The notes under the pieces are model-generated. The model saw only the letters and a list, made by a program, of their open reading frames with translations, made no database searches and had not been told where the DNA came from. DNA of 64,000 nucleotides from Flavisolibacter longurius (GTDB lineage: Bacteria > Bacteroidota > Bacteroidia > Chitinophagales > Chitinophagaceae). Shown piece after piece: positions 1 to 64,000 of this stretch; positions within the stretch are counted from its first letter, which is position 1; each line of letters begins with the position of its first letter. Where the stretch lies: positions 1 to 64,000 of the forward strand of contig JACJGO010000026.1 of NCBI GenBank assembly GCA_014163555.1. Reading direction: 5' to 3'. A program made the position numbers and the translations under genes.

Positions 1-276
1 GGGCGGTGATGATCATGTTAGAGAAGCTTCAAAGCTTATGCGGTTTTAACATCTTACTCCGCCCTTTGTTCTTTCGAAATATTGGCTTAACCTCTTCCTT
101 GAATTTACTCAATTGTAAACATAGGATGGGTTTCCTGCTATGCTGGCAGACGGAAAAAACTTCAACATTAAATCACTATTTTGCTTTGAAACAACGGCTA
201 AGCTGACGTAACATGAAATGCCTGTACTGACAGCAAGCCGATAAACGTTAGGCGCAACAGATCGACCAAACTGCAT

Positions 277-807
277 ATGAAAGAATTATTTAGACCGAAA
301 GCTGTTCACCTTCTTTTGTTTGGAATTATTCTAACACCTATTTTTTATGGACTGATTTCAGACACTTTTTCTTCTTTGTTTGGTTCTTTGATACTTTATC
401 CGTTGTTAATTGGTGGAATAATCCTACTGATTTTTTCATTGTTGGTTGATGTTGCCTGTAAGACGACTTTGTTTCGCTATTGGGTAGTAGGCATTGCTTT
501 GTTTTCAATCATGTCTGGCATTGGGTCTGCCACCACAAGTAATAAACAGGAGAAAACAGAGCAGTTAGGATTGGCTTTAGCTGAAAAGATTAAGGGTTAC
601 AAACAATTGTATGGGCAGTTTCCAGCCGATCTCAAACATCAATTTTTTGATACATTGAATAAGAATACGGCATACGGGAAGCCCTTTGATTACAAGTTGT
701 ATTGGGAAGACAACGGGGAGGTCTATTTTGAGCTGCACTTTTTTGCTTTAAACGAAATGGATGCTTATCTGTATTCTACAAAAAAAGAATGGATCTATGT
801 CGACTAA
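277..807 (+). CDS. Hypothetical inner-membrane protein
   Basis: A 176-residue protein that I do not recognise. The N-terminal half is very hydrophobic, with about three membrane segments (roughly residues 10-30, 34-56 and 66-88). The soluble C-terminal half carries a stretch around LAEKIKGYKQLYGQFPADL that resembles the region behind the hydrophobic helix of pilin-like and small secreted proteins. It starts at an ATG with no clear Shine-Dalgarno, which is normal for this phylum. The gene is AT-rich and sits in a row of small unrelated genes at the left edge of the window. Function unknown. Confidence 0.6.
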   Translation: MKELFRPKAVHLLLFGIILTPIFYGLISDTFSSLFGSLILYPLLIGGIILLIFSLLVDVACKTTLFRYWVVGIALFSIMSGIGSATTSNKQEKTEQLGLALAEKIKGYKQLYGQFPADLKHQFFDTLNKNTAYGKPFDYKLYWEDNGEVYFELHFFALNEMDAYLYSTKKEWIYVD

Positions 808-964
808 TAAAATGCGCCTTACAGAGCATATACAAAAACATGGTTTTAGAGCTACATCTAAACAGTTTATCTTTAATCTACAACTGAAAGTCAGTGAGGC
901 TGAAGCGTATAAATTCTATGCCTTCGCAAATGCTTTCTTCGTTAGCGGTACTGCAGAAACCTAG
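797..964 (+). CDS. Possible small hypothetical protein
   Basis: A 55-codon frame beginning MSTNKMRLTEHIQKHGF overlaps the stop of the preceding membrane protein gene by 11 nt. Its composition is protein-like but there is no recognisable domain and no second line of evidence. It could be a remnant or a chance frame. Confidence 0.2.
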   Translation: MSTNKMRLTEHIQKHGFRATSKQFIFNLQLKVSEAEAYKFYAFANAFFVSGTAET

Positions 965-969
965 CTGTT

Positions 970-1719
970 ATGGTGTACAATATTTTAAACGGCGACTCCC
1001 TTGCTTACAGTTTTCCCGACGCAAGAATTGAAGGGGAGATTATTATTTTTAGAGAAGCGCTTATCGATGGAGATTTATTAGGTGATAACCTCCTTGATTT
1101 TTGGCAATCAAGAGCTAGGTACCTGAAAATAACAGAAGCCGAATACAATCATTCTGTTGTACAGGAATTAGGAAAAATCGTGCATGCGCCTGATAACGCA
1201 GAGTTCAATCTTTGGTTTGAGTATGACTTGTTTTGTCAGGTAAATATGTGATTCGTTATTTCCCTAATCAATAGTTTGTCAATTAAGAAAAAGGTTTTTG
1301 TCGTTTTCACTTCTTACTTAGACATAACGCATAAACAGTTCTGGAATGGCTTTGGACCAGCAAATCCAGATGAACTTAATGTTTGTTATGCCGATAGAAT
1401 TCCTTTGAGTGAAGCCGACTTAAATTTTTGGCAAGAGTTGTGGAAGGCCTACAAAAGTGGCAACCTTGATGAATTAACTCGACTTGCAACAAAAAAATCT
1501 CCAGGTTTCCCTTATCTACAAGAAGTCGTAAAAGCGCATGTTGACCGTTTTCCAAAAGAAGGAAAAGGAAGACCAGAAAGAGTAATTGAAGAAATAACTA
1601 AAAACATTTCTACTGACTTTCATAAGGTGTTCGAAGAGTTTTGGAACCGCGAAAGCATTTATGGTTTCGGTGACACGCAATTAAAAAATCTGTACGACAA
1701 AGTGATGCACTACCGCTAA
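970..1719 (+). pseudogene. DUF1835-type protein gene interrupted by an in-frame TGA
   Basis: Two stretches of the same reading frame, 970-1251 and 1252-1719, together encode about 250 residues of a DUF1835-like protein. The first ends ...LFCQVNM at a TGA (1249-1251). Reading through it continues without a frame change as FVISLINSLSIKKKVF. In proteins of this type I would expect a tryptophan (TGG) there, so a single G-to-A change explains the break. The second half contains HKQFWNGFGPANPDEL and a long helical C-terminus. It could be a true nonsense mutation, a sequencing error, or two separately translated halves, since TTG 1276 could act as a start. The family function is not established. Confidence 0.6.
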
Positions 1720-1865
1720 CATGGTTTTGCGGCAATAGGTGCACACGAATATTTATTCAACTTATTATCTTTATTGAGCAACAGGAAAAAAGCGATGCTT
1801 CAGAATCTCAAATGCACCTACTGACAGCAACACTTTCTCTGTTAGGAGAAAAATTAGCAGCCATT

Positions 1866-2513
1866 ATGAGAAAAAGACGAGTATTTCTGGTTTCATCCAT
1901 TTTCCTTGTGGGAATGATCCTGTTGACCATTGCTTATTGTGACAAACAGGTTAAAGCTGCCTCAAACGGTAGAACCTACGCTGATCCGGTGCAAATACCC
2001 TATAATCATGTTGGCCTCCTTCTGGGCACAGGCAAGTACCTCGAAGGTGGATCCCTGAATCCTTATTATAAGTACCGCATTGATGCCGCCACAGAATTGA
2101 TGAAAGCAGGAAAGGTGGCGTATCTTGTTATTAGCGGCGATAATGGCAGAAAAGACTACAATGAGCCCGAAATGATGCGGGCAGACCTGATGGCTGCCGG
2201 AGTAGATTCAAGCCGCATTTTCCTGGACTTTGCCGGTTTCCGGACCTTTGACTCAATGGTCAGGCTGAAAGAGATCTTTTCACAGGACTCCGTGACCGTT
2301 ATTTCCCAGGAGTTTCACAACCAGAGAGCCCTGTTCATTGCCAGCAAAGAAGGCATTGCAGCCATTGGCTACAATGCGCAGGACGTATCTGCCAAAGCGG
2401 GACTGAAAACCCAAATCCGTGAAAAGCTTGCCAGAGTAAACGTATTTGCTGATTATCTATTCGGGATCAAACCAAAATTCCTCGGGCCAAAGGTCATGAT
2501 TCCTTACGACTAA
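1866..2513 (+). CDS. SanA/YdcF-like (DUF218) membrane-anchored protein
   Basis: A 215-residue protein with one N-terminal membrane anchor (about residues 6-25) followed by a DUF218/SanA domain. The signatures are HVGLLLGTGKYLEGGS, the following YKYRIDAA, VISGDNGRKDYNEPEMM, and the EFHNQRALFIA segment near the C-terminus. Members of the family act in envelope barrier function (SanA, vancomycin exclusion in enterobacteria), but the chemistry is not settled. An upstream in-frame ATG at 1812 would add 18 residues ahead of the anchor. I prefer 1866, where the basic MRKRR leads into the hydrophobic segment. It stands alone on the plus strand. Confidence 0.75.
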   Translation: MRKRRVFLVSSIFLVGMILLTIAYCDKQVKAASNGRTYADPVQIPYNHVGLLLGTGKYLEGGSLNPYYKYRIDAATELMKAGKVAYLVISGDNGRKDYNEPEMMRADLMAAGVDSSRIFLDFAGFRTFDSMVRLKEIFSQDSVTVISQEFHNQRALFIASKEGIAAIGYNAQDVSAKAGLKTQIREKLARVNVFADYLFGIKPKFLGPKVMIPYD

Positions 2514-2711
2514 TTGTACAGCATTTAGCAGTGGTTTACCAACATATAAAATGGCAAACAATCATCCACCCCAAGTACTTTACGCAACGGTATCTAATTT
2601 ATCTAACAGACGGAATGTTGATGCCAGTACAGTGACCAGCCTTTCTTCGTTTTGTTAAATTGATGAAGAGCTACGTTTTCACGAATGCATAAACACTAAA
2701 GAATTATTCAG

Positions 2712-3062
2712 ATGAGCAAGAACAATAAAACCATATTAGAAAGGGCAAATGCAGCGATCACAAAAGGTGATTATGAGGGATTTCTTTCTTATTGCACCGA
2801 AGACACCGAATGGGAATTTGTAGGCGATAAGACGCTGCAGGGAAAGGACGCGGTTCGACGCTACATGGTGGAGGTTTATGAAGAGACGCCGAAGTTTAGG
2901 GTTGAAAACCTGATTGCCGAGGGTGAATTTCTTACGGCAATTGGCACTATCACCTTGAAGAACGAACAGAGCAAGATGGTAAATTATTCTTACTGCGATG
3001 TGTGGCGGTTCCGGGATGGGAAAATGGCAGAACTGAAAGCTTTCGTCATTGAAATAAAATAA
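2712..3062 (+). CDS. SnoaL/NTF2-like fold protein
   Basis: A 116-residue protein with the typical layout of small NTF2-like (SnoaL) proteins. An N-terminal helix pair (ERANAAITKGDYEGFLSYC) is followed by EDTEWEFVGDKTLQGKDAVRRYM and then a curved sheet ending YCDVWRFRDGKMAELKAFV. Such proteins bind small hydrophobic ligands or act as isomerases or hydrolases, and no substrate can be named from sequence. The gene is monocistronic. Confidence 0.7.
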   Translation: MSKNNKTILERANAAITKGDYEGFLSYCTEDTEWEFVGDKTLQGKDAVRRYMVEVYEETPKFRVENLIAEGEFLTAIGTITLKNEQSKMVNYSYCDVWRFRDGKMAELKAFVIEIK

Positions 3063-3128
3063 ACGCTAAGGTTACAAGTGGTAACAAATTATTGAAGCCT
3101 GGTCTTCCCACAAATCCTTGTTGAAAGA

Positions 3129-3950
3129 ATGAGAGCTCTATTTTTTCCATTACTACTGTTTATTTGTTTTTCATGCAAGTCGAAGGACGAAGAAACCGAG
3201 GGTAATGCAGATGCTATTAATGACAGGCTATCCACGCCTGGTATCAATTATATTGTCACAAACGTTTATCCGCATGATACCACTTCCTTTACGGAAGGTC
3301 TTCTGGTACACGAAGGAAGGCTGTTTGAAAGCACGGGCTCACCCAATGAGCTGCCGCAGACCAGATCCCTGTTCGGACCAGTTGACCTAAAGACTGGTTC
3401 CATCAGTCCCAAGGCTGAATTGGATAGGCAAAAATATTTTGGTGAAGGCATAACATTTTTAAATGGTAAGGTTTTTCAGCTTACCTACCAGACAAGGAAA
3501 GGGTTCATCTATGATGCAAAATCTTTTCAGAAAATTGGTGAGTTTACCTTTCCTTCAAAGGAAGGCTGGGGCCTGACAACTGACGGTACTTCGCTTATTA
3601 TGAGCGACGGAACCAGCCAGTTGACTTATTTGGATCCTACTACGTTTCAGGCCTTAAAAACGCTGCAGGTGAAGGATGAAAACGGACCGGTGACCAATCT
3701 TAACGAGCTGGAATTTATAAAGGGTTCGGTTTACGCCAATATTTATACAATGTCTATCGTAGTACAAATAGATACCGGTTCAGGGAATGTTACAGGAAAG
3801 CTTAACCTCTCCTTTCTTGCAATGGAAGCAAAAGCAAAATATCCGGGTGCTATGGAAATGAATGGCATTGCCTATGACTCGACGGCAGGAAAAGTTTTAA
3901 TAACAGGAAAAATGTGGCCGAACATTTATGAAATCAGTTTCAGGTTCTGA
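3129..3950 (+). CDS. Glutaminyl-peptide cyclotransferase, lipoprotein
   Basis: A 273-residue protein of the plant/bacterial glutamine cyclotransferase family, a five-bladed beta-propeller that converts N-terminal Gln of peptides to pyroglutamate. Family segments visible are YPHDTTSFTEGLLVHEG, LFESTGSPN, KYFGEGITFLNGKVFQLTY, GWGLTTDGTSLIMSDGT, LNELEFIKGSVYANIY and MNGIAYDSTAGKVLITGKMWP. The N-terminus is a lipoprotein signal with the acylated cysteine at about residue 16 (FICFSC), so the enzyme should sit in the envelope. Length and motifs are complete. Confidence 0.85.
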   Translation: MRALFFPLLLFICFSCKSKDEETEGNADAINDRLSTPGINYIVTNVYPHDTTSFTEGLLVHEGRLFESTGSPNELPQTRSLFGPVDLKTGSISPKAELDRQKYFGEGITFLNGKVFQLTYQTRKGFIYDAKSFQKIGEFTFPSKEGWGLTTDGTSLIMSDGTSQLTYLDPTTFQALKTLQVKDENGPVTNLNELEFIKGSVYANIYTMSIVVQIDTGSGNVTGKLNLSFLAMEAKAKYPGAMEMNGIAYDSTAGKVLITGKMWPNIYEISFRF

Positions 3951-4095
3951 TGGAGCTATACTACCAATTTGTGTTCGTATTTCTTGCGGTAGGAAAAATA
4001 TTGCAGGCTGCAATTCTTATCTATAGTAGCAATTAATTTATATATAACAGAATTGCTACAGTGCAATTTTAGGTGTTGTTATTTCTTCAACAAAC

Positions 4096-6498
4096 TCAGA
4101 TGCTTCCCTCCTGTTGTTGTAAGGGCAACCGAACTATAAACGTTGCGCCTTTTCCCGGTGAACCCTCCGCCTCTATAGTACCGCCATGCCGCTCTACAAT
4201 GCGCTGGCAAAGGGCCAATCCAAGGCCGGTGCCCTCGTATTTGTCTTTTGGATGAAGGCGCACAAAGCTCTGGAAAATTTTATCCGCTTCATCCGGTCCG
4301 AAACCTATTCCATTATCGGCGATCGTTACGTCAACGATCTCTCCTTCGGTTGTATGGTTTACCTGCGAGCTGATGGTGACAACCGGTTTTTCGCCTGGTT
4401 TCGAAAACTTCAGTGCATTATTCACCAGGTTGTAAAACAACTGGTGCAGGAGCACTGAGCTACCTTCTACATGGGGCAATGGGGCAACATGAATCTCCGC
4501 GCCTTTTTCGGTTACCAGCAATTCAAGATCATCCCGCACATGCTGAAAAATGCTGTTCAGGTCAACCTGCTCGGCACGTTGGGGTTCATATTTTACCGTA
4601 GAGAATACAAGGATGCTTTCAATCATCTGGTTCAGCCGCGTGGCCGATTTTGTAAGCCTGTTCAGGAGGTCAACACCCTCACCCAAAATATGATTATACC
4701 GGATCCGGATCAGGTCGATCGACGTAAGCATTTTCCGAACCGGTTCTTTCAGGTCATGGCTGGCCACGTGGGCAAAACGTTCTAGGTCTTCGTTCGACCG
4801 TTGCAGTTCCAGTGTACGGGACTGCACTGTTTTTTCGAGGCTTTCATTGAATCGCCGCTGGGTTTCTTCTGCCTCCTTCCGGCTGGTGATGTTTATCATG
4901 GACCCTACCATTTGCACCGGGTTGCCTTCCGCATCGTACACCATGTGGCCCCTGTCGAGGATATAAATGGACGAACCGTCAGCCGTCAGCAGACGGTATT
5001 CATCAGACCAAAACTTTTTACCCGAGTGAATGAAGGATTTCATTTTCTTTGCTACACGATCTTTATCATCGGGATGAAAATGGCTTATCCAGGTTTCAAA
5101 GTCGAGTGGATTGACAGGTGCCGGAGACCCCAAAACGATTTCAACATTTTTATTGAAGCGAAACCTGTTCTCTACAAGGTCCCATTCCCAGATAATATCA
5201 TTTGTGCTCAGCGAAACAATCTCGTACCGGTCTTTTTCCGCCTTGTACTGTTCGGCAAGAATCTTATTGCGTGTACTGAGCGAATTGATCTTGATAAGAA
5301 TATACAACAGGAGAAGATTCACCAGGATACCCGCTATGGCAATTACATTGGGCTGGTTTACTTCGTAAGAGGACACAAAATTATTGCGGGGTGTAAAAAC
5401 CAGTGTCCATTCATTTCCTGCCACTTGCATCAAATGGGTTACAGAAATGTCGGCTTCGCTTTTTCGCGGATTGTGGCCATGGCTGGCATAAAACAGGTGT
5501 GCCGTATCGGTTTGCCTGCCATCATAGATTTCAAACTCTATCTGCGGCGAAACGGTACCCATGATACCCTTCATCAGGTCGTTTATCCGGAACGGACTGT
5601 ACACAAACCCTTTTAACGCCGCTCTCCTTTCTTCCACCGTACCTAGACTCATTTTTTGATTGTACACCGGCAAATAAAGCAGACACCCTTTTTGCACATC
5701 GTCATCGGTTTCCTGCACCAGCCTCACCATTTCCGATAAGGCCGGCTCACCCGAATCCATGGCTCTTTGCATGGCCAGCCGTCGGTTTCTTTCCGTAAAC
5801 ATGTCGTAGCCAAAAGCCCGCAGGTTTCTCCCGACAAAAGGCTCCAGGTACACAATGGGATGGTACACTTCCCTGTTTTCACCGGGCCAGATGGTAAATG
5901 CGGGAAAGCCCTCTGCCCTCACCTGTTGTGTGAACCGGTTCACGTCTTCGGGAGCAAGACGAAACGTAAATCCGAGACCCTGGATACCGGGATAATACTG
6001 CTGCAGCCGCAGGGTTTGCACATAGCTTCTCCATTCGGCCCGGGTAACGGTGTCGGCCGCGTAGAAAAAGCCCACGGCATTACGCAGCACCTGCTCGTAT
6101 GCCGTCATACGGTCCTGGATAGCCGACTCAATATTGCTGACCGCATATTCAAACCTGTATTTTGTTTTTTCTTTCTGATTGTTGTGAGAAATGTACCAAG
6201 CGATGATGGTCAGCACAATAGAACATACCAACAGAATGCCGGGTAAAACCGTTCTGTAAAAGGCTTTCGCTGAATCTGTTTTTTTTGTGGCGGGAGGCAA
6301 ACCTGGTTTCTGATTTTTAAGATGGGCAAATATAGACTTTGCCTGCTTACGAAATGGCTGGGGCTGTCCTGTTTTGTCTGCCGAAATCCCGGTGATGTCA
6401 TTTATGCTTGCATAGAGATTGTAAACATGAACTGGAGGGATACCTAGCGTTTTGAATTTTTGTACTTTCAGGAAACTGCAGGCCTTTTGTACCAACAA
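4096..6498 (-). CDS. Membrane sensor histidine kinase with CHASE and PAS domains
   Basis: An approximately 800-residue hybrid-less sensor kinase. The order is a cytoplasmic N-terminus, TM1 near residues 76-98, an extracytoplasmic CHASE-type ligand-binding domain (RNAVGFFYAADTVTRAEW, YPGIQGLGFTF), TM2 near 390-410, and a PAS domain (YEIVSLSTNDIIWEWD). A HisKA segment follows with the phosphorylated His in FAHVASHDLKEPVRK, then a HATPase_c domain with N (NNALKFSKPG), G1 (ADNGIGFG) and G2 (GTGLGLALC) boxes. No receiver domain or response regulator is adjacent. No ATG lies upstream of the CHASE domain in frame. The longest frame starts at TTG 6498, so the true start is uncertain and may be a later TTG or GTG. 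Confidence 0.85.
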   Translation of the reverse strand: MLVQKACSFLKVQKFKTLGIPPVHVYNLYASINDITGISADKTGQPQPFRKQAKSIFAHLKNQKPGLPPATKKTDSAKAFYRTVLPGILLVCSIVLTIIAWYISHNNQKEKTKYRFEYAVSNIESAIQDRMTAYEQVLRNAVGFFYAADTVTRAEWRSYVQTLRLQQYYPGIQGLGFTFRLAPEDVNRFTQQVRAEGFPAFTIWPGENREVYHPIVYLEPFVGRNLRAFGYDMFTERNRRLAMQRAMDSGEPALSEMVRLVQETDDDVQKGCLLYLPVYNQKMSLGTVEERRAALKGFVYSPFRINDLMKGIMGTVSPQIEFEIYDGRQTDTAHLFYASHGHNPRKSEADISVTHLMQVAGNEWTLVFTPRNNFVSSYEVNQPNVIAIAGILVNLLLLYILIKINSLSTRNKILAEQYKAEKDRYEIVSLSTNDIIWEWDLVENRFRFNKNVEIVLGSPAPVNPLDFETWISHFHPDDKDRVAKKMKSFIHSGKKFWSDEYRLLTADGSSIYILDRGHMVYDAEGNPVQMVGSMINITSRKEAEETQRRFNESLEKTVQSRTLELQRSNEDLERFAHVASHDLKEPVRKMLTSIDLIRIRYNHILGEGVDLLNRLTKSATRLNQMIESILVFSTVKYEPQRAEQVDLNSIFQHVRDDLELLVTEKGAEIHVAPLPHVEGSSVLLHQLFYNLVNNALKFSKPGEKPVVTISSQVNHTTEGEIVDVTIADNGIGFGPDEADKIFQSFVRLHPKDKYEGTGLGLALCQRIVERHGGTIEAEGSPGKGATFIVRLPLQQQEGSI

Positions 6499-6620
6499 AA
6501 TGTATCAGGACAGGCTTTATTTGGGTAACTGGATTTGTATGGCATCTGCCCTTTTATCAAAGCATAAATTCCAGCTCTTTCTAACAGGAATGGGCCACCG
6601 TAAATAACAATCAAGCGGCA

Positions 6621-7571
6621 ATGAAAAAGCTTTTGTTCTTTTTTATCCTAGTCATTTCATCCTATTGCTTATTCGGTAAAACCAAAAATCAAAATGACTG
6701 TATCCAACCGCTACTCTCTCCTATCAATGATACACCGGTCATCAAAATGCATGTGGGCAACGTGGTTCTACATTTTACAGAACAGGGGAAAGGCGAACCA
6801 GTGTTATTGCTACATGGAGGGCAGGGCGACTACCGCAGTTGGACGAAGCAGGTTGAAGCACTAGCTCCCAGGTATCGTGTGATCACTTATAGTCGTCGCT
6901 ACCATTTTCCGAATGAAAATCACCTTACGCCTCAGCCTTACAATGCTCTTACCGATGCCGGTGACCTGGCTGGCTTTATTGATTCATTAAAACTGGACCG
7001 GGTTCACCTTATTGGTACCTCCTACGGGGCTTTCACAGCTTTGGCCTTTGCCATGATTCATCCCCATCGTGTGCTGACAATGGTACTTGCCGAACCACCT
7101 TTACTTCAATGGGCTACAACCACGATTCGGGGTGCTGAATTATATCATGAGTTCATGAACACCGTTCACAACCCTGCAGGTAAAGCCTTTGCCGCAGGGG
7201 ACAGTACAGGCGCCCTAGGGCTTTTGATCAACCGCTTTGATGGCCCGGGAGCATTTGACGCACTGCCACCTGAACGCAAAAAGGTTATCTACCAGAATGC
7301 ACGATTTTTCCAGGCAATAACAGCTTCACCTGATCCTTTTCCGGATTTGCCGAGAGAGAAAATAAAAAATATCACCCTGCCCGTTTTGGTGGTGCGGGGT
7401 GCAAATACAAAAGAACTGGATGTTCTGGTAAGCGAGGAAGTTTTGCGGACTTTACCGAATGCCGAAAAGGCGGTAATACCAAATGCGGGACATGGTTCAC
7501 CACGTCAAAACCCCGAAGCCTTTAATGCGGCCGTGCTGGGATTTCTTGAAAAACACCGGGACAAAAAATAA
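6621..7571 (+). CDS. Secreted alpha/beta hydrolase
   Basis: A 316-residue alpha/beta-hydrolase with an N-terminal signal peptide (MKKLLFFFILVISSYCLFG). The oxyanion HG is at residues 65-66, the nucleophile elbow GTSYG has Ser134, the catalytic acid probably lies in the NTKELDVLV strand-loop, and the catalytic His is about residue 291 (NAGHGSP). It resembles epoxide hydrolase / esterase-like members, and the substrate cannot be named. It is divergent from the histidine kinase, with about 120 nt between the starts. Confidence 0.8.
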   Translation: MKKLLFFFILVISSYCLFGKTKNQNDCIQPLLSPINDTPVIKMHVGNVVLHFTEQGKGEPVLLLHGGQGDYRSWTKQVEALAPRYRVITYSRRYHFPNENHLTPQPYNALTDAGDLAGFIDSLKLDRVHLIGTSYGAFTALAFAMIHPHRVLTMVLAEPPLLQWATTTIRGAELYHEFMNTVHNPAGKAFAAGDSTGALGLLINRFDGPGAFDALPPERKKVIYQNARFFQAITASPDPFPDLPREKIKNITLPVLVVRGANTKELDVLVSEEVLRTLPNAEKAVIPNAGHGSPRQNPEAFNAAVLGFLEKHRDKK

Positions 7572-7649
7572 TCTCTGTTGAACAATTGCAGCAATGGCGG
7601 TAAGGTTCTAATTTGGCTTTACTACACACATCATAAAATCACACTACGA

Positions 7650-8027
7650 ATGAAAAAAGTAACAGGCATCGGCGGCATATTTTTCAAATGCAAAGACCCG
7701 AACAAAGTAAAAGAATGGTATCAAACGCATCTGGGACTGCCAACCAATGAGTATGGCGCCACCTTCCACTGGAAGGAAGCGGAAGACGGCTCAAAAACAG
7801 GAACTACCCAATGGAGCCCGTTTCCGGAATCCACAAATTATTTCGAGCCCTCCTCAAAAGACTTTATGATCAACTACCGGGTGGCTGACCTGGAGGCATT
7901 GGTGGCAGAGCTGCGGAGCCAGGGTGTTACTATCCTTGATGCGATTGAAACCTATGACTATGGGAAGTTTGTTCATATACTAGACCTGGAAGGAAATAAA
8001 ATTGAATTGTGGGAGCCTGTTGAATGA
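7650..8027 (+). CDS. VOC (glyoxalase/bleomycin resistance-like) family protein
   Basis: A 125-residue vicinal-oxygen-chelate fold protein. It starts MKKVTGIGGIFFKCKDPNKV, has the central EWYQTHLGLP, and ends FVHILDLEGNKIELWEP, the usual metal-ligand-bearing strand with its terminal Glu. An upstream TTG in frame (7578) would add 24 residues that look like untranslated DNA, so I chose the ATG at 7650. The substrate is unknown. It follows the hydrolase gene on the same strand. Confidence 0.8.
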   Translation: MKKVTGIGGIFFKCKDPNKVKEWYQTHLGLPTNEYGATFHWKEAEDGSKTGTTQWSPFPESTNYFEPSSKDFMINYRVADLEALVAELRSQGVTILDAIETYDYGKFVHILDLEGNKIELWEPVE

Positions 8028-8281
8028 GTGTCCAAATAATGTGAGAACAATGAAAAAGCGTATACCTCTCAGGTTAAAGTGCCTTAGAATTATGGATTTG
8101 TTTAAGGTCCCTTTGATACCTCTTTGATTGTACAGGAAATTAATAACCGGATATCAGATACCTATATGCTAAATCCGCGGTAGTAAAGGGCACAAAACTT
8201 TCATTTGATCATTTGCATTATTTTTAAAGGGAGAGAATTGTGTGTCCAACCCATTTCACCCCTAACGTTTACATACACTTT

Positions 8282-9478
8282 ATGAGAGTCTGCCTGTTCT
8301 TTTTTGTACTGCTAATACTACTCTGCTTCTCTGCAAAACTGCAGGCGCAAACCATTTCCCGTCTTGATGGCACTACAATCCGTATGGCGGAGTTAGACAA
8401 AAACATAGAGCGATTGCTAAAGTCTGCCAATGTGCATGGTATTGGCATCAGCATCTTTAACCGGAAAGAGGTGGTGTACAAAAAAACATTTGGCTATAAA
8501 CGGGCTGATACCAAGGCGTCTCTTCTACCAACAACCAATTTTTATGGCGCTTCCCTGAGTAAAGCTGTATTCGCCGTCCTGGTGATGAAGTTGGTGGAAG
8601 AAGGGGTTTTGGACCTTGATAAACCGCTGGAATCTTATTTGCCCAAACCAATTTATGAATACACGCCTGCCACCCGGTGGCATGATGATTACCGTTCGCT
8701 GCGGAACGATACCTTGTATAAAAAGATTACGGCCCGGATGTGTCTTTCGCATACCGGAGGCTTTCCTAACTGGCGGTGGGATGAAAAAGATGAAACCTTG
8801 CGGGTGAAATTTGATCCCGGCACTCGGTACGGTTATTCCGGCGAAGGCATGGTGTACCTGCAGGTAGTGCTGGAAAAGCTGCTGGGCAAAACCCTGGAAA
8901 CCATGGCGCAGGAAAAAATCTTTGGTCCCCTTGGCATGAAGCATACGGCCTATTCCTGGAAACCAGCATTTGAAGCCGACTACGCCTGGGGACACAAAAC
9001 CAACGGAGAAATCTATCCAAAAGACAAGGACAACGAACCCCGTTCGGCCAGCACACTGGAAACAACGCTGGATGATTATACCCTTTTTACCGAAGCCGTG
9101 CTTACCAAAAAAATTTTGAAACCTGAATCCACGAAACTAATGTTCACGTCAAAGATCCGCTTGCGGTCGTTGCAACAACATGGCCCCTTGCGGTTCAAGG
9201 ATTCTACCCTCAATGATGGCATTCAGCTTAGTTCAGGCCTGGGCTGGCTCCTGTTGCAATCCCCTTATGGACATGGTGTTTTTAAGGAAGGACATGGTGA
9301 TGGCTTCCAGCATTATTCCATTCTGTTTCCGCAAAGTGGTACCGGTATTGTTATTTTAACCAACAGTGATAATGGAGAAAGCATTTTCAAAGAATTGCTG
9401 GAGCTGGCCATTGGCGATCGTTTTACGCCTTGGTATTGGGAAAATTATATTCCGTATGACCAGAAGAAAAGCCAGTAA
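8282..9478 (+). CDS. Serine beta-lactamase-like hydrolase (class C / penicillin-binding fold)
   Basis: A 398-residue secreted serine hydrolase. The signal peptide is MRVCLFFFVLLILLCFSA. The active-site SxxK is Ser91-Leu-Ser-Lys94 and the YxG-type motif is Tyr185-Ser-Gly187. The third motif region is near KEGHGDGFQHYSILFP, with HGDG in place of KTG, as in many esterase or D-aminopeptidase-like members. That makes peptidase or esterase activity more likely than antibiotic resistance. I chose ATG 8282 because the hydrophobic signal starts there. A TTG frame from 8240 would put 14 extra residues in front. Confidence 0.85.
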   Translation: MRVCLFFFVLLILLCFSAKLQAQTISRLDGTTIRMAELDKNIERLLKSANVHGIGISIFNRKEVVYKKTFGYKRADTKASLLPTTNFYGASLSKAVFAVLVMKLVEEGVLDLDKPLESYLPKPIYEYTPATRWHDDYRSLRNDTLYKKITARMCLSHTGGFPNWRWDEKDETLRVKFDPGTRYGYSGEGMVYLQVVLEKLLGKTLETMAQEKIFGPLGMKHTAYSWKPAFEADYAWGHKTNGEIYPKDKDNEPRSASTLETTLDDYTLFTEAVLTKKILKPESTKLMFTSKIRLRSLQQHGPLRFKDSTLNDGIQLSSGLGWLLLQSPYGHGVFKEGHGDGFQHYSILFPQSGTGIVILTNSDNGESIFKELLELAIGDRFTPWYWENYIPYDQKKSQ

Positions 9479-9568
9479 GCTTCTTTGCATTGGCATTTAT
9501 AAAAATTGTTGTTGAATGGGCACTACTTTCCCGTTTTTTACTTACCCTGACTCTATTCTTTTTATTCC

Positions 9569-10018
9569 ATGATCCTTCGCGAAGCAAAAACGGCCGATAT
9601 CATTGAAATGCACCGGGTACGGGTATCCGTAAACGAGAACAGGTTATCCGATCCGGGCCGCATATCGGAAAATGATTACAGGGAATATATTACAGAACGC
9701 GGCAAGGGCTGGGTGTGCGAAGTGGAAGGAGGTTTGGTTGGCTTTGCCGTTGTGGATGAAAAAGAAAACAATATCTGGGCCTTATTTGTTCATCCCGATT
9801 TTGAGAACAAGGGCATAGGCAAACGGCTTCACCACACGATGCTTTCCTGGCACTTTAAGCAAAGCAATGATCCTCTTTGGCTGGGAACATCCCCCGGAAC
9901 AAGAGCGGAAATCTTCTATAAAAAAATGGGTTGGCAAAAGGCAGGATTTTATGGAAAAGATGAGGTGAAATTTGAAATCACAAAAGAGGCGTGGATGAAA
10001 CAGGAGCACCTTCCGTAA
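9569..10018 (+). CDS. GNAT family N-acetyltransferase
   Basis: A 149-residue GNAT acetyltransferase. It has an N-terminal ILREAKTADIIEMHRVRVSVNEN, the core strand WALFVHPDFENKGIGKRLH containing the acetyl-CoA pyrophosphate-binding Q/R-x-x-G-x-G/A equivalent (NKGIGK), and a final FYKKMGWQKAGFYGKDEVKFE. The acceptor substrate is unknown. Single gene on the plus strand. Confidence 0.85.
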   Translation: MILREAKTADIIEMHRVRVSVNENRLSDPGRISENDYREYITERGKGWVCEVEGGLVGFAVVDEKENNIWALFVHPDFENKGIGKRLHHTMLSWHFKQSNDPLWLGTSPGTRAEIFYKKMGWQKAGFYGKDEVKFEITKEAWMKQEHLP

Positions 10019-10225
10019 ATTGATTTAGTATAACTCAAATGATTAAGACTTATACATTCATTCTCTACGTCAACGGTAATACCTTCCCTTTCGTCATTCC
10101 TACCCTGTAATTCTGATGGACTCTTTTCATTTCATCCCTGGTTCCTGACAGTTCAGGCAGTTCCCCCTTTACCCGAACATTCACTTACTGCAGTTTTGTC
10201 AAAAGTATAAAACCCGATAAAACGT

Positions 10226-10645
10226 ATGCAACCCAAAACCTTGTTTGCCAACTGGACACAAATTGCCAGCACCTTGCTAATGGCCGGGGCACTTGCCTGG
10301 GCCATCAAACTGACTGTTATCATATCTACCAATGGCCGGATCATTGATACCGGTGCCGCAGCCCTGCTGATGAAGATCGGCATCCCCTTGCTGCTGATTG
10401 GTTCTACCTGCCTGGGAAGCAGCCTTGCCAACAGGCAAAATGCGTTTTTGCGCATCCTGGCTATCGTTCTCTCTCCGGTACTGCTCTTTGGTACCTGCTT
10501 TTTGATCACCACTTCCCTTAATCCGTTGGTGCAAAACAGCGGCGTATGGTATGCAGCGCAGGAACTGCCTATAGCTGTGGTTGTGATGGTATGTTTCCCG
10601 GTGGGCCTATTTCTTTACAAACGCTTTCGTCCGGCAATTGCCTAG
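10226..10645 (+). CDS. Hypothetical four-helix membrane protein
   Basis: A 139-residue, strongly hydrophobic protein with four predicted membrane segments (about residues 12-33, 45-63, 72-94 and 112-130). No family is recognised. The stop codon lies 25 nt before a strong hairpin terminator that probably serves this gene and the convergent protease gene. Confidence 0.6.
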   Translation: MQPKTLFANWTQIASTLLMAGALAWAIKLTVIISTNGRIIDTGAAALLMKIGIPLLLIGSTCLGSSLANRQNAFLRILAIVLSPVLLFGTCFLITTSLNPLVQNSGVWYAAQELPIAVVVMVCFPVGLFLYKRFRPAIA

Positions 10646-10669
10646 CATATATTGTCCAGGAGATGGTGA

Positions 10670-10718
10670 GATATATAGAAAAAGGTGACTGAAGGACAGT
10701 CACCTTTTTCTATATATC
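10670..10718. terminator. Bidirectional intrinsic terminator
   Basis: A perfect 22-bp inverted repeat (10670-10691 and 10697-10718) with a 5-nt loop. The stem contains an A5/T5 tract, so transcripts from either side end in a GC-rich hairpin followed by U residues. It lies between the convergent membrane-protein gene and the tricorn-type protease gene. Confidence 0.9.
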
Positions 10719-10728
10719 CTGATTACAC

Positions 10729-13700
10729 TTAGCCTTTTCCGTTAGCCGCTACTTCTTTCAGCAATTCTGTAACAGCGGTTTCCAGTTGCTGGTCCATTCC
10801 CTTGCCAACTTTATCGTATTCGTTCCGCACTTTGATATCAGGTTCGGTCTGCCAGTTTTCGAGGTATTTGCCATTCACTGATTTAACGCCAAGGGGCGGC
10901 ACACCCCAGCGTACCGAATTATCCTGCAGGGTTTCCCAACCGGCAAAGGTACAGGTACCCGGTACGGGCATCCCTACCAGCTTGCCCAGCTTCAGATCCT
11001 GGTAGCTGTAGGCAAAACAATGCCCATCGCTGTAGTTGGCTTCATTTGCCAGGGCAATGCTTGGCTTTGTCCAGCGGAACGAAGGCTCCAGTCCTACTGC
11101 ACGGCTATCGGTGGTATAATCCAAAAAGCGTTTGCCGCTCAGGAACATGGCCAGGTCGGCTACCAGGTCTCCCCCTCCATTGTTGCGGGTATCCACCACC
11201 ATACCCTTGCGGGCTGCATATTTTCCCATCACTTCTTCATACACGGTGCGGAAACTTGGATCGTTCATGCCTGGTATGTGCACATAGCCCAACTGCCCTT
11301 TACTCATTTTATCTACTTCATCGGCATTGCGGCGCACCCACCGCTTGTACAGCAAGCCGCTTTCTTCACCCGGTGCTACGGGTTTCACCACCCATTCCTT
11401 CCGGGTATTCGTGGAGGGGTCAAAGACCTGGATCAAAACATTCTTACCGGCTTTGCGGTTCAGTAGCGGAGCGTAGTCTTTTTCGGTAGTGATGGTTTCG
11501 CCATCGATGGATTCGATGATCATTCCGGGCTTCAGGTTCATGCCAGCCTTGGCCAGCGGACCTTCCGCCATAATTTCTACTATCTTAATTCCATTGCCGG
11601 TAAAGGCAGGATCGTAAAAGATCCCCAGTGATGCCGTGGCATCGGCATTGGGGGCCTGGAAGAAATAAGAAGCACCGGAATGGGAAACGTTCAGTTCACC
11701 CAATAATTCGCTGAGCATTTCAACAAACTCGTGGTTATTGCTGATGTGCGGCAGGTATTTATTGTAGGTTGTGCGCAGGGCCGTCCAATCCGCGCCATGG
11801 TAACCGGCGGTATAAAATGTGTTCCGTGTACGACGCCAAACATGCTCAAACATAAATTCCCGTTCCGCGGCTACGTCCAGGTTCATATCACCATTCACGC
11901 CAACCGTTTCTTGCTTGCTGGCTGCCGGGTCCAGTTTGATGATTCGGCCATCGGACAAGAGGTAGATGAATTTATTCAGGCTGTCCCACTGCATGCGTGC
12001 ACTATTGGCCGCCAGGGGCACAAGCATCTTTGTTTCTTTGGTGCGCAGGTTGGTGCTCCAGAGATTGAAGCCTTTTTCAAAACGAGCCAAGTAATAAAGC
12101 GTTTCGCCATCCTTCGACACCAGGGCATCGGCAAGGTTGGAAGAGTGAAGCGTAAGCCTGGCCTTGCGGTATTTCAAGCCATCCCAATCGATGGTAATCG
12201 GTTCTGTTTTTGCGCCTTTCTTTCTAGCACTGTCGGCCTTCGCTACTTTTTCATCGGCTTCTTTCCATAGCGCATAATCTTCCTTGCTCAGGCGAAATTT
12301 GTCATAGGCATCCTGCGTGAGAAAAAGAGCAAAGACATCGGACTGTGTGCCGCCACTGTTGGCCTGGGCCCGCAGGCCCTCCCGGTTGCTGTTCCAGATT
12401 AGCATCTTTCCTCCCATCATCCATTTGGGAGCGAAGTCCTGGTAACCGCTTTCCGTCAGGTTGAATTTCTTCCCCTTTCCATCGGCAGATACCAACCCTA
12501 TCTCGCCGTTCCAGTAGCCCGGTTCCGAATACTGGAAAAGCAGCCATTTGCTGTCGGGACTCCAGGTAAAATACTGGTCGTTTTCCGTCATGGCAAACAG
12601 GTCGTTGTTGGTCAATATCGTACGAACATCTTTGGAGGCGATATTGTACACTTTCAGGGTCTGGCGGTCTTCAATAAAAGCAATCTCTTTTCCATCCGGC
12701 GAATACTGCGGCGTATAATTGTCTTTGCTGTTTTCAATCACAGGCGTTTCCCGCAAAACGGTGGAAGCAAAAAAATACGGTTCTTCGGCACGGGTTCTTG
12801 TGGTTTGGTAAACATTCCAGGAGCCGGCCCTTTCACTGGCATAAAGCAAGGATTTTCCATCCGGCGAAAAGCTGACGTTGATCTCCTGTCCCGGTGTGTT
12901 GGTTATGCGTTTGGTCGTGCCCCCATCAACGGAGGTGACAAACACTTCGCCGCGATACACAAAGGCTACTTCTTTGCCATTGGGCGAAACATCAAGATCG
13001 CGTACACCTCCGGTTACATTCACAATGCGTTCGTTATTTGCCTTGCCTTCACTTTGTATGGTGATGGAAACTTTTCGGGGCTCCGCATTGCCGGTTTTGG
13101 TATAAATACTGCCATCGTAACCAAAACATAAGGTACCGTCGTTTGATGCAGACAGAAACCGCACCGGGTGGTTTTTAAACGACGTCACCGCTGTGGATTG
13201 TGCCGGATTATCGAGGGAAAACCGGTGCACATTAAAGCTGCCGGAAGCCTCGCTGAGATAATAAACGGTTTTATCATTGTCGGCCCACACCGGGTTACGG
13301 TCTTCCCCGGCAAAACTGGTCAACATGCGGTGATCGCCGGTTTTTGCATTGTACAGCCAGATGTCCCTGGCAATAGCCGATTGCTGGTGTTTTCGCCATT
13401 GGTTTTCGCCCCCTTTTTTATCGTGATACAAAACCCGCTGTCCGTCCTTGCTCCATTTTACATCTTCTGCCGGTGTTGTCAACACCTGGCGGGCACGGCC
13501 ACCTCCTACCGGCACCTGGTACAGTTCGGGCAAAGAGCCGCTGGGGAACTGCCGGTTGGTGGCAGCATCCATACGGGCAGCACCAAAATAAACCGTCTTT
13601 CCATCCGGAGAAAAAGAATAAGGATATTCACTGGCAGAGTGAAAAGAAAGACGACGAGGTTCTCCTCCATTCGCATTCACCACGAACACATCAAAGTTGC

Positions 13701-13956
13701 CATAGCGGTCCGAAGCAAAAGCAACCGAGCTGCCATCCGGACTCCATACCGGCATATAATCATGGGCCTCGTGTTGCGTCAGTTGAACAGCTGTTCCACC
13801 GCCAGAGGGTACTTTGTACAAGTCACCCTTGTACGTAAATACTATGGAGCTTCCATCCGGTGAAATCGAAGGATAACGCAACCAGGAAGGTTCTGCCTGC
13901 GCCTGTGCAAGGCATGCCAAACCGGCTGCCAGAAAACTTAGCGTCAATTTTTTCAT
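10729..13956 (-). CDS. Tricorn-type S41 serine protease with TolB/WD-like propeller
   Basis: A 1075-residue secreted protein (signal MKKLTLSFLAAGLACLAQA). The N-terminal half is a beta-propeller of repeated SPDGSSIVF / SPDGKTVYF / SPDGKSLLY units (residues about 25-600). A tricorn core follows, then a PDZ domain (VEIMAEGPLAKAGMNLKPG, about 770-860), then the S41 catalytic domain. The latter contains GMVVDTRNNGGGDLVADLAMF and ANYSDGHCFAYS, where the Ser of NYSDG is the expected nucleophile. It probably degrades peptides in the periplasm. In frame the gene can extend to 14037, but the extra 27 residues precede a clear signal peptide, so I chose 13956. Confidence 0.9.
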   Translation of the reverse strand: MKKLTLSFLAAGLACLAQAQAEPSWLRYPSISPDGSSIVFTYKGDLYKVPSGGGTAVQLTQHEAHDYMPVWSPDGSSVAFASDRYGNFDVFVVNANGGEPRRLSFHSASEYPYSFSPDGKTVYFGAARMDAATNRQFPSGSLPELYQVPVGGGRARQVLTTPAEDVKWSKDGQRVLYHDKKGGENQWRKHQQSAIARDIWLYNAKTGDHRMLTSFAGEDRNPVWADNDKTVYYLSEASGSFNVHRFSLDNPAQSTAVTSFKNHPVRFLSASNDGTLCFGYDGSIYTKTGNAEPRKVSITIQSEGKANNERIVNVTGGVRDLDVSPNGKEVAFVYRGEVFVTSVDGGTTKRITNTPGQEINVSFSPDGKSLLYASERAGSWNVYQTTRTRAEEPYFFASTVLRETPVIENSKDNYTPQYSPDGKEIAFIEDRQTLKVYNIASKDVRTILTNNDLFAMTENDQYFTWSPDSKWLLFQYSEPGYWNGEIGLVSADGKGKKFNLTESGYQDFAPKWMMGGKMLIWNSNREGLRAQANSGGTQSDVFALFLTQDAYDKFRLSKEDYALWKEADEKVAKADSARKKGAKTEPITIDWDGLKYRKARLTLHSSNLADALVSKDGETLYYLARFEKGFNLWSTNLRTKETKMLVPLAANSARMQWDSLNKFIYLLSDGRIIKLDPAASKQETVGVNGDMNLDVAAEREFMFEHVWRRTRNTFYTAGYHGADWTALRTTYNKYLPHISNNHEFVEMLSELLGELNVSHSGASYFFQAPNADATASLGIFYDPAFTGNGIKIVEIMAEGPLAKAGMNLKPGMIIESIDGETITTEKDYAPLLNRKAGKNVLIQVFDPSTNTRKEWVVKPVAPGEESGLLYKRWVRRNADEVDKMSKGQLGYVHIPGMNDPSFRTVYEEVMGKYAARKGMVVDTRNNGGGDLVADLAMFLSGKRFLDYTTDSRAVGLEPSFRWTKPSIALANEANYSDGHCFAYSYQDLKLGKLVGMPVPGTCTFAGWETLQDNSVRWGVPPLGVKSVNGKYLENWQTEPDIKVRNEYDKVGKGMDQQLETAVTELLKEVAANGKG

Positions 13957-14049
13957 ACAGGAGTTTGTAGAGCCGGGAAGATACAACGGGAAAGGATTGT
14001 ACATCCGACCAATCACTGATAAGTACCGATAAGGCAAAGCTGTCCAGTC

Positions 14050-15252
14050 CTATTTACCAAGCGCATACGCTTGCAGGTAATCATAGTCCTTCAGCAAGTT
14101 GCCGTTTTCAACAATCATAGCTCTTGTTATTACGGGGGAAGAAACGGTTAAAAGATCTGGCAGAATGTATTTGATCAGTTGCTCGCCAAAGTATTTCGAC
14201 GCATCCCGCGGCAGTTCGTTCGGGAGGTTTCCAACGGCCATAACATCGATGCTGGTTGGAAGATAAGGTGCGGTCTTTCCGTAGCTGATACGGTCAACAC
14301 CGTACACAGGGTTTTCAATTGTTTGGTCGCCTTTGTTGATGGGCACAGACCCGTTGCAATCGTCGGTTATATCAGCTATAGTTTGGATGCGAAAACCGGG
14401 TTGGCTTATGTCTTCCTGCTTGAACAAGCGGGGAACATCCACATCCCAGAAAACGCCATTCATCAGGATATCCGTATGAGCGGTGTAATTTGGAAAAAGA
14501 CTTTCATATTCCTTGGGATGATCGTGAAAATGTTCGCGGTTATAATTGCCCTTTTCTTGGTGCCGGTACAAGTCAGCGCCTTTGAGCTGCAGGTAAACAG
14601 GGTATTCAAATTCTCGGGCAACGAAATCTTCTTTTTCCACTTCAATAACACCCATCAGGTTCATGATTTCCAGTATGCCATGGGCCACTCTTCCCGAACC
14701 GGTGACGGCAATTTTTACGGGCGGAAGTTTTAATCCGAAATAAGTATGAATGAGAGATTTGAAATCTTTTTGTTGGTACACCCGTTTTAAGTGGTAGGCC
14801 CCGGTACGGTTCCCATACGCCATGATGCCGTTGTGGGCTCCAACAATGCCGGCAAAAAAACCAAACCCGATAATGCGTTGCCCGTCTTCGTGGCGCAGGC
14901 ATTCATAATCGATAAGGGTGCAGCCATTTTGAAGGAGTGATTGCAGCAGCTTCTGATTATGCGGTTGCTTTTTGCAGGTATGCGAAAATATAAGATAGGT
15001 CTTGCCGGGTATTACCTGGGCGGGTGGCACTTCTTTAATACCCAACAGAACAGAGCACTCTTCCAGCGAATCGGCTAACGAAATGCCGGCCATACTGTAT
15101 TCCCTGTCGGTATAACAGCGGGTCTCCGACCGTTGTACAATGATCCTGCAATGCGGATAGTGCTGCTGTAGCCATTTACACTGCGCCGGTGTGAGGGCAA
15201 CACGGTTGTCTGCCGGAATTTTGCCTTCTTTCAGGATACCAATTTTCAACAT
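14050..15252 (-). CDS. Saccharopine dehydrogenase-like NAD(P) oxidoreductase
   Basis: A 400-residue protein with the alanine dehydrogenase / pyridine nucleotide transhydrogenase N-terminal domain (KIGILKEGKIPADNRVALTP, then KEVPPAQV and FSHTCKKQ) and a Rossmann segment (VKIAVTGSGRVAHGILEIMN, about residue 185). The C-terminus ADITDDCNGSVP with DVMAVGNLPNELP is typical of lysine-forming saccharopine dehydrogenase (LYS1-like). It probably works in lysine metabolism in the cytoplasm, but related dehydrogenases have other amino-acid substrates. It is followed by the protease gene on the same strand, about 90 nt away. Confidence 0.8.
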   Translation of the reverse strand: MLKIGILKEGKIPADNRVALTPAQCKWLQQHYPHCRIIVQRSETRCYTDREYSMAGISLADSLEECSVLLGIKEVPPAQVIPGKTYLIFSHTCKKQPHNQKLLQSLLQNGCTLIDYECLRHEDGQRIIGFGFFAGIVGAHNGIMAYGNRTGAYHLKRVYQQKDFKSLIHTYFGLKLPPVKIAVTGSGRVAHGILEIMNLMGVIEVEKEDFVAREFEYPVYLQLKGADLYRHQEKGNYNREHFHDHPKEYESLFPNYTAHTDILMNGVFWDVDVPRLFKQEDISQPGFRIQTIADITDDCNGSVPINKGDQTIENPVYGVDRISYGKTAPYLPTSIDVMAVGNLPNELPRDASKYFGEQLIKYILPDLLTVSSPVITRAMIVENGNLLKDYDYLQAYALGK

Positions 15253-15389
15253 GGCGGTAAGGTTTCGCTATGAAAATAATATTGCGCTTTGGACAAACTT
15301 ACGCCATCTGGAAAAGATGGAAAGCGTGCAGGAAAAGAAAGTGCAACATCCCACAGGAAGGCCTACCTGAAAAAGATAAATACGATGAT

Positions 15390-15578
15390 TTAATTGGCCT
15401 TGGCCGGTGAAAGTTCCAGGTAAAAAAATGGCTGACGGTTATTCTCCAGCAGTTCTTTGCGGTGGCGCATCAGCAACAACCGACGGAAAGCTTTGAGGTA
15501 ATATTCATCTTTTGCCTGCGTTTCATCTACGGGTACGGACGAAAGCAGTTTGCCGTTCACAGTTAGGTTTAGTTTCAT
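15390..15578 (-). CDS. Small hypothetical protein
   Basis: A 62-residue protein, MKLNLTVNGKLLSSVPVDET followed by a basic helical segment (LKAFRRLLLMRHRKELLEN) and QPFFYLELSPAKAN. No family is recognised. The frame stays open upstream to 15782, but that part overlaps the neighbouring MBL gene and does not look coding. I therefore start at the ATG at 15578. Confidence 0.5.
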   Translation of the reverse strand: MKLNLTVNGKLLSSVPVDETQAKDEYYLKAFRRLLLMRHRKELLENNRQPFFYLELSPAKAN

Positions 15579-15708
15579 GGATACAATATTTGCGCCGCAA
15601 GATATACGCAAAGTTTTGGGAATACAACAGGGTTGGGTGAAAGGTGATTGGTCAGTGGTGAATATGGCTATTTTATCGTTAACTCGTAATGCTATTTCTA
15701 AAGATCGG

Positions 15709-16449
15709 TCAGTTGGAATTTTGCCATTTTTGAATAAGTGTATGGAGTGCTTCCTGTACGTTTCCTGAATAAACACCGCCATGATAACAAATCAGCTTGT
15801 CGATGGGTAGCTTTTGAAGTTTGCTCACTGAGGAAATGGCGGCCGGCAGATCAAGCGCATATCGCGGGTTGGCCAGATTCAGTGAACCTTCCTCAATAAC
15901 TACAGCATCCCCCGCAATCAAGGTCCGTTGTTGTTTCAGATAAAGTGAAATATGCCCGGGTGTATGACCGGGAGTTGGAATAATAGCCACTTCACCGGCC
16001 ATGGACCATTGACTGTTCTTATCCAGTATCTCATCCACCGGAACGGGTTTAACTGTTTCCAAAAATGCCTGAAACACTTTTGCTCCCGGTTTTTGATCCT
16101 CCGGAAGGCATTGATAAATGTCTTCCGCCTGTTGAAGTCGCAAGGATTTTGCCTGTCCGCTGATATACTTTGCTTCTATTGCCGATGCATACACAAGAAG
16201 CGATGGATGGTTTTGCCTGATTCTATATGCGCCGGCTATATGGTCAATATCGTGATGCGTTAGCACCAGGCCGGTGAGTTGCGAAATTGAAGCGCCTACA
16301 GCAGCCAATGACTTTTCCAGTTCAGGGACCGTCTCCTCATACCCGCAATCCACCAGAATACGTTCATCCCGGTATTGCAAAAGCACAGGGTAAAGAACAT
16401 CCTGTTTATCATTGATCCCGTAAGGCAGCGCTAATATATGAACGTCCAT
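15709..16449 (-). CDS. Metallo-beta-lactamase fold hydrolase
   Basis: A 246-residue MBL-fold protein. The metal-binding motif is THHDIDH (His65, His66, Asp69, His70) and the second histidine is in TPGHTPGHISLYL. AGDAVVIEEG gives the bridging Asp and ICYHGG the last His. It resembles the glyoxalase-II / lactonase-like branch, and the substrate is unknown. The downstream lipoprotein-like gene on the same strand begins about 850 nt to the right, with only 8 nt between its end and this start, so the two are probably co-transcribed. Confidence 0.85.
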   Translation of the reverse strand: MDVHILALPYGINDKQDVLYPVLLQYRDERILVDCGYEETVPELEKSLAAVGASISQLTGLVLTHHDIDHIAGAYRIRQNHPSLLVYASAIEAKYISGQAKSLRLQQAEDIYQCLPEDQKPGAKVFQAFLETVKPVPVDEILDKNSQWSMAGEVAIIPTPGHTPGHISLYLKQQRTLIAGDAVVIEEGSLNLANPRYALDLPAAISSVSKLQKLPIDKLICYHGGVYSGNVQEALHTLIQKWQNSN

Positions 16450-16457
16450 ATCGAAAT

Positions 16458-17312
16458 CTATTGATCAAAAATATCTTTGTCTTTTTCCACATCCTGCATG
16501 CGTTTGAGCAGGATGGCCGAGGAAATGGAAGCTACAACCAGTTTTTCCTGTAGCTTTAGGTCATTCACGATCCAGATGTTGTTATCCAGAATATCAATGA
16601 TACCCACCACGCCATTGTCCCAACGGAGCTCGTAACCCGAAAGCATTTTTCCGCCAAACACTTTTTTCTCTTTGCCGCTTTTGGTGGTAACATTATCCAG
16701 CCGCAAAGGCCGGATGGCTATGTTTTCTTTGCCGTTGGTAGCATAACCTTCTTCCTCTACATAAGGGCGGTCAAACAAGCCACGGGCCGTATCTTTTCCA
16801 ATCTCATATTTGTTGATCAGCACCAGCGACCAGGGATCTTCTGCCGTGGCAGAAAGTGGAACAATGGCGGCTGTAAAACTGTATTCGTAGCGGTTTGTTT
16901 TGGAGGCATTGCCGATGTAGGGATTATTGCTTTTATAGACCAATTGCTTTTCTGAAAATTTCTCTGTGGCGTAGATCTCTGCTTCCAGTCCGCCTTCTGC
17001 GATGGTATATTGAAACCGTGACCGTTGGTAGTTGCTGCCTTTGTTCGTATTGATATCAAAAACTTTCAGAAGGTATTCTTCCGGTGACATGCGGAACTTC
17101 GTGTATTGAAGCGAAGACCGGAAATCCCAGCCACGGGAAATCTTTGACGTTTGGTAGGGACCGAATTGTAGCCGCTGGGCAATCATCCAGCCGCTTAACC
17201 CTTTCACCGGCATTTGTGTTGCCTGGCTGCTAAACTGGGTGGGAACGGATAGCTTCACTGCTGTACAGGAAGCCAATATTACTACCATGAGAAATATAGA
17301 TGGGAGTCGCAT
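16458..17312 (-). CDS. Hypothetical lipoprotein
   Basis: A 284-residue protein with a lipoprotein signal (MRLPSIFLMVVILASCTAVK, acylated Cys near residue 16). The mature part is mixed alpha/beta without a domain I recognise. It ends 8 nt before the MBL hydrolase start, which suggests an operon. An extra 16 codons upstream (to 17360) would disrupt the signal peptide, so I chose 17312. Confidence 0.65.
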   Translation of the reverse strand: MRLPSIFLMVVILASCTAVKLSVPTQFSSQATQMPVKGLSGWMIAQRLQFGPYQTSKISRGWDFRSSLQYTKFRMSPEEYLLKVFDINTNKGSNYQRSRFQYTIAEGGLEAEIYATEKFSEKQLVYKSNNPYIGNASKTNRYEYSFTAAIVPLSATAEDPWSLVLINKYEIGKDTARGLFDRPYVEEEGYATNGKENIAIRPLRLDNVTTKSGKEKKVFGGKMLSGYELRWDNGVVGIIDILDNNIWIVNDLKLQEKLVVASISSAILLKRMQDVEKDKDIFDQ

Positions 17313-17581
17313 AATTCTTAGTTTAAAAGCGTGAATAAATTTACTTCTGCAAGGGCGCAATAGCCTGTGAAAATTGGTTGAAGTGTGGTTTTAGTTTTAT
17401 CAATTGACTGCATTTTTTCACCAGGCCTTGCGTCTTCCTGAAGACAGTTCGGATTTTTTCTCCCTTTTTTTGGTTTTGCTTTTTCATCTTTGATCATGTT
17501 TATAAAAGCAATACCTGTTGGGGAGATAAAACCGTTGGGTGCACTTGTTAGCGTTAACAATATTTTATCTATTGAAGCAAA

Positions 17582-17607
17582 AAACCCCAGTGCAAAGCCT
17601 AGGGTTT
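17582..17607 (-). terminator. Intrinsic terminator of the haloacid dehalogenase gene
   Basis: Arms 17582-17590 and 17599-17607 pair (AAACCCUAG with CUGGGGUUU, one G-U) around an 8-nt loop. On the minus strand they are followed by a run of T. It lies about 20 nt past the stop codon of the dehalogenase gene. Confidence 0.75.
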
Positions 17608-17628
17608 AATCATATTCTGAAAATTATT

Positions 17629-18348
17629 TTAAACCAGTTGGCCCATATCAGCGTAGCTTCTCAATTGCGCCGCCAGGTCTTTTAAATTGGTACAAACAAA
17701 ATTGGGTGGTGGTGCCAGCGGATACAGCATTTGTCTGTTTTGTTTCAGGTAGGCCGTTTGCAGGCCCGCATTGGCAGCACCGGCCAGGTCCCATCCGTGT
17801 GCCGAAACCAGCAAGGCTTCATCTTTGGCCACGTCCATTTTTTTCACCGCCCATTCATACACTTCTATGCAGGGTTTGTATTTTTTTATTTTTTCCGCAC
17901 TAAACACATGCTCAAAATACGAGATCAGGCCTGTGGGTTCCATGCGTTCGTACACCACTGCTTCCGGCGAATTGGTAAGCGCCGCAATGCGGTAACCCAG
18001 GTCATTCAATTCCGACAAACCTTCCTGCACCTGGTCGTGAACGGGCAGGTGCTTTAGCAGTTCCAGCACAAAATCAATATCATCTTCCTGAATGGTGCGG
18101 CCCATTTTCCGGGCTGTCATCAGCATGGTAGCCTTGGCGATGGATACAAAGTTGTTGAACTTACCCAGGCAATTGTCTACAAAAAGATATTGAACAAACA
18201 ATTCAAACCAAAGCATATAGCCTTTTCCCGAATCCAGCAAAACATTGACCTTTCGCTCCACATCGCTCATGTCAAGCAATGTCTCATAAACGTCTAAAAT
18301 TATCACCTTTGGCTTTGGCAGAACGCCGGCCGCTTCTTGATCTTGCAT
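17629..18348 (-). CDS. Haloacid dehalogenase type II (HAD-IA) hydrolase
   Basis: A 239-residue HAD-superfamily protein. Motif I is LDVYETLLD with Asp19, the D-x-Y/F-x-T-L form seen in L-2-haloacid dehalogenases. Motif II is ALTNSPEA, the motif III Lys is in KKYKPCIEVYEWA, and the motif IV region is SAHGWDLAGAANAGLQTAYL. The SAHGWDxxGA signature and the length fit haloacid dehalogenase type II. The natural substrate may differ. Monocistronic with its own terminator. Confidence 0.85.
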   Translation of the reverse strand: MQDQEAAGVLPKPKVIILDVYETLLDMSDVERKVNVLLDSGKGYMLWFELFVQYLFVDNCLGKFNNFVSIAKATMLMTARKMGRTIQEDDIDFVLELLKHLPVHDQVQEGLSELNDLGYRIAALTNSPEAVVYERMEPTGLISYFEHVFSAEKIKKYKPCIEVYEWAVKKMDVAKDEALLVSAHGWDLAGAANAGLQTAYLKQNRQMLYPLAPPPNFVCTNLKDLAAQLRSYADMGQLV

Positions 18349-18462
18349 ACACTGCTTTTTTACAAATTTCGACTCCTTCCCCTAATAAAAAAATTGTCGC
18401 GGAAACAAAATGAAATTTAATCCCTGAAAGCTTTCATTTTATGGTTCAACACGTAAGCAAAC

Positions 18463-21400
18463 TCATTTAGACAAAAAGCGTATCGCCTGAATGGCCAGGT
18501 TACCTCCTTCCTTTTCGTTGAGGGCCTTGCTTTTCAGGTAAACAGCGTGAAATTTTCCATCCGTCACCGGATTGATCGGAATGCTAACCATAGCCGAATA
18601 ATAATTTCCATTTGCCCTTGTTGCTTTTGTTTTCCCGGTCAGGTTAGATTCGCCAAGTTTTGGGCCGCCAGGGCCATCCAGGTGCAACGTAAATGCATAC
18701 CCGAAACCGGGCATCTTGTCGCCCCCGACAATGAGCTCAATTGCACCAATACCGGTCAGGTCAAGGCTGTCGAGGCTGAACGAAGCGTCGCTTTTGGGAA
18801 TCATCAGCAGTTCCATGCCGTTAAAATTTTGCAGCGAATAGCCTTGCAAGTGACGGGCTGCAGAAGCCTTAAGCGTATTGTTATTCAAGACCACCGATGA
18901 CTGCCCTGTTAGCGGCTTGCTGCCATTGCTACCCTTATCGGTATAGCTGGCCGAGATTACCAGCACACCATTCTCTGTCGGTTTTTTGTTCAACGTTGCA
19001 GGTACTGTCTCTGTTGGTGGTAATGATTTCTGTTTCGGTGCACCTTCGTTTAGCGAAAGAATCCAGCTAACAATCTGCCGGGCATCACTTTCCGGAAGAT
19101 TGGGATGACCCGGCATGGCCACTTCGCCCCAAACGCCGGCTCCTCCCCTGATGATCTTTGTTACCAGGTGCTGCACGGCATCAGCTGATTCTTTGTACTT
19201 ATTGGCCACCTCACGGTAGGCGGGACCAATCGATTTATCGGCTTCCTTATGGCAACCCTTGCAATCGAGCGACTCCACTAAACTACGTCCGGCCATGGAA
19301 GCCGTCATAACCTGGTGCCCCATTGAGGCTCCGGCTTTATCAAGCCCTTCGATGTAATCAGCGGAAACAAAAACATTCTGCAGGTTAGCAGCAGCCGAAG
19401 CATCATCCTTATCCTGCACCGCTACCGAATAGGCTACATTTCTGCCCGGGAAATAAAACGACCTGTTACCGTTTATGGTTACCGTTACTTGCGGTGCTTC
19501 ATTCCCTGCATACACCTGGATGGGTGAACTTTTTGCTGTTGCATCGGAATTATCCTTTACCACCACATATACGGGATAGTCACCCATGGTGGTGAACGTA
19601 TGTTCGAGCTTTGGTGTCTTTGTATCCTTTACAACACCGTTGCCAAGATGCCACTCATAGGTCAGAGGATCGTTTTCAGGATCGGAAGCAGTGGCCGTAG
19701 CGGTGATCTTTAGCGGCAGCGCTCCTGAGGTTTTATTGACAGAAAGATTTGCTACCATAGGTGCACGGTTGCCTCCATTGTAATCGACCCGCGAAAGTCC
19801 TGCATCCGCGTTTTTACTAAACCATCCGCTGCCATATTCCAGCATATATAATTTTCCGTCAGGACCCACCTCCATGTCGATCAAGCCGTTCAGCTTTGTT
19901 GATTCCATAAAAGGCTCCATTTTGTCGAAATCTCCATTCGGCTGCATGGTCACCGCTTTGATCCATCCGCGGATCCAGTCATAGATAAATAATTTTTTGT
20001 TGTAATAATCGGGCAGCCTGGTGTCCTTAGGAAACATGTCGGTATAATAAACGGGTCCCGCCATGGCATTGCGTCCACCAGTACCAACCTGTGGAAAGTC
20101 AGCCGAAGGGCCATATGGATACCAGATAAATGCCGGTTGCGCCGGAGGCAGATTCTGGATGCCGGCATTGTTGCGTGACGTATTTACCGGCCTGGCAGGA
20201 TCAAATGGCCGACCGGGTTTACCTATGGCAAAATCAAATTCGTGGTACGCATAATTGTTGGCCACAAACAGGGGCCAGCCAAAAAAGCCAGCTTTTTTCG
20301 CCTGGTTGATTTCATCGTATCCGCGGGGACCGCGAACACCATTGCTATCCCGGCTGGCATCCGGACCCACTTCGCCCCAGTACAGGTAACCGGTTTTCTG
20401 GTCGATGGAAATACGGTAGGGATTACGATTGCCCTGCACATAAATCTCGGGCCGTGTGCCTTGGCCGTTTTTCGGGTAGAGGTTACCGTCAGGTATCTCG
20501 TAAGTTCCATCCTCTTTTACGTGAATGCGGAGAATCTTTCCCCGAAGGTCAGCCGGGTTGCCGGAGGTGCGCCGGGCATCGTACTGTTCATGGCCCGGCC
20601 GCTGGTCAATGGGTGCATAACCGCTGTTGGGATGGGGCTGTTTGGGTTCATCAAACGGTGTGGTATTGTCGCCTGTGGATACATACAGAAGACCATCTTT
20701 ATCGAAGGCGATGGAGCCGCCGGTATGGCAACAAATTTCACGCTGCGAATAAAATTGTAGAACCACTTTTTCAGATGCAGCATCCAGTTTCCCATTCTCA
20801 AATTTGAAACGGGACAGCCGGTTGACAGAAGTGTCTGCAGGGCTGTAGAAAATATAGACGTAGTGATTTTTTTCGAAGTTTGGATCAGCTTTTATACCCA
20901 ACACGCCTTCTTCTGCATTGACACCTTCGGTTGACGTTTTCCAGTAAACATTCAGAAAACCTGCTTGCGAAACAGTCGTGTCTCCATTTTTGTAGTACAT
21001 GATCTCGCCACGGCGTTGCGCCACAAGGATGTCAAGATTGGGAAGCACCGTCATTTCGGTGGGTTCAAAAAAATGTCCGGTGACCAACGACGTTTTAGCA
21101 AAACGATTTTCTTCCGGCACTCTTAATGTTTTGGCTTTGCTGAAATCCAATTCGTTGTTCTCTCCTATGGCATACAAAATCCCTCCCAACAGGTGATTCA
21201 GGAAGGGTTTTTCGCTATAGGATTCATTCGTGTGGCCCAGCGCTGTGTAAAAGGCTCTTCCGCCATCAAATTCATGATACCAGGCCATCGGATGGGGATC
21301 CCCATTTTCGCCCCCTTTATAGGATTTTTCATCAATGTTCAGAAGTACGTTGATGTCCTTGCTGATCTTTTTAAAATTGTACCATTCATCTTTTCGTTTC

Positions 21401-21894
21401 CATTCTTTTGACAAGTGTTTCATAGAGGGATGGTCAGCGGAGGCGACCCGAAGCACGGCTTCCTGCTGTTCGGGATGACTTTGAAAATAGCCACCCACCA
21501 ATCGACCGTACCAGCCCCAGTCATATTCGGCATCTGCCGCTGCATGAATACCCACAAAGCCGCCACCGGATTGAATGTAGCGTTCGAAATCTGCTTCCTG
21601 GTAATGGTTTAGCAAATCACCGGTGGTATGCAAAAAAATAACAGCAGCATATTGTTTCAGGCTATCCTCTGTAAAGATTGTAGCATCGGAGGTTGTATCC
21701 ACGTCGAAGTAGTTCTCCAGTCCCAGCTTTTGAATAGCCGCAACAGCCTGTGGGATCGATTCATGGTAAAAAGCCGCTGTTTTGCTGAAAAGAAGAACTT
21801 TTGGGTTTCCATCCCGTTTGTTACACGATGACATCAGAAACAAAAAGGAAAGCAGGATAATTAGGGAGTAGCGGTAAGGCCTGAAAAAGGTCAT
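18463..21894 (-). CDS. ThuA / PQQ-type sugar dehydrogenase / PKD / cytochrome c lipoprotein
   Basis: A 1143-residue modular lipoprotein (MTFFRPYRYSLIILLSFLFL then SSC). Domains in order are ThuA-like (about 30-245; VGIHAAADAEYDWGWYGRLVGG), a glucose/sorbosone dehydrogenase beta-propeller (about 265-700; EEGVLGIKADPNF, CHTGGSIAFDKDGLLYVSTGD) and a PKD domain (about 715-800; DPENDPLTYEWHLGNG). A class I cytochrome c follows (CKGCH near 880 with a Met ligand in AMPGHP), then a C-terminal carbohydrate-binding-like sheet domain. It likely oxidises sugars at the cell surface and passes electrons to its own haem. Such fusions are common in Bacteroidetes. Confidence 0.9.
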   Translation of the reverse strand: MTFFRPYRYSLIILLSFLFLMSSCNKRDGNPKVLLFSKTAAFYHESIPQAVAAIQKLGLENYFDVDTTSDATIFTEDSLKQYAAVIFLHTTGDLLNHYQEADFERYIQSGGGFVGIHAAADAEYDWGWYGRLVGGYFQSHPEQQEAVLRVASADHPSMKHLSKEWKRKDEWYNFKKISKDINVLLNIDEKSYKGGENGDPHPMAWYHEFDGGRAFYTALGHTNESYSEKPFLNHLLGGILYAIGENNELDFSKAKTLRVPEENRFAKTSLVTGHFFEPTEMTVLPNLDILVAQRRGEIMYYKNGDTTVSQAGFLNVYWKTSTEGVNAEEGVLGIKADPNFEKNHYVYIFYSPADTSVNRLSRFKFENGKLDAASEKVVLQFYSQREICCHTGGSIAFDKDGLLYVSTGDNTTPFDEPKQPHPNSGYAPIDQRPGHEQYDARRTSGNPADLRGKILRIHVKEDGTYEIPDGNLYPKNGQGTRPEIYVQGNRNPYRISIDQKTGYLYWGEVGPDASRDSNGVRGPRGYDEINQAKKAGFFGWPLFVANNYAYHEFDFAIGKPGRPFDPARPVNTSRNNAGIQNLPPAQPAFIWYPYGPSADFPQVGTGGRNAMAGPVYYTDMFPKDTRLPDYYNKKLFIYDWIRGWIKAVTMQPNGDFDKMEPFMESTKLNGLIDMEVGPDGKLYMLEYGSGWFSKNADAGLSRVDYNGGNRAPMVANLSVNKTSGALPLKITATATASDPENDPLTYEWHLGNGVVKDTKTPKLEHTFTTMGDYPVYVVVKDNSDATAKSSPIQVYAGNEAPQVTVTINGNRSFYFPGRNVAYSVAVQDKDDASAAANLQNVFVSADYIEGLDKAGASMGHQVMTASMAGRSLVESLDCKGCHKEADKSIGPAYREVANKYKESADAVQHLVTKIIRGGAGVWGEVAMPGHPNLPESDARQIVSWILSLNEGAPKQKSLPPTETVPATLNKKPTENGVLVISASYTDKGSNGSKPLTGQSSVVLNNNTLKASAARHLQGYSLQNFNGMELLMIPKSDASFSLDSLDLTGIGAIELIVGGDKMPGFGYAFTLHLDGPGGPKLGESNLTGKTKATRANGNYYSAMVSIPINPVTDGKFHAVYLKSKALNEKEGGNLAIQAIRFLSK

Positions 21895-22566
21895 AAGGGC
21901 GAAATTTTGGAACTCAATAAAGTAAGTTTTTACCTAGCATTGAACGGGTAACAAAAACACTAACCCTTTGTTTCCCGTTTTTGTTCCGCGACGTACTAAA
22001 CTAAATGATTTTTGGTATTTGAAAGCTCAAAGATCCCTGATAGTACAAAAAGGTTTGGGTTATGTTGACGTATAAAACATCATCCCTCGCATACAAGTAT
22101 AAATCTAAAGACAATTTATTTTGAAAATCATGATGCCACTTCTCTTTTCCGGCAACAGGAATATTATGTCGCGACTTTGTGCATCCATTTGTGGCTCATG
22201 TGCTTGCTTACTTGTAAAGCTCCCAGTACATTTGGTCCTTCCCTCCTTTAAATTTATGCTCCCATTCCTCTGAACTTCCGGTAACAATTTAAAACTTGTG
22301 TTATCAATTTGTTTCGCAACATGTCTGAAAGAACGAGGCGCTTTTATTTTTTGGAAGCCTCATTGCGGTCCTGATCGCTTTGTATAATTTAACCATGTAA
22401 AAAGCGCCATTTGATTAAAATATATACAACACCAAACCTGTAAGGTTATTACGTTTTGTTTGCCAGAGGAAGTCCTAAACACCGCTTTTCACTGCAAAAT
22501 GCGGTAGGCTCTTTATTTCTAATTGAAGTATAATTCCGCAGATAAGATCTGCAACGCTTAAAAAAA
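21895..22566. other. Intergenic stretch without a supported gene
   Basis: About 670 nt of AT-rich DNA between the dehydrogenase lipoprotein gene and the tRNA-Leu remnant. I see no convincing reading frame on either strand and no RNA gene. It belongs to the chromosome side of the element boundary. Confidence 0.5.
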
Positions 22567-22594
22567 GAAAGGCAACCCATGTGGATTGCCTTTC
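22567..22594 (-). terminator. Terminator of the disrupted tRNA-Leu gene
   Basis: A 9-bp stem (22567-22575 with 22586-22594), followed on the minus strand by a run of seven T. It directly follows the CCA end of the tRNA remnant and confirms that the tRNA was transcribed leftward. Confidence 0.85.
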
Positions 22595-22598
22595 GTTG

Positions 22599-22654
22599 TG
22601 GTGCCCGGGATCGGAGTCGAACCGATACATCCTTGCGGACGGCAGATTTTGAGT
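22599..22654 (-). tRNA. 3' remnant of tRNA-Leu(CAA); left attachment site (att) of the integrated element
   Basis: Read on the minus strand, this 56-nt piece starts in the anticodon loop (ACTCAAAATC, anticodon CAA). It continues through the 3' anticodon stem, a long variable arm, a perfect T-arm (ATCGG...CCGAT around TTCGACT) and the acceptor 3' strand, and ends in the encoded CCA. The 5' half (acceptor 5' strand, D-arm, 5' anticodon stem) is missing. To the right of 22654 the sequence no longer pairs with the anticodon stem. This is the pattern left when an element integrates at a tRNA 3' half, so the intact tRNA should lie at the other end of the element, outside the window. Confidence 0.85.
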
Positions 22655-22843
22655 GTGTTCAAAAACTTAACTCGCTTTACCTCGCATTAATCAATTTTAT
22701 CTAAAAGCGTTGATTTTCATTTGCTTGCATGGTTGTTGTTTATTCGGCCTTGCCTGTTTTGCGTGGCGTTTAACAGCGATTTGTTTGCAAATCTGTTTGC
22801 AAATTTTGAGTGAAGGGACATGTGAAAATGAAAATCAAACGTT

Positions 22844-24211
22844 ATGTCAGTATCAACAGCAATCGTTCTTGACACAAGAAGGGTCAAGAAGAACGGGAAG
22901 TTTCCCGTAAAACTTAGAGTAATCAGTGGCCGGGTTCCAAGAGATTATCCAACTGTTTTTGAACTTACAGAAACAGATTACAAAAAACTTTCCGCACCAA
23001 GGATCAGCGAGGAACTTCAAGAAGTTCGGAAAAAGTTTCAAGAAATCACCACTGGTGCCGACACCGTACTTCGGCAACTGGAAACCTTTCTTTTTTCTGA
23101 ATTTGAAGCCGGGTACATCAACAAGCACCCCAAGTTATTCAAACAAAAAAAATCGAAAAAGCCGGCACAGCAGACAGTGACGGAAGCGGATGATTTTGAC
23201 TATACACCTTACCTGAAACGGTTTACCATTTTTGATGAAGACCACTCCAAGCCCAAAAGCATTTCTGGTACGTTTCTGTCCTACATCAAAAAGCTTTTGC
23301 AGCAGGGCCGGATTGGCAGCGCCATTAACTACCAACGCACCTATCGCTCAATAAAAGCGTTTAGGGGAAACGTGTCGTTTTCCGAAATAACCGTAGGGTT
23401 TTTGTACCAATACGAAACCTGGATGTTAAACCGGGGAGCTTCAAAGACAACTGTAGGGATTGTACTTCGGCCATTGCGTTCCATTTTCAATGAGGCTATT
23501 GAAGACAAAATCATCAAGAAGGAAGATTGCTATCCCTTCGGTCGGCGGAAGTACCAGATACCGGCTTCCCGTAATCTTAAAAAAGCGCTGACACAGGACG
23601 AATTGAAGCGTGTCTTTTACTTTAAATCCACCTGCGAAAAGTTGATTACGGGAAAGGCCTATTGGCTTTTTTGCTATCTGGCCAATGGCATGAATGTAAA
23701 GGACATGATTTACCTGAAATGGAAAAATATTCAAGACGAGTACCTCGTTTTTGAGCGGGCAAAAACTGAAAAAAGTACACGGCTCGATCAGAAGCCGATT
23801 ACTGTTTACCTCACCGAAGATTTGTGGGAAATCATTAACACGCACGGAAGCGAAAGCCGGCTTCCGAATGATTATCTCTTCCCAATCATTCAACCCAATT
23901 TAAACGCATTAGAGCAGTTTGATTTGCTCAACTATACCCGCCGGGTAATTAATGAGGCGATGGCGGAAATTGCAAGTGAACTAAACATAGATAAAAAAAT
24001 CACGACCATCGTGACCCGGCACAGCTTCTCCACCCAATTAAAAAGAGCAGGAGTAAGCACGGAATACATTCAAGAGGCGCTGGGGCACACTGATAAAAAA
24101 ACTACGGAAAATTATCTTGACAGCTTTGAAAAGGAAGTGAAGAAGCAGTATGCCAACAAACTGCTCGCTTTTAAGAATGCGGTTTCGTCTTCTGAAGAAT
24201 TTATTAGCTAA
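22844..24211 (+). CDS. Tyrosine recombinase (site-specific integrase)
   Basis: A 455-residue integrase of the Bacteroidetes type. It has an N-terminal arm-binding domain (MSVSTAIVLDTRRVKKNGKFP), a SAM-like core-binding domain (about 150-240) and a C-terminal catalytic domain. Catalytic residues visible are Arg392-His393 (VTRHSFST), His415 (LGHTDKKT) and the nucleophile Tyr424 (ENYLDSF). The box I Arg is replaced in LANGMNVKDMIYLKW, as in IntDOT-like enzymes of this phylum, and the usual HxxR histidine is also not conserved. It lies about 190 nt from the tRNA-Leu att site and points into the element, so it is expected to catalyse integration and excision. Confidence 0.92.
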   Translation: MSVSTAIVLDTRRVKKNGKFPVKLRVISGRVPRDYPTVFELTETDYKKLSAPRISEELQEVRKKFQEITTGADTVLRQLETFLFSEFEAGYINKHPKLFKQKKSKKPAQQTVTEADDFDYTPYLKRFTIFDEDHSKPKSISGTFLSYIKKLLQQGRIGSAINYQRTYRSIKAFRGNVSFSEITVGFLYQYETWMLNRGASKTTVGIVLRPLRSIFNEAIEDKIIKKEDCYPFGRRKYQIPASRNLKKALTQDELKRVFYFKSTCEKLITGKAYWLFCYLANGMNVKDMIYLKWKNIQDEYLVFERAKTEKSTRLDQKPITVYLTEDLWEIINTHGSESRLPNDYLFPIIQPNLNALEQFDLLNYTRRVINEAMAEIASELNIDKKITTIVTRHSFSTQLKRAGVSTEYIQEALGHTDKKTTENYLDSFEKEVKKQYANKLLAFKNAVSSSEEFIS

Positions 24212-24230
24212 CCATTGAAACTTACACAGC

Positions 24231-25352
24231 ATGAAAAAGAAAACCATTATTACCGATAACACCATTGAAGCACTTAGCCAGAACATTCAAGCAGCAAATG
24301 CCTATTTTCTGAACAAAGCGCAAAAGCAAGTGAATACTGCCCTCACGCTTAGAAATTGGCTGATTGGCTACTACATTAGGGAATACGAGCAATCCGGGAA
24401 AGACAGGGCCGATTATGGCACCAGGCTTTACAAGGAGATTGCCCAACGAATGGCGAAGAAGGGCTTGAAGTCCATCCGGGAACGGCATCTCTATCTCTGT
24501 AAAGACCTTTATGTCGCCTATCCTAAGATTTTGCGGACACTGTCCGCAAAATCTTATCTCGTTGAATTTGAGCATCCTGAAATTCTGCGGATAGCGTCCG
24601 CAGAATCAGCCAACATTGGCCTTAGCGATGCTGAAATGAATGTTTTGCTGTCCAACCTTAGCTTTTCCCATTTCATAGAACTTCTGAAAGCAGATAGCCA
24701 CGAAAAACGCCGGTTCTATGAAAAGCAAGCCCTAAAAAACAATTGGGGTGTACGGGACTTGAAACGGGCTGTAGAAAGTTTGCTATACGAAAGAACAGGT
24801 TTGAGTAGCGATAAAAATTCCGTAGCAGCAAGTCACCAAGCCCAAAAAGAGTTGACGCCGGAAAGCCTGTTTCATAATACTTACCTGCTTGAGTTTTTGG
24901 GTTTGGAAGGGAAAGACGTGTACACAGAGTCGGACTTGGAAGAGCGGATTATCACGCAGCTACAAAACTTTCTTTTGGAACTTGGCCGGGGCTTTTGTTT
25001 TGAGGCCAGGCAGAAGCGAATAACCTTTGGAAACACGCATTACCGCATTGACCTTGTTTTCTACCATCGCATCCTAAAATGCCACGTATTGCTGGATTTG
25101 AAAATTGGTGAATTTGACCATGCCGATGCAGGGCAAATGAACATGTACCTAAACTACTTTAAAGAAAACGAAAGCGAGACGACTGATAATCCACCTGTGG
25201 GGATTATCCTGTGTTCCGGCAAAAATGAGGCTTTGGTGAAATACGCTACGATGGGGTTGCCGCAACAAGTGTTTGTGTCAAAATATTTAATCAATTTACC
25301 CGACGAAAAAGATTTAAAAAATATCATTGAAGATGAAAAACTGAAGACATGA
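24231..25352 (+). CDS. YhcG-like PDDEXK nuclease (DUF1016) protein
   Basis: A 373-residue protein with the DUF1016 N-terminal helical domain (ALTLRNWLIGYYIREYEQSG, YGTRLYKEIAQRM) and a C-terminal PD-(D/E)xK nuclease-like domain (FCFEARQKRITFGNTHYRIDLVFYHR, then LLDLKIGEFDHADAGQMNMYL). The D...D-x-K core residues appear present. Between them (residues about 98-125) lie two short repeats, ILRTLSAKS and ILRIASAES, each encoded by a DNA palindrome. Proteins of this family are frequent on mobile elements. It follows the integrase by 19 nt. Confidence 0.85.
   Translation: MKKKTIITDNTIEALSQNIQAANAYFLNKAQKQVNTALTLRNWLIGYYIREYEQSGKDRADYGTRLYKEIAQRMAKKGLKSIRERHLYLCKDLYVAYPKILRTLSAKSYLVEFEHPEILRIASAESANIGLSDAEMNVLLSNLSFSHFIELLKADSHEKRRFYEKQALKNNWGVRDLKRAVESLLYERTGLSSDKNSVAASHQAQKELTPESLFHNTYLLEFLGLEGKDVYTESDLEERIITQLQNFLLELGRGFCFEARQKRITFGNTHYRIDLVFYHRILKCHVLLDLKIGEFDHADAGQMNMYLNYFKENESETTDNPPVGIILCSGKNEALVKYATMGLPQQVFVSKYLINLPDEKDLKNIIEDEKLKT
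24524..24556. repeat. 33-nt perfect palindrome inside the DUF1016 gene
   Basis: Arms of 16 nt (24524-24539 and 24541-24556) are perfectly complementary around a single C. The palindrome lies in the reading frame and encodes KILRTLSAKS. Its core GCGGACA recurs in the smaller palindrome 25 nt downstream. Confidence 0.9.
24582..24606. repeat. Second palindrome inside the DUF1016 gene
   Basis: Arms of 10 nt (24582-24591 and 24597-24606, ATTCTGCGGA and its complement) lie around a 5-nt loop. They encode ILRIASAES, a degenerate copy of the upstream palindrome's peptide. Confidence 0.85.
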
Positions 25353-25630
25353 TATTTTCCTGTGGATAGCAAATTGGTGTTATTGTTCAAAATTAGATAC
25401 TTTAAATCTTGACCTAACGCTCTTTTCAGAAATCGATTACTTGATTTGTTTCCGGCGCTATGACTGAAGAATTTTAGCATTAATGGATAGTTAGGTTTTC
25501 AGTCGCTAATCATTATAAAGACCGTTGTTCTCAAATTCTCTCATATAGCTGTAAATCTGAATTGGGAATATTTTCCTATCGGCGTTCAACATCATTTGAC
25601 TTTTTTTACACCAATAAAAATGGTAAACAA
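25353..25630. other. Intergenic region between convergent genes
   Basis: About 280 nt of AT-rich DNA between the DUF1016 gene and the nuclease-like gene on the opposite strand. I see no gene and no clear hairpin terminator. Confidence 0.4.
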
Positions 25631-27193
25631 TCAATTGTCACTACAATACCACTTAACCAAGTCGGCATCTAATCGTTGCGGAAAGACCATCAGAAACAAA
25701 GGCAAATAAGTTTTTAGCTCCTTTATACCGGGAGGAATTTTTGACGGCTCATAAATCTTTGCTTGCTCAAGTAACACCTGCCAGCTCTGTGGATTTTCCG
25801 GGTGTTTATTAATCACTTCTGCATTATTAATACGCCAAAGGTAAAAATCAAAAGTGTTGTTAATGCGCAGCTCGGTAAATATGCAACGGGATATTTCCGG
25901 CCAATGTTTTTCTGTAAGGTGACGCAGGTCTGGTTGAGACGCTAGAGCAATTAATGGTTCAAGAATCCTCGAAATTCTTGGTGAAAATCTTTCATTGTCG
26001 GAGGCAGATAAAATTCTGACTACTGAATCTTCCGCAGAAGTATAAATATCTGTGAACGGAATTTCGGCGTTAGTAATCCCGTCCATGGCTTTGGAAAAAG
26101 CCTTGGTAAGAACAGTTGCTGCCAATTCCTTTTTGCCATTGCTTTTGTAAAAGAAATAAACCGCAAGAAAAAATGGAACTGCAGACTCGCCCCACATCTC
26201 CATATCATTAATATGCGCTGAGATAAGTTCGTGCACTTCTTCATAGCTAACTTCTTCCGTCAATCCGAAAAATGCAGACACGCCCAATAGAATTGTTTTC
26301 CGGGATTTCAATACAAAGGCGTCTATCATAGGATTACCCTGAAATAAATCAGCATTTTGTTTGCACTCAGTAAGCAAATCAAGCATGGCATTGCTGATAA
26401 TTTTTTGAGCCAAGGAAATCTCATTTTTATACTGCTTTATGCTTTTCTGATAAAGTTCGCAATGCCGTAAAATGCTGAAAACGTATATCGTCCATGCCTC
26501 TACAACAGCTAAGCGCTTATTTGCTTCGTTATAGGACGAACTGGCTAACGAACATACTAATGCAGTACTGCTTACGAGGCGAATAGATTCCTGATTGCTC
26601 TTAGGCCGTTTCAGATTAAGAACATTTTCTAAAAGATTGCTAAAGCTGTCCTTATTTAAGAATTCTCTTCCATCACGTAAGTATAGCTCCAGCAGGTTTT
26701 TTACTTCAACAAATTCAGACGGTACAAGTTGGTCTTTGTGCTTCAAAGCCATTTCTAAAATCTGACCTTTTACAATTACCTCAAGACGATATTCAGGTCC
26801 CCTTGTTTTTTCCTGCTGCACGTTCCAAACATAAATGGCATGTTGCACCTGTTCGTTTATGTCGCCGTTAATGACCAAATATGATTTGTGTTGCCTGCCG
26901 CTGCTTGGGATAGCAGGATGGCTAATTGGTGTGAATATCAATTGCAACACCTGGTTTTGAATACTTTGCCAGTCGCTAAGAGTAAAGTGGGTGCCACTAA
27001 CCCCTTTTAATTGATAAGCATGGACCTCTCCTTTGCCATCAATTGCAATTACATCTTTACCGTGTTCCATTGAATTGTGGCGTGTAAGATTAACGACGGT
27101 TTTTCCTTCCTGTTGTAATAAAAAACAAAACGGAAGCTGATAGCTTCGTTCCGATGATTTAGTCAACCAATTTTCTACTATTTTCTCTATCAT
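25631..27193 (-). CDS. Putative PD-(D/E)xK nuclease fused to a long helical domain
   Basis: A 520-residue protein I cannot place in a named family. The first 90 residues look like an Mrr-type restriction nuclease fold, with the spacing E/H-G-K-D then Q-x-K in HNSMEHGKDVIAIDGKGEVH and AYQLKGVSG. The remainder (about 170-510) is almost entirely helical and may be a repeat or sensor domain. Its 5' end overlaps the 3' end of the upstream gene by 35 nt, so the two are translationally coupled and probably form one module. I infer a DNA-targeting, possibly defensive role. The catalytic assignment is tentative. Confidence 0.55.
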   Translation of the reverse strand: MIEKIVENWLTKSSERSYQLPFCFLLQQEGKTVVNLTRHNSMEHGKDVIAIDGKGEVHAYQLKGVSGTHFTLSDWQSIQNQVLQLIFTPISHPAIPSSGRQHKSYLVINGDINEQVQHAIYVWNVQQEKTRGPEYRLEVIVKGQILEMALKHKDQLVPSEFVEVKNLLELYLRDGREFLNKDSFSNLLENVLNLKRPKSNQESIRLVSSTALVCSLASSSYNEANKRLAVVEAWTIYVFSILRHCELYQKSIKQYKNEISLAQKIISNAMLDLLTECKQNADLFQGNPMIDAFVLKSRKTILLGVSAFFGLTEEVSYEEVHELISAHINDMEMWGESAVPFFLAVYFFYKSNGKKELAATVLTKAFSKAMDGITNAEIPFTDIYTSAEDSVVRILSASDNERFSPRISRILEPLIALASQPDLRHLTEKHWPEISRCIFTELRINNTFDFYLWRINNAEVINKHPENPQSWQVLLEQAKIYEPSKIPPGIKELKTYLPLFLMVFPQRLDADLVKWYCSDN

Positions 27194-27752
27194 CCCATTC
27201 TTGTTTTTTCCTTTTCAAAATTTGCTCCATTCGCACCAGATTGGCGGGGTCTTGTTCGCTCTGTTTTAGTACAGCTTTAATTTTACTAATTACTGTATTA
27301 CTTCCTACAAATTGTGGAAATACAGGTTGGCCGTTATCATCAAATTCAATGTCCACTTTTTCCAAGCTTTCAAAAAAATCTTCTATTTTATATTCACCTT
27401 TAGAGTTAACAACATTGCCCGTGAGTTCCGTAACGTCGCTTACTGTTTTAAAGAATTGCAGGGCTTGTTGTGCTGCAAAATCATTAGCTGCTTCGTACAG
27501 CTTATCGTAAACTATGAGTGGGTTAGCCTTTAAATCATCTTTCAATACATCAAACTTTGCCTCCAGTTTTTTTACCTGTGTCTCGAGTTGCATCTCTTTT
27601 GTATAAACCTGCTTCATCGCATTGCCTTCCTGTAATACACGTCTTGGTATGTTCCCTAATAACCCGCCGGAGTGGCGTCGGCAGGCAAACTGGAAAAAAT
27701 CTTCTTGCGACTTAGCGATAGCCTTTTTTGCTATAGGAAATTCAGGTAGCAT
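27159..27752 (-). CDS. Hypothetical partner protein of the nuclease-like gene
   Basis: A 197-residue protein, not recognised. The N-terminus (SQEDFFQFACRRHSGGLLGN) looks conserved and is followed by a coiled-coil segment (MQLETQVKKLEAKFDVLKDD) and a helical C-terminus. It overlaps the downstream nuclease-like gene by 35 nt. The next in-frame ATG would cut off the folded-looking first 45 residues, so I keep the ATG at 27752. Confidence 0.5.
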   Translation of the reverse strand: MLPEFPIAKKAIAKSQEDFFQFACRRHSGGLLGNIPRRVLQEGNAMKQVYTKEMQLETQVKKLEAKFDVLKDDLKANPLIVYDKLYEAANDFAAQQALQFFKTVSDVTELTGNVVNSKGEYKIEDFFESLEKVDIEFDDNGQPVFPQFVGSNTVISKIKAVLKQSEQDPANLVRMEQILKRKKQEWDDRENSRKLVD

Positions 27753-27809
27753 TCCGCAAAAATACAGGTTCTCGAAAATGGAATTTGCTGAGTAAATAAA
27801 TTGATGAAA

Positions 27810-29771
27810 TCATTCCTGCTTTTCTGCTTTCAGGCGTTCTACCTCCTCACCAATCATCTTTTTAATGTCCATTTTTATCTGGTAAAAATTTTCCTGTACC
27901 TGCTGTTGTGCGACGGCAGAAACAGTGGGGATTTCTTTGTAACTGTTCACTTCCTCGTTCAATTTTTTGTGGTCATTAACTATTTCCGAATGGAACATCT
28001 TTAACTTGATTTTCTCGTCCGGGTTGTCAGCCACCAATCCCACAAATTCGCCGGATGAAAGTGCTGCAATTTTGGAAGCTGGTATGGCGCTGTCCAATTG
28101 CTTTGAATGGCTAATGGAAGTATCTGTCCGGTTGATGGAAACGCTTTGCCGGTCCTGCATGATTTTGCCAAACCGTTCCGAAAGCAGTTTTGACGTTTCG
28201 CCCATCACCTGACCGCTGATTATGTTGCCGGTAATATTTACAATTACGTCTGCCTGTTCACGGCCATAATCCTTTTTCAATTGGCTGAAGTCTTGCATCG
28301 CCAATGTAGTGGCTACTTTGTTGCTCCTTGCGGTGGCAATCAGGCTATCAATATTGTTGAAGTAGATAGTCGGAAATTCGTCAAAAATAAGGCTGCATTT
28401 CTGCATCCCTTTCCTGTTTACTTGCCGTACTAACCGGGACACATAAAGCGACAAAACTGCGCCGTAAATCTGTTGCTTTTCAGGGTTGTTTCCCATGCAC
28501 ACAATTTTCGGCTCATTCGGGTTGTTTATGTCCAACGTAAAGTCGTTGCCGGAAAGAACCCAATAAAGCTGCGGCGAAGCCAGACGTGCCATCCCAATCT
28601 TAGCCGATGCTACTTGCCCTTCCAACTGCTCCATAGCGTCGTTCTGGTAAGCGGTTATAAACGGGTTCACCAAGACTTCTATTTCCGGCTGTGTGTTAAG
28701 CACGGGAAACAATTCATCATACTCCGCTTGCATCAGTTCAATGACGTGCGGTAACGTGCAGTACTTCCCATCCTCGTACTTACGCAAAAACCAAATAACA
28801 GCCGTCACAAAATTGATGGGTGACTCCACAAAGAAATCGCCCTGCTTGTTTATCCATTCCCGGTTCAAACCCAACAGAATGGTTCTTGCGCTTTCCGTGG
28901 CGTCGGTAATGTCGTTCATGCTGGACGGATTGAGGGGATTGCAACGGTGTGATACGGTAAGCTTGTCAAAATTGATTACATAGAAAGATGGCTTTTCCGT
29001 ATAGCGATGCCTGTTTCGCTGCAACCAATTGTACACAATTTTGGAAAGGTCATCGTACTTAAAATCGTACACGAACATGGCGAAGCCTTTTTCAATATGC
29101 TGTTTAATAACGTGCTGGATAACGAACCAGCTTTTGCCGGCGCCGGGGGAGCCAATCACCAGCAGGCCACGAAACGGATTGATGACATTAATCCAGCTAT
29201 TCTTTATCCGGCCCTTTAGATTGTACCGGGCAGGGAGGTTAATGGAAAACTCATTTGCGATTAACCGTTCTTCCTGCGGAAAGGTTTCGTTCAGCGAATT
29301 GAATACGTCGTTGCCTATGTTGTAACGAACAAGCCGGCTCAATAAATTTCCACCTGCCAAAAGAAGAAGAAAACCTACTACGGTTATTGCCATGTAAATG
29401 AAAGCAAGCGTTTGCCCAGAATAGGATAATTGCAACGCCGCCTGACTACCAAAATACAGGCCCGCACCAATGAGCAGATAGAGTGTAATAATCCTGGCGT
29501 TTATTTTTTCGTCTTTTTTACCCTGTGCACCCAAGAGGGAAATGACTAATAGACCGAGGGCTATTAGTTTAGATGTTGCAAGCGATTGAAACAATCCGGT
29601 TTGAGAAACGTTTTTCAAAAGCCTGTCGGTAATTTCAGACCGTAAACTCCATTGCTCAAAAGCGGCATAACAGAAATAGTAGAAATGAAGCAGCAACACA
29701 AAAATGCTGGCAAACCTTGTCAGGTCTATTATTTTCCGTAGCCCCTGTTCGTTTTCCCCTGTAACAGACAT
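27810..29771 (-). CDS. VirD4/TraG-type conjugation coupling protein
   Basis: A 653-residue type IV coupling protein. Four N-terminal membrane segments lie in residues 18-150. Walker A is GSPGAGKSWFV (about residue 220) and Walker B is SLIFDEFPTIYFNN (about 465). A downstream TraM-recognition region contains ATARSNKVATTLAMQDFSQL. It would link the relaxosome to a secretion channel at the inner membrane. The gene follows the relaxase gene by 15 nt on the same strand, in the usual MobA-MobB-MobC/TraG order of Bacteroidetes mobile elements. Confidence 0.9.
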   Translation of the reverse strand: MSVTGENEQGLRKIIDLTRFASIFVLLLHFYYFCYAAFEQWSLRSEITDRLLKNVSQTGLFQSLATSKLIALGLLVISLLGAQGKKDEKINARIITLYLLIGAGLYFGSQAALQLSYSGQTLAFIYMAITVVGFLLLLAGGNLLSRLVRYNIGNDVFNSLNETFPQEERLIANEFSINLPARYNLKGRIKNSWINVINPFRGLLVIGSPGAGKSWFVIQHVIKQHIEKGFAMFVYDFKYDDLSKIVYNWLQRNRHRYTEKPSFYVINFDKLTVSHRCNPLNPSSMNDITDATESARTILLGLNREWINKQGDFFVESPINFVTAVIWFLRKYEDGKYCTLPHVIELMQAEYDELFPVLNTQPEIEVLVNPFITAYQNDAMEQLEGQVASAKIGMARLASPQLYWVLSGNDFTLDINNPNEPKIVCMGNNPEKQQIYGAVLSLYVSRLVRQVNRKGMQKCSLIFDEFPTIYFNNIDSLIATARSNKVATTLAMQDFSQLKKDYGREQADVIVNITGNIISGQVMGETSKLLSERFGKIMQDRQSVSINRTDTSISHSKQLDSAIPASKIAALSSGEFVGLVADNPDEKIKLKMFHSEIVNDHKKLNEEVNSYKEIPTVSAVAQQQVQENFYQIKMDIKKMIGEEVERLKAEKQE

Positions 29772-29786
29772 AACATTGCTTTTTGG

Positions 29787-31064
29787 TTAAAGATTGTTGT
29801 CCTTTCGCTTTTTCTTTTTTCGCTTTTTGTTCAGCAGGTTAGCCGGTATATTGTCGTGCTGTTCTTTGGTGGAGAGCAGTGCGTCCAATAGCGAGGTCGC
29901 TTGTGGTTGTGAGTGCCCCTTCTTTGGAAGATGCTCTTGCGTCTTGGTACGCTCCTTAAAGGCATCTACTGAACCGCCTCTCTTTTCATCTTCCTTGTCA
30001 ACTTTGTTTTCTCCCGTTTGTCCTCCCAAACGAGCTTGGATAGCGGCAGCACTATATCCTTTCCCCAAATCGCTGCCGTTAAAGACACATTCGCTTTCGT
30101 TATCAACGTAGGTTAGTCCGTACACCAAGCCGCCAGAATTCTGTCGCAGCACCGTGTAAATATTTTGGGCCTCAAGATTGGTCACAAACGCCTTCATGGT
30201 TACAGCTTTCTTGAGACCTTCATCAATAGCTTCTTTCAGTCGTTGCTTATAGGGTTCTTTTGCAGACTGGTTAAGGAGAAATTTGGTTTCCAGATTTTTT
30301 AGAGTCGGTTGACAATGGATGGTGCTTGCTTTGATAGGTACGCCAATCTGGCTACCCTTGGCGTCCAAAATCCTGTAAGTAAGGCCGCCATTCTTGTAAA
30401 CCCTGCCGCCTTCTTTTCCACGGTCGGCAATAACATTAAACTGACGCAGAGCGGCATTGTATTCCGGCATTGAGGTAAACCGGTAGCCATTGAAAACGGC
30501 AGTGACAACATTGGTGATGGCTCTTTTCGTTTCCTGTTTTCCGTACAAGGCTTTTTCAATTTTCACAGAGGCTGTCGCATGGTTGTTTTGCTTTTGCCGC
30601 TGTGCTTTTACCAAACCAAAAATTTGCTCCAATTCTTTCCTCGCTTTCTCTGATTGATTGCGGCCAAGGTTGTGGGTATTAATCCGGCTACCATTGTGGC
30701 GAATGGTATTGCTGACTATGTGAATGTGCGGATGGCCGGCGTCCTCGTGTTTGTAAACCAGGAAAGGCTGTTCGCCAAAACCTACCTTTTCCATGTAGGC
30801 ATTTGCCAGTTCCGTCAACCTGCCGTCCGATAGCTTTTCGGATGGGTCCAAATTGAGGGAGATGTGAATGGTCTTTGTTGCTGCCCTTTCGTTTAACTCA
30901 TTCAACCGCCTGAAGCCATCCAGCTTTTGGTGGAAATTCATCTCGTGTGCTTCTCGTAGATAATTGGATGCCTGCAGGCACACCGCTTTGCCCTGTTGTA
31001 CTTTAGCCTCGTTATAATTCAAGGCCGCTTCTATCATTTTCGGGAAAGTTATTTTTGCGACCAT
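29787..31064 (-). CDS. Relaxase / mobilization nuclease (MobB-like)
   Basis: A 425-residue MOBP-type relaxase. The metal-binding histidine triad is in GHPHIHIVSNT. The candidate nicking Tyr lies near the N-terminus in ALNYNEAK, and ASNYLREAHEMN is nearby. The C-terminal third is charged and low-complexity, ending in a poly-lysine tail (KKRKKKKRKDN). I chose ATG 31064 (MVAKITFPKMIEAALNY), which overlaps the MobA-like gene by 16 nt. The longer frame to 31151 lies inside that gene. It nicks the transfer origin, probably at the inverted repeats around 31518-31577. Confidence 0.9.
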   Translation of the reverse strand: MVAKITFPKMIEAALNYNEAKVQQGKAVCLQASNYLREAHEMNFHQKLDGFRRLNELNERAATKTIHISLNLDPSEKLSDGRLTELANAYMEKVGFGEQPFLVYKHEDAGHPHIHIVSNTIRHNGSRINTHNLGRNQSEKARKELEQIFGLVKAQRQKQNNHATASVKIEKALYGKQETKRAITNVVTAVFNGYRFTSMPEYNAALRQFNVIADRGKEGGRVYKNGGLTYRILDAKGSQIGVPIKASTIHCQPTLKNLETKFLLNQSAKEPYKQRLKEAIDEGLKKAVTMKAFVTNLEAQNIYTVLRQNSGGLVYGLTYVDNESECVFNGSDLGKGYSAAAIQARLGGQTGENKVDKEDEKRGGSVDAFKERTKTQEHLPKKGHSQPQATSLLDALLSTKEQHDNIPANLLNKKRKKKKRKDNNL

Positions 31065-31444
31065 TGTTCGTAAACTTGGTTCATTCGTAAACGGATTTCT
31101 TCGACTTTGCCAACCAGCGCTTTTTGCAAGCCATCGTATTGCGTCAGCCAACTTCTAAACTCAGGTATCTTGTCAAGAATATGCAGCTTGTGTACGGCCT
31201 GATTAAAATTGTTGCCAATACCGTTCAATTCTTTTTTCAACCCCAACATCTCTTTCAGAAAGTCATCAGCCGATTTATTCCGGTAAGCGACAACAACTGG
31301 TTGTTGAAGCGCCACTTTTCGCAAATAGCTGCTAACGTTTTTTTCGGTGGTTTGTCGCTGATACCTGACGACCGTAGCCAATTCATCATCGTTCATCCTG
31401 GTTTTTACAAAGTGCTTGCGCACTTCCTTCGCCTCTTTCTTCAT
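31049..31444 (-). CDS. MobA/MobC-like relaxosome accessory protein
   Basis: A 131-residue basic protein with a ribbon-helix-helix-like N-terminus (VKTRMNDDELATVVRYQRQT, VSSYLRKVAL) and the MobC-family helix KEMLGLKKELNGIGNNFNQA. It probably binds the origin of transfer beside the relaxase. It directly follows (in transcription) the inverted-repeat region I read as oriT. Confidence 0.85.
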   Translation of the reverse strand: MKKEAKEVRKHFVKTRMNDDELATVVRYQRQTTEKNVSSYLRKVALQQPVVVAYRNKSADDFLKEMLGLKKELNGIGNNFNQAVHKLHILDKIPEFRSWLTQYDGLQKALVGKVEEIRLRMNQVYEQWSQK

Positions 31445-31517
31445 TGCATTTTTATTTTTCTTTACCTGCTTTTTTTGCCTTCATCTCTCGCCATCCCGAA
31501 ACGACTTCGGAGTGAAG

Positions 31518-31577
31518 GGCAAGATGCCCCAAACGTGGCACGTTTGTACATCTTGCCGTGTGCAAGAAGCGGCACAC
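31518..31577. other. Probable origin of transfer (oriT): nested inverted repeats
   Basis: Three inverted repeats are packed in 60 nt. The outer pair is GGCAAGATG (31518-31526) with CATCTTGCC (31549-31557). The inner pair is CAAACGTG (31530-31537) with CACGTTTG (31539-31546). The adjacent pair is GTGTGC (31558-31563) with GCACAC (31572-31577). The position immediately upstream of the mobA-mobB operon is where oriT lies in mobilizable elements of this phylum. The nick site cannot be fixed from sequence alone. Confidence 0.6.
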
Positions 31578-31760
31578 TGATGCCTTGGTAAAGCGCAGTG
31601 GTTTAAGGATGTTTTGAAAATGAAATTGGGTCTTAACAAAAGCATTTTAAATCAGTTCGCTGGTGATGTCTAAATACTATACCACTTCGCCCTTTTGCCT
31701 GGTCAAAATATAGCCAGCTAAAAAATAGTTACCGGCGGATAATTCTTAAGAAGTGGCGAA

Positions 31761-31788
31761 CAAAAAAAGGGGCTTTACAGCAGCCCCT
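31761..31788 (-). terminator. Intrinsic terminator of radC
   Basis: A stem AGGGGCT (31768-31774) with AGCCCCT (31782-31788), followed on the minus strand by a run of seven T. It overlaps the last codons of the RadC-like gene. Confidence 0.8.
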
Positions 31789-32245
31789 CGTCAGCAAAAG
31801 AATAATACCCTTCCGTGGAAAGTATGATGTGGTCAAGCACTTTTATGTCATGGTACTTTGCCGCTTCTTTAATCTTCATTGTCAGTTCCTCATCGGTACG
31901 GCTCGGGGTGAGGTTTCCTGATGGATGATTGTGGCTTAATACCAATCCTACCGAGAGCGATTTAAGAGCCGCTGCTAAAATCAGCCTTGGGTCGGCTACG
32001 GTGCCCGTAATTCCACCCATTGAGGCCTCGTAAAGACCTTTAACTCTTGAAGAACGGTCAAGCAGTAAAACTTTAAACTCTTCCTGCAAGTCCATTTTAG
32101 CATCGTGCCATAGGTTTAAAAGAAGTTCGTAACAGTCTTTTGAGGTGGTAATTATAGGCCGTTCGGATGCCTTTATTTTGGTCCTGTAAACCAGTTCAAC
32201 TTCGGCCACTTTTGTCCAATCCGGTTTGTTGTTTGTCTGTTCCAT
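31775..32245 (-). CDS. RadC-like JAB domain protein
   Basis: A 156-residue protein with the JAMM metal motif H105-x-H107...S115-x-x-D118 (SHNHPSGNLTPSRTDEE). The core matches RadC but there is no N-terminal helix-hairpin-helix domain, as is usual for the short RadC copies found on plasmids and ICEs. Its biochemical role is unresolved. Upstream lies copy A of the structured element (32308-32383), whose core starts 76 nt before the initiation codon. Confidence 0.9.
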   Translation of the reverse strand: MEQTNNKPDWTKVAEVELVYRTKIKASERPIITTSKDCYELLLNLWHDAKMDLQEEFKVLLLDRSSRVKGLYEASMGGITGTVADPRLILAAALKSLSVGLVLSHNHPSGNLTPSRTDEELTMKIKEAAKYHDIKVLDHIILSTEGYYSFADEGLL

Positions 32246-32307
32246 AAATCCTTCTTTTTAGGTGTTAAGAATTAATTACAGAACAGAACCCGCTTTCCGG
32301 CAATAAA

Positions 32308-32383
32308 GGCCATGAAGCAACGGAATAAATGGTGTCTTTAGCGGTGCGGGAAATGCTTTGTTTTATGCCGGAATTTCATGGCC
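32308..32383 (-). ncRNA. Structured leader-like element, copy A
   Basis: A 50-nt core (32321-32370) starts CGGAATAAAT and ends TTTTATGCCG, the two ends being nearly complementary (8 of 10). It is flanked, after 4 nt on each side, by a 9-bp outer stem (32308-32316 with 32375-32383). A further 11-bp stem (32291-32301 with 32393-32403) surrounds it. Copy B at 35942-36015 has the same geometry with a different outer-stem sequence. The strand is assigned from the fixed 76-nt distance to the radC start. It could instead be a DNA site for a dimeric regulator. Confidence 0.5.
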
Positions 32384-32471
32384 GCTTCAGCCGCCGGAAA
32401 GCGAACTTTGTGGGAGGAATTAGTGAGTAGAAAACAGTGTTTGAGTTATCTTCCCAAAGAAAAACTTTACA

Positions 32472-33545
32472 ATGTCACTATGCAGGTTGTGCAAACAAGA
32501 AGAAGCCACAAAGAAGAATTCTCACATTTTGCCCCATTTTTTGATTAAGACAGCTATCAATAAAGGTGGCAGCAAGCAAAGGGATTATGAGCTAACCTTT
32601 TCTTTCTCCCAGGATGAATTTGCAGACCTGTATTTTGGTAGGAATATTACATTGGAAACTATTGAACAGTATAAGGGTAGAGAGCTAACAGGCGAGGAAT
32701 TGGAGCAGCAAAATCCGTTTGCACAAGATTATTTGTTTTGCCCGTCTTGCGAAGTTTATTTTGGTCTCTTGGAAGACTATTATTCCAAAGAAGTTTATCA
32801 AAAGCTGTTAGCCGGAAGCTTTGGTCAAATCTTTCCAACGGGAGAAGTGCAACTGGCAACGTCGGAGAAGGTTTCAACACCACTTGTTCTTCTACACGTT
32901 TACTCCATTTTCTTTCGCTGTTCTGTGGCTGGTTATCACGGCTTTCAAATGAATTATTTTGAGCGGAAATTAAGAAAGGTTTTGCTGCATTATAAGGAAA
33001 AGGACACCGATGCTATACTGTCGAAACTGGAGCTGGAAAGCAATGACTTTACTTTTTTTCCTTTCATCAATACTTTTGCAGCCCCACCCGCAGACGATGT
33101 TACCAAAAATTTTGTCACCATTTTACATTCGGAGAAACCTTTTTTCGTTTATCTCAATAATGTCACGTTTCATCTCTATACCAAACGTTCACATGTCGGT
33201 AAAACAAAAGAGTTTTTTTATGGCATGACCGACCTAATAGATGCAAATAAATGCGCCAATTCTCTTGACAAACCTTTTCGAGTAGTTCTTTTTAACGAAG
33301 CACAACTCAACCGCATTTTATCAATTGCTTATGAGGGCATGGCTAAAAGGCAGATGAAGTTTTTGAAATCAGCTTTTCGTAAGGTGCATCAACGCATCTT
33401 TTTCACCAGCCCTAATGAAGATTTGACAAACTTTTTTATTCATACGCTTGTGACACAAGATGCACCTCAAGGGGACCGGTATGGAAAAGAGTTTGTGGCG
33501 AAGGCTATGTACACGGTACTAAAAGCGTACTATCAAATCCCATAG
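32472..33545 (+). CDS. Hypothetical protein with HNH-like zinc-binding N-terminus
   Basis: A 357-residue protein, not a named family to me. It begins MSLCRLCKQEEATKKNSHIL and continues to a second CxxC (FCPSCEVYFG, about residue 93). The C-x-x-C...S-H-I-x-P...C-x-x-C layout resembles HNH/treble-clef endonucleases. The rest is alpha/beta with a helical C-terminus. It is the only plus-strand gene in the mobilization region, has its own terminator, and is therefore likely a cargo gene. A nuclease or defence role is inference only. Confidence 0.55.
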   Translation: MSLCRLCKQEEATKKNSHILPHFLIKTAINKGGSKQRDYELTFSFSQDEFADLYFGRNITLETIEQYKGRELTGEELEQQNPFAQDYLFCPSCEVYFGLLEDYYSKEVYQKLLAGSFGQIFPTGEVQLATSEKVSTPLVLLHVYSIFFRCSVAGYHGFQMNYFERKLRKVLLHYKEKDTDAILSKLELESNDFTFFPFINTFAAPPADDVTKNFVTILHSEKPFFVYLNNVTFHLYTKRSHVGKTKEFFYGMTDLIDANKCANSLDKPFRVVLFNEAQLNRILSIAYEGMAKRQMKFLKSAFRKVHQRIFFTSPNEDLTNFFIHTLVTQDAPQGDRYGKEFVAKAMYTVLKAYYQIP

Positions 33546-33616
33546 GAGTTATTGAATGAGTTAGAAATCGACAATCTTCAGGCTTTCTCTTTTTTAATAA
33601 CCTAAAGAACAACAAA

Positions 33617-33641
33617 GCCGCCCGTAGGGCGGCGATTTTTT
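33617..33641. terminator. Intrinsic terminator, probably bidirectional
   Basis: A 7-bp GC stem GCCGCCC (33617-33623) with GGGCGGC (33627-33633) has a 3-nt loop and is followed by T6 on the plus strand. It serves the HNH-like gene and may also end the convergent MutS-domain gene. Confidence 0.85.
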
Positions 33642-33660
33642 CAAAAAATGCGTATCAGTA

Positions 33661-33975
33661 TTACTCAGAAAACAACCCTGTAACACCCCGTTTCATCGGG
33701 CCCGCTTTTGGCGCTTCTAACTGGTCACAAATGGCAACTTTATAGCCAGCCTTTACCAACTTATGCAAAGCCGTGTCAAGTGTGTAGTGCGGCAGCGATG
33801 CGCCGGCTTTAATATCAGGGTCTTGTTCTGTTAGCGCCAATGTAGTTCCGAGGATGCGGGAAACCGTTTCGGCGTCTTCGTTGAACGTTGCATAAAAGTC
33901 GCCTACACGAAAGAGAAGAACGGCTTCTTTGTATTTTGCTTTGATGGCAAAGTATTGTTGCAATAGCGTTGTCAT
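33661..33975 (-). CDS. Stand-alone MutS domain I protein
   Basis: A 104-residue protein that aligns with the N-terminal mismatch-recognition domain of MutS. YFAIKAKYKEAVLLFRVGDFY matches the start and SLPHYTLDTALHKLVKAGYKV with AICDQLEAPK the end of that domain. The Phe-x-Glu mismatch-reading motif is altered. MutS has GDFYELF and here it is GDFYATF, so the Glu is lost. All later MutS domains (connector, lever, ATPase) are absent. Such single-domain proteins occur on Bacteroidetes mobile elements, and their function is unknown. Confidence 0.8.
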   Translation of the reverse strand: MTTLLQQYFAIKAKYKEAVLLFRVGDFYATFNEDAETVSRILGTTLALTEQDPDIKAGASLPHYTLDTALHKLVKAGYKVAICDQLEAPKAGPMKRGVTGLFSE

Positions 33976-33995
33976 AGTAAAAATTTTAGGAAATG

Positions 33996-34020
33996 AAGGA
34001 AGGCCGTAGCCTTCCTTTTT
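33996..34020. terminator. Hairpin terminator after the DUF932 gene
   Basis: A 9-bp stem AAGGAAGGC (33996-34004) with its complement (34009-34017) has a 4-nt loop. T residues follow on the plus strand and a weaker T-rich run follows on the minus strand. It lies just past the DUF932 stop codon. Confidence 0.6.
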
Positions 34021-34029
34021 CCGGTTGAT

Positions 34030-35091
34030 TTAATTGAGAAATAAAGCATCTCCACCTTTTGCGGCAAAGTCCGTACAAAGTGCAAACGCTTTTTGCGTTT
34101 TTGTCTGCGCCGTTCCGCCGTACATTAACGACTTTAGTTTGGCTTCATCGTCTTTGTATGACTTGACGTTTTGGAAGTAGCCGGTTAGCGCATTGTAAGC
34201 GCCGAAAACCGTTCCTTTTGTCGTCTCCGTTTTTTGCGTTGGGCTGGTTAAATTGTATTCGTAAACAGCGTCACACAGGTTTGAAAACCGGGATGAAATT
34301 TCATCCTCATTTCCGGCTTGTACCTTTTGCAAAACTTCCTTGTTTGGCGTCAGGGCAAGGATAATAAGTTTGCGCACTTCTTTGTCAGTTATCCGCACCT
34401 TCGCCCAATGGTTGAAAATGGCTTCCATTTGCTGCGACAATCCGTTGCTAATGCCCATCACTTTATGCGCTTCCTCCAATCGCTCCTTTGCATTCGCCGT
34501 GTGACGGATTTTAATGGCGTTGCTGCTATTTTTAAGCGCAGCGTTTAAGGTGTTGTTGCAAACAATGCGAACCGGCGTAAAAGCGGCTGTTATGCTACCA
34601 AAACCATCGTGTGAAGTCGTGAGGAAAAGGAACTTTTCAATTAGGTCATCATTGGCCACCTTAATGTAACCCGGTAATTTGGCCGTGATGAAAATGCGTT
34701 CACCTTTTCCAAGTGCACCGGCTGTTTCGTACTGGATGCCGTCGCCGCCAACGATGGCGTCAAAGAAGGCAAAAGCGTCCACGTTTTGCACCACTTCATA
34801 ATCCCTACCGACTACACCCAAAACCGCCTCATTGTCCGTGCGAATAGTGGCGTGATAATTCGGCACAAGAATGTTCGGTGCAATGGTGTCGGCATTGCCA
34901 AACAAATTTTGGTTGTCGTAAGTAAACAGTTTACGTTTCTCTACCCGGTAGTTAAGTCCGGCGGCCTCCAATGCTTCCCGGCTGGTGGGGTAGCCCTGCA
35001 CAATTTGCCCCAACCCGTGCCAGGCTTTTTCTTTCACGGAAAAGAAGCTGTGTTTGCCGGTTTGCTCGTTGAAATTGATGTTATGCGCCAT
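34030..35091 (-). CDS. DUF932 (phage/plasmid-like) protein
   Basis: A 353-residue DUF932 protein. Family marks are AWHGLGQIVQGYPTSREALEAA, DNEAVLGVVGRDYEVVQN, AFAFFDAIVGG, TTSHDGFGSITAAFTPVRIVC and the Cys-Asn-Asn (VCNNTLNAAL) segment. These proteins are common on plasmids and ICEs, and their role is unknown. It is transcribed with, or just after, the ssb gene, although a terminator lies between them. Confidence 0.9.
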   Translation of the reverse strand: MAHNINFNEQTGKHSFFSVKEKAWHGLGQIVQGYPTSREALEAAGLNYRVEKRKLFTYDNQNLFGNADTIAPNILVPNYHATIRTDNEAVLGVVGRDYEVVQNVDAFAFFDAIVGGDGIQYETAGALGKGERIFITAKLPGYIKVANDDLIEKFLFLTTSHDGFGSITAAFTPVRIVCNNTLNAALKNSSNAIKIRHTANAKERLEEAHKVMGISNGLSQQMEAIFNHWAKVRITDKEVRKLIILALTPNKEVLQKVQAGNEDEISSRFSNLCDAVYEYNLTSPTQKTETTKGTVFGAYNALTGYFQNVKSYKDDEAKLKSLMYGGTAQTKTQKAFALCTDFAAKGGDALFLN

Positions 35092-35166
35092 AGTGTGTTA
35101 CCCAGCTTTAATTTCTATCCCGCAGGCGGTACTGCTGCGGCTTTTGTTGATTAATAAAAGATGTGG

Positions 35167-35193
35167 AAAAGCATCCCGCAGTTTGCGGGATGC
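35167..35193 (-). terminator. Intrinsic terminator of ssb
   Basis: A perfect 10-bp stem GCATCCCGCA (35171-35180) with its complement (35184-35193) has a 3-nt loop, followed on the minus strand by TTTT. It sits 8 nt past the SSB stop codon. Confidence 0.85.
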
Positions 35194-35201
35194 AATTGGG
35201 T

Positions 35202-35582
35202 TTAGAAGGGTACACCATCATCCGGTAATGTAGTTTCCGCTGCTCCGGCGGGTCGGCCAATAACCTCCACCTCTTTGGGCTTTGCTAAAAACTTGATGTT
35301 GCTCACATGGCAGTTCAGCGAAGCCCTTGGCTCTCCAGCCTTGCTCACATAAGGCGTTACGTAAATACGGCCGTCAAGTTCCAGCAATGTGCCTTTGGTG
35401 AGGTACTGTGCAACCTTCTCACTAATCCAGTAAGAACAGTTGCAATAGGTGGTTACTTTCACCCTTTCACCGCCTTTGGGTTTGTAGCTGTCGTTAATGG
35501 CTACCGAAAAGTTTACCACTTTCCGTTCGTCTTTCGTTGTGTTCACCGTAGCATCTGCGGTAAGTCGTCCTGTGATTGTCAT
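35202..35582 (-). CDS. ssb: Single-stranded DNA-binding protein
   Basis: A 126-residue SSB with an OB-fold (MTITGRLTADATVNTTKDER, VVNFSVAINDSYK, LLELDGRIYVTPYVSKAGEP) and an acidic C-terminal tip LPDDGVPF, the usual partner-binding tail. It probably protects single-stranded DNA of the element during transfer. The frame runs further upstream to 35654, but that part overlaps the GIY-YIG gene and precedes a clean SSB start, so I chose ATG 35582. Confidence 0.92.
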   Translation of the reverse strand: MTITGRLTADATVNTTKDERKVVNFSVAINDSYKPKGGERVKVTTYCNCSYWISEKVAQYLTKGTLLELDGRIYVTPYVSKAGEPRASLNCHVSNIKFLAKPKEVEVIGRPAGAAETTLPDDGVPF

Positions 35583-35620
35583 AACTGTATGTTTTAAAGT
35601 GAATGAATAAGAAAATGGGA

Positions 35621-35878
35621 TTAATGCTTTGCACCGCAAACCGGGCAAAAGCAACGGGCCTTTTTATAGTTTTTCAGTTTGCGTTCAAAATGCCGGTCGC
35701 CTTCCTTCCAAACCCGTACAACTTCCCAATCAATACCGGCCCGGTTCAGAGCGGCCAATAGTTTTGCACCTGCACCGGATTTGTGTTTTTTGATGCGCTG
35801 CGGAAGATTGCGCTCTACAAAACCGAGGTAGTGTTCGGCATGATGAAGTTTCGTTTTGAAGTGTATCAGATAAACCAT
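35621..35878 (-). CDS. GIY-YIG domain protein
   Basis: An 85-residue protein with the GIY-YIG nuclease fold in minimal form. VYLIHF stands for the GIY strand, HYLGFVE for the YIG strand, and RIKKHKSGAGAK supplies the conserved Arg/Lys. The C-terminus has CFCPVC, a possible zinc site. Its stop codon lies 38 nt before the ssb start. Copy B of the structured element lies upstream, its core again 76 nt from the start codon. Confidence 0.75.
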   Translation of the reverse strand: MVYLIHFKTKLHHAEHYLGFVERNLPQRIKKHKSGAGAKLLAALNRAGIDWEVVRVWKEGDRHFERKLKNYKKARCFCPVCGAKH

Positions 35879-35941
35879 AAAACAGCTTTTAAAAGAAAAA
35901 GGGAAAAAAGAAAGCTGTTTGAAAGCGAGGCTGCACAGGAA

Positions 35942-36015
35942 GCCAAAAGGAAACGGAATAAATAGTGTCTTGTGACTTGTTGGAAAAACCTTGTTTTATG
36001 CCGTAGTCTTTTGGC
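35942..36015 (-). ncRNA. Structured leader-like element, copy B
   Basis: A 50-nt core (35954-36003) is identical to copy A at both 10-nt ends and about 39 of 50 overall. Four-nt spacers separate it from an 8-bp outer stem (35942-35949 with 36008-36015). Compared with copy A, three stem positions differ by paired (compensatory) changes. It could be a leader RNA of the GIY-YIG/ssb transcription unit or a protein-binding site. Confidence 0.5.
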
Positions 36016-36033
36016 GCTTTAGGGGTGTCTATA

Positions 36034-36065
36034 AGAGGCAGCCGATAGCTTTGCGCCTCTTTTTT
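36034..36065 (+). terminator. Possible intrinsic terminator on the plus strand
   Basis: A 6-bp stem AGAGGC (36034-36039) with GCCTCT (36055-36060), followed by T6. No plus-strand gene lies upstream, so it may end an unannotated transcript that passes through structured element copy B. Confidence 0.4.
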
Positions 36066-36153
36066 CCCGTTTGGATTTTAAAAGCTGAAAATGTTGGAAG
36101 TCATTGCGGTATCCACTCCTTGAAGTGTCTGATGAAAAAGGTTTGCAATTTCA

Positions 36154-36518
36154 TCGCATCGGGCTTGCCGGCGAATGACCGACCGAGGCGGGTCGCACGG
36201 AGTGGAGTGGCTTTGTTATTCTAAAAATTTGTGGGAAGCGAAACGGCGTGCGCCGCCGCAGGGAGCGAGTGAAACCGGTAAGCCGGTTGCGAACAATTAG
36301 CGTTGCAAGGCCTTCTCTTCTGAGTCTTAAAGCTTCTGGAAAACTTTGGAGACAGAAGTGAAGGTCTTGTCTTTCATTGGTGTTTTTGATGGCTAGATGA
36401 AGTTTGATTAAGTCATCAAACAATACCGCTTTTACAGTCTGTTGCTTTATTTTTTGGGAATCTGTCGGCATTGGGCTTGCTGTGGCCGACCGACACGTTG
36501 AGGGTCGCCGGAGTGAAG
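36154..36518. repeat. Imperfect direct repeat (about 36154-36206 and 36465-36518)
   Basis: Both copies start with GCAT(C/T)GGGCTTGC, contain GACCGAC and GGGTCGC, and end in CGGAGTG. They are about 310 nt apart in noncoding DNA. They may be a regulator or replication/transfer-related site of the element, and I cannot tell which. Confidence 0.45.
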
Positions 36519-36831
36519 CGTTTATATTGTTGGAAAGGCGTTAGAAATAGCTGAACGTAGGCGCTCCGAAATCGTGAGGGAGTAGCGGCGAGCCGAGTGC
36601 CGCTTGGATTTTTGCAAGGTGTTCTGCCGTGAGGCACGAGCGGCTGTACGCCGGAAATCTTGAGGTTCATTTCAATTTTCTTCACCGGCGGAATTGCAGA
36701 GATTTCTTTAAACCTGGTGTCTTATTGGTACCTGAACTTGAGAAGTGCTGCACTATTTTGCTTTAAGTTTGAAGCTTTGTAAGAAATTTACCAGTGTAGA
36801 AAATATTTTTTGAAGCTATTCTCAAGAAAAT

Positions 36832-37215
36832 ATGATTATCGGAATTGGTTCTGACATTGTTGAACATGACGTTACGGAGAAGCTTCAGTGGAGTTCTGAT
36901 CTGACGTTGCTGAAACGAATTTTCTCTTCGCAAGAATTGGAACTATACCAAGCCGAACCCTCCATAAAATTTCTTTCGGCAAGGTTTGCGGTTAAAGAAG
37001 CGGTTCTAAAATGTTTGGGTGTTGGCATGGAACAAGGACTTGCTTTGACGGAAATACAAACCCTCAACGATAAAAACGGCAAGCCCCAAGTCGAACTTAC
37101 CGGAGAAGTGAAAAAGCTTGCGGATGCAAAGAGCATTGAAGTCTGGCACGTAAGCATCACTCACACGAAAAACCTATCCCTTGCTTTTATAATCGCCGAA
37201 GGGAGCAAAGCTTAG
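36832..37215 (+). CDS. acpS: Holo-[acyl-carrier-protein] synthase (4'-phosphopantetheinyl transferase)
   Basis: A 127-residue AcpS-type transferase that moves 4'-phosphopantetheine from CoA to a serine of a carrier protein. The Mg-binding residues are Asp8 (IGIGSDIVE) and Glu56 (FAVKEAVLKCLG). The C-terminal WHVSITHTKNLSLAFIIAE is typical. As it sits on a mobile element, it is unlikely to be the housekeeping copy. It runs convergently into the MazG-like gene, overlapping its 3' end by 42 nt. The far end of that operon encodes an acyl-carrier-like protein, a plausible substrate. Confidence 0.9.
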   Translation: MIIGIGSDIVEHDVTEKLQWSSDLTLLKRIFSSQELELYQAEPSIKFLSARFAVKEAVLKCLGVGMEQGLALTEIQTLNDKNGKPQVELTGEVKKLADAKSIEVWHVSITHTKNLSLAFIIAEGSKA

Positions 37216-38070
37216 TTTACGGTTGTCCATATCCGCTGTTATATAACCTTGCTTGCACTGCTGCAACTGCCGCCAAACATCATAGCCTTGCAAAATCGCT
37301 TCTTCCCATTGTTTCTCCTTTCTATCCTTGACTTCTAAGTGATCGGTCATCTTTTTTATTGTTTTCAACAAATCATCGTCCACATGTTTTATCCCTTGCA
37401 ACCAATTGTGGTCTTTTGCATAGCTGTACACCAAAGCCGCTATCCCTTCTTCAATAACGTTTGCCCTTCCTCCGTCTTCCACTTCATCAACCGCCAGACT
37501 GCTTTTTCGTTTGCGGCTTAGGTGCTTTCGCAACACTGGCGACCAGCCCAATACTGCGAGGTAGGAAATGTGAAATACGTCGTGGTAGCGGTAGCCATCA
37601 TCGGTGTAGGAATTATCGGTCAGCGGGTCGCCAACCTGCATGTCGTCCGCATAGATGACGACCGTGGGATAGCTGCCAGCATTTTGTTCCCTGATGCAAA
37701 AAGTGATTTTCCGTGGCAGTTGTTGGGTGGAAGGATATTGTTCATCATAACGTTTGGTAGTTATTGCACCTTTCGGTTCTTCACTCCACCTGTGATAAGT
37801 CTTCTTCAAATTTTCTTCGGCAATTTGCTCCAGCGAAATCCCATACTTGGTAGCGGTGCTTGTCAAGTACCAAAGGATGTCCCCAAGTTCTTCCACAACC
37901 GCTCTGTTGAACGTTGTAAAGGCATCTCCATCCCGAAGATGCTTTTTGTAAATTGTCAATAGTTCGCCAGCTTCTCCTGAGAGGCCGAGAAGGCTTATTA
38001 AAAGCCCTTCCCGTGTATTGGGATTTAAATCGGTCTTGGCTGCTTTTAGTTGGTATTCGTTAAGCTCCAT
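37174..38070 (-). CDS. MazG-like nucleoside triphosphate pyrophosphohydrolase with C-terminal extension
   Basis: A 298-residue protein. Residues 1-110 are an all-alpha NTP pyrophosphatase (MazG-like) domain. SLLGLSGEAGELLTIYKKHL supplies ExxE and VVEELGDILWYLTSTATKYG supplies ExxD. The remaining 180 residues (YRYHDVFHISYLAVLGWSP, VIEEGIAALVYSYA) have a second, possibly MazG-related helical domain that I cannot name. MazG-like enzymes remove unwanted dNTPs, and in thymine-hypermodifying phages they clear dTTP or dUTP. The ATG at 38070 overlaps the upstream gene by 25 nt. The longer frame lies entirely within that gene. Confidence 0.8.
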   Translation of the reverse strand: MELNEYQLKAAKTDLNPNTREGLLISLLGLSGEAGELLTIYKKHLRDGDAFTTFNRAVVEELGDILWYLTSTATKYGISLEQIAEENLKKTYHRWSEEPKGAITTKRYDEQYPSTQQLPRKITFCIREQNAGSYPTVVIYADDMQVGDPLTDNSYTDDGYRYHDVFHISYLAVLGWSPVLRKHLSRKRKSSLAVDEVEDGGRANVIEEGIAALVYSYAKDHNWLQGIKHVDDDLLKTIKKMTDHLEVKDRKEKQWEEAILQGYDVWRQLQQCKQGYITADMDNRKLSFAPFGDYKSKG

Positions 38071-39152
38071 AAATCTTGAACGTTTTTGTGGTTGGCCGGC
38101 TTGATGTTTTGATTTATGCCCCACTTGGGTGGAAACCAAAAATCAATCGGCTTTGCGGTCGCTTTGAAGGTTTGCTTTATTCTTGTTCGTTCGCTGTTTC
38201 CTTTAATGTCCGGATGTTTGACCCGTGCGTATTTATCTACTTCGCAAAAGAGGTTTTGGCAGTCTATAAGCTGTAACGGGCGGCCCCAAAGGTTTTTAAA
38301 GGACAAGCCTAATCGCTCAAATTCAATTTCCTGCCTATCGGTCATCAGTTTGATGACCTCCACATTACTAAGACCCCCTGTATCTGAAAAGCATTTGCTG
38401 ATGCCGCCCTTGGCGCCGGGCCCTGGCACCACAAAATCGGCTTCGGAGAAATTCAAAATCTCCGAATAGTTGATGTCAATGACGAACTGATAGGCTAAAA
38501 AATCGCCCAAACCTGGCAACTGTTTTATCATCTCAAATGCCTGTTGCATCGTCTTTGCCTCTGTTAATCGCTCGTGGGTATTTTTCTTGATGACAAGCTC
38601 AATCAGTTTTAGATGATTGGAGTGTTTTCTGGGAAACCCAAAGGCGGACCTGCCGGACGGCATTATGTAAGCCGCCGAATAAATGCGTTTGCTGCTGCTC
38701 ATGGCTTGTCTTAGAACGGCATCGTATTTTTCAAAGTCATACTCTTCGAAAGTCAAAGCCCCCAATTTCGCCGTCAGCAATTCCCACGTCTCAATCTTGT
38801 TGAATAGTTTGAACAAAAGAATTCGGAAGAGCGTCTCTTTAGGCGAAGTCGGCAAGTCTTTATTGTAAATAACGTTTCTGATTAGATATTGACTTACCCG
38901 GTCAGACGCCCGATACACGTTTGTAAATTTGTATTTATTGATAATTGGGTCGGGCGACCAAGGTGGCTGCATTCCGGCGAAACGGTTAAAAAATACTTCT
39001 TGTCTGGCGGCGGCAAATCTCCAATAGCTGTCAAAAACTGTAGTAGGCTTTGCGGGTGAAAGATGTGTGTGAACAGTCAATGCAGGTTTATTATTCAGGC
39101 GTTGGCCTTCGCTTCTGGCAGTTCTATCATTTAAAGGTTGTGGCATAATCAT
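38046..39152 (-). CDS. 5-hmdU DNA kinase helical-domain / thymine pyrophosphorylase-like protein
   Basis: A 368-residue protein. I recognise the all-helical domain known from 5-hydroxymethyl-dUMP DNA kinases and alpha-glutamyl/putrescinyl-thymine pyrophosphorylases. Key segments are FDSYWRFAAARQEVFFNR, PWSPDPIINKYKFTNVYRA, SDRVSQYLIRNVIY and NKIETWELL. A helix-hairpin-helix-like LPGLGDFLAYQFVIDINYSE is followed by ADFVVPGPGAKGGISKCF, as in DNA-glycosylase-type folds. There is no P-loop, so it is not itself a kinase. In phages, relatives act on 5-hydroxymethyluracil in DNA. It lies 9 nt from the thymidylate-synthase-like gene. Family assignment is from memory of motif patterns. Confidence 0.75.
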   Translation of the reverse strand: MIMPQPLNDRTARSEGQRLNNKPALTVHTHLSPAKPTTVFDSYWRFAAARQEVFFNRFAGMQPPWSPDPIINKYKFTNVYRASDRVSQYLIRNVIYNKDLPTSPKETLFRILLFKLFNKIETWELLTAKLGALTFEEYDFEKYDAVLRQAMSSSKRIYSAAYIMPSGRSAFGFPRKHSNHLKLIELVIKKNTHERLTEAKTMQQAFEMIKQLPGLGDFLAYQFVIDINYSEILNFSEADFVVPGPGAKGGISKCFSDTGGLSNVEVIKLMTDRQEIEFERLGLSFKNLWGRPLQLIDCQNLFCEVDKYARVKHPDIKGNSERTRIKQTFKATAKPIDFWFPPKWGINQNIKPANHKNVQDLWSLTNTN

Positions 39153-39161
39153 TCGGCAAAC

Positions 39162-39911
39162 TTAGCCTTCTTGTAGACTGGGAGGAGCAATGGTGTTTGA
39201 CAGTATATTTTTTGCTTCCGTTTTTGTGATTTCAAGTTGCTCAATGCTTACAAGGCAGTTTAGGCGTTCAAATGTCAAACCGGTTTCCTTGGCCACAAAT
39301 TTTCCAAGGTTGATTAGCCCTAACCAATTGCCGTAAGCTTTCCGGTAAAGGAGTTGAATGGCGTAGAAGCTATTGAGCACAAGGCCACCATCGGCGCTTA
39401 CAAAGAAGGTAACGTGTTGCAAGCACGGAAAGCCTTGGTACGGCCCGTTTATGTGGTCTTCCCGTGGGTCAAATATTGAAGCCTGCAGCTTGGAACGCCT
39501 GACGCTTTGGTTGTCCCGGAGCGAGGAAACAATTCCTTCCAGTTGATTAATCCTTTTGTCGTAGGCGACGAGCCGTTCAAAGTAGGTCCCTCTTCGGTTT
39601 CTTGTATCAATCTTGTGAAGGCGTGGCAAGTTTGCGATGTACTCTCTGTAAAGGGCATGCCGATCTTGTTTGCAAAGTTCGTAGAGCGACTGCGGGAAAA
39701 TGGTTTCCGAAACCGTGTCCACCGACGTTTCTTCATTGCGTTGCAAATCGGCATCTAAGGCTTGCCTGATTTCCTGCACTTCATCAAAACCTGTAAGGGT
39801 TAGCGTCAGCGGTGTAATCTCTCGGCTTGGTTCAGCAATGGCACGTTCGAGAACTCTGCGCCAGGCATGCGACAAGTTGGTTTCTTCTACCAAAAAAGGT
39901 TTTGTATTCAT
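39162..39911 (-). CDS. Thymidylate synthase-like protein
   Basis: A 249-residue protein whose C-terminal half matches the thymidylate synthase / dNMP hydroxymethylase fold. RRSKLQASIFDPREDH is followed by GFPCLQHVTFFVSADGGLVL, where the Cys after Pro fits the catalytic cysteine. Next comes the helix YGNWLGLINLGKFVAKETGL, with an Asn at the position that reads the pyrimidine. The R-S-x-D substrate loop of true synthases is not conserved (it reads FYAIQLLYRK). I infer a relative that modifies a pyrimidine nucleotide rather than housekeeping ThyA. It overlaps the ImmA/IrrE gene by 4 nt (ATGA). Confidence 0.65.
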   Translation of the reverse strand: MNTKPFLVEETNLSHAWRRVLERAIAEPSREITPLTLTLTGFDEVQEIRQALDADLQRNEETSVDTVSETIFPQSLYELCKQDRHALYREYIANLPRLHKIDTRNRRGTYFERLVAYDKRINQLEGIVSSLRDNQSVRRSKLQASIFDPREDHINGPYQGFPCLQHVTFFVSADGGLVLNSFYAIQLLYRKAYGNWLGLINLGKFVAKETGLTFERLNCLVSIEQLEITKTEAKNILSNTIAPPSLQEG

Positions 39912-40786
39912 AGTTCGTCAATTGCGTTTTCTAAATGGCGGTTTTCGGCAAGCCCGGCGTATTGGAAATTTTGTATTCGGACGAAGACACCCATACTTCC
40001 ATCGGGTGCGGCGGCACGAACGATGCCCGGCCTAACGGCAACGTATCCGGTTCCAAAAACCGTTGCCTGCTGTTTACGAAGATGGTCTCCCTCTACCTCC
40101 ACATCGGCCGGCAAAACGATGTAGTTGGAAACCTCCAAATCAACAACGGGTGATTTTGAATGCTTATCAATAATCTTGAAGTGTGCGTTCTCCGTGCCGG
40201 CTGGAAACAGGCTGGCGAACATTTTTTTGGGCGTCGCTTTCAAAAGGACCATTGCCGTGGTCTCAGAAATAATTTGGTTGGCCCGGCAATGATTCACAAG
40301 GGTTTGGTAGCCTACGCCAAACGAAGAGCAAACCGTATAGAAGTCAAGCGGAGAAGCTGTTTTGGGCGCCCACTTCCGTTTAGTGAAGGCCGCCTCAATA
40401 CCCGCCACCGGCATCAGCAGCGCTCCGGCAAAAGCATCTACTAACAATTCGTCCGGGTCGAACGAAGTTGTTTGACCCGTTCCGTCAAACAGGGCATCTA
40501 CCTTTAGGCCGTGACCGAATACGTGATGGCCGAATTCATGGGCACAGGTGTAACTTCTTCGAGGCAAAGGGCGTTGGTTCGACAGCAGAATGGTTGGATA
40601 GGTACCGTCCTCCTGCTTGGTGTAGAAGCCTTCCATGCTGATGTCAACAAACCTTACGGTAACGCCCAACTTTGCACACACGTCGTAAATATTCACAGGC
40701 TGAAACATATTTAGACCCAACTGCATTCTAACCTCGTCAGCCTTTAGCAAAGCCTTTTTAAACAATGGTGTCATTGTGCTTGTCAT
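39908..40786 (-). CDS. ImmA/IrrE family zinc metallopeptidase
   Basis: A 292-residue protein with the HExxH active site His83-Glu84...His87 (CAHEFGHHVFGHG) and the downstream ELLVDAFAGALLMP that supplies the third ligand. Such proteases cleave XRE-type repressors to switch on mobile or stress genes. Here the XRE gene overlaps it by 4 nt upstream and the thymidylate-synthase-like gene overlaps it by 4 nt downstream, so it is the likely control pair of this operon. Confidence 0.9.
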   Translation of the reverse strand: MTSTMTPLFKKALLKADEVRMQLGLNMFQPVNIYDVCAKLGVTVRFVDISMEGFYTKQEDGTYPTILLSNQRPLPRRSYTCAHEFGHHVFGHGLKVDALFDGTGQTTSFDPDELLVDAFAGALLMPVAGIEAAFTKRKWAPKTASPLDFYTVCSSFGVGYQTLVNHCRANQIISETTAMVLLKATPKKMFASLFPAGTENAHFKIIDKHSKSPVVDLEVSNYIVLPADVEVEGDHLRKQQATVFGTGYVAVRPGIVRAAAPDGSMGVFVRIQNFQYAGLAENRHLENAIDEL

Positions 40787-41124
40787 TTCGGTAAAATTTT
40801 CAGAAGGTAAAACAGCTTCTCCCTGTCCTCTTTGCTCATCTTGCCCAACTCTCTTGCCGCCAGTTTAAGCTGTTCGGACATGTGCGTGTCGTTCTCTTCT
40901 TCACGAAGCAGCAGCCACGACGTATCAACCTTGTACAAATCGGCAAACTGGACGAGTTCTTCGGCGCTCACCTTTCGTTTGCCGGCTTCTATCTCCGAAA
41001 TGGCCGGACGTTGCAAGCCCAACTTATCTGCGGCTTGTGCTTGCGAAAGACCTGATAGCATCCTGGCTTCTTTCAGACGGGCAGCGATTTTTTCCCGTTC
41101 CGGACTTACGTTGTTAGTTTCCAT
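40783..41124 (-). CDS. XRE family helix-turn-helix regulator
   Basis: A 113-residue protein with a Cro/C1-type HTH (ARLKEARMLSGLSQAQAADK then LQRPAISEIEAGKRKVSAEE) and a helical C-terminus. It probably represses its own operon and is the expected target of the neighbouring ImmA/IrrE protease. It overlaps the upstream carrier-like gene by 11 nt. Confidence 0.9.
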   Translation of the reverse strand: METNNVSPEREKIAARLKEARMLSGLSQAQAADKLGLQRPAISEIEAGKRKVSAEELVQFADLYKVDTSWLLLREEENDTHMSEQLKLAARELGKMSKEDREKLFYLLKILPK

Positions 41125-41419
41125 GTGTTGTCTCTTGAGGTTGTTTGTGTTTGGCTTTTTTGTGCAGCGCTTGGGCCGCCTCTCTTATAGTGAGTTGCTT
41201 ATTTAAACTTTTGTCATAAAAAGGATAGCAGTTGTTGGGTATGTCCACATCGAGGGCTGCGGCGATGCGGCCGATGGCCGTAACAAGTACCTGGCTTTTG
41301 AAAAAGGCGCTGGGAAGACAGTCGCAGTCAATCGAAACCGGTGTTTCTAATTGCTCCTTAATTTCTTCCAGGACCGCCTTAATTTTTTGTTCGATTACGT
41401 CCTCCTCAATCGCCAACAT
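41114..41419 (-). CDS. Acyl-carrier-protein-like small protein
   Basis: A 101-residue protein with the helix pattern of acyl carrier proteins. Helix I is EEDVIEQKIKAVLEEIKEQL, helix II begins FFKSQVLVTAIGRIAAALDV, DIPNNCYPFYDK follows, and the last helix is LTIREAAQALHKK. The Ser in FKSQVLV sits where ACPs have the phosphopantetheine serine (D-S-L/M), though the preceding Asp is Lys. It is the first gene of the minus-strand operon and the only candidate substrate seen for the AcpS encoded at the other end. The assignment is from pattern only. Confidence 0.5.
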   Translation of the reverse strand: MLAIEEDVIEQKIKAVLEEIKEQLETPVSIDCDCLPSAFFKSQVLVTAIGRIAAALDVDIPNNCYPFYDKSLNKQLTIREAAQALHKKAKHKQPQETTHGN

Positions 41420-41748
41420 GATGTATTATTTTCGTACAAATTTAGTAGGAAAATCTTACCAAATAAAATTTTGTTCAATTAATGGTATTGTTGAAGTACC
41501 TCGGATGTCAGTCAAAATGTTGCAATGCGTGTGACTGGAAAGGGCAACGACTAAATCCCAAAATCTCTCGGCATCACTGCGATGTATTCGCTGGCGGTTG
41601 TGAGGATTGAGCATCAGCCATTGCGCAAGGGATAGAAGCGAAAATCCTTTATGCCGCAGGCAAAAAGATTGGAGCGGATAGCCCGGCCCGGAGGGTGCGC
41701 CCCGTCACTTTTAGCGATTCAAGTTTGTGTTGGCTGAAGAAAGGCGTG
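41420..41748. ncRNA. Intergenic region with a hairpin-rich element, possibly noncoding RNA
   Basis: About 330 nt without a gene. The segment about 41618-41720 forms several short hairpins (GGATAGAAGCGAAAATCC, TGCCGCAGGCA, then GGATAGCCCGG) with a repeated AAGCG/GAGCG pattern. I have an impression of similar segments between genes in other Bacteroidetes but cannot verify it. It separates the two cargo loci and may be a transcript end or repeat element. Confidence 0.3.
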
Positions 41749-42540
41749 TCATTTCTCCCAAATCACACTAATCGTATAATTGAAAGATTTAGCAAACAGG
41801 CAGTACTCAAAAAACCGGGTGTCAGGCTCGTCTTCGCTGCGCATTTCAAACCAGTCTGATTTCCAAATATCTTGTTTGGACTCGTCACCAACGTATGCCT
41901 TCTTACCTAAAAACATTTCATAGGCAACAGTGCCAGTTGGTGGCGCAGCGTTCATCTTTAAGTGGGAGAAGTGATAAAAGTCATCTGACCTTTTAAACCA
42001 CTTTACTTGGTTATCCTTACAGTACACAACAAATACAGGATGGTTGCCCCGCTTTACAAACTTCAAAATAGTTGCGGTCTTACTTACGCCAAAGCGATTA
42101 GCCAGATGTTCAATTACTTTTGGCTCAAACTTCTTTCGTTCGCATTCTTTGTAAAACAGTTCGGAAGGCATTAAAAATTCGGCAGCAAATTCGTTTGCTT
42201 CCATTTCCTGCGGACCGGCTTTGTACCAGTTCATCAGGTCTTCTTCCGTATCGGAAAAGATAGGGCGCAGGCTGCGGTGCATTTCGTAATGGCCTAACTC
42301 GTGTGCAGCAGCAAATCGTTTCTTTGTTTCAAATTGAATTAACGAGTTGATGGTAATGATGGAGCGATTGTCTACCGATACGATTTCACCTTCTTTACCG
42401 TCAAGGGGCGTTTCTTCGTAAAACGCCTTCCTGCCTAAAATAATCTTCGGTAATGGAAATTCGGTGGGGTCATTCAGTCCGCATTCATCCAATACTCGTT
42501 TTGCGCAAAGTTCTGCCTGCGAGTACTTGAAGGTCATCAT
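41749..42540 (-). CDS. Second ImmA/IrrE family metallopeptidase
   Basis: A 263-residue zinc peptidase with His80-Glu81...His84 (AAAHELGHYEMH) and the downstream NEFAAEFLMPSELFYKE segment supplying the third ligand. The C-terminal half is a beta-rich domain. It overlaps the upstream small gene by 4 nt and is the last gene of a three-gene operon divergent from the ubiquitin-like genes. It may cleave a regulator, possibly the sigma-like protein or its partner. Confidence 0.9.
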   Translation of the reverse strand: MMTFKYSQAELCAKRVLDECGLNDPTEFPLPKIILGRKAFYEETPLDGKEGEIVSVDNRSIITINSLIQFETKKRFAAAHELGHYEMHRSLRPIFSDTEEDLMNWYKAGPQEMEANEFAAEFLMPSELFYKECERKKFEPKVIEHLANRFGVSKTATILKFVKRGNHPVFVVYCKDNQVKWFKRSDDFYHFSHLKMNAAPPTGTVAYEMFLGKKAYVGDESKQDIWKSDWFEMRSEDEPDTRFFEYCLFAKSFNYTISVIWEK

Positions 42541-42950
42541 GCGTTTTTATCCGGTGCTTTCATAAACTTCAGGGTAAAGTGTTTTATCAGGATGTTCCTA
42601 ATATCTTCCTGGGTAAGGCTCTCAACATTCCGGAAACTCATGGACAGTTCTTCTTTTTGCACCAAATCCGGTAGCGAAAAATTGATGTTGCCTAACAAAT
42701 CGTCCACCCATTGGGTGGCTTGCGCTTTTACCGCTTCGGCCATTTGCATTTCCTTTTCGGTTCTGTTGGCGTTTGCCATCATCTGCATCTGCTTAATGCG
42801 CTTCAATCCATCCGCAAGCAATTTTTCCGTGTTCACTCCTTCGGATGCCAAGAATTCTTTTGCGGCTTCCTTGCTATTGCTGTCGTGTTGTGCCGCTTCA
42901 AAAAACAAATTCACAAAATCGCACTTTGGCTGATTTTTCTTTTTACTCAT
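42537..42950 (-). CDS. Hypothetical small protein between sigma-like and ImmA/IrrE genes
   Basis: A 137-residue helical protein, not recognised. It has a central QMQMMANANRTEKEMQMAEA helix and an acidic/hydrophobic C-terminus. It overlaps both neighbours by 4 nt, so its amount is tied to theirs. It could be an anti-sigma-like partner or protease substrate, which is inference from position only. Confidence 0.5.
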   Translation of the reverse strand: MSKKKNQPKCDFVNLFFEAAQHDSNSKEAAKEFLASEGVNTEKLLADGLKRIKQMQMMANANRTEKEMQMAEAVKAQATQWVDDLLGNINFSLPDLVQKEELSMSFRNVESLTQEDIRNILIKHFTLKFMKAPDKNA

Positions 42951-43558
42951 ACAGACGGTATGTTTTTAGTGAAGTGTAGCGTAGCCCGGTTTAAAACCGT
43001 GGTCAGCCGCCGCATTCCATTGTCAAAGGCACTTGCTTGCATCTCAAATTCCTTTATCACCTCGCGGCGCTTCAGGCCGTAAGTATAAAGGCCCAGAAAA
43101 ATATTCTCCGCATCGGCATCGCCCTGAATTTCCTTTTCGATGTAGTCTTTCACAGTTTCGTAGTCAAGGTCATCGGGGAACAGGGCTTCAATGTGCGGGA
43201 GAATACGGTCTAAGTAGGGAGCATGTTCATCGTCGTCATCATCGCAATGCGCAAAGACGTCTTGTGTCAAGCGGTTTTCTTTTTTGCGCAAATCATTGCC
43301 AACAAGGGAGCGAACGAGATTGTACTGCAGGTAATCCAGCAGTTCACCCTTGGATGCGTCAAACTTTTCAGGTTCTTCCAAATATTTTCCAATTGCCGCA
43401 AAAGCATAGTCCTCGGCTTGTTTACCCATTAAAAAGCTGTCGGTTTTTCCACCCCTGAACCACGGTTTTCCCTTAGCCAGGGAACGGGTGAATGCGACCA
43501 GCCTCAAAATAATCTCGTCCCAATCTATTGAAGCCGGAACACTGGTCTGTGTACTCAT
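42947..43558 (-). CDS. Sigma-70-like (ECF-type) protein
   Basis: A 203-residue protein with a sigma region-2-like part (GGKTDSFLMGKQAEDYAFAA, then PEKFDASKGELLDYLQYNLV) and a region-4-like helix pair (YGLKRREVIKEFEMQASAFD). A linker rich in Asp (CDDDDDEHAP) lies between. It probably directs transcription of this locus, perhaps including the divergent ubiquitin-like operon 110 nt away. Assignment as a sigma factor rests on layout and a few motifs. Confidence 0.6.
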   Translation of the reverse strand: MSTQTSVPASIDWDEIILRLVAFTRSLAKGKPWFRGGKTDSFLMGKQAEDYAFAAIGKYLEEPEKFDASKGELLDYLQYNLVRSLVGNDLRKKENRLTQDVFAHCDDDDDEHAPYLDRILPHIEALFPDDLDYETVKDYIEKEIQGDADAENIFLGLYTYGLKRREVIKEFEMQASAFDNGMRRLTTVLNRATLHFTKNIPSV

Positions 43559-43667
43559 TTGTGTACGAGTTCATGTTAGTAAATGTTGGAAAACTAATTT
43601 TTTTTACGGCCACCTGCAAAAAAAATCGCCGTGCCAACAGTACACCTTAACAACAAAATTTTTTACA

Positions 43668-44216
43668 ATGGAAAATCAAACGAAAAACCCAGGAGTGGAA
43701 GAGCCTCAAGACGACATCATTGACATCGAAGTATTTGCCAAACAAGGCAAAAAGCCGCCGGTCGGCAAAAAATACAAAGTGCGGGTGGGGCACCAGCACT
43801 TCATTTTTGAACAGCACATCATAACGGGTAAGGACATTCTGGTGAAGGCTGGCATTACCCCTTTGGAGTGCTACTGGCTGTATCAAAAGTTGAAGGACTG
43901 CGATTTTGAAAAAATTGACCTGACCGAAAAGGTTGATTTGACCCGGCAAGGTGTTGAGCACTTTGTGGTAAAGCCTACGGAGGTGTTTCACTACTCCGTG
44001 GACGGCGAGCCTGAAACCACCGACGAAAAAGAGCTGACGCCAAACCAGATTTTAGAAGCGGCTGGTCTTGCACCGGTAAAGGACTATTACCTGGTTCGTA
44101 TCAATGCCGATGGTAGTCAGACGCCATTTAAAGACAGTCCCGACACTCCGTTGAAAATGGTTTGCCCGGCCGTAAAGTTCGTGTCAGCGTTTAGAGGCGA
44201 AACCAATGTTTCTTAA
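43668..44216 (+). CDS. Two-domain ubiquitin-like protein (multiubiquitin)
   Basis: A 182-residue protein with two beta-grasp domains in tandem, residues about 33-100 (KYKVRVGHQHFIFEQHIITG) and 104-177 (TEVFHYSVDGEPETTDEKEL). The repeats share the G(K/N)xIL-AG(I/L)-P-(x)-YxL pattern of bacterial multi-ubiquitin proteins. The end is SAFRGETNVS, so a mature tail could be exposed only after removing five residues past Arg-Gly, a possible job for the JAB domain of the E1 gene. First gene of a three-gene operon with E2-like and JAB-E1 genes. I chose the ATG at 43668. The frame is open further upstream but lies in the divergent promoter region. Confidence 0.85.
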   Translation: MENQTKNPGVEEPQDDIIDIEVFAKQGKKPPVGKKYKVRVGHQHFIFEQHIITGKDILVKAGITPLECYWLYQKLKDCDFEKIDLTEKVDLTRQGVEHFVVKPTEVFHYSVDGEPETTDEKELTPNQILEAAGLAPVKDYYLVRINADGSQTPFKDSPDTPLKMVCPAVKFVSAFRGETNVS

Positions 44217-44227
44217 AAAATCAGCGT

Positions 44228-44596
44228 ATGGCCAAATTAGACTTTATCAATCAATTGCAGGCTCTTGGCTACACCGTGCAGGAGCCTGCTCCTGATTTCG
44301 TATCCTTTGAATACGAAATACCGGTAGGCAAGTTTGCTGGTCAAAAGGTATGGATGGCGTTACAAGTTGTTGACAGCTTTCCGATGAATGCACCACCCGG
44401 CCCGCATTTTAAGCCGCACCTCTTGCCCATATCAGGCGGTGGAGGTGTCCATCCCTACGGTGCAATTCATAATAACAGCCCCTTAGGAACCGACTGGCAG
44501 TATTGGAGCCGTCCATTCAGCGAATGGAACCGGAGCGACCGGTCCGTGAAAACTTACTTAGCTCACATCCGAAACCTTTTTGTAACTGTCGTATGA
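44228..44596 (+). CDS. Prokaryotic E2-like (UBC fold, family E) protein without cysteine
   Basis: A 122-residue protein resembling the bacterial E2-like family found beside multiubiquitin genes. SFEYEIPVGKFAGQKVWMAL forms the central strands, NAPPGPHFKPHLLP matches the PxxPP-type loop, and GGGGVHPYGAIHNN occupies the active-site region. No Cys occurs anywhere, so a normal E2 thioester is impossible. His residues take the expected position. It lies 11 nt after the multiubiquitin gene and overlaps the E1 start by 4 nt (ATGA). Confidence 0.75.
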   Translation: MAKLDFINQLQALGYTVQEPAPDFVSFEYEIPVGKFAGQKVWMALQVVDSFPMNAPPGPHFKPHLLPISGGGGVHPYGAIHNNSPLGTDWQYWSRPFSEWNRSDRSVKTYLAHIRNLFVTVV

Positions 44597-46104
44597 AAAC
44601 GTATAGCGCTATAATTAACGGCGAATTGCATCAGCAACTTTTCACTCACCTCATTCGTGAAGATGAACAGGAAGATTTGTGTTTTGCAACCTATGTTCCT
44701 TCCACTGGTGCCAACCGGACGACCGGTATTCTCACGTCGCTTATAATGCCGGAGGATGGCGATAGAAACGTTCACGGCAACGTTGGGTTTATGCCGCAAT
44801 ACTTGGAGCGGGTTTTAAAAATTGCCGGTGAAAGAAAGGAAGGCATTGCCTTTCTGCACTCGCACCCTTCCAGTGGCTGGCAAGGAATGAGTGATGACGA
44901 TATTGTTGCCGAAGCAAGGCTTTCGCCTTCTGTGATGGCCGTAACAGGCCTGCCGTTGTTAGGATTAACCTTGGGAACAGATGGCGCCTGGAGCGGAAGG
45001 TTCTGGTTGAAAGATGGAACCCAAAAAAGAAAATACAACCGAACTTGGTGCGATACGGTTCGTGTGGTAGATAAGCAGCTTAGCATCACCTTCCACGATG
45101 AACTGTTGCCGCCTTCCTTTGATGCGGGAAAACAACTTCGTACGATTTCGGCTTGGGGCAGTAAAACACAGGAAGGCCTCTCCCGGTTGAGAGTTGGCAT
45201 CGTTGGCCTGGGAAGCGTTGGAAGTATCATTGCGGAAGTATTGGCCCGCACCGGAATCGCCAACTTTACGCTGATTGATTTTGATGCGGTTGAAGAAAAG
45301 AACTTGGACCGGCTAACCAATGTTTTCAAAGAAGACATTCGACGGGCAAAGGTTTTAGCGGTAGCCGATGGTATTCGCCGAAGCGCCACCGCACCGAAAG
45401 TGGAAATCAATTGCTGCGAGTACAGCATTTGCGAAAAAGAAGGTTTTGAAACAGCACTTAATTGCGATGTGTTATTTAGCTGCGTGGACCGGCCGTGGCC
45501 CCGGCAGGTACTCAACTTCATTGCCTATGCTCATTTAATACCGGTGATTGATGGCGGCATTCTGGTACGTACTAACAAACGCAATACGGCCATCATTGGC
45601 GCCGATTGGAAGGCACAGACGGTTGGATACAAGCGGCCCTGCCTTGAATGTTTGGGACAATACAAAGCGGAAAATGCCTCACTGGAGATCAGTGGAAAAC
45701 TGGACGACCCGGATTACATAAAAGGGTTAGATAAGTCCAAGTTTCTGGATGCACACGAAAATGTCTTCGTGTTCAGCTCTCACCTGGCTTCCATGGAAGT
45801 GCTGCAGTTACTGTCTCTCTTTATCGCTCCGTCAGGTATAGCAGATGTTGGACAGCAACTCTATCATTTTGTACTGGGTAGTTTGGACGTTGACAGAGAA
45901 AAAGCCTGCCACAAAAATTGTTTTTTCCCGACAGTCGTTGGTAAGGGCGATTTTGCAGGACTAACAGTTTATGGTCCGCATGCTGTTGCCGAGAGTGCAA
46001 GAAACCTGCGAGCAAATCAAATGTTAACGCCCAACTCTCACGATATACTTCAAGACAAAAAGCAGGGTTTGATTAGCAGGATAATAAAAAAGATTTTTGG
46101 CTAA
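44593..46104 (+). CDS. JAB isopeptidase-E1 (ThiF) fusion protein
   Basis: A 503-residue fusion. Residues 1-170 are a JAB/JAMM metalloprotease (His89-x-His91...Ser100-x-x-Asp103 in HSHPSSGWQGMSDDD). Residues about 185-480 are a ThiF/E1 adenylation domain (GLGSVG 205-210, then TLIDFDAVEEKNLDRLTNVF, with the Arg/Asp of the ATP site). Cys350-x-x-Cys353 (RPCLECLGQY) and a later pair (KACHKNC) probably bind zinc. The E1 should adenylate the Ub-like tail, and the JAB part should trim or remove it. The ATG at 44593 overlaps the E2-like stop. The longer frame upstream is inside the E2-like gene. Confidence 0.88.
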   Translation: MKTYSAIINGELHQQLFTHLIREDEQEDLCFATYVPSTGANRTTGILTSLIMPEDGDRNVHGNVGFMPQYLERVLKIAGERKEGIAFLHSHPSSGWQGMSDDDIVAEARLSPSVMAVTGLPLLGLTLGTDGAWSGRFWLKDGTQKRKYNRTWCDTVRVVDKQLSITFHDELLPPSFDAGKQLRTISAWGSKTQEGLSRLRVGIVGLGSVGSIIAEVLARTGIANFTLIDFDAVEEKNLDRLTNVFKEDIRRAKVLAVADGIRRSATAPKVEINCCEYSICEKEGFETALNCDVLFSCVDRPWPRQVLNFIAYAHLIPVIDGGILVRTNKRNTAIIGADWKAQTVGYKRPCLECLGQYKAENASLEISGKLDDPDYIKGLDKSKFLDAHENVFVFSSHLASMEVLQLLSLFIAPSGIADVGQQLYHFVLGSLDVDREKACHKNCFFPTVVGKGDFAGLTVYGPHAVAESARNLRANQMLTPNSHDILQDKKQGLISRIIKKIFG

Positions 46105-47324
46105 AAATAAGTGGACAGACCAAACTGAAAACCCGCCAGCTTAGACGGCGGATTACCCAACAGATCCCTTTGCCAATTGTAGCGGTAGTTCAGGCGAAAC
46201 ACGGTTTGCGCTGTTGGCCGCCAGCTTATTGCCGGAACGATGGAATACACATGGTCAGCGATGTTGCCGCTGGTTGATTTAAAAACGCCTTTGTTCCAAT
46301 CTACATACTCCAAACGTACAGCGGCATTCAAAACAGAATTTTCAAAACCAAACCAAGGTTTTCTAAGGATTGGTTGTACAATGTCCACAAATCCGCCGTG
46401 CTGCTTTCGTCCAAATTGTTCGGTGTAAGTTTCAGGAATATCTACGTTCACAAATGCCCATTCTCCGTTGATGAATGTCTTGGTAGGAAGCGTTGTATTA
46501 AAGTCAATGGCATAAACGCTCACGTTCCGTTTCTTGTCTAATACTAAGCCGTCATCCTGAAACTTATTGTAAGCACCGCTCATATATGAAAGCCCAAGCT
46601 CCCCAAACTTGTTATTGCGCAACGCCACTTTGCCCGTAAACAACATGCTGCCGTTGAAACTTTCTTCAAATCGTTCGGCATTGCTTTTTGTCGCCGGTAG
46701 AAAGGTTCTGTTTTCACTGTTGTCAATAATGCTTTCATCAAAGCCGTTGGTTAGATAGGCTTCATAGGCATACACCCAATCCTTTGCGTACTTTTTTCCG
46801 TACACGCCAAAGCCAACATTGCTGAAGGTAGCCGGAAGCATTTGCGTAGCGGAGATGGGGCGGTCAACAAATTCCCATTTAGGGCCGTCGTGGTTTTGGT
46901 TGAAGGCGCCAATCGGGTTCATCACAATGCCGCCACGTAAATTCAGCAAGGGAGCAAATTCAAAATCCACTGAAGCAAATTCAATGTTGATTTCCTTAGC
47001 ACCGTCCTCAAATTCTATCTCCGTTAAAAACTTCATTCGTCGGTTAAGTGCCGACGAGACGAACAGCGTTAGCCGCCGCATTTGAAACTGGTGGCCCTCT
47101 GTTACACCGTCTTGCCCCAGGTATTGATAGTTGGCTTCCATGTAACCACCCAAGGCCACCGGCAGCTTTCCTGCCTGCAACAGCGGACGGTTGTAAACTG
47201 CATCCATGTTGAGGGTAAGGCTATCCGAAGTTTGCGAGGGATTGCGCAACAGATCCGGGTCAATCTGCGCCTCTGCAGCAAATCTGAAGGTTGTAAGAAA
47301 AAGAAGGAAATAAACAGGTTTCAT
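46101..47324 (-). CDS. OprP/OprO-like outer-membrane porin
   Basis: A 407-residue protein with a signal peptide (MKPVYFLLFLTTFRFAAEAQ) and a 16-strand-type beta-barrel pattern. The start GGYMEANYQYLGQDG and the segments FLTEIEFEDGAKEINIEFAS and FAPLLNLRGGIVMNPIGAFN are typical of phosphate-selective porin O/P-like proteins. The barrel ends FQFGLSTYF with a C-terminal Phe. It is the last gene of an operon with the di-haem oxidoreductase and Rieske genes, overlaps the latter by 4 nt, and overlaps the convergent E1 gene by 4 nt. The substrate is likely an anion or metal-related solute. Confidence 0.8.
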   Translation of the reverse strand: MKPVYFLLFLTTFRFAAEAQIDPDLLRNPSQTSDSLTLNMDAVYNRPLLQAGKLPVALGGYMEANYQYLGQDGVTEGHQFQMRRLTLFVSSALNRRMKFLTEIEFEDGAKEINIEFASVDFEFAPLLNLRGGIVMNPIGAFNQNHDGPKWEFVDRPISATQMLPATFSNVGFGVYGKKYAKDWVYAYEAYLTNGFDESIIDNSENRTFLPATKSNAERFEESFNGSMLFTGKVALRNNKFGELGLSYMSGAYNKFQDDGLVLDKKRNVSVYAIDFNTTLPTKTFINGEWAFVNVDIPETYTEQFGRKQHGGFVDIVQPILRKPWFGFENSVLNAAVRLEYVDWNKGVFKSTSGNIADHVYSIVPAISWRPTAQTVFRLNYRYNWQRDLLGNPPSKLAGFQFGLSTYF

Positions 47325-47770
47325 GATTGCTTTCTGAGGTCAATAAAAATTTCATCGTTCGTGACGGTGACGGGGAATGTTCTAAGGGCTTTGTCTGCCG
47401 GGCCATTTCTTACTTCCCCTTTGCTGGTAAACTCGCTGCCGTGAGCCGTGCATTGCAGCACATCACCCGAAGCCTGCAACTCCGCTCCCTGGTGAGTGCA
47501 GCGCATCCAAAGGGCGGTATAGTCGTTATCATTCATGCGGTAAACACATATTGGGTATTTCAGGGCATCGTTGCGAACAATGATAAAAGAGCTGTAAGCC
47601 GTTCCGCCTTTTTGCTTGATGAGAAAATCATTCTTTGACAAGGCAATGCCATCCTTTCCCAATTTGCCCGATGTGTATTGTGTGGAAACGCAACTGCTTA
47701 CCAAAGACGAAAGCACAGTAACAGACAAACAAGCGGTGCATCCTTTCTTAATAAAATCCCTTCTGTCCAT
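47321..47770 (-). CDS. Rieske [2Fe-2S] lipoprotein-like protein
   Basis: A 149-residue Rieske protein. The cluster ligands are CTHQGAEL and CTAHGSEF (C-x-H ... C-x-x-H), with the GEVRNGPADKALRTFPV end typical of small soluble Rieske proteins. The N-terminus MDRRDFIKKGCTACLSVTVL resembles a twin-Arg/lipoprotein signal with further cysteines (VSSCVST). The start is at ATG 47770. The frame continues upstream inside the oxidoreductase gene. It probably passes electrons to or from the di-haem enzyme encoded 1 nt upstream. Confidence 0.88.
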   Translation of the reverse strand: MDRRDFIKKGCTACLSVTVLSSLVSSCVSTQYTSGKLGKDGIALSKNDFLIKQKGGTAYSSFIIVRNDALKYPICVYRMNDNDYTALWMRCTHQGAELQASGDVLQCTAHGSEFTSKGEVRNGPADKALRTFPVTVTNDEIFIDLRKQS

Positions 47771-47771
47771 T

Positions 47772-48971
47772 TTATAGCGATTCAAGAAATTTGATGATTT
47801 TGGTTTTCTCCGAAGCCGATAAATTTTGAAACGCCGTTTTGCTTTGTTCTGCCTCTCCACCATGCAGCATAATGGCCTGTTCAATGCTTCTTGCCCTGCC
47901 ATCATGTAAGAGAAAGTAGCCGCCGCCTTGTGAGTTTTTAGAAAGTCCCAGGCCCCACAGTGGTGGTGTTCGCCATTCTGCTGGTAAAGCCGTGCCTTCG
48001 GTATAGCCATCGTTCAGGGCAGGTCCCATGTCGTGCAGCAGAAAGTCGCTGTATGGTGCGAAGGTTTTGTTTGACAAAGCAGCAATGGAAGAAGGGCCGG
48101 TCTGCAGTTGAGGCGTATGACACTTCCCGCAATTAGCAGTAAGAAAAATTTGCCTTCCTGCCTGTACGTCTGCATCGTTAGGTGTTCGTTGTACGGGAGC
48201 TTTTAAGGCTTGCAGATAAAACACGACATCCTGAACGGTTTGATTGGTTACTTCCGGGTCGGCATCCTGCCCGTTGTAAGTATTTAAATGTTCGTAGGTG
48301 GAGTTGATGCCCATGTCCTGATTGTAGGCATTCACCGTTTGCTGAAGCAAATCATAGGTGGCTGCCTTTTTTCCAAAGCGGCCAATGTATTTGCCGTTTC
48401 GGGCAATGGTGCCTGGTCGGAAGGCAGAATATGCGGGAACGATTATCCAGTTTGGACGGCCAGAGATTCCATCGCCGTCTGCATCAGCCTCATCGGCCAG
48501 AGCCAACAAGGTTGCATCCGGCACAACTTCCAAAAAGCCTAAGCCGGTATTAGCCGGTGGCGTAAAGCTGGAGAAAGTGGCTCCAGCAGGAATTGTTTCG
48601 GCTTGAAATCCTGATATGCCTCTATGTTGCAACTGCGGACCGCCTAAATGAAGAAATTGATTGCTGATCGTATCGCTTTGTCCAAACCGTGTAAGGGTAG
48701 AAAACGGGTGGCCTTTGCCATCACCGGCATGACAGGTGCCGCAGGAAGTAGCTACGAAAATTGGCCCCAGCCCGGTTTCCCTCGTAAACACTTCATCGTT
48801 AAAAGCAATATCGCCACGCAGGAACATCTTTTTTTGTTCCGTAGTCAAGTCTTCCACCGGGCCATCAAGTATTTGGTCATCTTCCGTTGCGCCGGGCAAA
48901 ACCTTGCTGCAAGAGAGGTAAATTATCATGGAAGCGGCTAAACCGCACAATACAAGTAGCTTTTTCTTCAT
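47772..48971 (-). CDS. Di-haem oxidoreductase (DUF1111 / thiol oxidoreductase-like)
   Basis: A 399-residue lipoprotein (MKKKLLVLCGLAASMIIYLS then C) with two CxxCH haem sites, TSCGTCHAGDGKGHP (about residue 75) and NCGKCHTPQLQT (about 285). LRGDIAFNDEVFTRETGLGP and LLHDMGPALNDG match the family. It is the first gene of the oxidoreductase-Rieske-porin operon, divergent from a DtxR-type regulator. I infer a periplasmic metal- or peroxide-linked redox function, possibly metal uptake. Confidence 0.85.
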   Translation of the reverse strand: MKKKLLVLCGLAASMIIYLSCSKVLPGATEDDQILDGPVEDLTTEQKKMFLRGDIAFNDEVFTRETGLGPIFVATSCGTCHAGDGKGHPFSTLTRFGQSDTISNQFLHLGGPQLQHRGISGFQAETIPAGATFSSFTPPANTGLGFLEVVPDATLLALADEADADGDGISGRPNWIIVPAYSAFRPGTIARNGKYIGRFGKKAATYDLLQQTVNAYNQDMGINSTYEHLNTYNGQDADPEVTNQTVQDVVFYLQALKAPVQRTPNDADVQAGRQIFLTANCGKCHTPQLQTGPSSIAALSNKTFAPYSDFLLHDMGPALNDGYTEGTALPAEWRTPPLWGLGLSKNSQGGGYFLLHDGRARSIEQAIMLHGGEAEQSKTAFQNLSASEKTKIIKFLESL

Positions 48972-49024
48972 GGCTGAAGGTTGTACCCAAAGATAGAAAC
49001 TGTTTGAAACATCAAAGATTATTT

Positions 49025-49040
49025 ATTTGGCTTACCAAAT
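49025..49040. promoter_or_regulatory. Probable operator of the DtxR-type regulator
   Basis: A perfect palindrome ATTTGG-CTTA-CCAAAT lies in the 103-nt divergent region between the regulator gene and the oxidoreductase operon. Its dyad form (TTTGG...CCAAA) is like known iron/manganese repressor boxes. Confidence 0.6.
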
Positions 49041-49074
49041 TTATTGATTTGGCCATTCCACGTACTTTTGAGTA

Positions 49075-49737
49075 ATGCAGCATTTCGCCCATCATTCGGA
49101 AGAGAATTACTTAAAGATGCTTTACAAGCTGGAAGGCAGCCAGGTAAAGAAGGTGAACAACATTGCGTTGTCTAAGTCGCTTGACCTAAACCCGGCTACC
49201 GTGTTGGAAGCGGTGCGGAAACTTAGTGCTAAAAAGCTGGTGGAAACCCTGCCCGACAAAACCATACAACTTACCGAGAAAGGAAGAAAAAAGGCACTAT
49301 CAATCGTTCGGAAGCATAGGCTTTGGGAAGTGTTTTTGGTAGATAAGCTGGCTTACAAATGGAACGAAGTGCATGAACTGGCAGAGCAGTTGGAGCACAT
49401 TGAATCGGATGATTTGATTAAGAGATTGGATGCATTTTTGGGTTATCCGGCTGTTGACCCACACGGTGACCCGATACCGGATGAGGCCGGAAAACTGAAG
49501 AAGATGAAAACGCAGCCGCTTACTGCCGCCCCCCTTAAAAAAAGGGTCACGATAATAGCTTTAGGCAACTCTTCTGACGAGTTTTTACGATACCTGGACA
49601 AAATTGGCATTACCATCGGAGATACAGTAGAGGTATCAGAAATAGAGGACTTTGATAAATCCCTCACGGTATTACATAAGAAAAGCTCGTTCAGCCTAAG
49701 TAACGAAGCAGCCAGTAATCTCTTAGTTGCGATGTAG
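49075..49737 (+). CDS. DtxR/MntR-family metal-dependent regulator
   Basis: A 220-residue protein. The winged helix is HSEENYLKMLYKLEGSQVKK then NIALSKSLDLNPATVLEAVR. The metal-binding/dimerisation domain has the usual His/Glu-rich segments (IVRKHRLWEVFLV, ELAEQLEHIESDDL, with PHGDPIP). A C-terminal FeoA-like SH3 domain ends the protein. It probably represses the divergent oxidoreductase-Rieske-porin operon when iron or manganese is plentiful, via the palindrome at 49025-49040. Confidence 0.9.
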   Translation: MQHFAHHSEENYLKMLYKLEGSQVKKVNNIALSKSLDLNPATVLEAVRKLSAKKLVETLPDKTIQLTEKGRKKALSIVRKHRLWEVFLVDKLAYKWNEVHELAEQLEHIESDDLIKRLDAFLGYPAVDPHGDPIPDEAGKLKKMKTQPLTAAPLKKRVTIIALGNSSDEFLRYLDKIGITIGDTVEVSEIEDFDKSLTVLHKKSSFSLSNEAASNLLVAM

Positions 49738-49742
49738 CAATC

Positions 49743-51923
49743 TTATAGTCTAACTCCTACCGTCACATACCCGTTTCGTCCATCACTGGGCCAGATGCCA
49801 GGGCCAGGATAAAAAGTGGGGCGCTTGGTGAAGTATTGTTTGTTGAAAAGATTGTTTACCCCGGCTCTGACATTGAACATCCCATTTACCCGAAGCGAAG
49901 CATTAAAATCCCAAACCGAATATGCGGGTGTATAACCCCTTGCACCACTGGGGGGCGGAACAACCGTATTGAGCGCATCCGAAAAGGATGAACTTGTGTA
50001 ATTGTAAAGCACAGTGCAGCTAAATCCCTTGTATAGAATATCCAAGCCGTTTCTGCTAATCCAGTCCGGAGCAGCTTCCACTTTGTTGCCAACAATAGAC
50101 TTGTTTATGGTGCCTGTTGACACTTGCCCGCTTATGTACCTTGCCTTCATATATGATGTAGAAGTAAATAGCCCTGCGTATAAATTCGTCGTCAGCGGAA
50201 ACTTGTACTGCAAAAACACTTCAATGCCATTTGTACGGCTATCGCCGATATTTGTTTTATAAGTGTAAGAACCGCCTGCGTTGTCTTGAAATACCAAAGT
50301 GCCCATCCGGTTTTTGTATAGTAGGCTAAAAAGACTTACATCGTATTGTAAATATCCCAACATTTTGCCCCGTACACCGGCTTCCATATTATAGCCGGAA
50401 GCGTCTTTGAGGTTTTTGTCAATTTTTTCATACGTGGAAGCAGGAACTATGTCTTTGAAAATAACGGGGCGGTAAGCCTGCGATATGCCGCCGTAGAAAG
50501 TATTTTCTCTATTGAGCGCATATTGTGTACTGATACCAAACAAAGCAAAGTTGTGATGGATGGTTGTTGGTAATTCGTTTACCGTATAGTAGCCAATCAC
50601 ACCGTCCATTTTGGATAAACCGTTTTCCCATCTTACGCCGGGAGAAACCGTTAGTCGTTCGCCAATCTCAAAAGCATTTTCAGCAAACAAGGCTATGTTG
50701 TCCGTTTTAAAATGAATATCCCGTACAAAGCCTGGGGTTACGAGTGACAAGTCATAATCGCTGCCCGTAGTGCCTTTGCCTAACTGGCGGCGGTGCAAAT
50801 CGTTATTCATATAAACAACACCTGTGGCCAGTTTGCTTTCTACTTTTCCGATCCGGTATTGGTGCAAAAGTCTTAGTTCTGCCGTGCGGCTGTTGAAGTT
50901 GTCTATATCTACCTGTCGGTTTTTGTATGTGCCAGTCGTTGGGTCAAAAGCGTCGGGCACATTGGCAAAGGCGTCAAACTGTACAGAGCTTCGGCTACCG
51001 AACACGCCGGAAGTGGTAAGCAGAATTTTTGTGGCTTCCGAAAGTTGCCAGTTCAGCACAAGCGAAGGGACGTAAATGTCGGGGCTGAAATAATTGCGAC
51101 CCCGTGTGCTCATCTTGGGGTTTGCATAAAACATACTGTCGTTTAACGGTCCGGGGATTTTATAGAGGTATTTGGAACGTCCCACTTCGGCTTTGAGTGA
51201 TAACCTGTCGGAGAAGCGGTATTGTAACTGCAAGAACTGCGCATCGGCATCCGAAACGCTGTTGTCACGATAGCCGTCGGAATGTCGGCGGTAATAGTAG
51301 CCGAGGTACGAAAACTTCTTGACCGTGCCGCTAATGGCATTGTACGAACTCACCAAGCCGAAGGAGCCAATTGTATTGATGCTTTCCAGCGAAAGGGCTT
51401 TTGCGGTGTCGGGCCTTTTAGTGAGGTAGTTTATCAGTCCGCCAAACTGTGCTCCATACTGCAAAGCGCCAGTGCCCCGTACCACTTCAATCTTTTCAAA
51501 GCTCTCCATAGGGGCACTGTAATGGCTGGCGGGATAACCGTACATATCGGAGTTGATAATCACACCGTTTTGGCGCAGGTTAAACTCCCAACTACGGTGA
51601 GGGTCAAGGCTGCGGGTGGCGATATTAAGCTGGTTGCCGCTGCCGTCCATGTCGTACACAAACACACCAGGCACTTTTGAAAAAAGTTGTCGTCCGGTTT
51701 TGAGCGTCACGTTCGCATTGGTGGCACCAAGGGTGATAAGCTCCGTTTTCTTGCCGCTATTCAGGTAGCCGCCTTCTTCATCGGGCAGGCGGCCAATGTC
51801 ACGGCGCATCCATGATTTTATCATTACCTCTTTCAACTCTTTTGGCTTAACCGTGTCAGTAGGGTTTTGGCTGAAGCCAAATACAGAGGGTATAAGCAGT
51901 AAAAACAGCAATATCTGTCGCAT
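49743..51923 (-). CDS. TonB-dependent outer-membrane receptor (FecA-like)
   Basis: A 726-residue TonB-dependent receptor with signal MRQILLFLLLIPSVFGFSQ and a TonB box-like segment (KELKEVMIKSW). The plug domain contains QLFSKVPGVFVYDMDGSG, VIINSDMYGYPASHYSAPM and EVVRGTGALQYGAQFGGLIN. The 22-strand barrel ends YVTVGVRL. The plug with 'SHYSAPMES' resembles the Fe(III)-dicitrate (FecA) group. No ABC uptake genes are adjacent. The ATG at 51923 starts the signal peptide. A TTG two codons upstream is possible. Confidence 0.88.
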   Translation of the reverse strand: MRQILLFLLLIPSVFGFSQNPTDTVKPKELKEVMIKSWMRRDIGRLPDEEGGYLNSGKKTELITLGATNANVTLKTGRQLFSKVPGVFVYDMDGSGNQLNIATRSLDPHRSWEFNLRQNGVIINSDMYGYPASHYSAPMESFEKIEVVRGTGALQYGAQFGGLINYLTKRPDTAKALSLESINTIGSFGLVSSYNAISGTVKKFSYLGYYYRRHSDGYRDNSVSDADAQFLQLQYRFSDRLSLKAEVGRSKYLYKIPGPLNDSMFYANPKMSTRGRNYFSPDIYVPSLVLNWQLSEATKILLTTSGVFGSRSSVQFDAFANVPDAFDPTTGTYKNRQVDIDNFNSRTAELRLLHQYRIGKVESKLATGVVYMNNDLHRRQLGKGTTGSDYDLSLVTPGFVRDIHFKTDNIALFAENAFEIGERLTVSPGVRWENGLSKMDGVIGYYTVNELPTTIHHNFALFGISTQYALNRENTFYGGISQAYRPVIFKDIVPASTYEKIDKNLKDASGYNMEAGVRGKMLGYLQYDVSLFSLLYKNRMGTLVFQDNAGGSYTYKTNIGDSRTNGIEVFLQYKFPLTTNLYAGLFTSTSYMKARYISGQVSTGTINKSIVGNKVEAAPDWISRNGLDILYKGFSCTVLYNYTSSSFSDALNTVVPPPSGARGYTPAYSVWDFNASLRVNGMFNVRAGVNNLFNKQYFTKRPTFYPGPGIWPSDGRNGYVTVGVRL

Positions 51924-51974
51924 TGTCAATTCTCACATTTTGTCAAGCGAACCTACTACATTTTGCGTGTGTGG

Positions 51975-52004
51975 TCACTGTTTTCTATTGACCAAAAACA
52001 GTGA
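51975..52004. promoter_or_regulatory. 10-bp inverted repeat upstream of the TonB receptor gene
   Basis: TCACTGTTTT (51975-51984) and its complement (51995-52004) lie around a 10-nt spacer, about 50 nt upstream of the receptor start. It may be an operator or a leader hairpin. Apart from this and the ArsR site, the 51930-52261 intergenic region shows nothing else. Confidence 0.4.
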
Positions 52005-52217
52005 TTGATAGACACCAAAAGTATTACACATTCTACGTGCCCAACACATTACCAGTCAATTTCGTTCAGTTTAAATATGATGGAGAAAAAGCAGTAAATA
52101 TTTGAAATGAGCCTGTTACGAATAATTATACTGATTAACATAGCAAGGTCATTACGAAGGCCTACCATAAAAATTTGCAGTTTTATAACGATAATACAAA
52201 CCCAAAGTCTTAATTGT

Positions 52218-52237
52218 ATTTAAGCATTTGCTTAAAT
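52218..52237. promoter_or_regulatory. ArsR/SmtB-type operator
   Basis: A perfect palindrome ATTTAAGC-ATTT-GCTTAAAT begins 44 nt before the regulator start codon. It matches the TTAAnC...GnTTAA form of ArsR/SmtB-family operators. Confidence 0.75.
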
Positions 52238-52261
52238 GTTTATTTCTACTACCTTCGCAGT

Positions 52262-52639
52262 ATGAACGACAATACTTGTATAAGGCTTTTTGCCGACCAA
52301 GAGCAGATTAAGGATTGTAAGAACAAACTGAAGACTGCTCAAAAATCTTTTGCAAGTCTGTCAAACATATTGGCCTTAGCAGGCAATGAAGTAAGACTGA
52401 AGATTGTTTACCTGTTGGAAGAAGAAAAAGAACTATGCCCCTGCGACCTCGCTGATATTTTAGGCATGAGCATTCCGGCTGTATCACAGCATCTTAGAAA
52501 ATTAAAAGACGGCAACATTGTAGAGACGAGAAAGGAAGGTCAAACCATTTACTACTCGCTAACGCAAGAGAACTTAAAAATTTTGAAACCTTTCTTCAAG
52601 CACATCAACCAACAGACACAAAAACTGGAAACGGCATGA
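52262..52639 (+). CDS. ArsR/SmtB-family metalloregulator
   Basis: A 125-residue winged-helix repressor (ILALAGNEVRLKIVYLLEEE, DILGMSIPAVSQHLRKLKDG). A CxC metal site lies at the start of the recognition unit, Cys59-Pro-Cys61 (KELCPCDL), with further N-terminal cysteines (Cys6, Cys19), as in ArsR- or CadC-type thiol sensors. It overlaps merTP by 4 nt and should release the operator at 52218-52237 when mercury or a similar soft metal binds. The start at ATG 52262 follows that palindrome. The longer frame reads through it. Confidence 0.9.
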   Translation: MNDNTCIRLFADQEQIKDCKNKLKTAQKSFASLSNILALAGNEVRLKIVYLLEEEKELCPCDLADILGMSIPAVSQHLRKLKDGNIVETRKEGQTIYYSLTQENLKILKPFFKHINQQTQKLETA

Positions 52640-53265
52640 TTAGTCTAAAATCATCAAACTCCTTCACCAGTGCGGGAGTTTTATCAGCTATTGCAGCTTC
52701 GCTTTGTTGCATTACACCTGTCATAGCCTTGCTTGCAGGGAGCAGTAGCATTGCTGCAAACGTTTCATGGATAGAACCGGCAAGACCCTATTTAATAGGA
52801 CTATCAATAGCTGTTCTTGCCTTTGCCTGGTATGCAAAATTGAAACCTGCTAAAACGGCCGATATGGATTGCAATTGCGAAACAACGAAGAAGGCGTCAT
52901 TCTTTCAGTCTAAAAGATTTCTTGGTATCGTTACAGTGTTTGCTATTCTAATGATGGCATTTCCATTGTATGCGAAAATGTTCTATCCAAAACCCAAAGT
53001 ACAGGCAGCAACAGTTGCCGTTGTTGACAACAAACAACAGGCAAAGTTCACCATACAGGGCATGACCTGCGCAGGCTGTGAAGAGCATGTAAACAATGAA
53101 CTATCTAAAGTGAGGGGCGTATTAGCTTATCAAACTTCTTATGCAACAATGAGCAGCCTGGTCACTTACGATGGCTCAAAAGTTGACCTAAAAACCATTG
53201 GGGCGGCCATTGATAAAACAGGGTATAAAGTAGAAGGTTACAAACTAATTACCGAGAAGAAATAG
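52636..53265 (+). CDS. merTP: Mercuric transport protein MerTP (MerT fused to MerP)
   Basis: A 209-residue membrane protein. The N-terminal part has three membrane segments with the paired Cys24-Cys25 before ITP (SLCCITPVIALLAG) and a cytoplasmic Cys-x-Cys pair (DCNC, 79-81). The C-terminal part is an HMA domain with GMTCAGC (Cys145, Cys148). This is the Bacteroidetes-type MerT-MerP fusion that brings Hg(II) into the cell. A mercuric reductase would be expected nearby, but none is in this window. Confidence 0.88.
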   Translation: MISLKSSNSFTSAGVLSAIAASLCCITPVIALLAGSSSIAANVSWIEPARPYLIGLSIAVLAFAWYAKLKPAKTADMDCNCETTKKASFFQSKRFLGIVTVFAILMMAFPLYAKMFYPKPKVQAATVAVVDNKQQAKFTIQGMTCAGCEEHVNNELSKVRGVLAYQTSYATMSSLVTYDGSKVDLKTIGAAIDKTGYKVEGYKLITEKK

Positions 53266-53267
53266 CA

Positions 53268-53483
53268 ATGGGAAAAATAATCACACTACAATCAACAATC
53301 ACTTGTCCTAAATGTGGCTTTCTGAAAGAAGAAACCATGCCCACAGATGCTTGCACGTACTTCTATAAATGCACCCATTGTGAGACGGTCTTAAAACCAA
53401 AGCAAGGGGATTGCTGTGTATTTTGTAGCTATGGTACGGTAAAATGTCCACCAATACAGGATGGTGTTTCCTGCTGTTCCTGA
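53268..53483 (+). CDS. Small GDCCVFCSYG-type cysteine-rich protein of mer operons
   Basis: A 71-residue protein with three CxxC or CC clusters: TCPKCGF, YKCTHCE and GDCCVFCSYGTVKCPP. The GDCCxxCSYG segment marks a small family found next to merT-type genes. It is 2 nt from merTP. Probably a soluble metal-binding protein. Its exact role is unknown. Confidence 0.8.
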   Translation: MGKIITLQSTITCPKCGFLKEETMPTDACTYFYKCTHCETVLKPKQGDCCVFCSYGTVKCPPIQDGVSCCS

Positions 53484-53492
53484 CAAAGAACC

Positions 53493-54014
53493 ATGCTAAT
53501 AGATAAATACCTTTCTGCCTATGACTTTACCGAGTTTCACTCCATTAAGGTCAAGGCTTCGGGAAATGATTTGTACAACAAGATGCTAAGCTGTGACTTT
53601 AGTCGCAGCTTTTTAATTCGGATTCTTTTTGGGTTAAGAGGAATGCCAAAGCATATTTACACCATCGAGCATCTTACCAACATGGGCTTTGTCAAGCTGG
53701 GTGAACAACCAGGCAAAGAAATTGTTTATGGCATTGTTACAACCAGTTCTACATTCAACTGTTGCCTGTCCAACGTTACTCCGGCATCATTCATTCAAAA
53801 TACAAATGTTTCCATAATAAAAGCAGCTATCAATTTCCAGTTGGAAGAACTGAACAATTCAACTCATCTCATATCTACTGAAACAAGAGTTTGGTGTGGC
53901 AGCCGTGCAAGGAGAAAAAAGTTTCGGTTATATTGGTTCTTTGTAAAACCGTTTAGTCAACTCATAAGGAAATCTATGCTGAAACAAATGAAGCGGCAAA
54001 TTCTTAAACCTTAA
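53493..54014 (+). CDS. Hypothetical protein (possible SRPBCC fold)
   Basis: A 173-residue protein starting MLIDKYLSAYDFTEFHSIKV. The layout (N-terminal helix-strand, central KLGEQPGKEIVYGIVTT, strand LISTETRVWC and a long C-terminal helix ending LIRKSMLKQMKRQI) resembles START/SRPBCC-like proteins. It is 9 nt after the mer-operon small gene and probably in the same transcript. Confidence 0.5.
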   Translation: MLIDKYLSAYDFTEFHSIKVKASGNDLYNKMLSCDFSRSFLIRILFGLRGMPKHIYTIEHLTNMGFVKLGEQPGKEIVYGIVTTSSTFNCCLSNVTPASFIQNTNVSIIKAAINFQLEELNNSTHLISTETRVWCGSRARRKKFRLYWFFVKPFSQLIRKSMLKQMKRQILKP

Positions 54015-54032
54015 ATGTTTTAAGCACGAAGT

Positions 54033-54449
54033 ATGAAAATGCAAAAAACCACTCCGGCATTGCCTGTTCAGGATATAAAAGCATCATGCTCTTACTATAC
54101 AAATCGCTTGGGGTTTACTATTCGCCACCAGGAAGAATCGTTTGCCATTGCCGTTCGAGATGAAATCGAAATACATTTATGGCAGGCTTGTGATAAGTCA
54201 TGGAAATGGCGAAGCATTTTTTTAGCTCTTAAACCAATTTGGTCTGGCGCAGAAACCTTCATTGCAGGCACGGCCAGTTGCAGAATACAAGTACAAGGCG
54301 TTGATGAATTGTTTGAAGAGTACAAAAAGCAAGGTGTTTTACACAGTCCTGATACGGTGGTGGAAGAACAGTATTGGGGACATAGAGAATTTCCGGTTGT
54401 GGACAATCACCGAAACCTGCTTACTTTCTACGAAGTAATCAAACCTTAA
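54033..54449 (+). CDS. VOC family protein (bleomycin-resistance-like)
   Basis: A 138-residue vicinal-oxygen-chelate protein. It has TPALPVQDIKASCSYYTNRL, GFTIRHQEESFAIAVRD with EIHLWQA, and ends REFPVVDNHRNLLTFYEV. The strand pattern matches drug-binding (BLMA-type) more than metal-dependent members. It overlaps the convergent P-type ATPase gene by 11 nt. Confidence 0.75.
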   Translation: MKMQKTTPALPVQDIKASCSYYTNRLGFTIRHQEESFAIAVRDEIEIHLWQACDKSWKWRSIFLALKPIWSGAETFIAGTASCRIQVQGVDELFEEYKKQGVLHSPDTVVEEQYWGHREFPVVDNHRNLLTFYEVIKP

Positions 54450-56433
54450 TCTTTTGTATCCGCACTGCATTTAAAATTGCCAACAACGCCACTCCCACAT
54501 CGGCTATCACCGCTTCCCACAAAGAGGCCACTCCACCGGCACCTAAAATCAGCACAATCACCTTCACCGACATTGCAAGAGTGATATTCTGCCAAACAAT
54601 GTTTCGGGTAATTTTTCCAATCCTGATAGCCGAAACAATCTTGGAAGGTTGATCGTTCTGAATAACGATGTCCGCCGTTTCAATCGTAGCATCACTTCCT
54701 AAGCCGCCCATTGCAATTCCGGCGTCCGCCAATGCAACCACAGGGGCATCATTTACACCGTCACCGACAAATGCTAAGTGCTTGCCTTCGTTCTTTAGCT
54801 TCTGCACCTTCTCTACCTTGCCTTCCGGCAGCAAATCGCCATAGGCTTCATCAATGCCAATCTTTTTTGCCACCTGGTCAACAACGGTTTGTTTGTCACC
54901 GGAGAGCATCACGGTTTTGATATTGAGGTTGTGCATTTCCTTAATGGCTGCTTCCGCATCCTCTTTGATTTCGTCGGCAATGGTGATGTAACCGGCGTAT
55001 TGATTATTGACTGCAACAACAACAATCGTATCTACCAACTGCTCTACTTCTGAGGGAAAAGAGACGTTGAACTTGCGAAGCAATTTTAGATTTCCTGCCA
55101 ACACTTCCTTGCCTTCAATTTTTCCTTTCAATCCATGCCCGGCTATTTCTTCTACATCGGTTGCCTTTGTGCCTTTATCCAAATCACCGGCATATTCAGT
55201 AACAGCCTTACCAACAGGATGGGTAGAGTTTCGTTCCAAGGCCGCCGCAAGCCGTACCAATTCATTTTTATCAATGCCATCCGGTACTACTTGCTGTACT
55301 TTAAAAACGCCTTTTGTGAGTGTGCCCGTCTTGTCCATCACAACGGCGTTCACTTTCGTCATCACATCCAAAAAGTTTCCACCTTTAAACAAAATACCAT
55401 TGCGTGAAGCCAGTCCAATGCCGCCGAAGTAGCCGAGCGGAATAGAAACCACCAACGCACAAGGACAACTAATGACAAGGAAAACCAACGCCCTGTAAAA
55501 CCAGGTTTGAAAATCATAGTTATCTACAAAGAAGTAGGGGACCAAACAAACCGCTAAGGCCAGGAAGAAAACGATAGGTGTATAGACTTTTGCAAAGCGG
55601 GAAATGAAAAGTTGCGTTTGCGATTTGCGGGCCGTTGCATCCTGCACCATCTCTAAAATCTTGCTCAACTTACTGTCCTTAAACAATGCCGCTACTTTTA
55701 CCTCAGCCACCGTGTTCAGGTTAATCATGCCTGCCAATATCTTTTCACCCTTATACTTGGTATCAGGCTTGCTTTCACCGGTTAGAGCTGCGGTATTAAA
55801 AGAGGCATTTTCTGATAGCAGCTCACCGTCAAGCGCCACTTTCTCGCCGGGCTTGATTTGAATGGTTTCTTCTAACTGCACCTGGGAAGGGTTAACAACC
55901 TGGGCACTTCCGTTTCGCAAAACCGTTACTTCGTCGGGACGAATATCGAGCAGTGCTTTGATGCTACGTTTGGCCCTGTTGACGGCAGCTTCCTGAAACC
56001 ACTCGCCGATTTGATAAAACACCATCACTGCCACGCCTTCCTCGTATTCGCCAATGATAAAAGCGCCAATAGTGGCAACGCTCATCAGCACAAACTCGTT
56101 GAAAAAATCGCCACGTTTGGATTTGCGAAAGGCAAGGTCTAAAACTTTTCTACCCGCAAGCAGGTAAGCAACCAGATTTACACCAAGTGCAACCGTTTTT
56201 GGAAGTTCCAGTTTAAAACCGTATTCCAAAACCAACAGCACAATTAAAATGGCCAAAGCCAGCAGCAGATCCCAATGGTTTCTCCAACCGTCCTTGTCTT
56301 TTTCAACTCCTTTTCCTGCTTTGGCGTGGTCGTGCCCATCGGTGTCAGCTTGTGCTTTTTCCATCGGGCTATTTGTAATCTTTGACAATTCGTCCAGGGC
56401 TAAACCCTTGTTGTTTTCGTTATTTTGTTCCAT
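54439..56433 (-). CDS. Heavy-metal P1B-type ATPase (Zn/Cd/Pb exporter)
   Basis: A 664-residue pump. Motifs are ALTGES (actuator), SCPCALVVSIP (CPC in TM6), VMDKTGTLTKG (phosphorylation Asp), AGHGLKG (HP-region) and FVGDGVNDAPVVA. The CPC with downstream ladder (IADVGVALLAILNAVRIQKI) fits the ZntA/CadA group. The N-terminus lacks an HMA domain and carries HDHAK instead. It is the last gene of the minus-strand metal efflux operon that starts beyond the right edge. Confidence 0.92.
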   Translation of the reverse strand: MEQNNENNKGLALDELSKITNSPMEKAQADTDGHDHAKAGKGVEKDKDGWRNHWDLLLALAILIVLLVLEYGFKLELPKTVALGVNLVAYLLAGRKVLDLAFRKSKRGDFFNEFVLMSVATIGAFIIGEYEEGVAVMVFYQIGEWFQEAAVNRAKRSIKALLDIRPDEVTVLRNGSAQVVNPSQVQLEETIQIKPGEKVALDGELLSENASFNTAALTGESKPDTKYKGEKILAGMINLNTVAEVKVAALFKDSKLSKILEMVQDATARKSQTQLFISRFAKVYTPIVFFLALAVCLVPYFFVDNYDFQTWFYRALVFLVISCPCALVVSIPLGYFGGIGLASRNGILFKGGNFLDVMTKVNAVVMDKTGTLTKGVFKVQQVVPDGIDKNELVRLAAALERNSTHPVGKAVTEYAGDLDKGTKATDVEEIAGHGLKGKIEGKEVLAGNLKLLRKFNVSFPSEVEQLVDTIVVVAVNNQYAGYITIADEIKEDAEAAIKEMHNLNIKTVMLSGDKQTVVDQVAKKIGIDEAYGDLLPEGKVEKVQKLKNEGKHLAFVGDGVNDAPVVALADAGIAMGGLGSDATIETADIVIQNDQPSKIVSAIRIGKITRNIVWQNITLAMSVKVIVLILGAGGVASLWEAVIADVGVALLAILNAVRIQKIKV

Positions 56434-56437
56434 GATG

Positions 56438-57052
56438 CTATTGAATAAAAAATGAGATAATTCCGGTTGCCACCAATGTTAAGCCCGTAATGATGCCTGC
56501 ATTGTGCTCCCACTTGTGCCAATTCAATTTCAGTAACCCTTTATATACCACCCTTACCCAAATCATCATTCCGGTAATCGTGATAATGGAATACATGACG
56601 GCAAGTAAGGCCATCATATACCAACCCTTCGCACCCGCTAATAAAAAATAGGCTTCTATCTCCATACAGGGTGATAGAAACATAGCAATAACAAGTGCGG
56701 TAATAATTGATGCCTTTGTTTTCTTTTCCAGTTTCGTCTTCTCTACCTGAAAGTGATGATGCCTGTAATGCTGCCTAATAAAGTAGAGGCCAAGCAAAAC
56801 AAGTATAGCCGGTGCAATGATGTGCGTAAAATGGTCAAGATGGTGAGATAACTCTTCGCCGATCAGCCCAAGCATTACGCCAATGATTACAGTGCTAAAC
56901 ACATGAGACAAACCGGCTATCAGTGTTATTCGGCTTGTCTCCGCCAAGCTCCATCCTTCCTTTCTGCCGATAGCCAAAACGGGTAACCAATGATTTGGAA
57001 TCAAGGCATGAAGAAGGCTGATGATAAAGCTCCCGGCTAAGAGTTGAATCAT
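56438..57052 (-). CDS. NicO/RcnA-like or UreH-like membrane protein
   Basis: A 204-residue protein with six likely membrane segments and His-rich loops (HALIPNHWLPV, SHHLDHFTHII, RQHYRHHHFQVE). The layout is like the nickel/cobalt efflux (RcnA/NicO) and UreH-like families. Position between methyltransferase and P-type ATPase genes in a metal efflux operon supports metal transport. It overlaps the methyltransferase gene by 4 nt. Confidence 0.6.
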   Translation of the reverse strand: MIQLLAGSFIISLLHALIPNHWLPVLAIGRKEGWSLAETSRITLIAGLSHVFSTVIIGVMLGLIGEELSHHLDHFTHIIAPAILVLLGLYFIRQHYRHHHFQVEKTKLEKKTKASIITALVIAMFLSPCMEIEAYFLLAGAKGWYMMALLAVMYSIITITGMMIWVRVVYKGLLKLNWHKWEHNAGIITGLTLVATGIISFFIQ

Positions 57053-57702
57053 AACTTGACTGCTTTATTAATGGAAATAGTGCCCCCTATCGTTCTGAAA
57101 TGGTTCAACTCCGAAACCGATCCAAAGCCGCTTTGCAAAAGCATTGCCGGTACTAAGCCTTTTACGCTACTATTGGTGGTCTTAAACCCGTCCAGAAACT
57201 GAACCCAATAAAACAGCAGCCTTGAAAAGCGGTCTTTGGGTTTGCCCCAATCGGCAATGCAAAACTCGCCGCCGGGTTTGAGCACCCGTAACACTTCTTT
57301 AAACGTCTTAACCTTGTCTTCATCAGTAAGATGATGAATCATCAAGCTGCTGGTTACAACGTCAAAATGATTATCAGCGAATGGCAAGTCGTAGGACATG
57401 CCCTTTATCAGCTCAACATCGGTGTTAGTCTGTTGCGCTTTTGCTTTGGCAATCGCCAAAATCTTAGTGTCTCCATCGAGCCCGGTAACCCTCGCCGTTG
57501 GATGCGCCTTTTTCAACATGATTGCCAAGGTTCCGGTGCCCGTTCCAATGTCAAGCATTTGTTCATGGTGCTTGTTTGAAATGCTTCGTACTAAAAAAGT
57601 TTTCCAAACTTGCTCTTTCAAAAACGTTTGAATGAGGAAGTCATAGAACTTAGTTAGCCAGTTGTATTTCAAAGCCGGTATGTATAATTTATCGTCTGCC
57701 AT
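57049..57702 (-). CDS. SAM-dependent methyltransferase
   Basis: A 217-residue class I methyltransferase with motif I LDIGTGTGTLAIML, motif II VTGLDGDTKILAIA and later DVVTSSLMIHHLTDEDKVKT plus LRVLKPGGEFCIADWG. It resembles UbiE-like enzymes. In this metal operon it could methylate a metal or metalloid, but nothing in the sequence shows it. Confidence 0.8.
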   Translation of the reverse strand: MADDKLYIPALKYNWLTKFYDFLIQTFLKEQVWKTFLVRSISNKHHEQMLDIGTGTGTLAIMLKKAHPTARVTGLDGDTKILAIAKAKAQQTNTDVELIKGMSYDLPFADNHFDVVTSSLMIHHLTDEDKVKTFKEVLRVLKPGGEFCIADWGKPKDRFSRLLFYWVQFLDGFKTTNSSVKGLVPAMLLQSGFGSVSELNHFRTIGGTISINKAVKL

Positions 57703-57753
57703 TTCTACATCTTTTTATTTGTTTTAAAATGTGTTTGTGGGATGCACAACCTG

Positions 57754-57981
57754 TTATCCTCGCTTAGCAACGGAGCCTCTCCTTATTCCGAAATAGAGTA
57801 ACAGGATTGTAAGTGCCGCTGATGCCGCCAAATTCGCTATCCGCATTGACTTTGTGACCTTCAGTCCGAATAGGCGAATGATGCAATCATCGTACACCAA
57901 AAAGAAAATGTTGTCAATTACGTCTTTCGCAAAGAAGCCCGAAAAGAACAAGGCGATTACTTTTCCCGTGCTGATTTTCAT
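57754..57981 (-). CDS. Small membrane protein of the efflux operon
   Basis: A 75-residue protein with a hydrophobic N-terminus (GKVIALFFSGFFAKDVIDNI) and a clear C-terminal membrane segment (ANLAASAALTILLLYFGIRR). Not recognised. It lies 18 nt past the preceding operon gene. Confidence 0.5.
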   Translation of the reverse strand: MKISTGKVIALFFSGFFAKDVIDNIFFLVYDDCIIRLFGLKVTKSMRIANLAASAALTILLLYFGIRRGSVAKRG

Positions 57982-57999
57982 AATTGAAGTTTATAGGTT

Positions 58000-58458
58000 T
58001 TAGAAAGTGCTCGCCTTCATTTGCAAGATGTGTTTGAGCGCCTCGTTCATTGCCAATTGTTTATCCCCAAAAGCCGTATCAAGGGTAACGGTTATTGTCC
58101 CTTTGGAAGAAATGGCGGCGCTGCATATACCTGCTATTTGCGAAAAGGCTTCGTTCAGCGAAGGGGCAAATGCACTTGCCCTGTACGGATCAGCAATGCC
58201 GCTGATGCCGGACGGAAACCGCACACTCATTGACAAAATGTTGGTGCCGCTTTCTGAAACGGTTTGTTCAATTTCCCGCATTGGCAATTCTTCCATCTGA
58301 TAACTTATGAAAAGCTCCACATGGCTCCGTTCGTTCTCCTCAATTATCAATACCTGCTCCACAGAATCGAGCCGTTTCAAAGCGGCAGTGAGTTCTGCAT
58401 TCCATTGGTTATTCACGTCCGGCTTGTCAGCCTCTATGAAAAGTTGAATTGGTTCCAT
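58000..58458 (-). CDS. Hypothetical protein with two ferredoxin-like (HMA-like) halves
   Basis: A 152-residue protein. The first half (ELTAALKRLDSVEQVLIIEE) and the second (SLNEAFSQIAGICSAAISSK, then ITVTLDTAFGD) each have the strand-helix-strand order of an HMA-type metal-binding fold. Neither has a CxxC, so soft-metal chelation as in MerP is not expected. It sits between czcB and the small membrane protein gene. Confidence 0.5.
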   Translation of the reverse strand: MEPIQLFIEADKPDVNNQWNAELTAALKRLDSVEQVLIIEENERSHVELFISYQMEELPMREIEQTVSESGTNILSMSVRFPSGISGIADPYRASAFAPSLNEAFSQIAGICSAAISSKGTITVTLDTAFGDKQLAMNEALKHILQMKASTF

Positions 58459-58467
58459 TTTCCTTGA

Positions 58468-59730
58468 TTAATGTTCTTCTTCCTCACCGCCTTTGGCTTT
58501 TGAAAGAATGTAATTGGCACCCTTCACTACCACTTTAGGGTTTTTTCCTTCATTACCAATCGTCGTAATTTTAATATAACCTAACTCACTGACGCCTGTT
58601 GCCACTTCTATCATTTTAAAACGAACGGGTTCACCGGCAGGTTCTTTCTCATCTTCCTCCGCTTCTTTCTTCTCATTGTGCTCTTCTTTCGCTTCTTCAT
58701 CTACCACAAAAATGTAGTTCTTGCCCTCTGACCGAACCACTGCATCAATGGGAACGGCTGTTACCTGCGAACTGCCCACTGCCACCAATGCCGTTACATA
58801 CATGCCCGGTATCAATCCGTAAGTATTGGCATTTTCAATCACGGCATGAACGATGATGCCCTTGCTTTCGTCCTCAAAAGATTTGTTGATGCCGTAAATG
58901 CGGCCTACAATTTCTCGGTTGTTCTGATTGGTGAGAATGAAGCTTACTTTCTGTCCAACCTTTACTTTAAACAAGTCTTTTTCGTACACGACCAAATCGC
59001 AATGGATTTGAGAGTTGTCAATTATTTCCATCAACGAATTACCCGGCTGTGCAAACGTGCCGGTGTTCACGCCAATATGCCCAACCGTACCGCTGATGGG
59101 CGCATATACATTCATTTGCGTGGCGATGTTGCCCTTTGCCACCGTACCGGGGTTCACGCCTAATTGCCGAAGCCTTTTTTCCATTGCGCCCAATCTTGCC
59201 CGTTCTGAATTGTAGTTGGCTTGTGCTTCCTGCAATTTGCGTTTGGTGCCGGCGTTGGCCTCATCCAGTTCCTGCTGCCGCTTTAATTCGGCGGCAGTGA
59301 AAGAAAACGCATTTTTGACGGTAACATATTCCTCTTGTATTTGCGCCAGTTCGGTGTTTTCAATTGTTGCCAAAACCTGTCCTTTCTTCACCCATTGCCC
59401 TTCAAGAGGATAAATGCGTTTGATGACACCGCCCATCAAAACGTTCACATCGGCTTGCAGTTGCGGGGGTACGGCTAACTGGCCGCTGGCTTTAATGACA
59501 TCGCTCAGGTTCTTTAATTCAATGGTGCCCAGTTCAATGCCCACCGCCTCCATTTGTTCAGCCGTTAGCTCTATGCCTTCCTCGTGTTCGGCGGCTTCGC
59601 TCTCCTTAGTTGTTGTCGTATCAGTTTTTGAAACTTCTGTTTTTGCGCTGTTCCCGCAACTTGCCAAAAAGCTGCCGACGACAACAGCGGCCACCAGGCA
59701 AAATCGTTTATGAATGAATTGTACTGTCAT
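58468..59730 (-). CDS. RND efflux periplasmic adaptor (CzcB/CusB-like), lipoprotein
   Basis: A 420-residue membrane-fusion protein. The lipoprotein signal ends VGSFLASCGNS. Barrel-sandwich/lipoyl halves lie at GGVIKRIYPLEGQWVKKGQV and VYAPISGTVGHIGVNTGTFA, with a coiled coil between them (ELKRQQELDEANAGTKRKLQ). Acidic/His-rich stretches (AAEHEEGIEL, EEEEH) may bind metal. It should link the CzcA pump to the TolC-like part, which here is fused to CzcA. Confidence 0.88.
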   Translation of the reverse strand: MTVQFIHKRFCLVAAVVVGSFLASCGNSAKTEVSKTDTTTTKESEAAEHEEGIELTAEQMEAVGIELGTIELKNLSDVIKASGQLAVPPQLQADVNVLMGGVIKRIYPLEGQWVKKGQVLATIENTELAQIQEEYVTVKNAFSFTAAELKRQQELDEANAGTKRKLQEAQANYNSERARLGAMEKRLRQLGVNPGTVAKGNIATQMNVYAPISGTVGHIGVNTGTFAQPGNSLMEIIDNSQIHCDLVVYEKDLFKVKVGQKVSFILTNQNNREIVGRIYGINKSFEDESKGIIVHAVIENANTYGLIPGMYVTALVAVGSSQVTAVPIDAVVRSEGKNYIFVVDEEAKEEHNEKKEAEEDEKEPAGEPVRFKMIEVATGVSELGYIKITTIGNEGKNPKVVVKGANYILSKAKGGEEEEH

Positions 59731-59733
59731 GAC

Positions 59734-62700
59734 TTATTGAATTCCTTTTAAGTAATTAATGTTAATGGCCGCTTCGTTCAGCAGGCGCAAGGCTTCCAGA
59801 TATTGCAGCTTGGTTTGCGCTGCTTGCGTAAGGTTTTGCACCAACTCCACATAACTGATTTCGCCCTTGCTAAACGCAAAGCGGGACACACGGATTTGTT
59901 CATTGGCAACGCTGATGCCGTTGGTTTGGTAAAATGTCACTCGTTCACTATGCTTTTGATATTGCTCAAATGCTTGTTGTGCTTCGCTATTGATTTGCCA
60001 CTGTGCCGCAGCCAATTCGGTTTGCGCAATGTTGCTGGCAATTTGTTCGGCTTGTACTCTCGACTTAAATGCCTTGGTGCCGAAAAGCGGCAGAGAAACA
60101 CCAACTTCAAAACCGCCCATGCGGGTGCCGGGAAAGTATTTACGGTTGATGCCTGCCGGGTCAAATCCCTTCCAAACAAACTGATGATAATAACCAAGTG
60201 AAAAATCAGGTAGCCGCTTTGTTCTTTCAAGAGCCACCCTTGACTGTGCCAAAGCCACGTTTTGCTGATAGTACCGTAATAATGGATTTTGAGCCGTGAC
60301 GGTATCAAGAACCACCGGCTCCACCGGGTAAGCGGCGCTATCTATGCTGCCGATATTGATAAGAGAAGTGTTTGTTTGCTGCCTTAGTTGCGCCTCGTAA
60401 ACCCGCAAGTCCGCTTCGGCATCTTTGCGTTGCAACTGCACTTCAAAGTAGGAGTTCTGTGCCGTCAGCCGTTCCAGGTTGGATGTTTCACCGGCCTTGT
60501 ACCGCACATCGGCTTTGTTGAAAAAGTCTTTGTACAGACTATCGAGGTACAACAACAGGTTTATCTTTTCCTGCGTGTAGAGGTAATTGTAATACGCCTG
60601 CTTAATGTTGCGCACTACTTCGGCTTGCGTTACCTGTATGGATGATTGTGAAAGTTTGGTTTGCTGTTCAAAAACCGTTCGCTGTTTTTTGTAAACAGTA
60701 GGCAACGAAAAAGTTTGAATAACGCCAATAGAGTTGTCAATGTTGCCGCCACTGGTGGGGTCTTGCGCCAACCGGAAGTCTGTCCTTGGAACGTCAAAGG
60801 CTGCACCTTGCAAGGCCCTGTTCTGTGCAACCTCCAAACCACCCCTTTTTAGCCGCAGGTTGTTTTCGTTGGCAGCTTGTATGAGTGTGGTTAGGTCAGG
60901 CCGCTGTTGTGCATTGGTCTTCATTGCACCTAACCCAATCATTAGCAAAAGCAACAACGCAGCGGGTTTGACAATGACTTTTTTCGGCCTACGGGAAAAC
61001 AGAATATACAGGCACGGAAGCACGAATAAGGTGAGGAAGGTTGCCGATAACAAGCCGCCAATAACCACCGTTGCCAGTGGCTTTTGCACTTCGGCACCTG
61101 CTCCGGTTGAAAGGGCCATTGGAAGAAAACCCAATGAAGCAACAGCCGCCGTCATAATCACGGGTCGCAACCGCACCCTCGTTCCTTCCATCACCCGCTG
61201 ATAAATGTCATCCATGCCTTCTTCACGGAGTTGATTGAAATAGCCTATGAGAACAATTCCGTTTAAAACGGCAACGCCAAACAAAGCGATGAAGCCTACA
61301 CCGGCGGAGATGCTGAACGGCATTCCCCTTATTAGTAAAGCAAAGACGCCGCCAATAATGGACAACGGAACGGCTGTAAAAATCAGCAGCGTTTGCGGAA
61401 CCGATTTAAACGTAGCGTATAGCAAAACAAGAATGAGAAGCAAGGCAGCCGGTACCGCAATGGATAAGCGGCTCTTGGCTTCTTTGAGGTTTTGAAATTG
61501 TCCACCGTAAGTGATGTAATAACCCGAAGGCAATTTGATGTTGCTATTGATAAGTTGCTGAATTTCCTGCACTGTGCTTTCCACGTCTCTGTCCTTAACG
61601 TTGAAGCCTACATAAATCCTGCGCCTACCATCTTCTCTTGACACTTGAGCTGGAGCATCTTTAAATTCAATGTTGGCAACCTGGTTCAGCGGCACACGGT
61701 TTCCGGTGGGTAACGGGATGTACAGGTTTTCAATGTTGGAAACATCTTCCCGCAAATCACGTTGCAGGCGCACCACCATATCAAAACGCTTTTCGCCTTC
61801 AAATACAACACCTGCCGTGTTGCCTGCGAAAGCAGATTGCAACACCATGTTTACATCGCTGATGCTTAGGCCATATTGTGCCATCTTATCCCGGTTGTAT
61901 TCAACGGTAATTTGCGGCAAGCCTGACACCCTTTCAACAAAGGGTTCGCCAACACCATCTACTTTGGCAATCAGCTTTGAAATGCTTTCGGCTTGTTGGG
62001 CTAAAATGTCCAAGTCCTCGCCGTATATCTTCACCGCTACGTCCTGGCGTATGCCGGTCATTAGTTCATTAAATCGCATCTGCATTGGTTGGGTGATTTC
62101 TACGTTAACACCGGGAAGCACCGCTAACGCTTCTTCCATTTTCTCCATCATTTCAAGCCGGTTTTCCGCCGACACCCATTCTTCCTTCGGCTTCATGGCC
62201 ACCATCATATCGCCACGTTCCACCGGCATCGGGTCGGTTGGGATTTCGGCACTGCCGATACGGGTAACTATCTGCTTTATCTCCGGGAATTTTTTCTTCA
62301 GAATTTTTTCCGCCTTGGTAAACGCATCAATGGTTTGTGTCAGCGATGTGCCCTGCGACATGGAAATTTCAACCGTTAAATCGCCTTCCTCCAAAGTGGG
62401 AATGAACTCGCCGCCCATTTTGCTGAAGATGATAACCGTAAAAATGAACAAGGCGAAGGTTAAGGTCACGGTTGTCTTTTTCCACCGAAGAATAAAGGCA
62501 AGCGAAGGCCGGTACAACCGCTGCAAAAAATTCATTATCCTATCCGAAATCGTTTTCTTGTGCACGGTGCTTTTACTTAAAAACAAAGCACTCATCATGG
62601 GCACATAAGTGAGGGATAAAATGAAGGCACCAAGAATGGCAAAGGCTACCGTTTGCGCCATTGGCTTGAACATCTTGCCTTCTATGCCCACCAAAGCAAA

Positions 62701-64000
62701 AAGGGGCAGGTAAACAATGAGGATGATGATTTCACCAAAAGCGGCGCTGCTCCTGATTTTGGAAGCTGCGGTATAAACTTCGTCGTCCATCTGCTGCCGG
62801 GTAAGCCGTGGCGTATTTGGAAACAAATGGCTTTCGGTAAGCCTAAAAATGATGGCTTCTACGATGATAACCGCACCGTCCACAATTAACCCAAAGTCAA
62901 TGGCTCCAAGGCTCATTAAATTACCCGATACGTGAAAAGTCTTCATCATGCCGAAGGCAAAGAGCATTGCAAGCGGAATGACGGAAGCTACCAGCAAACC
63001 AGCCCGCCAGTTGCCCAATAAAAGCACCAAAACAAAAATCACAATCAAGCCACCTTCAATCAGGTTTTTTGTAACCGTACCCATTGTACGGCCCACGAGT
63101 TCCGTCCGGTCAATGAACGGCTCAATCACTACGCCTTCCGGCAAAGACTTTTGAATTTGCGTCATGCGGCCCTTTACGTTGGCGATAACCTTGTTGAAAT
63201 TTTCACCCTTCAGCATGAGCGTAATACCCGCCACTACTTCGCCTTCACCGTTTCTGGTAACGGCGCCGTAGCGGGTGGCGCTGCCGAACTGCACGGTTGC
63301 TACGTCCCGAATGAGAACAGGAATACCGTTTACTGTTTCAATGACAATTTTTTCAATATCCTGCAATGACTTCACCTGCCCCAAGCCTCGAATGAAATAA
63401 GCGTTGCTGCGTTGCTCAATGTAAGAGCCGCCGGTGTTTTGGTTGTTGCGCTCCAGTGCCTCATAGATTTCAGGGATGGTGATGTTTTGCGCATTGAGCC
63501 GTTCATTGTCAACGGCAATTTCATATTGCTTTACATAGCCGCCCCAACCGCTGACTTCCGCCACGCCTTCTGTACCGGCAAGCTGGGTACGCACAATCCA
63601 GTCCTGCATGGTGCGTAAGTCGGTTGCCGAATACTTGTCCTTAAAGCCGGGTGTAGTGTGAATGACGTATTGGTAAATCTCGCCAAGGCCGGTGGTAATG
63701 GGGGCTAAGGAAAGGTCGCCCATGCCTTGCGGGATAACTTTCTCGGCTTCCATGAGCCGCTCATTCACTTGCTGTCGTGCCCAATAAATATCAACGTTGT
63801 CCCGAAAGACAATGGTGATAACCGAAATACCTGAACGAGAGATGGAACGCTTTTCTATCACATCGGGAATGTTGGCCATTGCCAACTCTATGGGGGCCGT
63901 AATGAATTGCTCTACTTCCTGCGCTCCCAAGTTGGGCGCCTGCGATATGATTTGTACTTGGTTGTTGGTGATGTCAGGGACGGCATCAATGGGAAGTTTA
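59734..64000 (-). CDS. Heavy-metal RND pump CzcA fused to TolC-like CzcC (5' end outside window)
   Basis: About 1420 residues are visible, and the frame stays open to the window end, so the N-terminus is missing. The first part is a CzcA/HME-RND pump (TM4 signature DFGLIVDGAVIIVEAI; GGEFIPTLEEGDL; PMPVERGDMMVAMKPKEEW). At about nt 60930, after LFSRRPKKVIVKPA, a hydrophobic stretch like a signal leads into a TolC/CzcC outer-membrane factor (QRPDLTTLIQAANENNLRLK ... LEALRLLNEAAININYL). The fused protein should form most of a Zn/Co/Cd exporter. Likely first visible gene of the efflux operon, 3 nt from czcB. Confidence 0.9.
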   Translation of the reverse strand, partial: KLPIDAVPDITNNQVQIISQAPNLGAQEVEQFITAPIELAMANIPDVIEKRSISRSGISVITIVFRDNVDIYWARQQVNERLMEAEKVIPQGMGDLSLAPITTGLGEIYQYVIHTTPGFKDKYSATDLRTMQDWIVRTQLAGTEGVAEVSGWGGYVKQYEIAVDNERLNAQNITIPEIYEALERNNQNTGGSYIEQRSNAYFIRGLGQVKSLQDIEKIVIETVNGIPVLIRDVATVQFGSATRYGAVTRNGEGEVVAGITLMLKGENFNKVIANVKGRMTQIQKSLPEGVVIEPFIDRTELVGRTMGTVTKNLIEGGLIVIFVLVLLLGNWRAGLLVASVIPLAMLFAFGMMKTFHVSGNLMSLGAIDFGLIVDGAVIIVEAIIFRLTESHLFPNTPRLTRQQMDDEVYTAASKIRSSAAFGEIIILIVYLPLFALVGIEGKMFKPMAQTVAFAILGAFILSLTYVPMMSALFLSKSTVHKKTISDRIMNFLQRLYRPSLAFILRWKKTTVTLTFALFIFTVIIFSKMGGEFIPTLEEGDLTVEISMSQGTSLTQTIDAFTKAEKILKKKFPEIKQIVTRIGSAEIPTDPMPVERGDMMVAMKPKEEWVSAENRLEMMEKMEEALAVLPGVNVEITQPMQMRFNELMTGIRQDVAVKIYGEDLDILAQQAESISKLIAKVDGVGEPFVERVSGLPQITVEYNRDKMAQYGLSISDVNMVLQSAFAGNTAGVVFEGEKRFDMVVRLQRDLREDVSNIENLYIPLPTGNRVPLNQVANIEFKDAPAQVSREDGRRRIYVGFNVKDRDVESTVQEIQQLINSNIKLPSGYYITYGGQFQNLKEAKSRLSIAVPAALLLILVLLYATFKSVPQTLLIFTAVPLSIIGGVFALLIRGMPFSISAGVGFIALFGVAVLNGIVLIGYFNQLREEGMDDIYQRVMEGTRVRLRPVIMTAAVASLGFLPMALSTGAGAEVQKPLATVVIGGLLSATFLTLFVLPCLYILFSRRPKKVIVKPAALLLLLMIGLGAMKTNAQQRPDLTTLIQAANENNLRLKRGGLEVAQNRALQGAAFDVPRTDFRLAQDPTSGGNIDNSIGVIQTFSLPTVYKKQRTVFEQQTKLSQSSIQVTQAEVVRNIKQAYYNYLYTQEKINLLLYLDSLYKDFFNKADVRYKAGETSNLERLTAQNSYFEVQLQRKDAEADLRVYEAQLRQQTNTSLINIGSIDSAAYPVEPVVLDTVTAQNPLLRYYQQNVALAQSRVALERTKRLPDFSLGYYHQFVWKGFDPAGINRKYFPGTRMGGFEVGVSLPLFGTKAFKSRVQAEQIASNIAQTELAAAQWQINSEAQQAFEQYQKHSERVTFYQTNGISVANEQIRVSRFAFSKGEISYVELVQNLTQAAQTKLQYLEALRLLNEAAININYLKGIQ

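Follow-up and report, generated by a model that had tools for sequence, protein, structure and literature searches.

A recurring mobile gene set joining a carrier-like protein to thymidylate-synthase-like and hypermodification-type proteins is probably an undescribed antiviral system

Swinging-arm carrier proteins are familiar from the assembly of lipids, polyketides and peptides. What, then, would such a protein do among nucleotide enzymes on a mobile element? The question is raised by a seven-gene locus in Flavisolibacter longurius, which we analysed within a window of 64,000 nucleotides (the whole stretch of contig JACJGO010000026.1 under study). The reading that we prefer, at a probability of about 0.5, is a mobile-element defence operon, controlled by an XRE repressor and an ImmA peptidase, that acts on deoxyuridine nucleotides by way of its own dedicated holo-carrier. 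The recurring gene set is probably an undescribed antiviral system, and our full-text literature searches found no description of comparable carrier-linked chemistry for altering uracil nucleotides.

The locus and its recurrence

An ORF check found all seven open reading frames of the locus, at 36832-41419 (Table 1). A first-pass annotation, made from the sequence letters, had described seven adjacent genes with short overlaps or gaps, and the measured junctions bear this out: the carrier and XRE genes overlap by 11 nt, XRE and ImmA by 4 nt, and ImmA and the thymidylate-synthase-like (TS-like) gene by 4 nt; a gap of 9 nt separates TS-like from the HMUDK_hel gene, which in turn overlaps MazG by 25 nt when MazG is counted from its ATG at 38070. 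The AcpS gene does run convergently into the end of the locus, as had also been proposed, and overlaps the stop end of MazG by 42 nt. A TTG at 38139, upstream of the MazG ATG and also in the open frame, is a possible alternative start. Flavo-1 RNA, upstream of the window operon, was left out of the operon parts because it did not reach the gathering score in five relatives (L003, L011, L012, L014 and L024).

Table 1. Features of the window, with coordinates, strand and the evidence for each assignment
Feature	Coordinates	Strand	Evidence
Carrier-protein-like, 101 aa, first gene	41114..41419	-	Family profiles and Ser42 alignment; predicted phosphopantetheine site Ser42
XRE repressor-like, 113 aa	40783..41124	-	HTH_3 8e-15; PADLOC capH 1.8e-15
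ImmA/IrrE metallopeptidase, 292 aa	39908..40786	-	PF06114 5.7e-11; PADLOC capP 4.2e-11; HEFGH, HExxH at residue 83
Thymidylate-synthase-superfamily (TS-like), 249 aa	39162..39911	-	TIGR03283 1.9e-15 (below cut-off); hhalign; Cys163, Asn195 conserved
HMUDK_hel protein, 368 aa, kin of phage hypermodification proteins	38046..39152	-	PF18723 7e-111; Foldseek
MazG + MazG_C protein, 298 aa from ATG	37174..38070	-	MazG_C PF18722 2e-76; MazG PF03819 2.2e-6
AcpS holo-ACP synthase, 127 aa	36832..37215	+	PF01648 5e-16; TIGR00516 90.4 bits (cut-off 59.8)
Mobile element: tyrosine integrase	22844-24211	+	Pfam
Mobile element: coupling protein	27810-29771	-	Pfam
Mobile element: relaxase	29787-31151	-	Pfam
E2-like gene, candidate defence neighbour	44228-44596	+	PADLOC E1-E2 2.4e-16 for the E1-E2 pair
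ThiF/E1-like gene, candidate defence neighbour	44503-46104	+	PADLOC E1-E2 2.4e-16 for the E1-E2 pair

Recurrence of the gene set in other genomes had been suggested as a check, and the result was clear: the order carrier, XRE, ImmA, (C1 peptidase), TS-like is kept in 31 of 32 TS-like loci examined, which rules out chance clustering of the genes. These loci lie on plasmids and viral-collection contigs, their hosts are Bacteroidota, Cyanobacteriota, Pseudomonadota, Actinomycetota and one haloarchaeon, and TS-like identity to the window protein falls as low as 23% among 22 aligned relatives. A C1 peptidase gene is present in 13 of the TS-like loci. HMUDK_hel is encoded in 19 of the 32 and uracil-DNA glycosylase (UDG) in 11, the two never together (0/32); neither is present in the stretches fetched for L032 and L034. 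Plasmid contexts exclude 5 of 21 matched records: four sphingomonad hits (H14 to H17), whose alignment figures equal those of H13, which is covered, and a further unlisted record. The context comparison also excludes a weak match in G506, L030 and most of L050 to L064.

In a phylum sample of 395 genomes, TS-like turned up in 6 genomes and HMUDK_hel in 7, with 5 encoding the two together (Fisher p 1.6e-9). A class sample, again of 395 genomes, held HMUDK_hel in 7 and TS-like in 2 (one weak), with both only in the window's own genome. HMUDK_hel thus occurs mostly without TS-like in the class sample, which counts against our main reading.

The carrier-like protein and its transferase

The window carrier by itself gave no significant family match in Pfam, PHROG or NCBIfam; it is called ACP-like because the family profiles of its relatives match ACPs, in this case ACPs in the PDB. 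Pfam placed 3 of 14 scanned family members above its cut-off (L013, L035 and L040) and 4 weakly, with no match for 7, the window protein included, and hhalign of the window carrier's four-member clade against the host ACP reached only 2.6%. A serine aligns with Ser42 in all 31 family members; in the window it stands in a K-S-Q motif, so that D-S-L is absent, and Asp precedes the serine in 23 of 31 relatives. The AlphaFold model is poor (pLDDT 57), and its Foldseek matches include carriers, none significant. The "ACP-like" label of the first-pass annotation therefore holds at the level of sequence, by family profiles and the conserved serine; an ACP fold is suggested by the profiles, the structural model being of too low confidence to show it.

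A phosphopantetheinyl transferase gene adjoins 11 of the 32 loci (11 of the 31 that bear a carrier), the transferase being Sfp-type in the haloarchaeon, and on a 30-row TS tree the 10 transferase-bearing rows require 4 changes. The remaining 20 of the 31 carrier loci yielded no linked transferase, a count for which unannotated loci were searched for the AcpS type only. We rejected the simple reading of AcpS as a displaced housekeeping gene on two grounds: the host still has its own canonical ACP, and an Sfp-like transferase too, outside the locus, and AcpS keeps turning up in copies of the set. When 17 further genomes of the genus were compared, G733 was the only one with a listed open frame of AcpS length, and that frame lies inside its copy of the operon. 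Where Asp does not precede the serine, 6 of 8 loci have a transferase, as against 5 of 23 where it does (p 0.012); because this comparison is confounded by clade, we keep a link between Asp loss and a dedicated transferase as a hint only.

What the arm would carry is a separate matter. In the flanks retrieved for 19 plasmid copies, where the PLSDB gene tables are incomplete, no named gene encodes an adenylating enzyme, an acyltransferase or a thioesterase. The system put forward in the first-pass annotation therefore stands in part: the TS-superfamily protein, the helical protein, MazG, the carrier family and the transferase co-occur on mobile elements and recur widely, and the loading of an acyl or aminoacyl group followed by transfer to a pyrimidine would be a further, hypothetical step, as it was there.

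The TS-like and HMUDK_hel proteins

Judged by sequence profiles, the TS-like protein is a member of the thymidylate synthase superfamily, as its first label had it. Pfam gave no match; the NCBIfam hit to TIGR03283 scored 56.9 bits, below the model cut-off of 174.55, PHROG thymidylate synthase matched at 4.9e-6, and hhalign against a ThyA-like set gave a probability of 95.7. Cys163, Arg113 and Asn195, the last at the base-reading position, are conserved in 30 of 30 sequences, and the catalytic Cys aligns with that of the ThyA-like set and of the CMP 5-hydroxymethylase MilA. TS-like differs from MilA in having Asn where the CMP enzyme has Asp in the alignment, and its matches in the PDB are weak, the best at 0.017. 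Of the 32 loci, 7 have a second, ThyA-like gene (by locus comparison and annotations, PF00303 having been run on the L012 copy only). This weakens the view of TS-like as the only maker of 5-hmdUMP, and its part probably goes beyond, or differs from, the supply of that nucleotide.

Free thiols trap the C5-methylene uracil intermediate in thymidylate synthase. By the same chemistry the nucleotide itself might ride on the carrier, its phosphopantetheine thiol capturing the reactive C5-methylene intermediate of TS-like, and HMUDK_hel might then draw on the resulting nucleotidyl-carrier, or UDG keep watch over it, so that phage DNA is capped or marked. We hold this to be improbable; if true, it would mean carrier-tethered nucleotide chemistry in immunity, common to bacteria and archaea.

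The helical-domain protein of the first-pass annotation was confirmed by its Pfam assignment and by structural matches of its model to SP10 and PhiW-14 hypermodification proteins, the SP10 5-hmdU DNA kinase among them (Foldseek 4.8e-16). By type, the matched models are phage 5-hmdU kinases and aGPT-Pplase1, with weaker matches to amino acid:DNA transferases. Against the PDB it gave weak HhH glycosylase matches alone, none at E 0.001 or better. Phage thymidine hypermodification (ViI, M6, SP10, PhiW-14) shares with the locus a TS-superfamily enzyme and a HMUDK_hel/aGPT-Pplase1-type protein of the HMUDK_hel fold. Unlike it, the window locus has no P-loop 5-hmdU kinase (none among its seven genes by Pfam) and no phage genome, and adds the carrier protein, AcpS, XRE and ImmA. 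Elsewhere, Thymidylate_kin Pfam matches occur in L011 and L083, and L012 has a relative of the L011 protein. By eye, a P-loop part is fused ahead of HMUDK_hel in L013 and L033.

The element could instead hypermodify its own DNA against restriction, as phages ViI, M6 and PhiW-14 do. Among 50,697 phage records, 493 hold relatives of HMUDK_hel, with Pseudomonas phages and Salmonella Ackermannviridae represented; this and the placing of the loci on plasmids and viral-collection contigs speak for such a role, as does the use of 5-hmdU, a DNA kinase and transferases in the phage pathway (PMC6449724). TS-like, however, is found in 0 of the same 50,697 records; the fetched flanks show no recurring DNA polymerase gene, the window locus lacks the P-loop kinase, the pairing of a repressor with a peptidase suggests that the operon is switched on when needed and not used all the time, and the UDG of 11 loci might attack a uracil-type base. 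We therefore consider self-modification rather unlikely.

We are still more doubtful of a signalling role, in which a modified nucleotide made by the operon would be the second messenger that an effector responds to. HMUDK_hel and MazG_C do accompany TIR, SLOG and ThsB-like genes in L015, L027 and L028, ThsB-like genes in L025 and L026, and a CBASS-type phospholipase with a TIR gene in L077, but no constant effector gene was seen across the 32 TS-like loci, nor were TIR or SLOG genes seen there alongside the carrier and TS-like set.

Control genes, defence context and a proposed course

The window XRE repressor and HExxH peptidase are encoded together, with capH and capP as their best PADLOC matches. 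Repressor-peptidase control is known from CapH/CapP of CBASS, which likewise pairs an XRE protein with an ImmA-type peptidase. The window pair differs in belonging to a nucleotide-modifying type of operon, and the ImmA of other copies differs in its I42 inhibitor-like tail beside a C1 peptidase: the tail scored E 2e-4 or better in 7 of the 8 ImmA proteins scanned where a C1 peptidase is encoded (L084 reached only 0.03) and was seen in 0 of 2 scanned from loci without that peptidase.

Such a module resembles a built switch, and the carrier might be its sensor part, holo- or acyl-ACP binding XRE or ImmA to report metabolic state, while TS-like, MazG and HMUDK_hel or UDG work without the carrier. 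The carrier gene immediately precedes XRE and ImmA in 31 of 31 carrier loci, and in L072 (16 kb fetched) carrier, XRE and ImmA are jointly absent while MazG_C, TS-like and UDG remain. L072 is, however, a single case on a long branch of the TS tree. Plasmid records matched by the window-type ImmA family also contain the gene set (17/17 and 9/10); ImmA on plasmids is thus almost always with TS-like, which argues against a free-standing, swappable sensor. We regard a sensory carrier as possible, if on the unlikely side.

The control genes and the neighbouring genes point to defence, a role that the first-pass annotation had left open. Known or candidate defence genes beside the loci, counted as raw occurrences with no background rate, are E1-E2 in the window, LmuB-like genes in L038 and L039, PDC-S26 in L024, Shedu in L073, caspase in L045 and L074, and SIR2 in L039. 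In a 2026 paper, the domains whose part in E. coli defence was newly validated include thymidylate synthase and 5-hmdU kinase (PMC13092281). At the level of enzyme types, its DefensePredictor systems resemble the locus: TS, dNMP kinase, 5-hmdU kinase and NMAD domains appear there as validated, and aGPT-Pplase, MazG and MazG-C systems as predicted. They differ in that the main text mentions neither a carrier protein nor ImmA ("acyl carrier", "ACP" and "ImmA" are absent from it).

In the defence operon that we favour, XRE would repress transcription of the set until, by analogy with CapH/CapP, infection or DNA damage led the linked ImmA peptidase to lift repression. AcpS would very likely place a phosphopantetheine arm on Ser42, a task that would fall to a host transferase in copies with no linked one. 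MazG and MazG_C, judging by their families, may move the pool toward dUMP-type substrates, a part that dCTP-deaminase-like, ThyA-like or thymidylate-kinase-like proteins may take in other copies. Cys163 of TS-like would then attack C6 of a uracil nucleotide and install a C5 substituent derived from, or captured by, the carrier arm; HMUDK_hel, or UDG in other copies, would take the altered base as its substrate, probably within DNA. Phage DNA might thereby be damaged or blocked, or a toxic or signalling nucleotide produced. Against this course stand the failure to find a loading enzyme near the carrier, the carrier-less L072, and L032 and L034 without HMUDK_hel and UDG.

That a nucleotide-modifying operon under protease control should have a dedicated carrier, and even in a haloarchaeon a transferase to go with it, points to chemistry that alters uracil nucleotides. 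It gives roles open to testing to HMUDK_hel, MazG_C and TS families that recent work puts in immunity, and might yield new base-modification tools. The dihydroxypentyluracil genes of Bacillus phage SP-15 likewise concern a C5-alkylated uracil (PMC5977210). Their synthases differ in being of the Thy1/ThyX type, and the relevant part of that account names no carrier protein gene; it does list, as gene 129, an "acyl carrier protein reductase", whose number directly precedes that of the predicted hmdU synthase (gene 130).

A conserved gene set with intact active-site residues

Open reading frames in the window sequence form a single block of six genes on the minus strand and a seventh, on the plus strand, that converges on them (see table below), confirming at the same positions the tight seven-gene locus described by the first-pass annotation. 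The successive junctions are overlaps of 11, 4 and 4 nt, a gap of 9 nt, an overlap of 25 nt and a convergent overlap of 42 nt, and the reading frames run without interruptions. Pfam identities are firm for AcpS, MazG with MazG_C, HMUDK_hel, ImmA and XRE. The ImmA protein contains HEFGH and the MazG protein contains EAGE and ELGD stretches, which we take to be the expected metal site.

Genome searches, one GTDB contig scan, viral contigs and plasmids together yielded 32 loci encoding the thymidylate-synthase-like (TS-like) protein: the window, L003, L011-L014, L024, L032-L047, L049, L072-L076, L079, L083 and L084. The order carrier, XRE, ImmA, TS-like, with a C1 peptidase before TS-like in 13 loci, is kept in 31, which gives the recurrence in other genomes that the first-pass annotation asked for; the sole exception, L072, holds only MazG_C, TS-like and a uracil-DNA glycosylase (UDG). 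As assigned by single-query similarity, annotation or Pfam, MazG_C occurs in 25 of the 32, HMUDK_hel in 19 and UDG in 11; L032 and L034 have neither of the latter two. HMUDK_hel and UDG never occur together (0/32, p 6e-7, a value computed over related, non-independent loci and some contigs that stop early). Additional genes encode a dCTP-deaminase-like protein (10/32), a second, ThyA-like protein (7/32) and a thymidylate-kinase-like protein (L011, L012 and L083); by eye, L013 and L033 have a fused P-loop part. TS-like was found in none of 50,697 phage records, and HMUDK_hel in 493. The two largely coincide in a phylum sample of 395 (TS-like in 6, HMUDK_hel in 7, both in 5); in a class sample of 395 (2, 7 and 1, respectively) they do not, because HMUDK_hel there lies mostly in a TIR-type context.

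The TS-like and HMUDK_hel proteins

The window TS-like protein has no Pfam match; it matches the NCBIfam methanogen thymidylate synthase model at 1.9e-15, under that model's cut-off. A 23-member alignment compared with six ThyA-like relatives gave an hhalign probability of 95.7 with the Cys aligned (51.9 with a 7-member alignment). The best PDB matches by sequence were a CMP 5-hydroxymethylase (0.017) and then thymidylate synthases from 0.17, in a listing where 3 of 22 rows were an unrelated receptor kinase. All 30 sequences compared, a set omitting L045 and L079 (each annotated as two pieces), retain Arg113, Asn195 and Cys163, the last being the candidate catalytic residue. These sequence comparisons support the predicted thymidylate-synthase-like identity given at first pass. 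In the thymidylate synthase superfamily, Asn reads uracil-type bases and Asp cytosine-type bases; in the printed PDB alignment, the CMP enzyme shows Asp at the Asn195 position. We infer that the operon acts on deoxyuridine nucleotides and serves in defence.

No solved relative of HMUDK_hel was found by sequence. Its AlphaFold model is good (pLDDT 86.7). In a viral structure library the model matched the SP10 5-hmdU DNA kinase (4.8e-16), one protein of PhiW-14 and two that carry the name aGPT-Pplase1; three models labelled "amino acid:DNA transferase" matched less well (0.01 to 0.03, probability 1.00). Its matches in PDB were confined to HhH DNA glycosylases and were weak (best 0.39). The swap with UDG would be consistent with a glycosylase-like or transferase activity on a base. 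A second HMUDK_hel context has neither ACP nor TS-like (L015, L025-L028, L059, L077 and L085); its neighbours include TIR and ThsB-like proteins, SLOG proteins in some loci and, in most, a conserved protein that we presume to be NMAD. L077 additionally holds a CBASS-type phospholipase.

In PMC13092281, the newly validated domains of E. coli defence include a thymidylate synthase and a 5-hydroxymethyluracil kinase, and aGPT-Pplase, MazG and MazG-C systems are predicted; the terms 'acyl carrier', 'ACP' and 'ImmA' do not occur in its main text. The phage hypermodification pathway is given in PMC6449724, and PMC5977210 assigns an ACP reductase to SP-15 gene 129 and the predicted hmdU synthase to gene 130. 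Full-text literature searches found no paper describing the carrier/XRE/ImmA/TS-like set.

The carrier and its transferase

The window carrier alone has no significant family match, and is among the 7 of 14 scanned carriers lacking a Pfam PP-binding match (three were above cut-off, L013, L035 and L040, and four weak). Carriers of L037, L040, L043 and L076 are annotated "acyl carrier protein" in their records. A 24-member profile matched ACPs in PDB, down to 4.9e-9; we discount as an artefact its topmost match, a designed repeat protein in which no individual stretch passed. A 19-member profile built to reduce circularity (7 members Pfam-scanned, none with a PP-binding match) drew 47 PDB matches with E no higher than 1; almost all of them were carriers, and the best reached 5.1e-4. 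Three ACPs top the PDB list for the window's four-member clade alone (0.036 to 0.065); against the host's canonical ACP, hhalign gave 2.6% for this clade and 76% for the 24-member profile. Ser42, the predicted phosphopantetheine site, aligns in 31 of 31 carriers, those of L046, L049 and L083, which no query matched, being assigned from position, length and alignment only. The AlphaFold model is of low quality (pLDDT 57) and decides nothing on fold. The ACP-like identity tentatively given at first pass comes from family profiles and the aligned Ser42; phosphopantetheinylation of the carrier is strongly implied.

AcpS adjoins the set in the window, L003, L014, L024, L038, L039, L042, L073, L075 (a 100-residue annotated ORF, 40 bits) and L079, the search in loci lacking annotation covering AcpS-type transferases only. 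In a TS tree of 30 rows, drawn without L045 and L079, the 10 transferase rows need 4 changes versus 8.6 in shuffles. With the window's genome counted, 22 of the 29 relatives have exactly one transferase match; AcpS-length frames among the matches listed were the window's and that of genome G733, which belongs to the same operon (L024). Given this distribution beside the set and the separate canonical ACP elsewhere in the host genome, the carrier-transferase pair looks dedicated. The set occurs with two transferase types, since the haloarchaeon plasmid L083 has an Sfp-type enzyme (PF01648 5.6e-6; 4PPT_N 4e-5, below cut-off). To our knowledge, ACP-based fatty-acid synthesis is usually absent from haloarchaea. 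The carrier arm would take a direct part in the TS-like reaction; counting most strongly against such a role are L072 and the fetched locus flanks, where no loading enzyme was found.

The control module and the mobile neighbourhood

In PADLOC, XRE best matched the CapH model and ImmA the CapP model. On plasmids, the ImmA family accompanies the carrier/TS-like set: with E limited to 1e-6, all 17 records matched by the L044 ImmA protein carry the set, as do 9 of 10 matched by the window protein, the tenth being a partial Bacillus match. We scanned ten ImmA proteins, covering 8 of the 13 C1-peptidase loci. A chagasin-type I42 domain (E 2e-4 or better) was present in 7 of those 8, under the Pfam cut-off in L046, with only 0.03 in L084; it was absent from both scanned proteins of loci without a C1 peptidase, and Pfam found none in the window ImmA. 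Copies with an I42-tailed ImmA and a C1 peptidase thus seem to have a protease-inhibitor switch built in. In L042, L044-L047, L049 and L083, the I42-bearing ImmA lies beside a papain-like C1 peptidase gene, possibly an inhibitor-protease pair.

The window element carries a tyrosine integrase, a coupling protein and a relaxase, with E2-like and E1-like genes to the right of the set. Neighbours elsewhere are LmuB-like (L038, L039), PDC-S26 (L024), Shedu (L073), caspase (L045, L074) and SIR2 (L039).

Coordinates of the window locus and of further features in the window and in related loci
Sequence	Position	Strand	Feature
Window	24231-25352	+	YhcG-type nuclease adjoining integrase; PADLOC PDC-S02 1.9e-122
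Window	36832-41419	- (six), + (one)	Seven-gene locus
Window	41612-41692	+	Flavo-1 RNA (Rfam RF01705, 51 bits) upstream of operon; not found in L003, L011, L012, L014, L024
Window	41749-42540, 42537-43558	-	Second ImmA-type peptidase next to two proteins without significant family matches
Window	43653-46104	+	E2-like and ThiF/E1-like genes, preceded by protein 43653-44216
Window	43653-44216		Ubiquitin-like multidomain look (by eye); no PADLOC match
Window	59734-63930	-	Single open frame with AcrB-type pump and outer-membrane efflux (OEP) domain
L033	10494-11543	+	Radical-SAM-like protein (by eye), after gene with P-loop part before HMUDK_hel; a relative adjoins HMUDK_hel in L059
L072	8296-9381	+	UDG fused to SocA/Panacea antitoxin domain, adjoining TS-like gene without ACP
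L081 (Erythrobacter plasmid)	5992-7005	+	HMUDK_hel flanked by annotated dnaQ and dnaE
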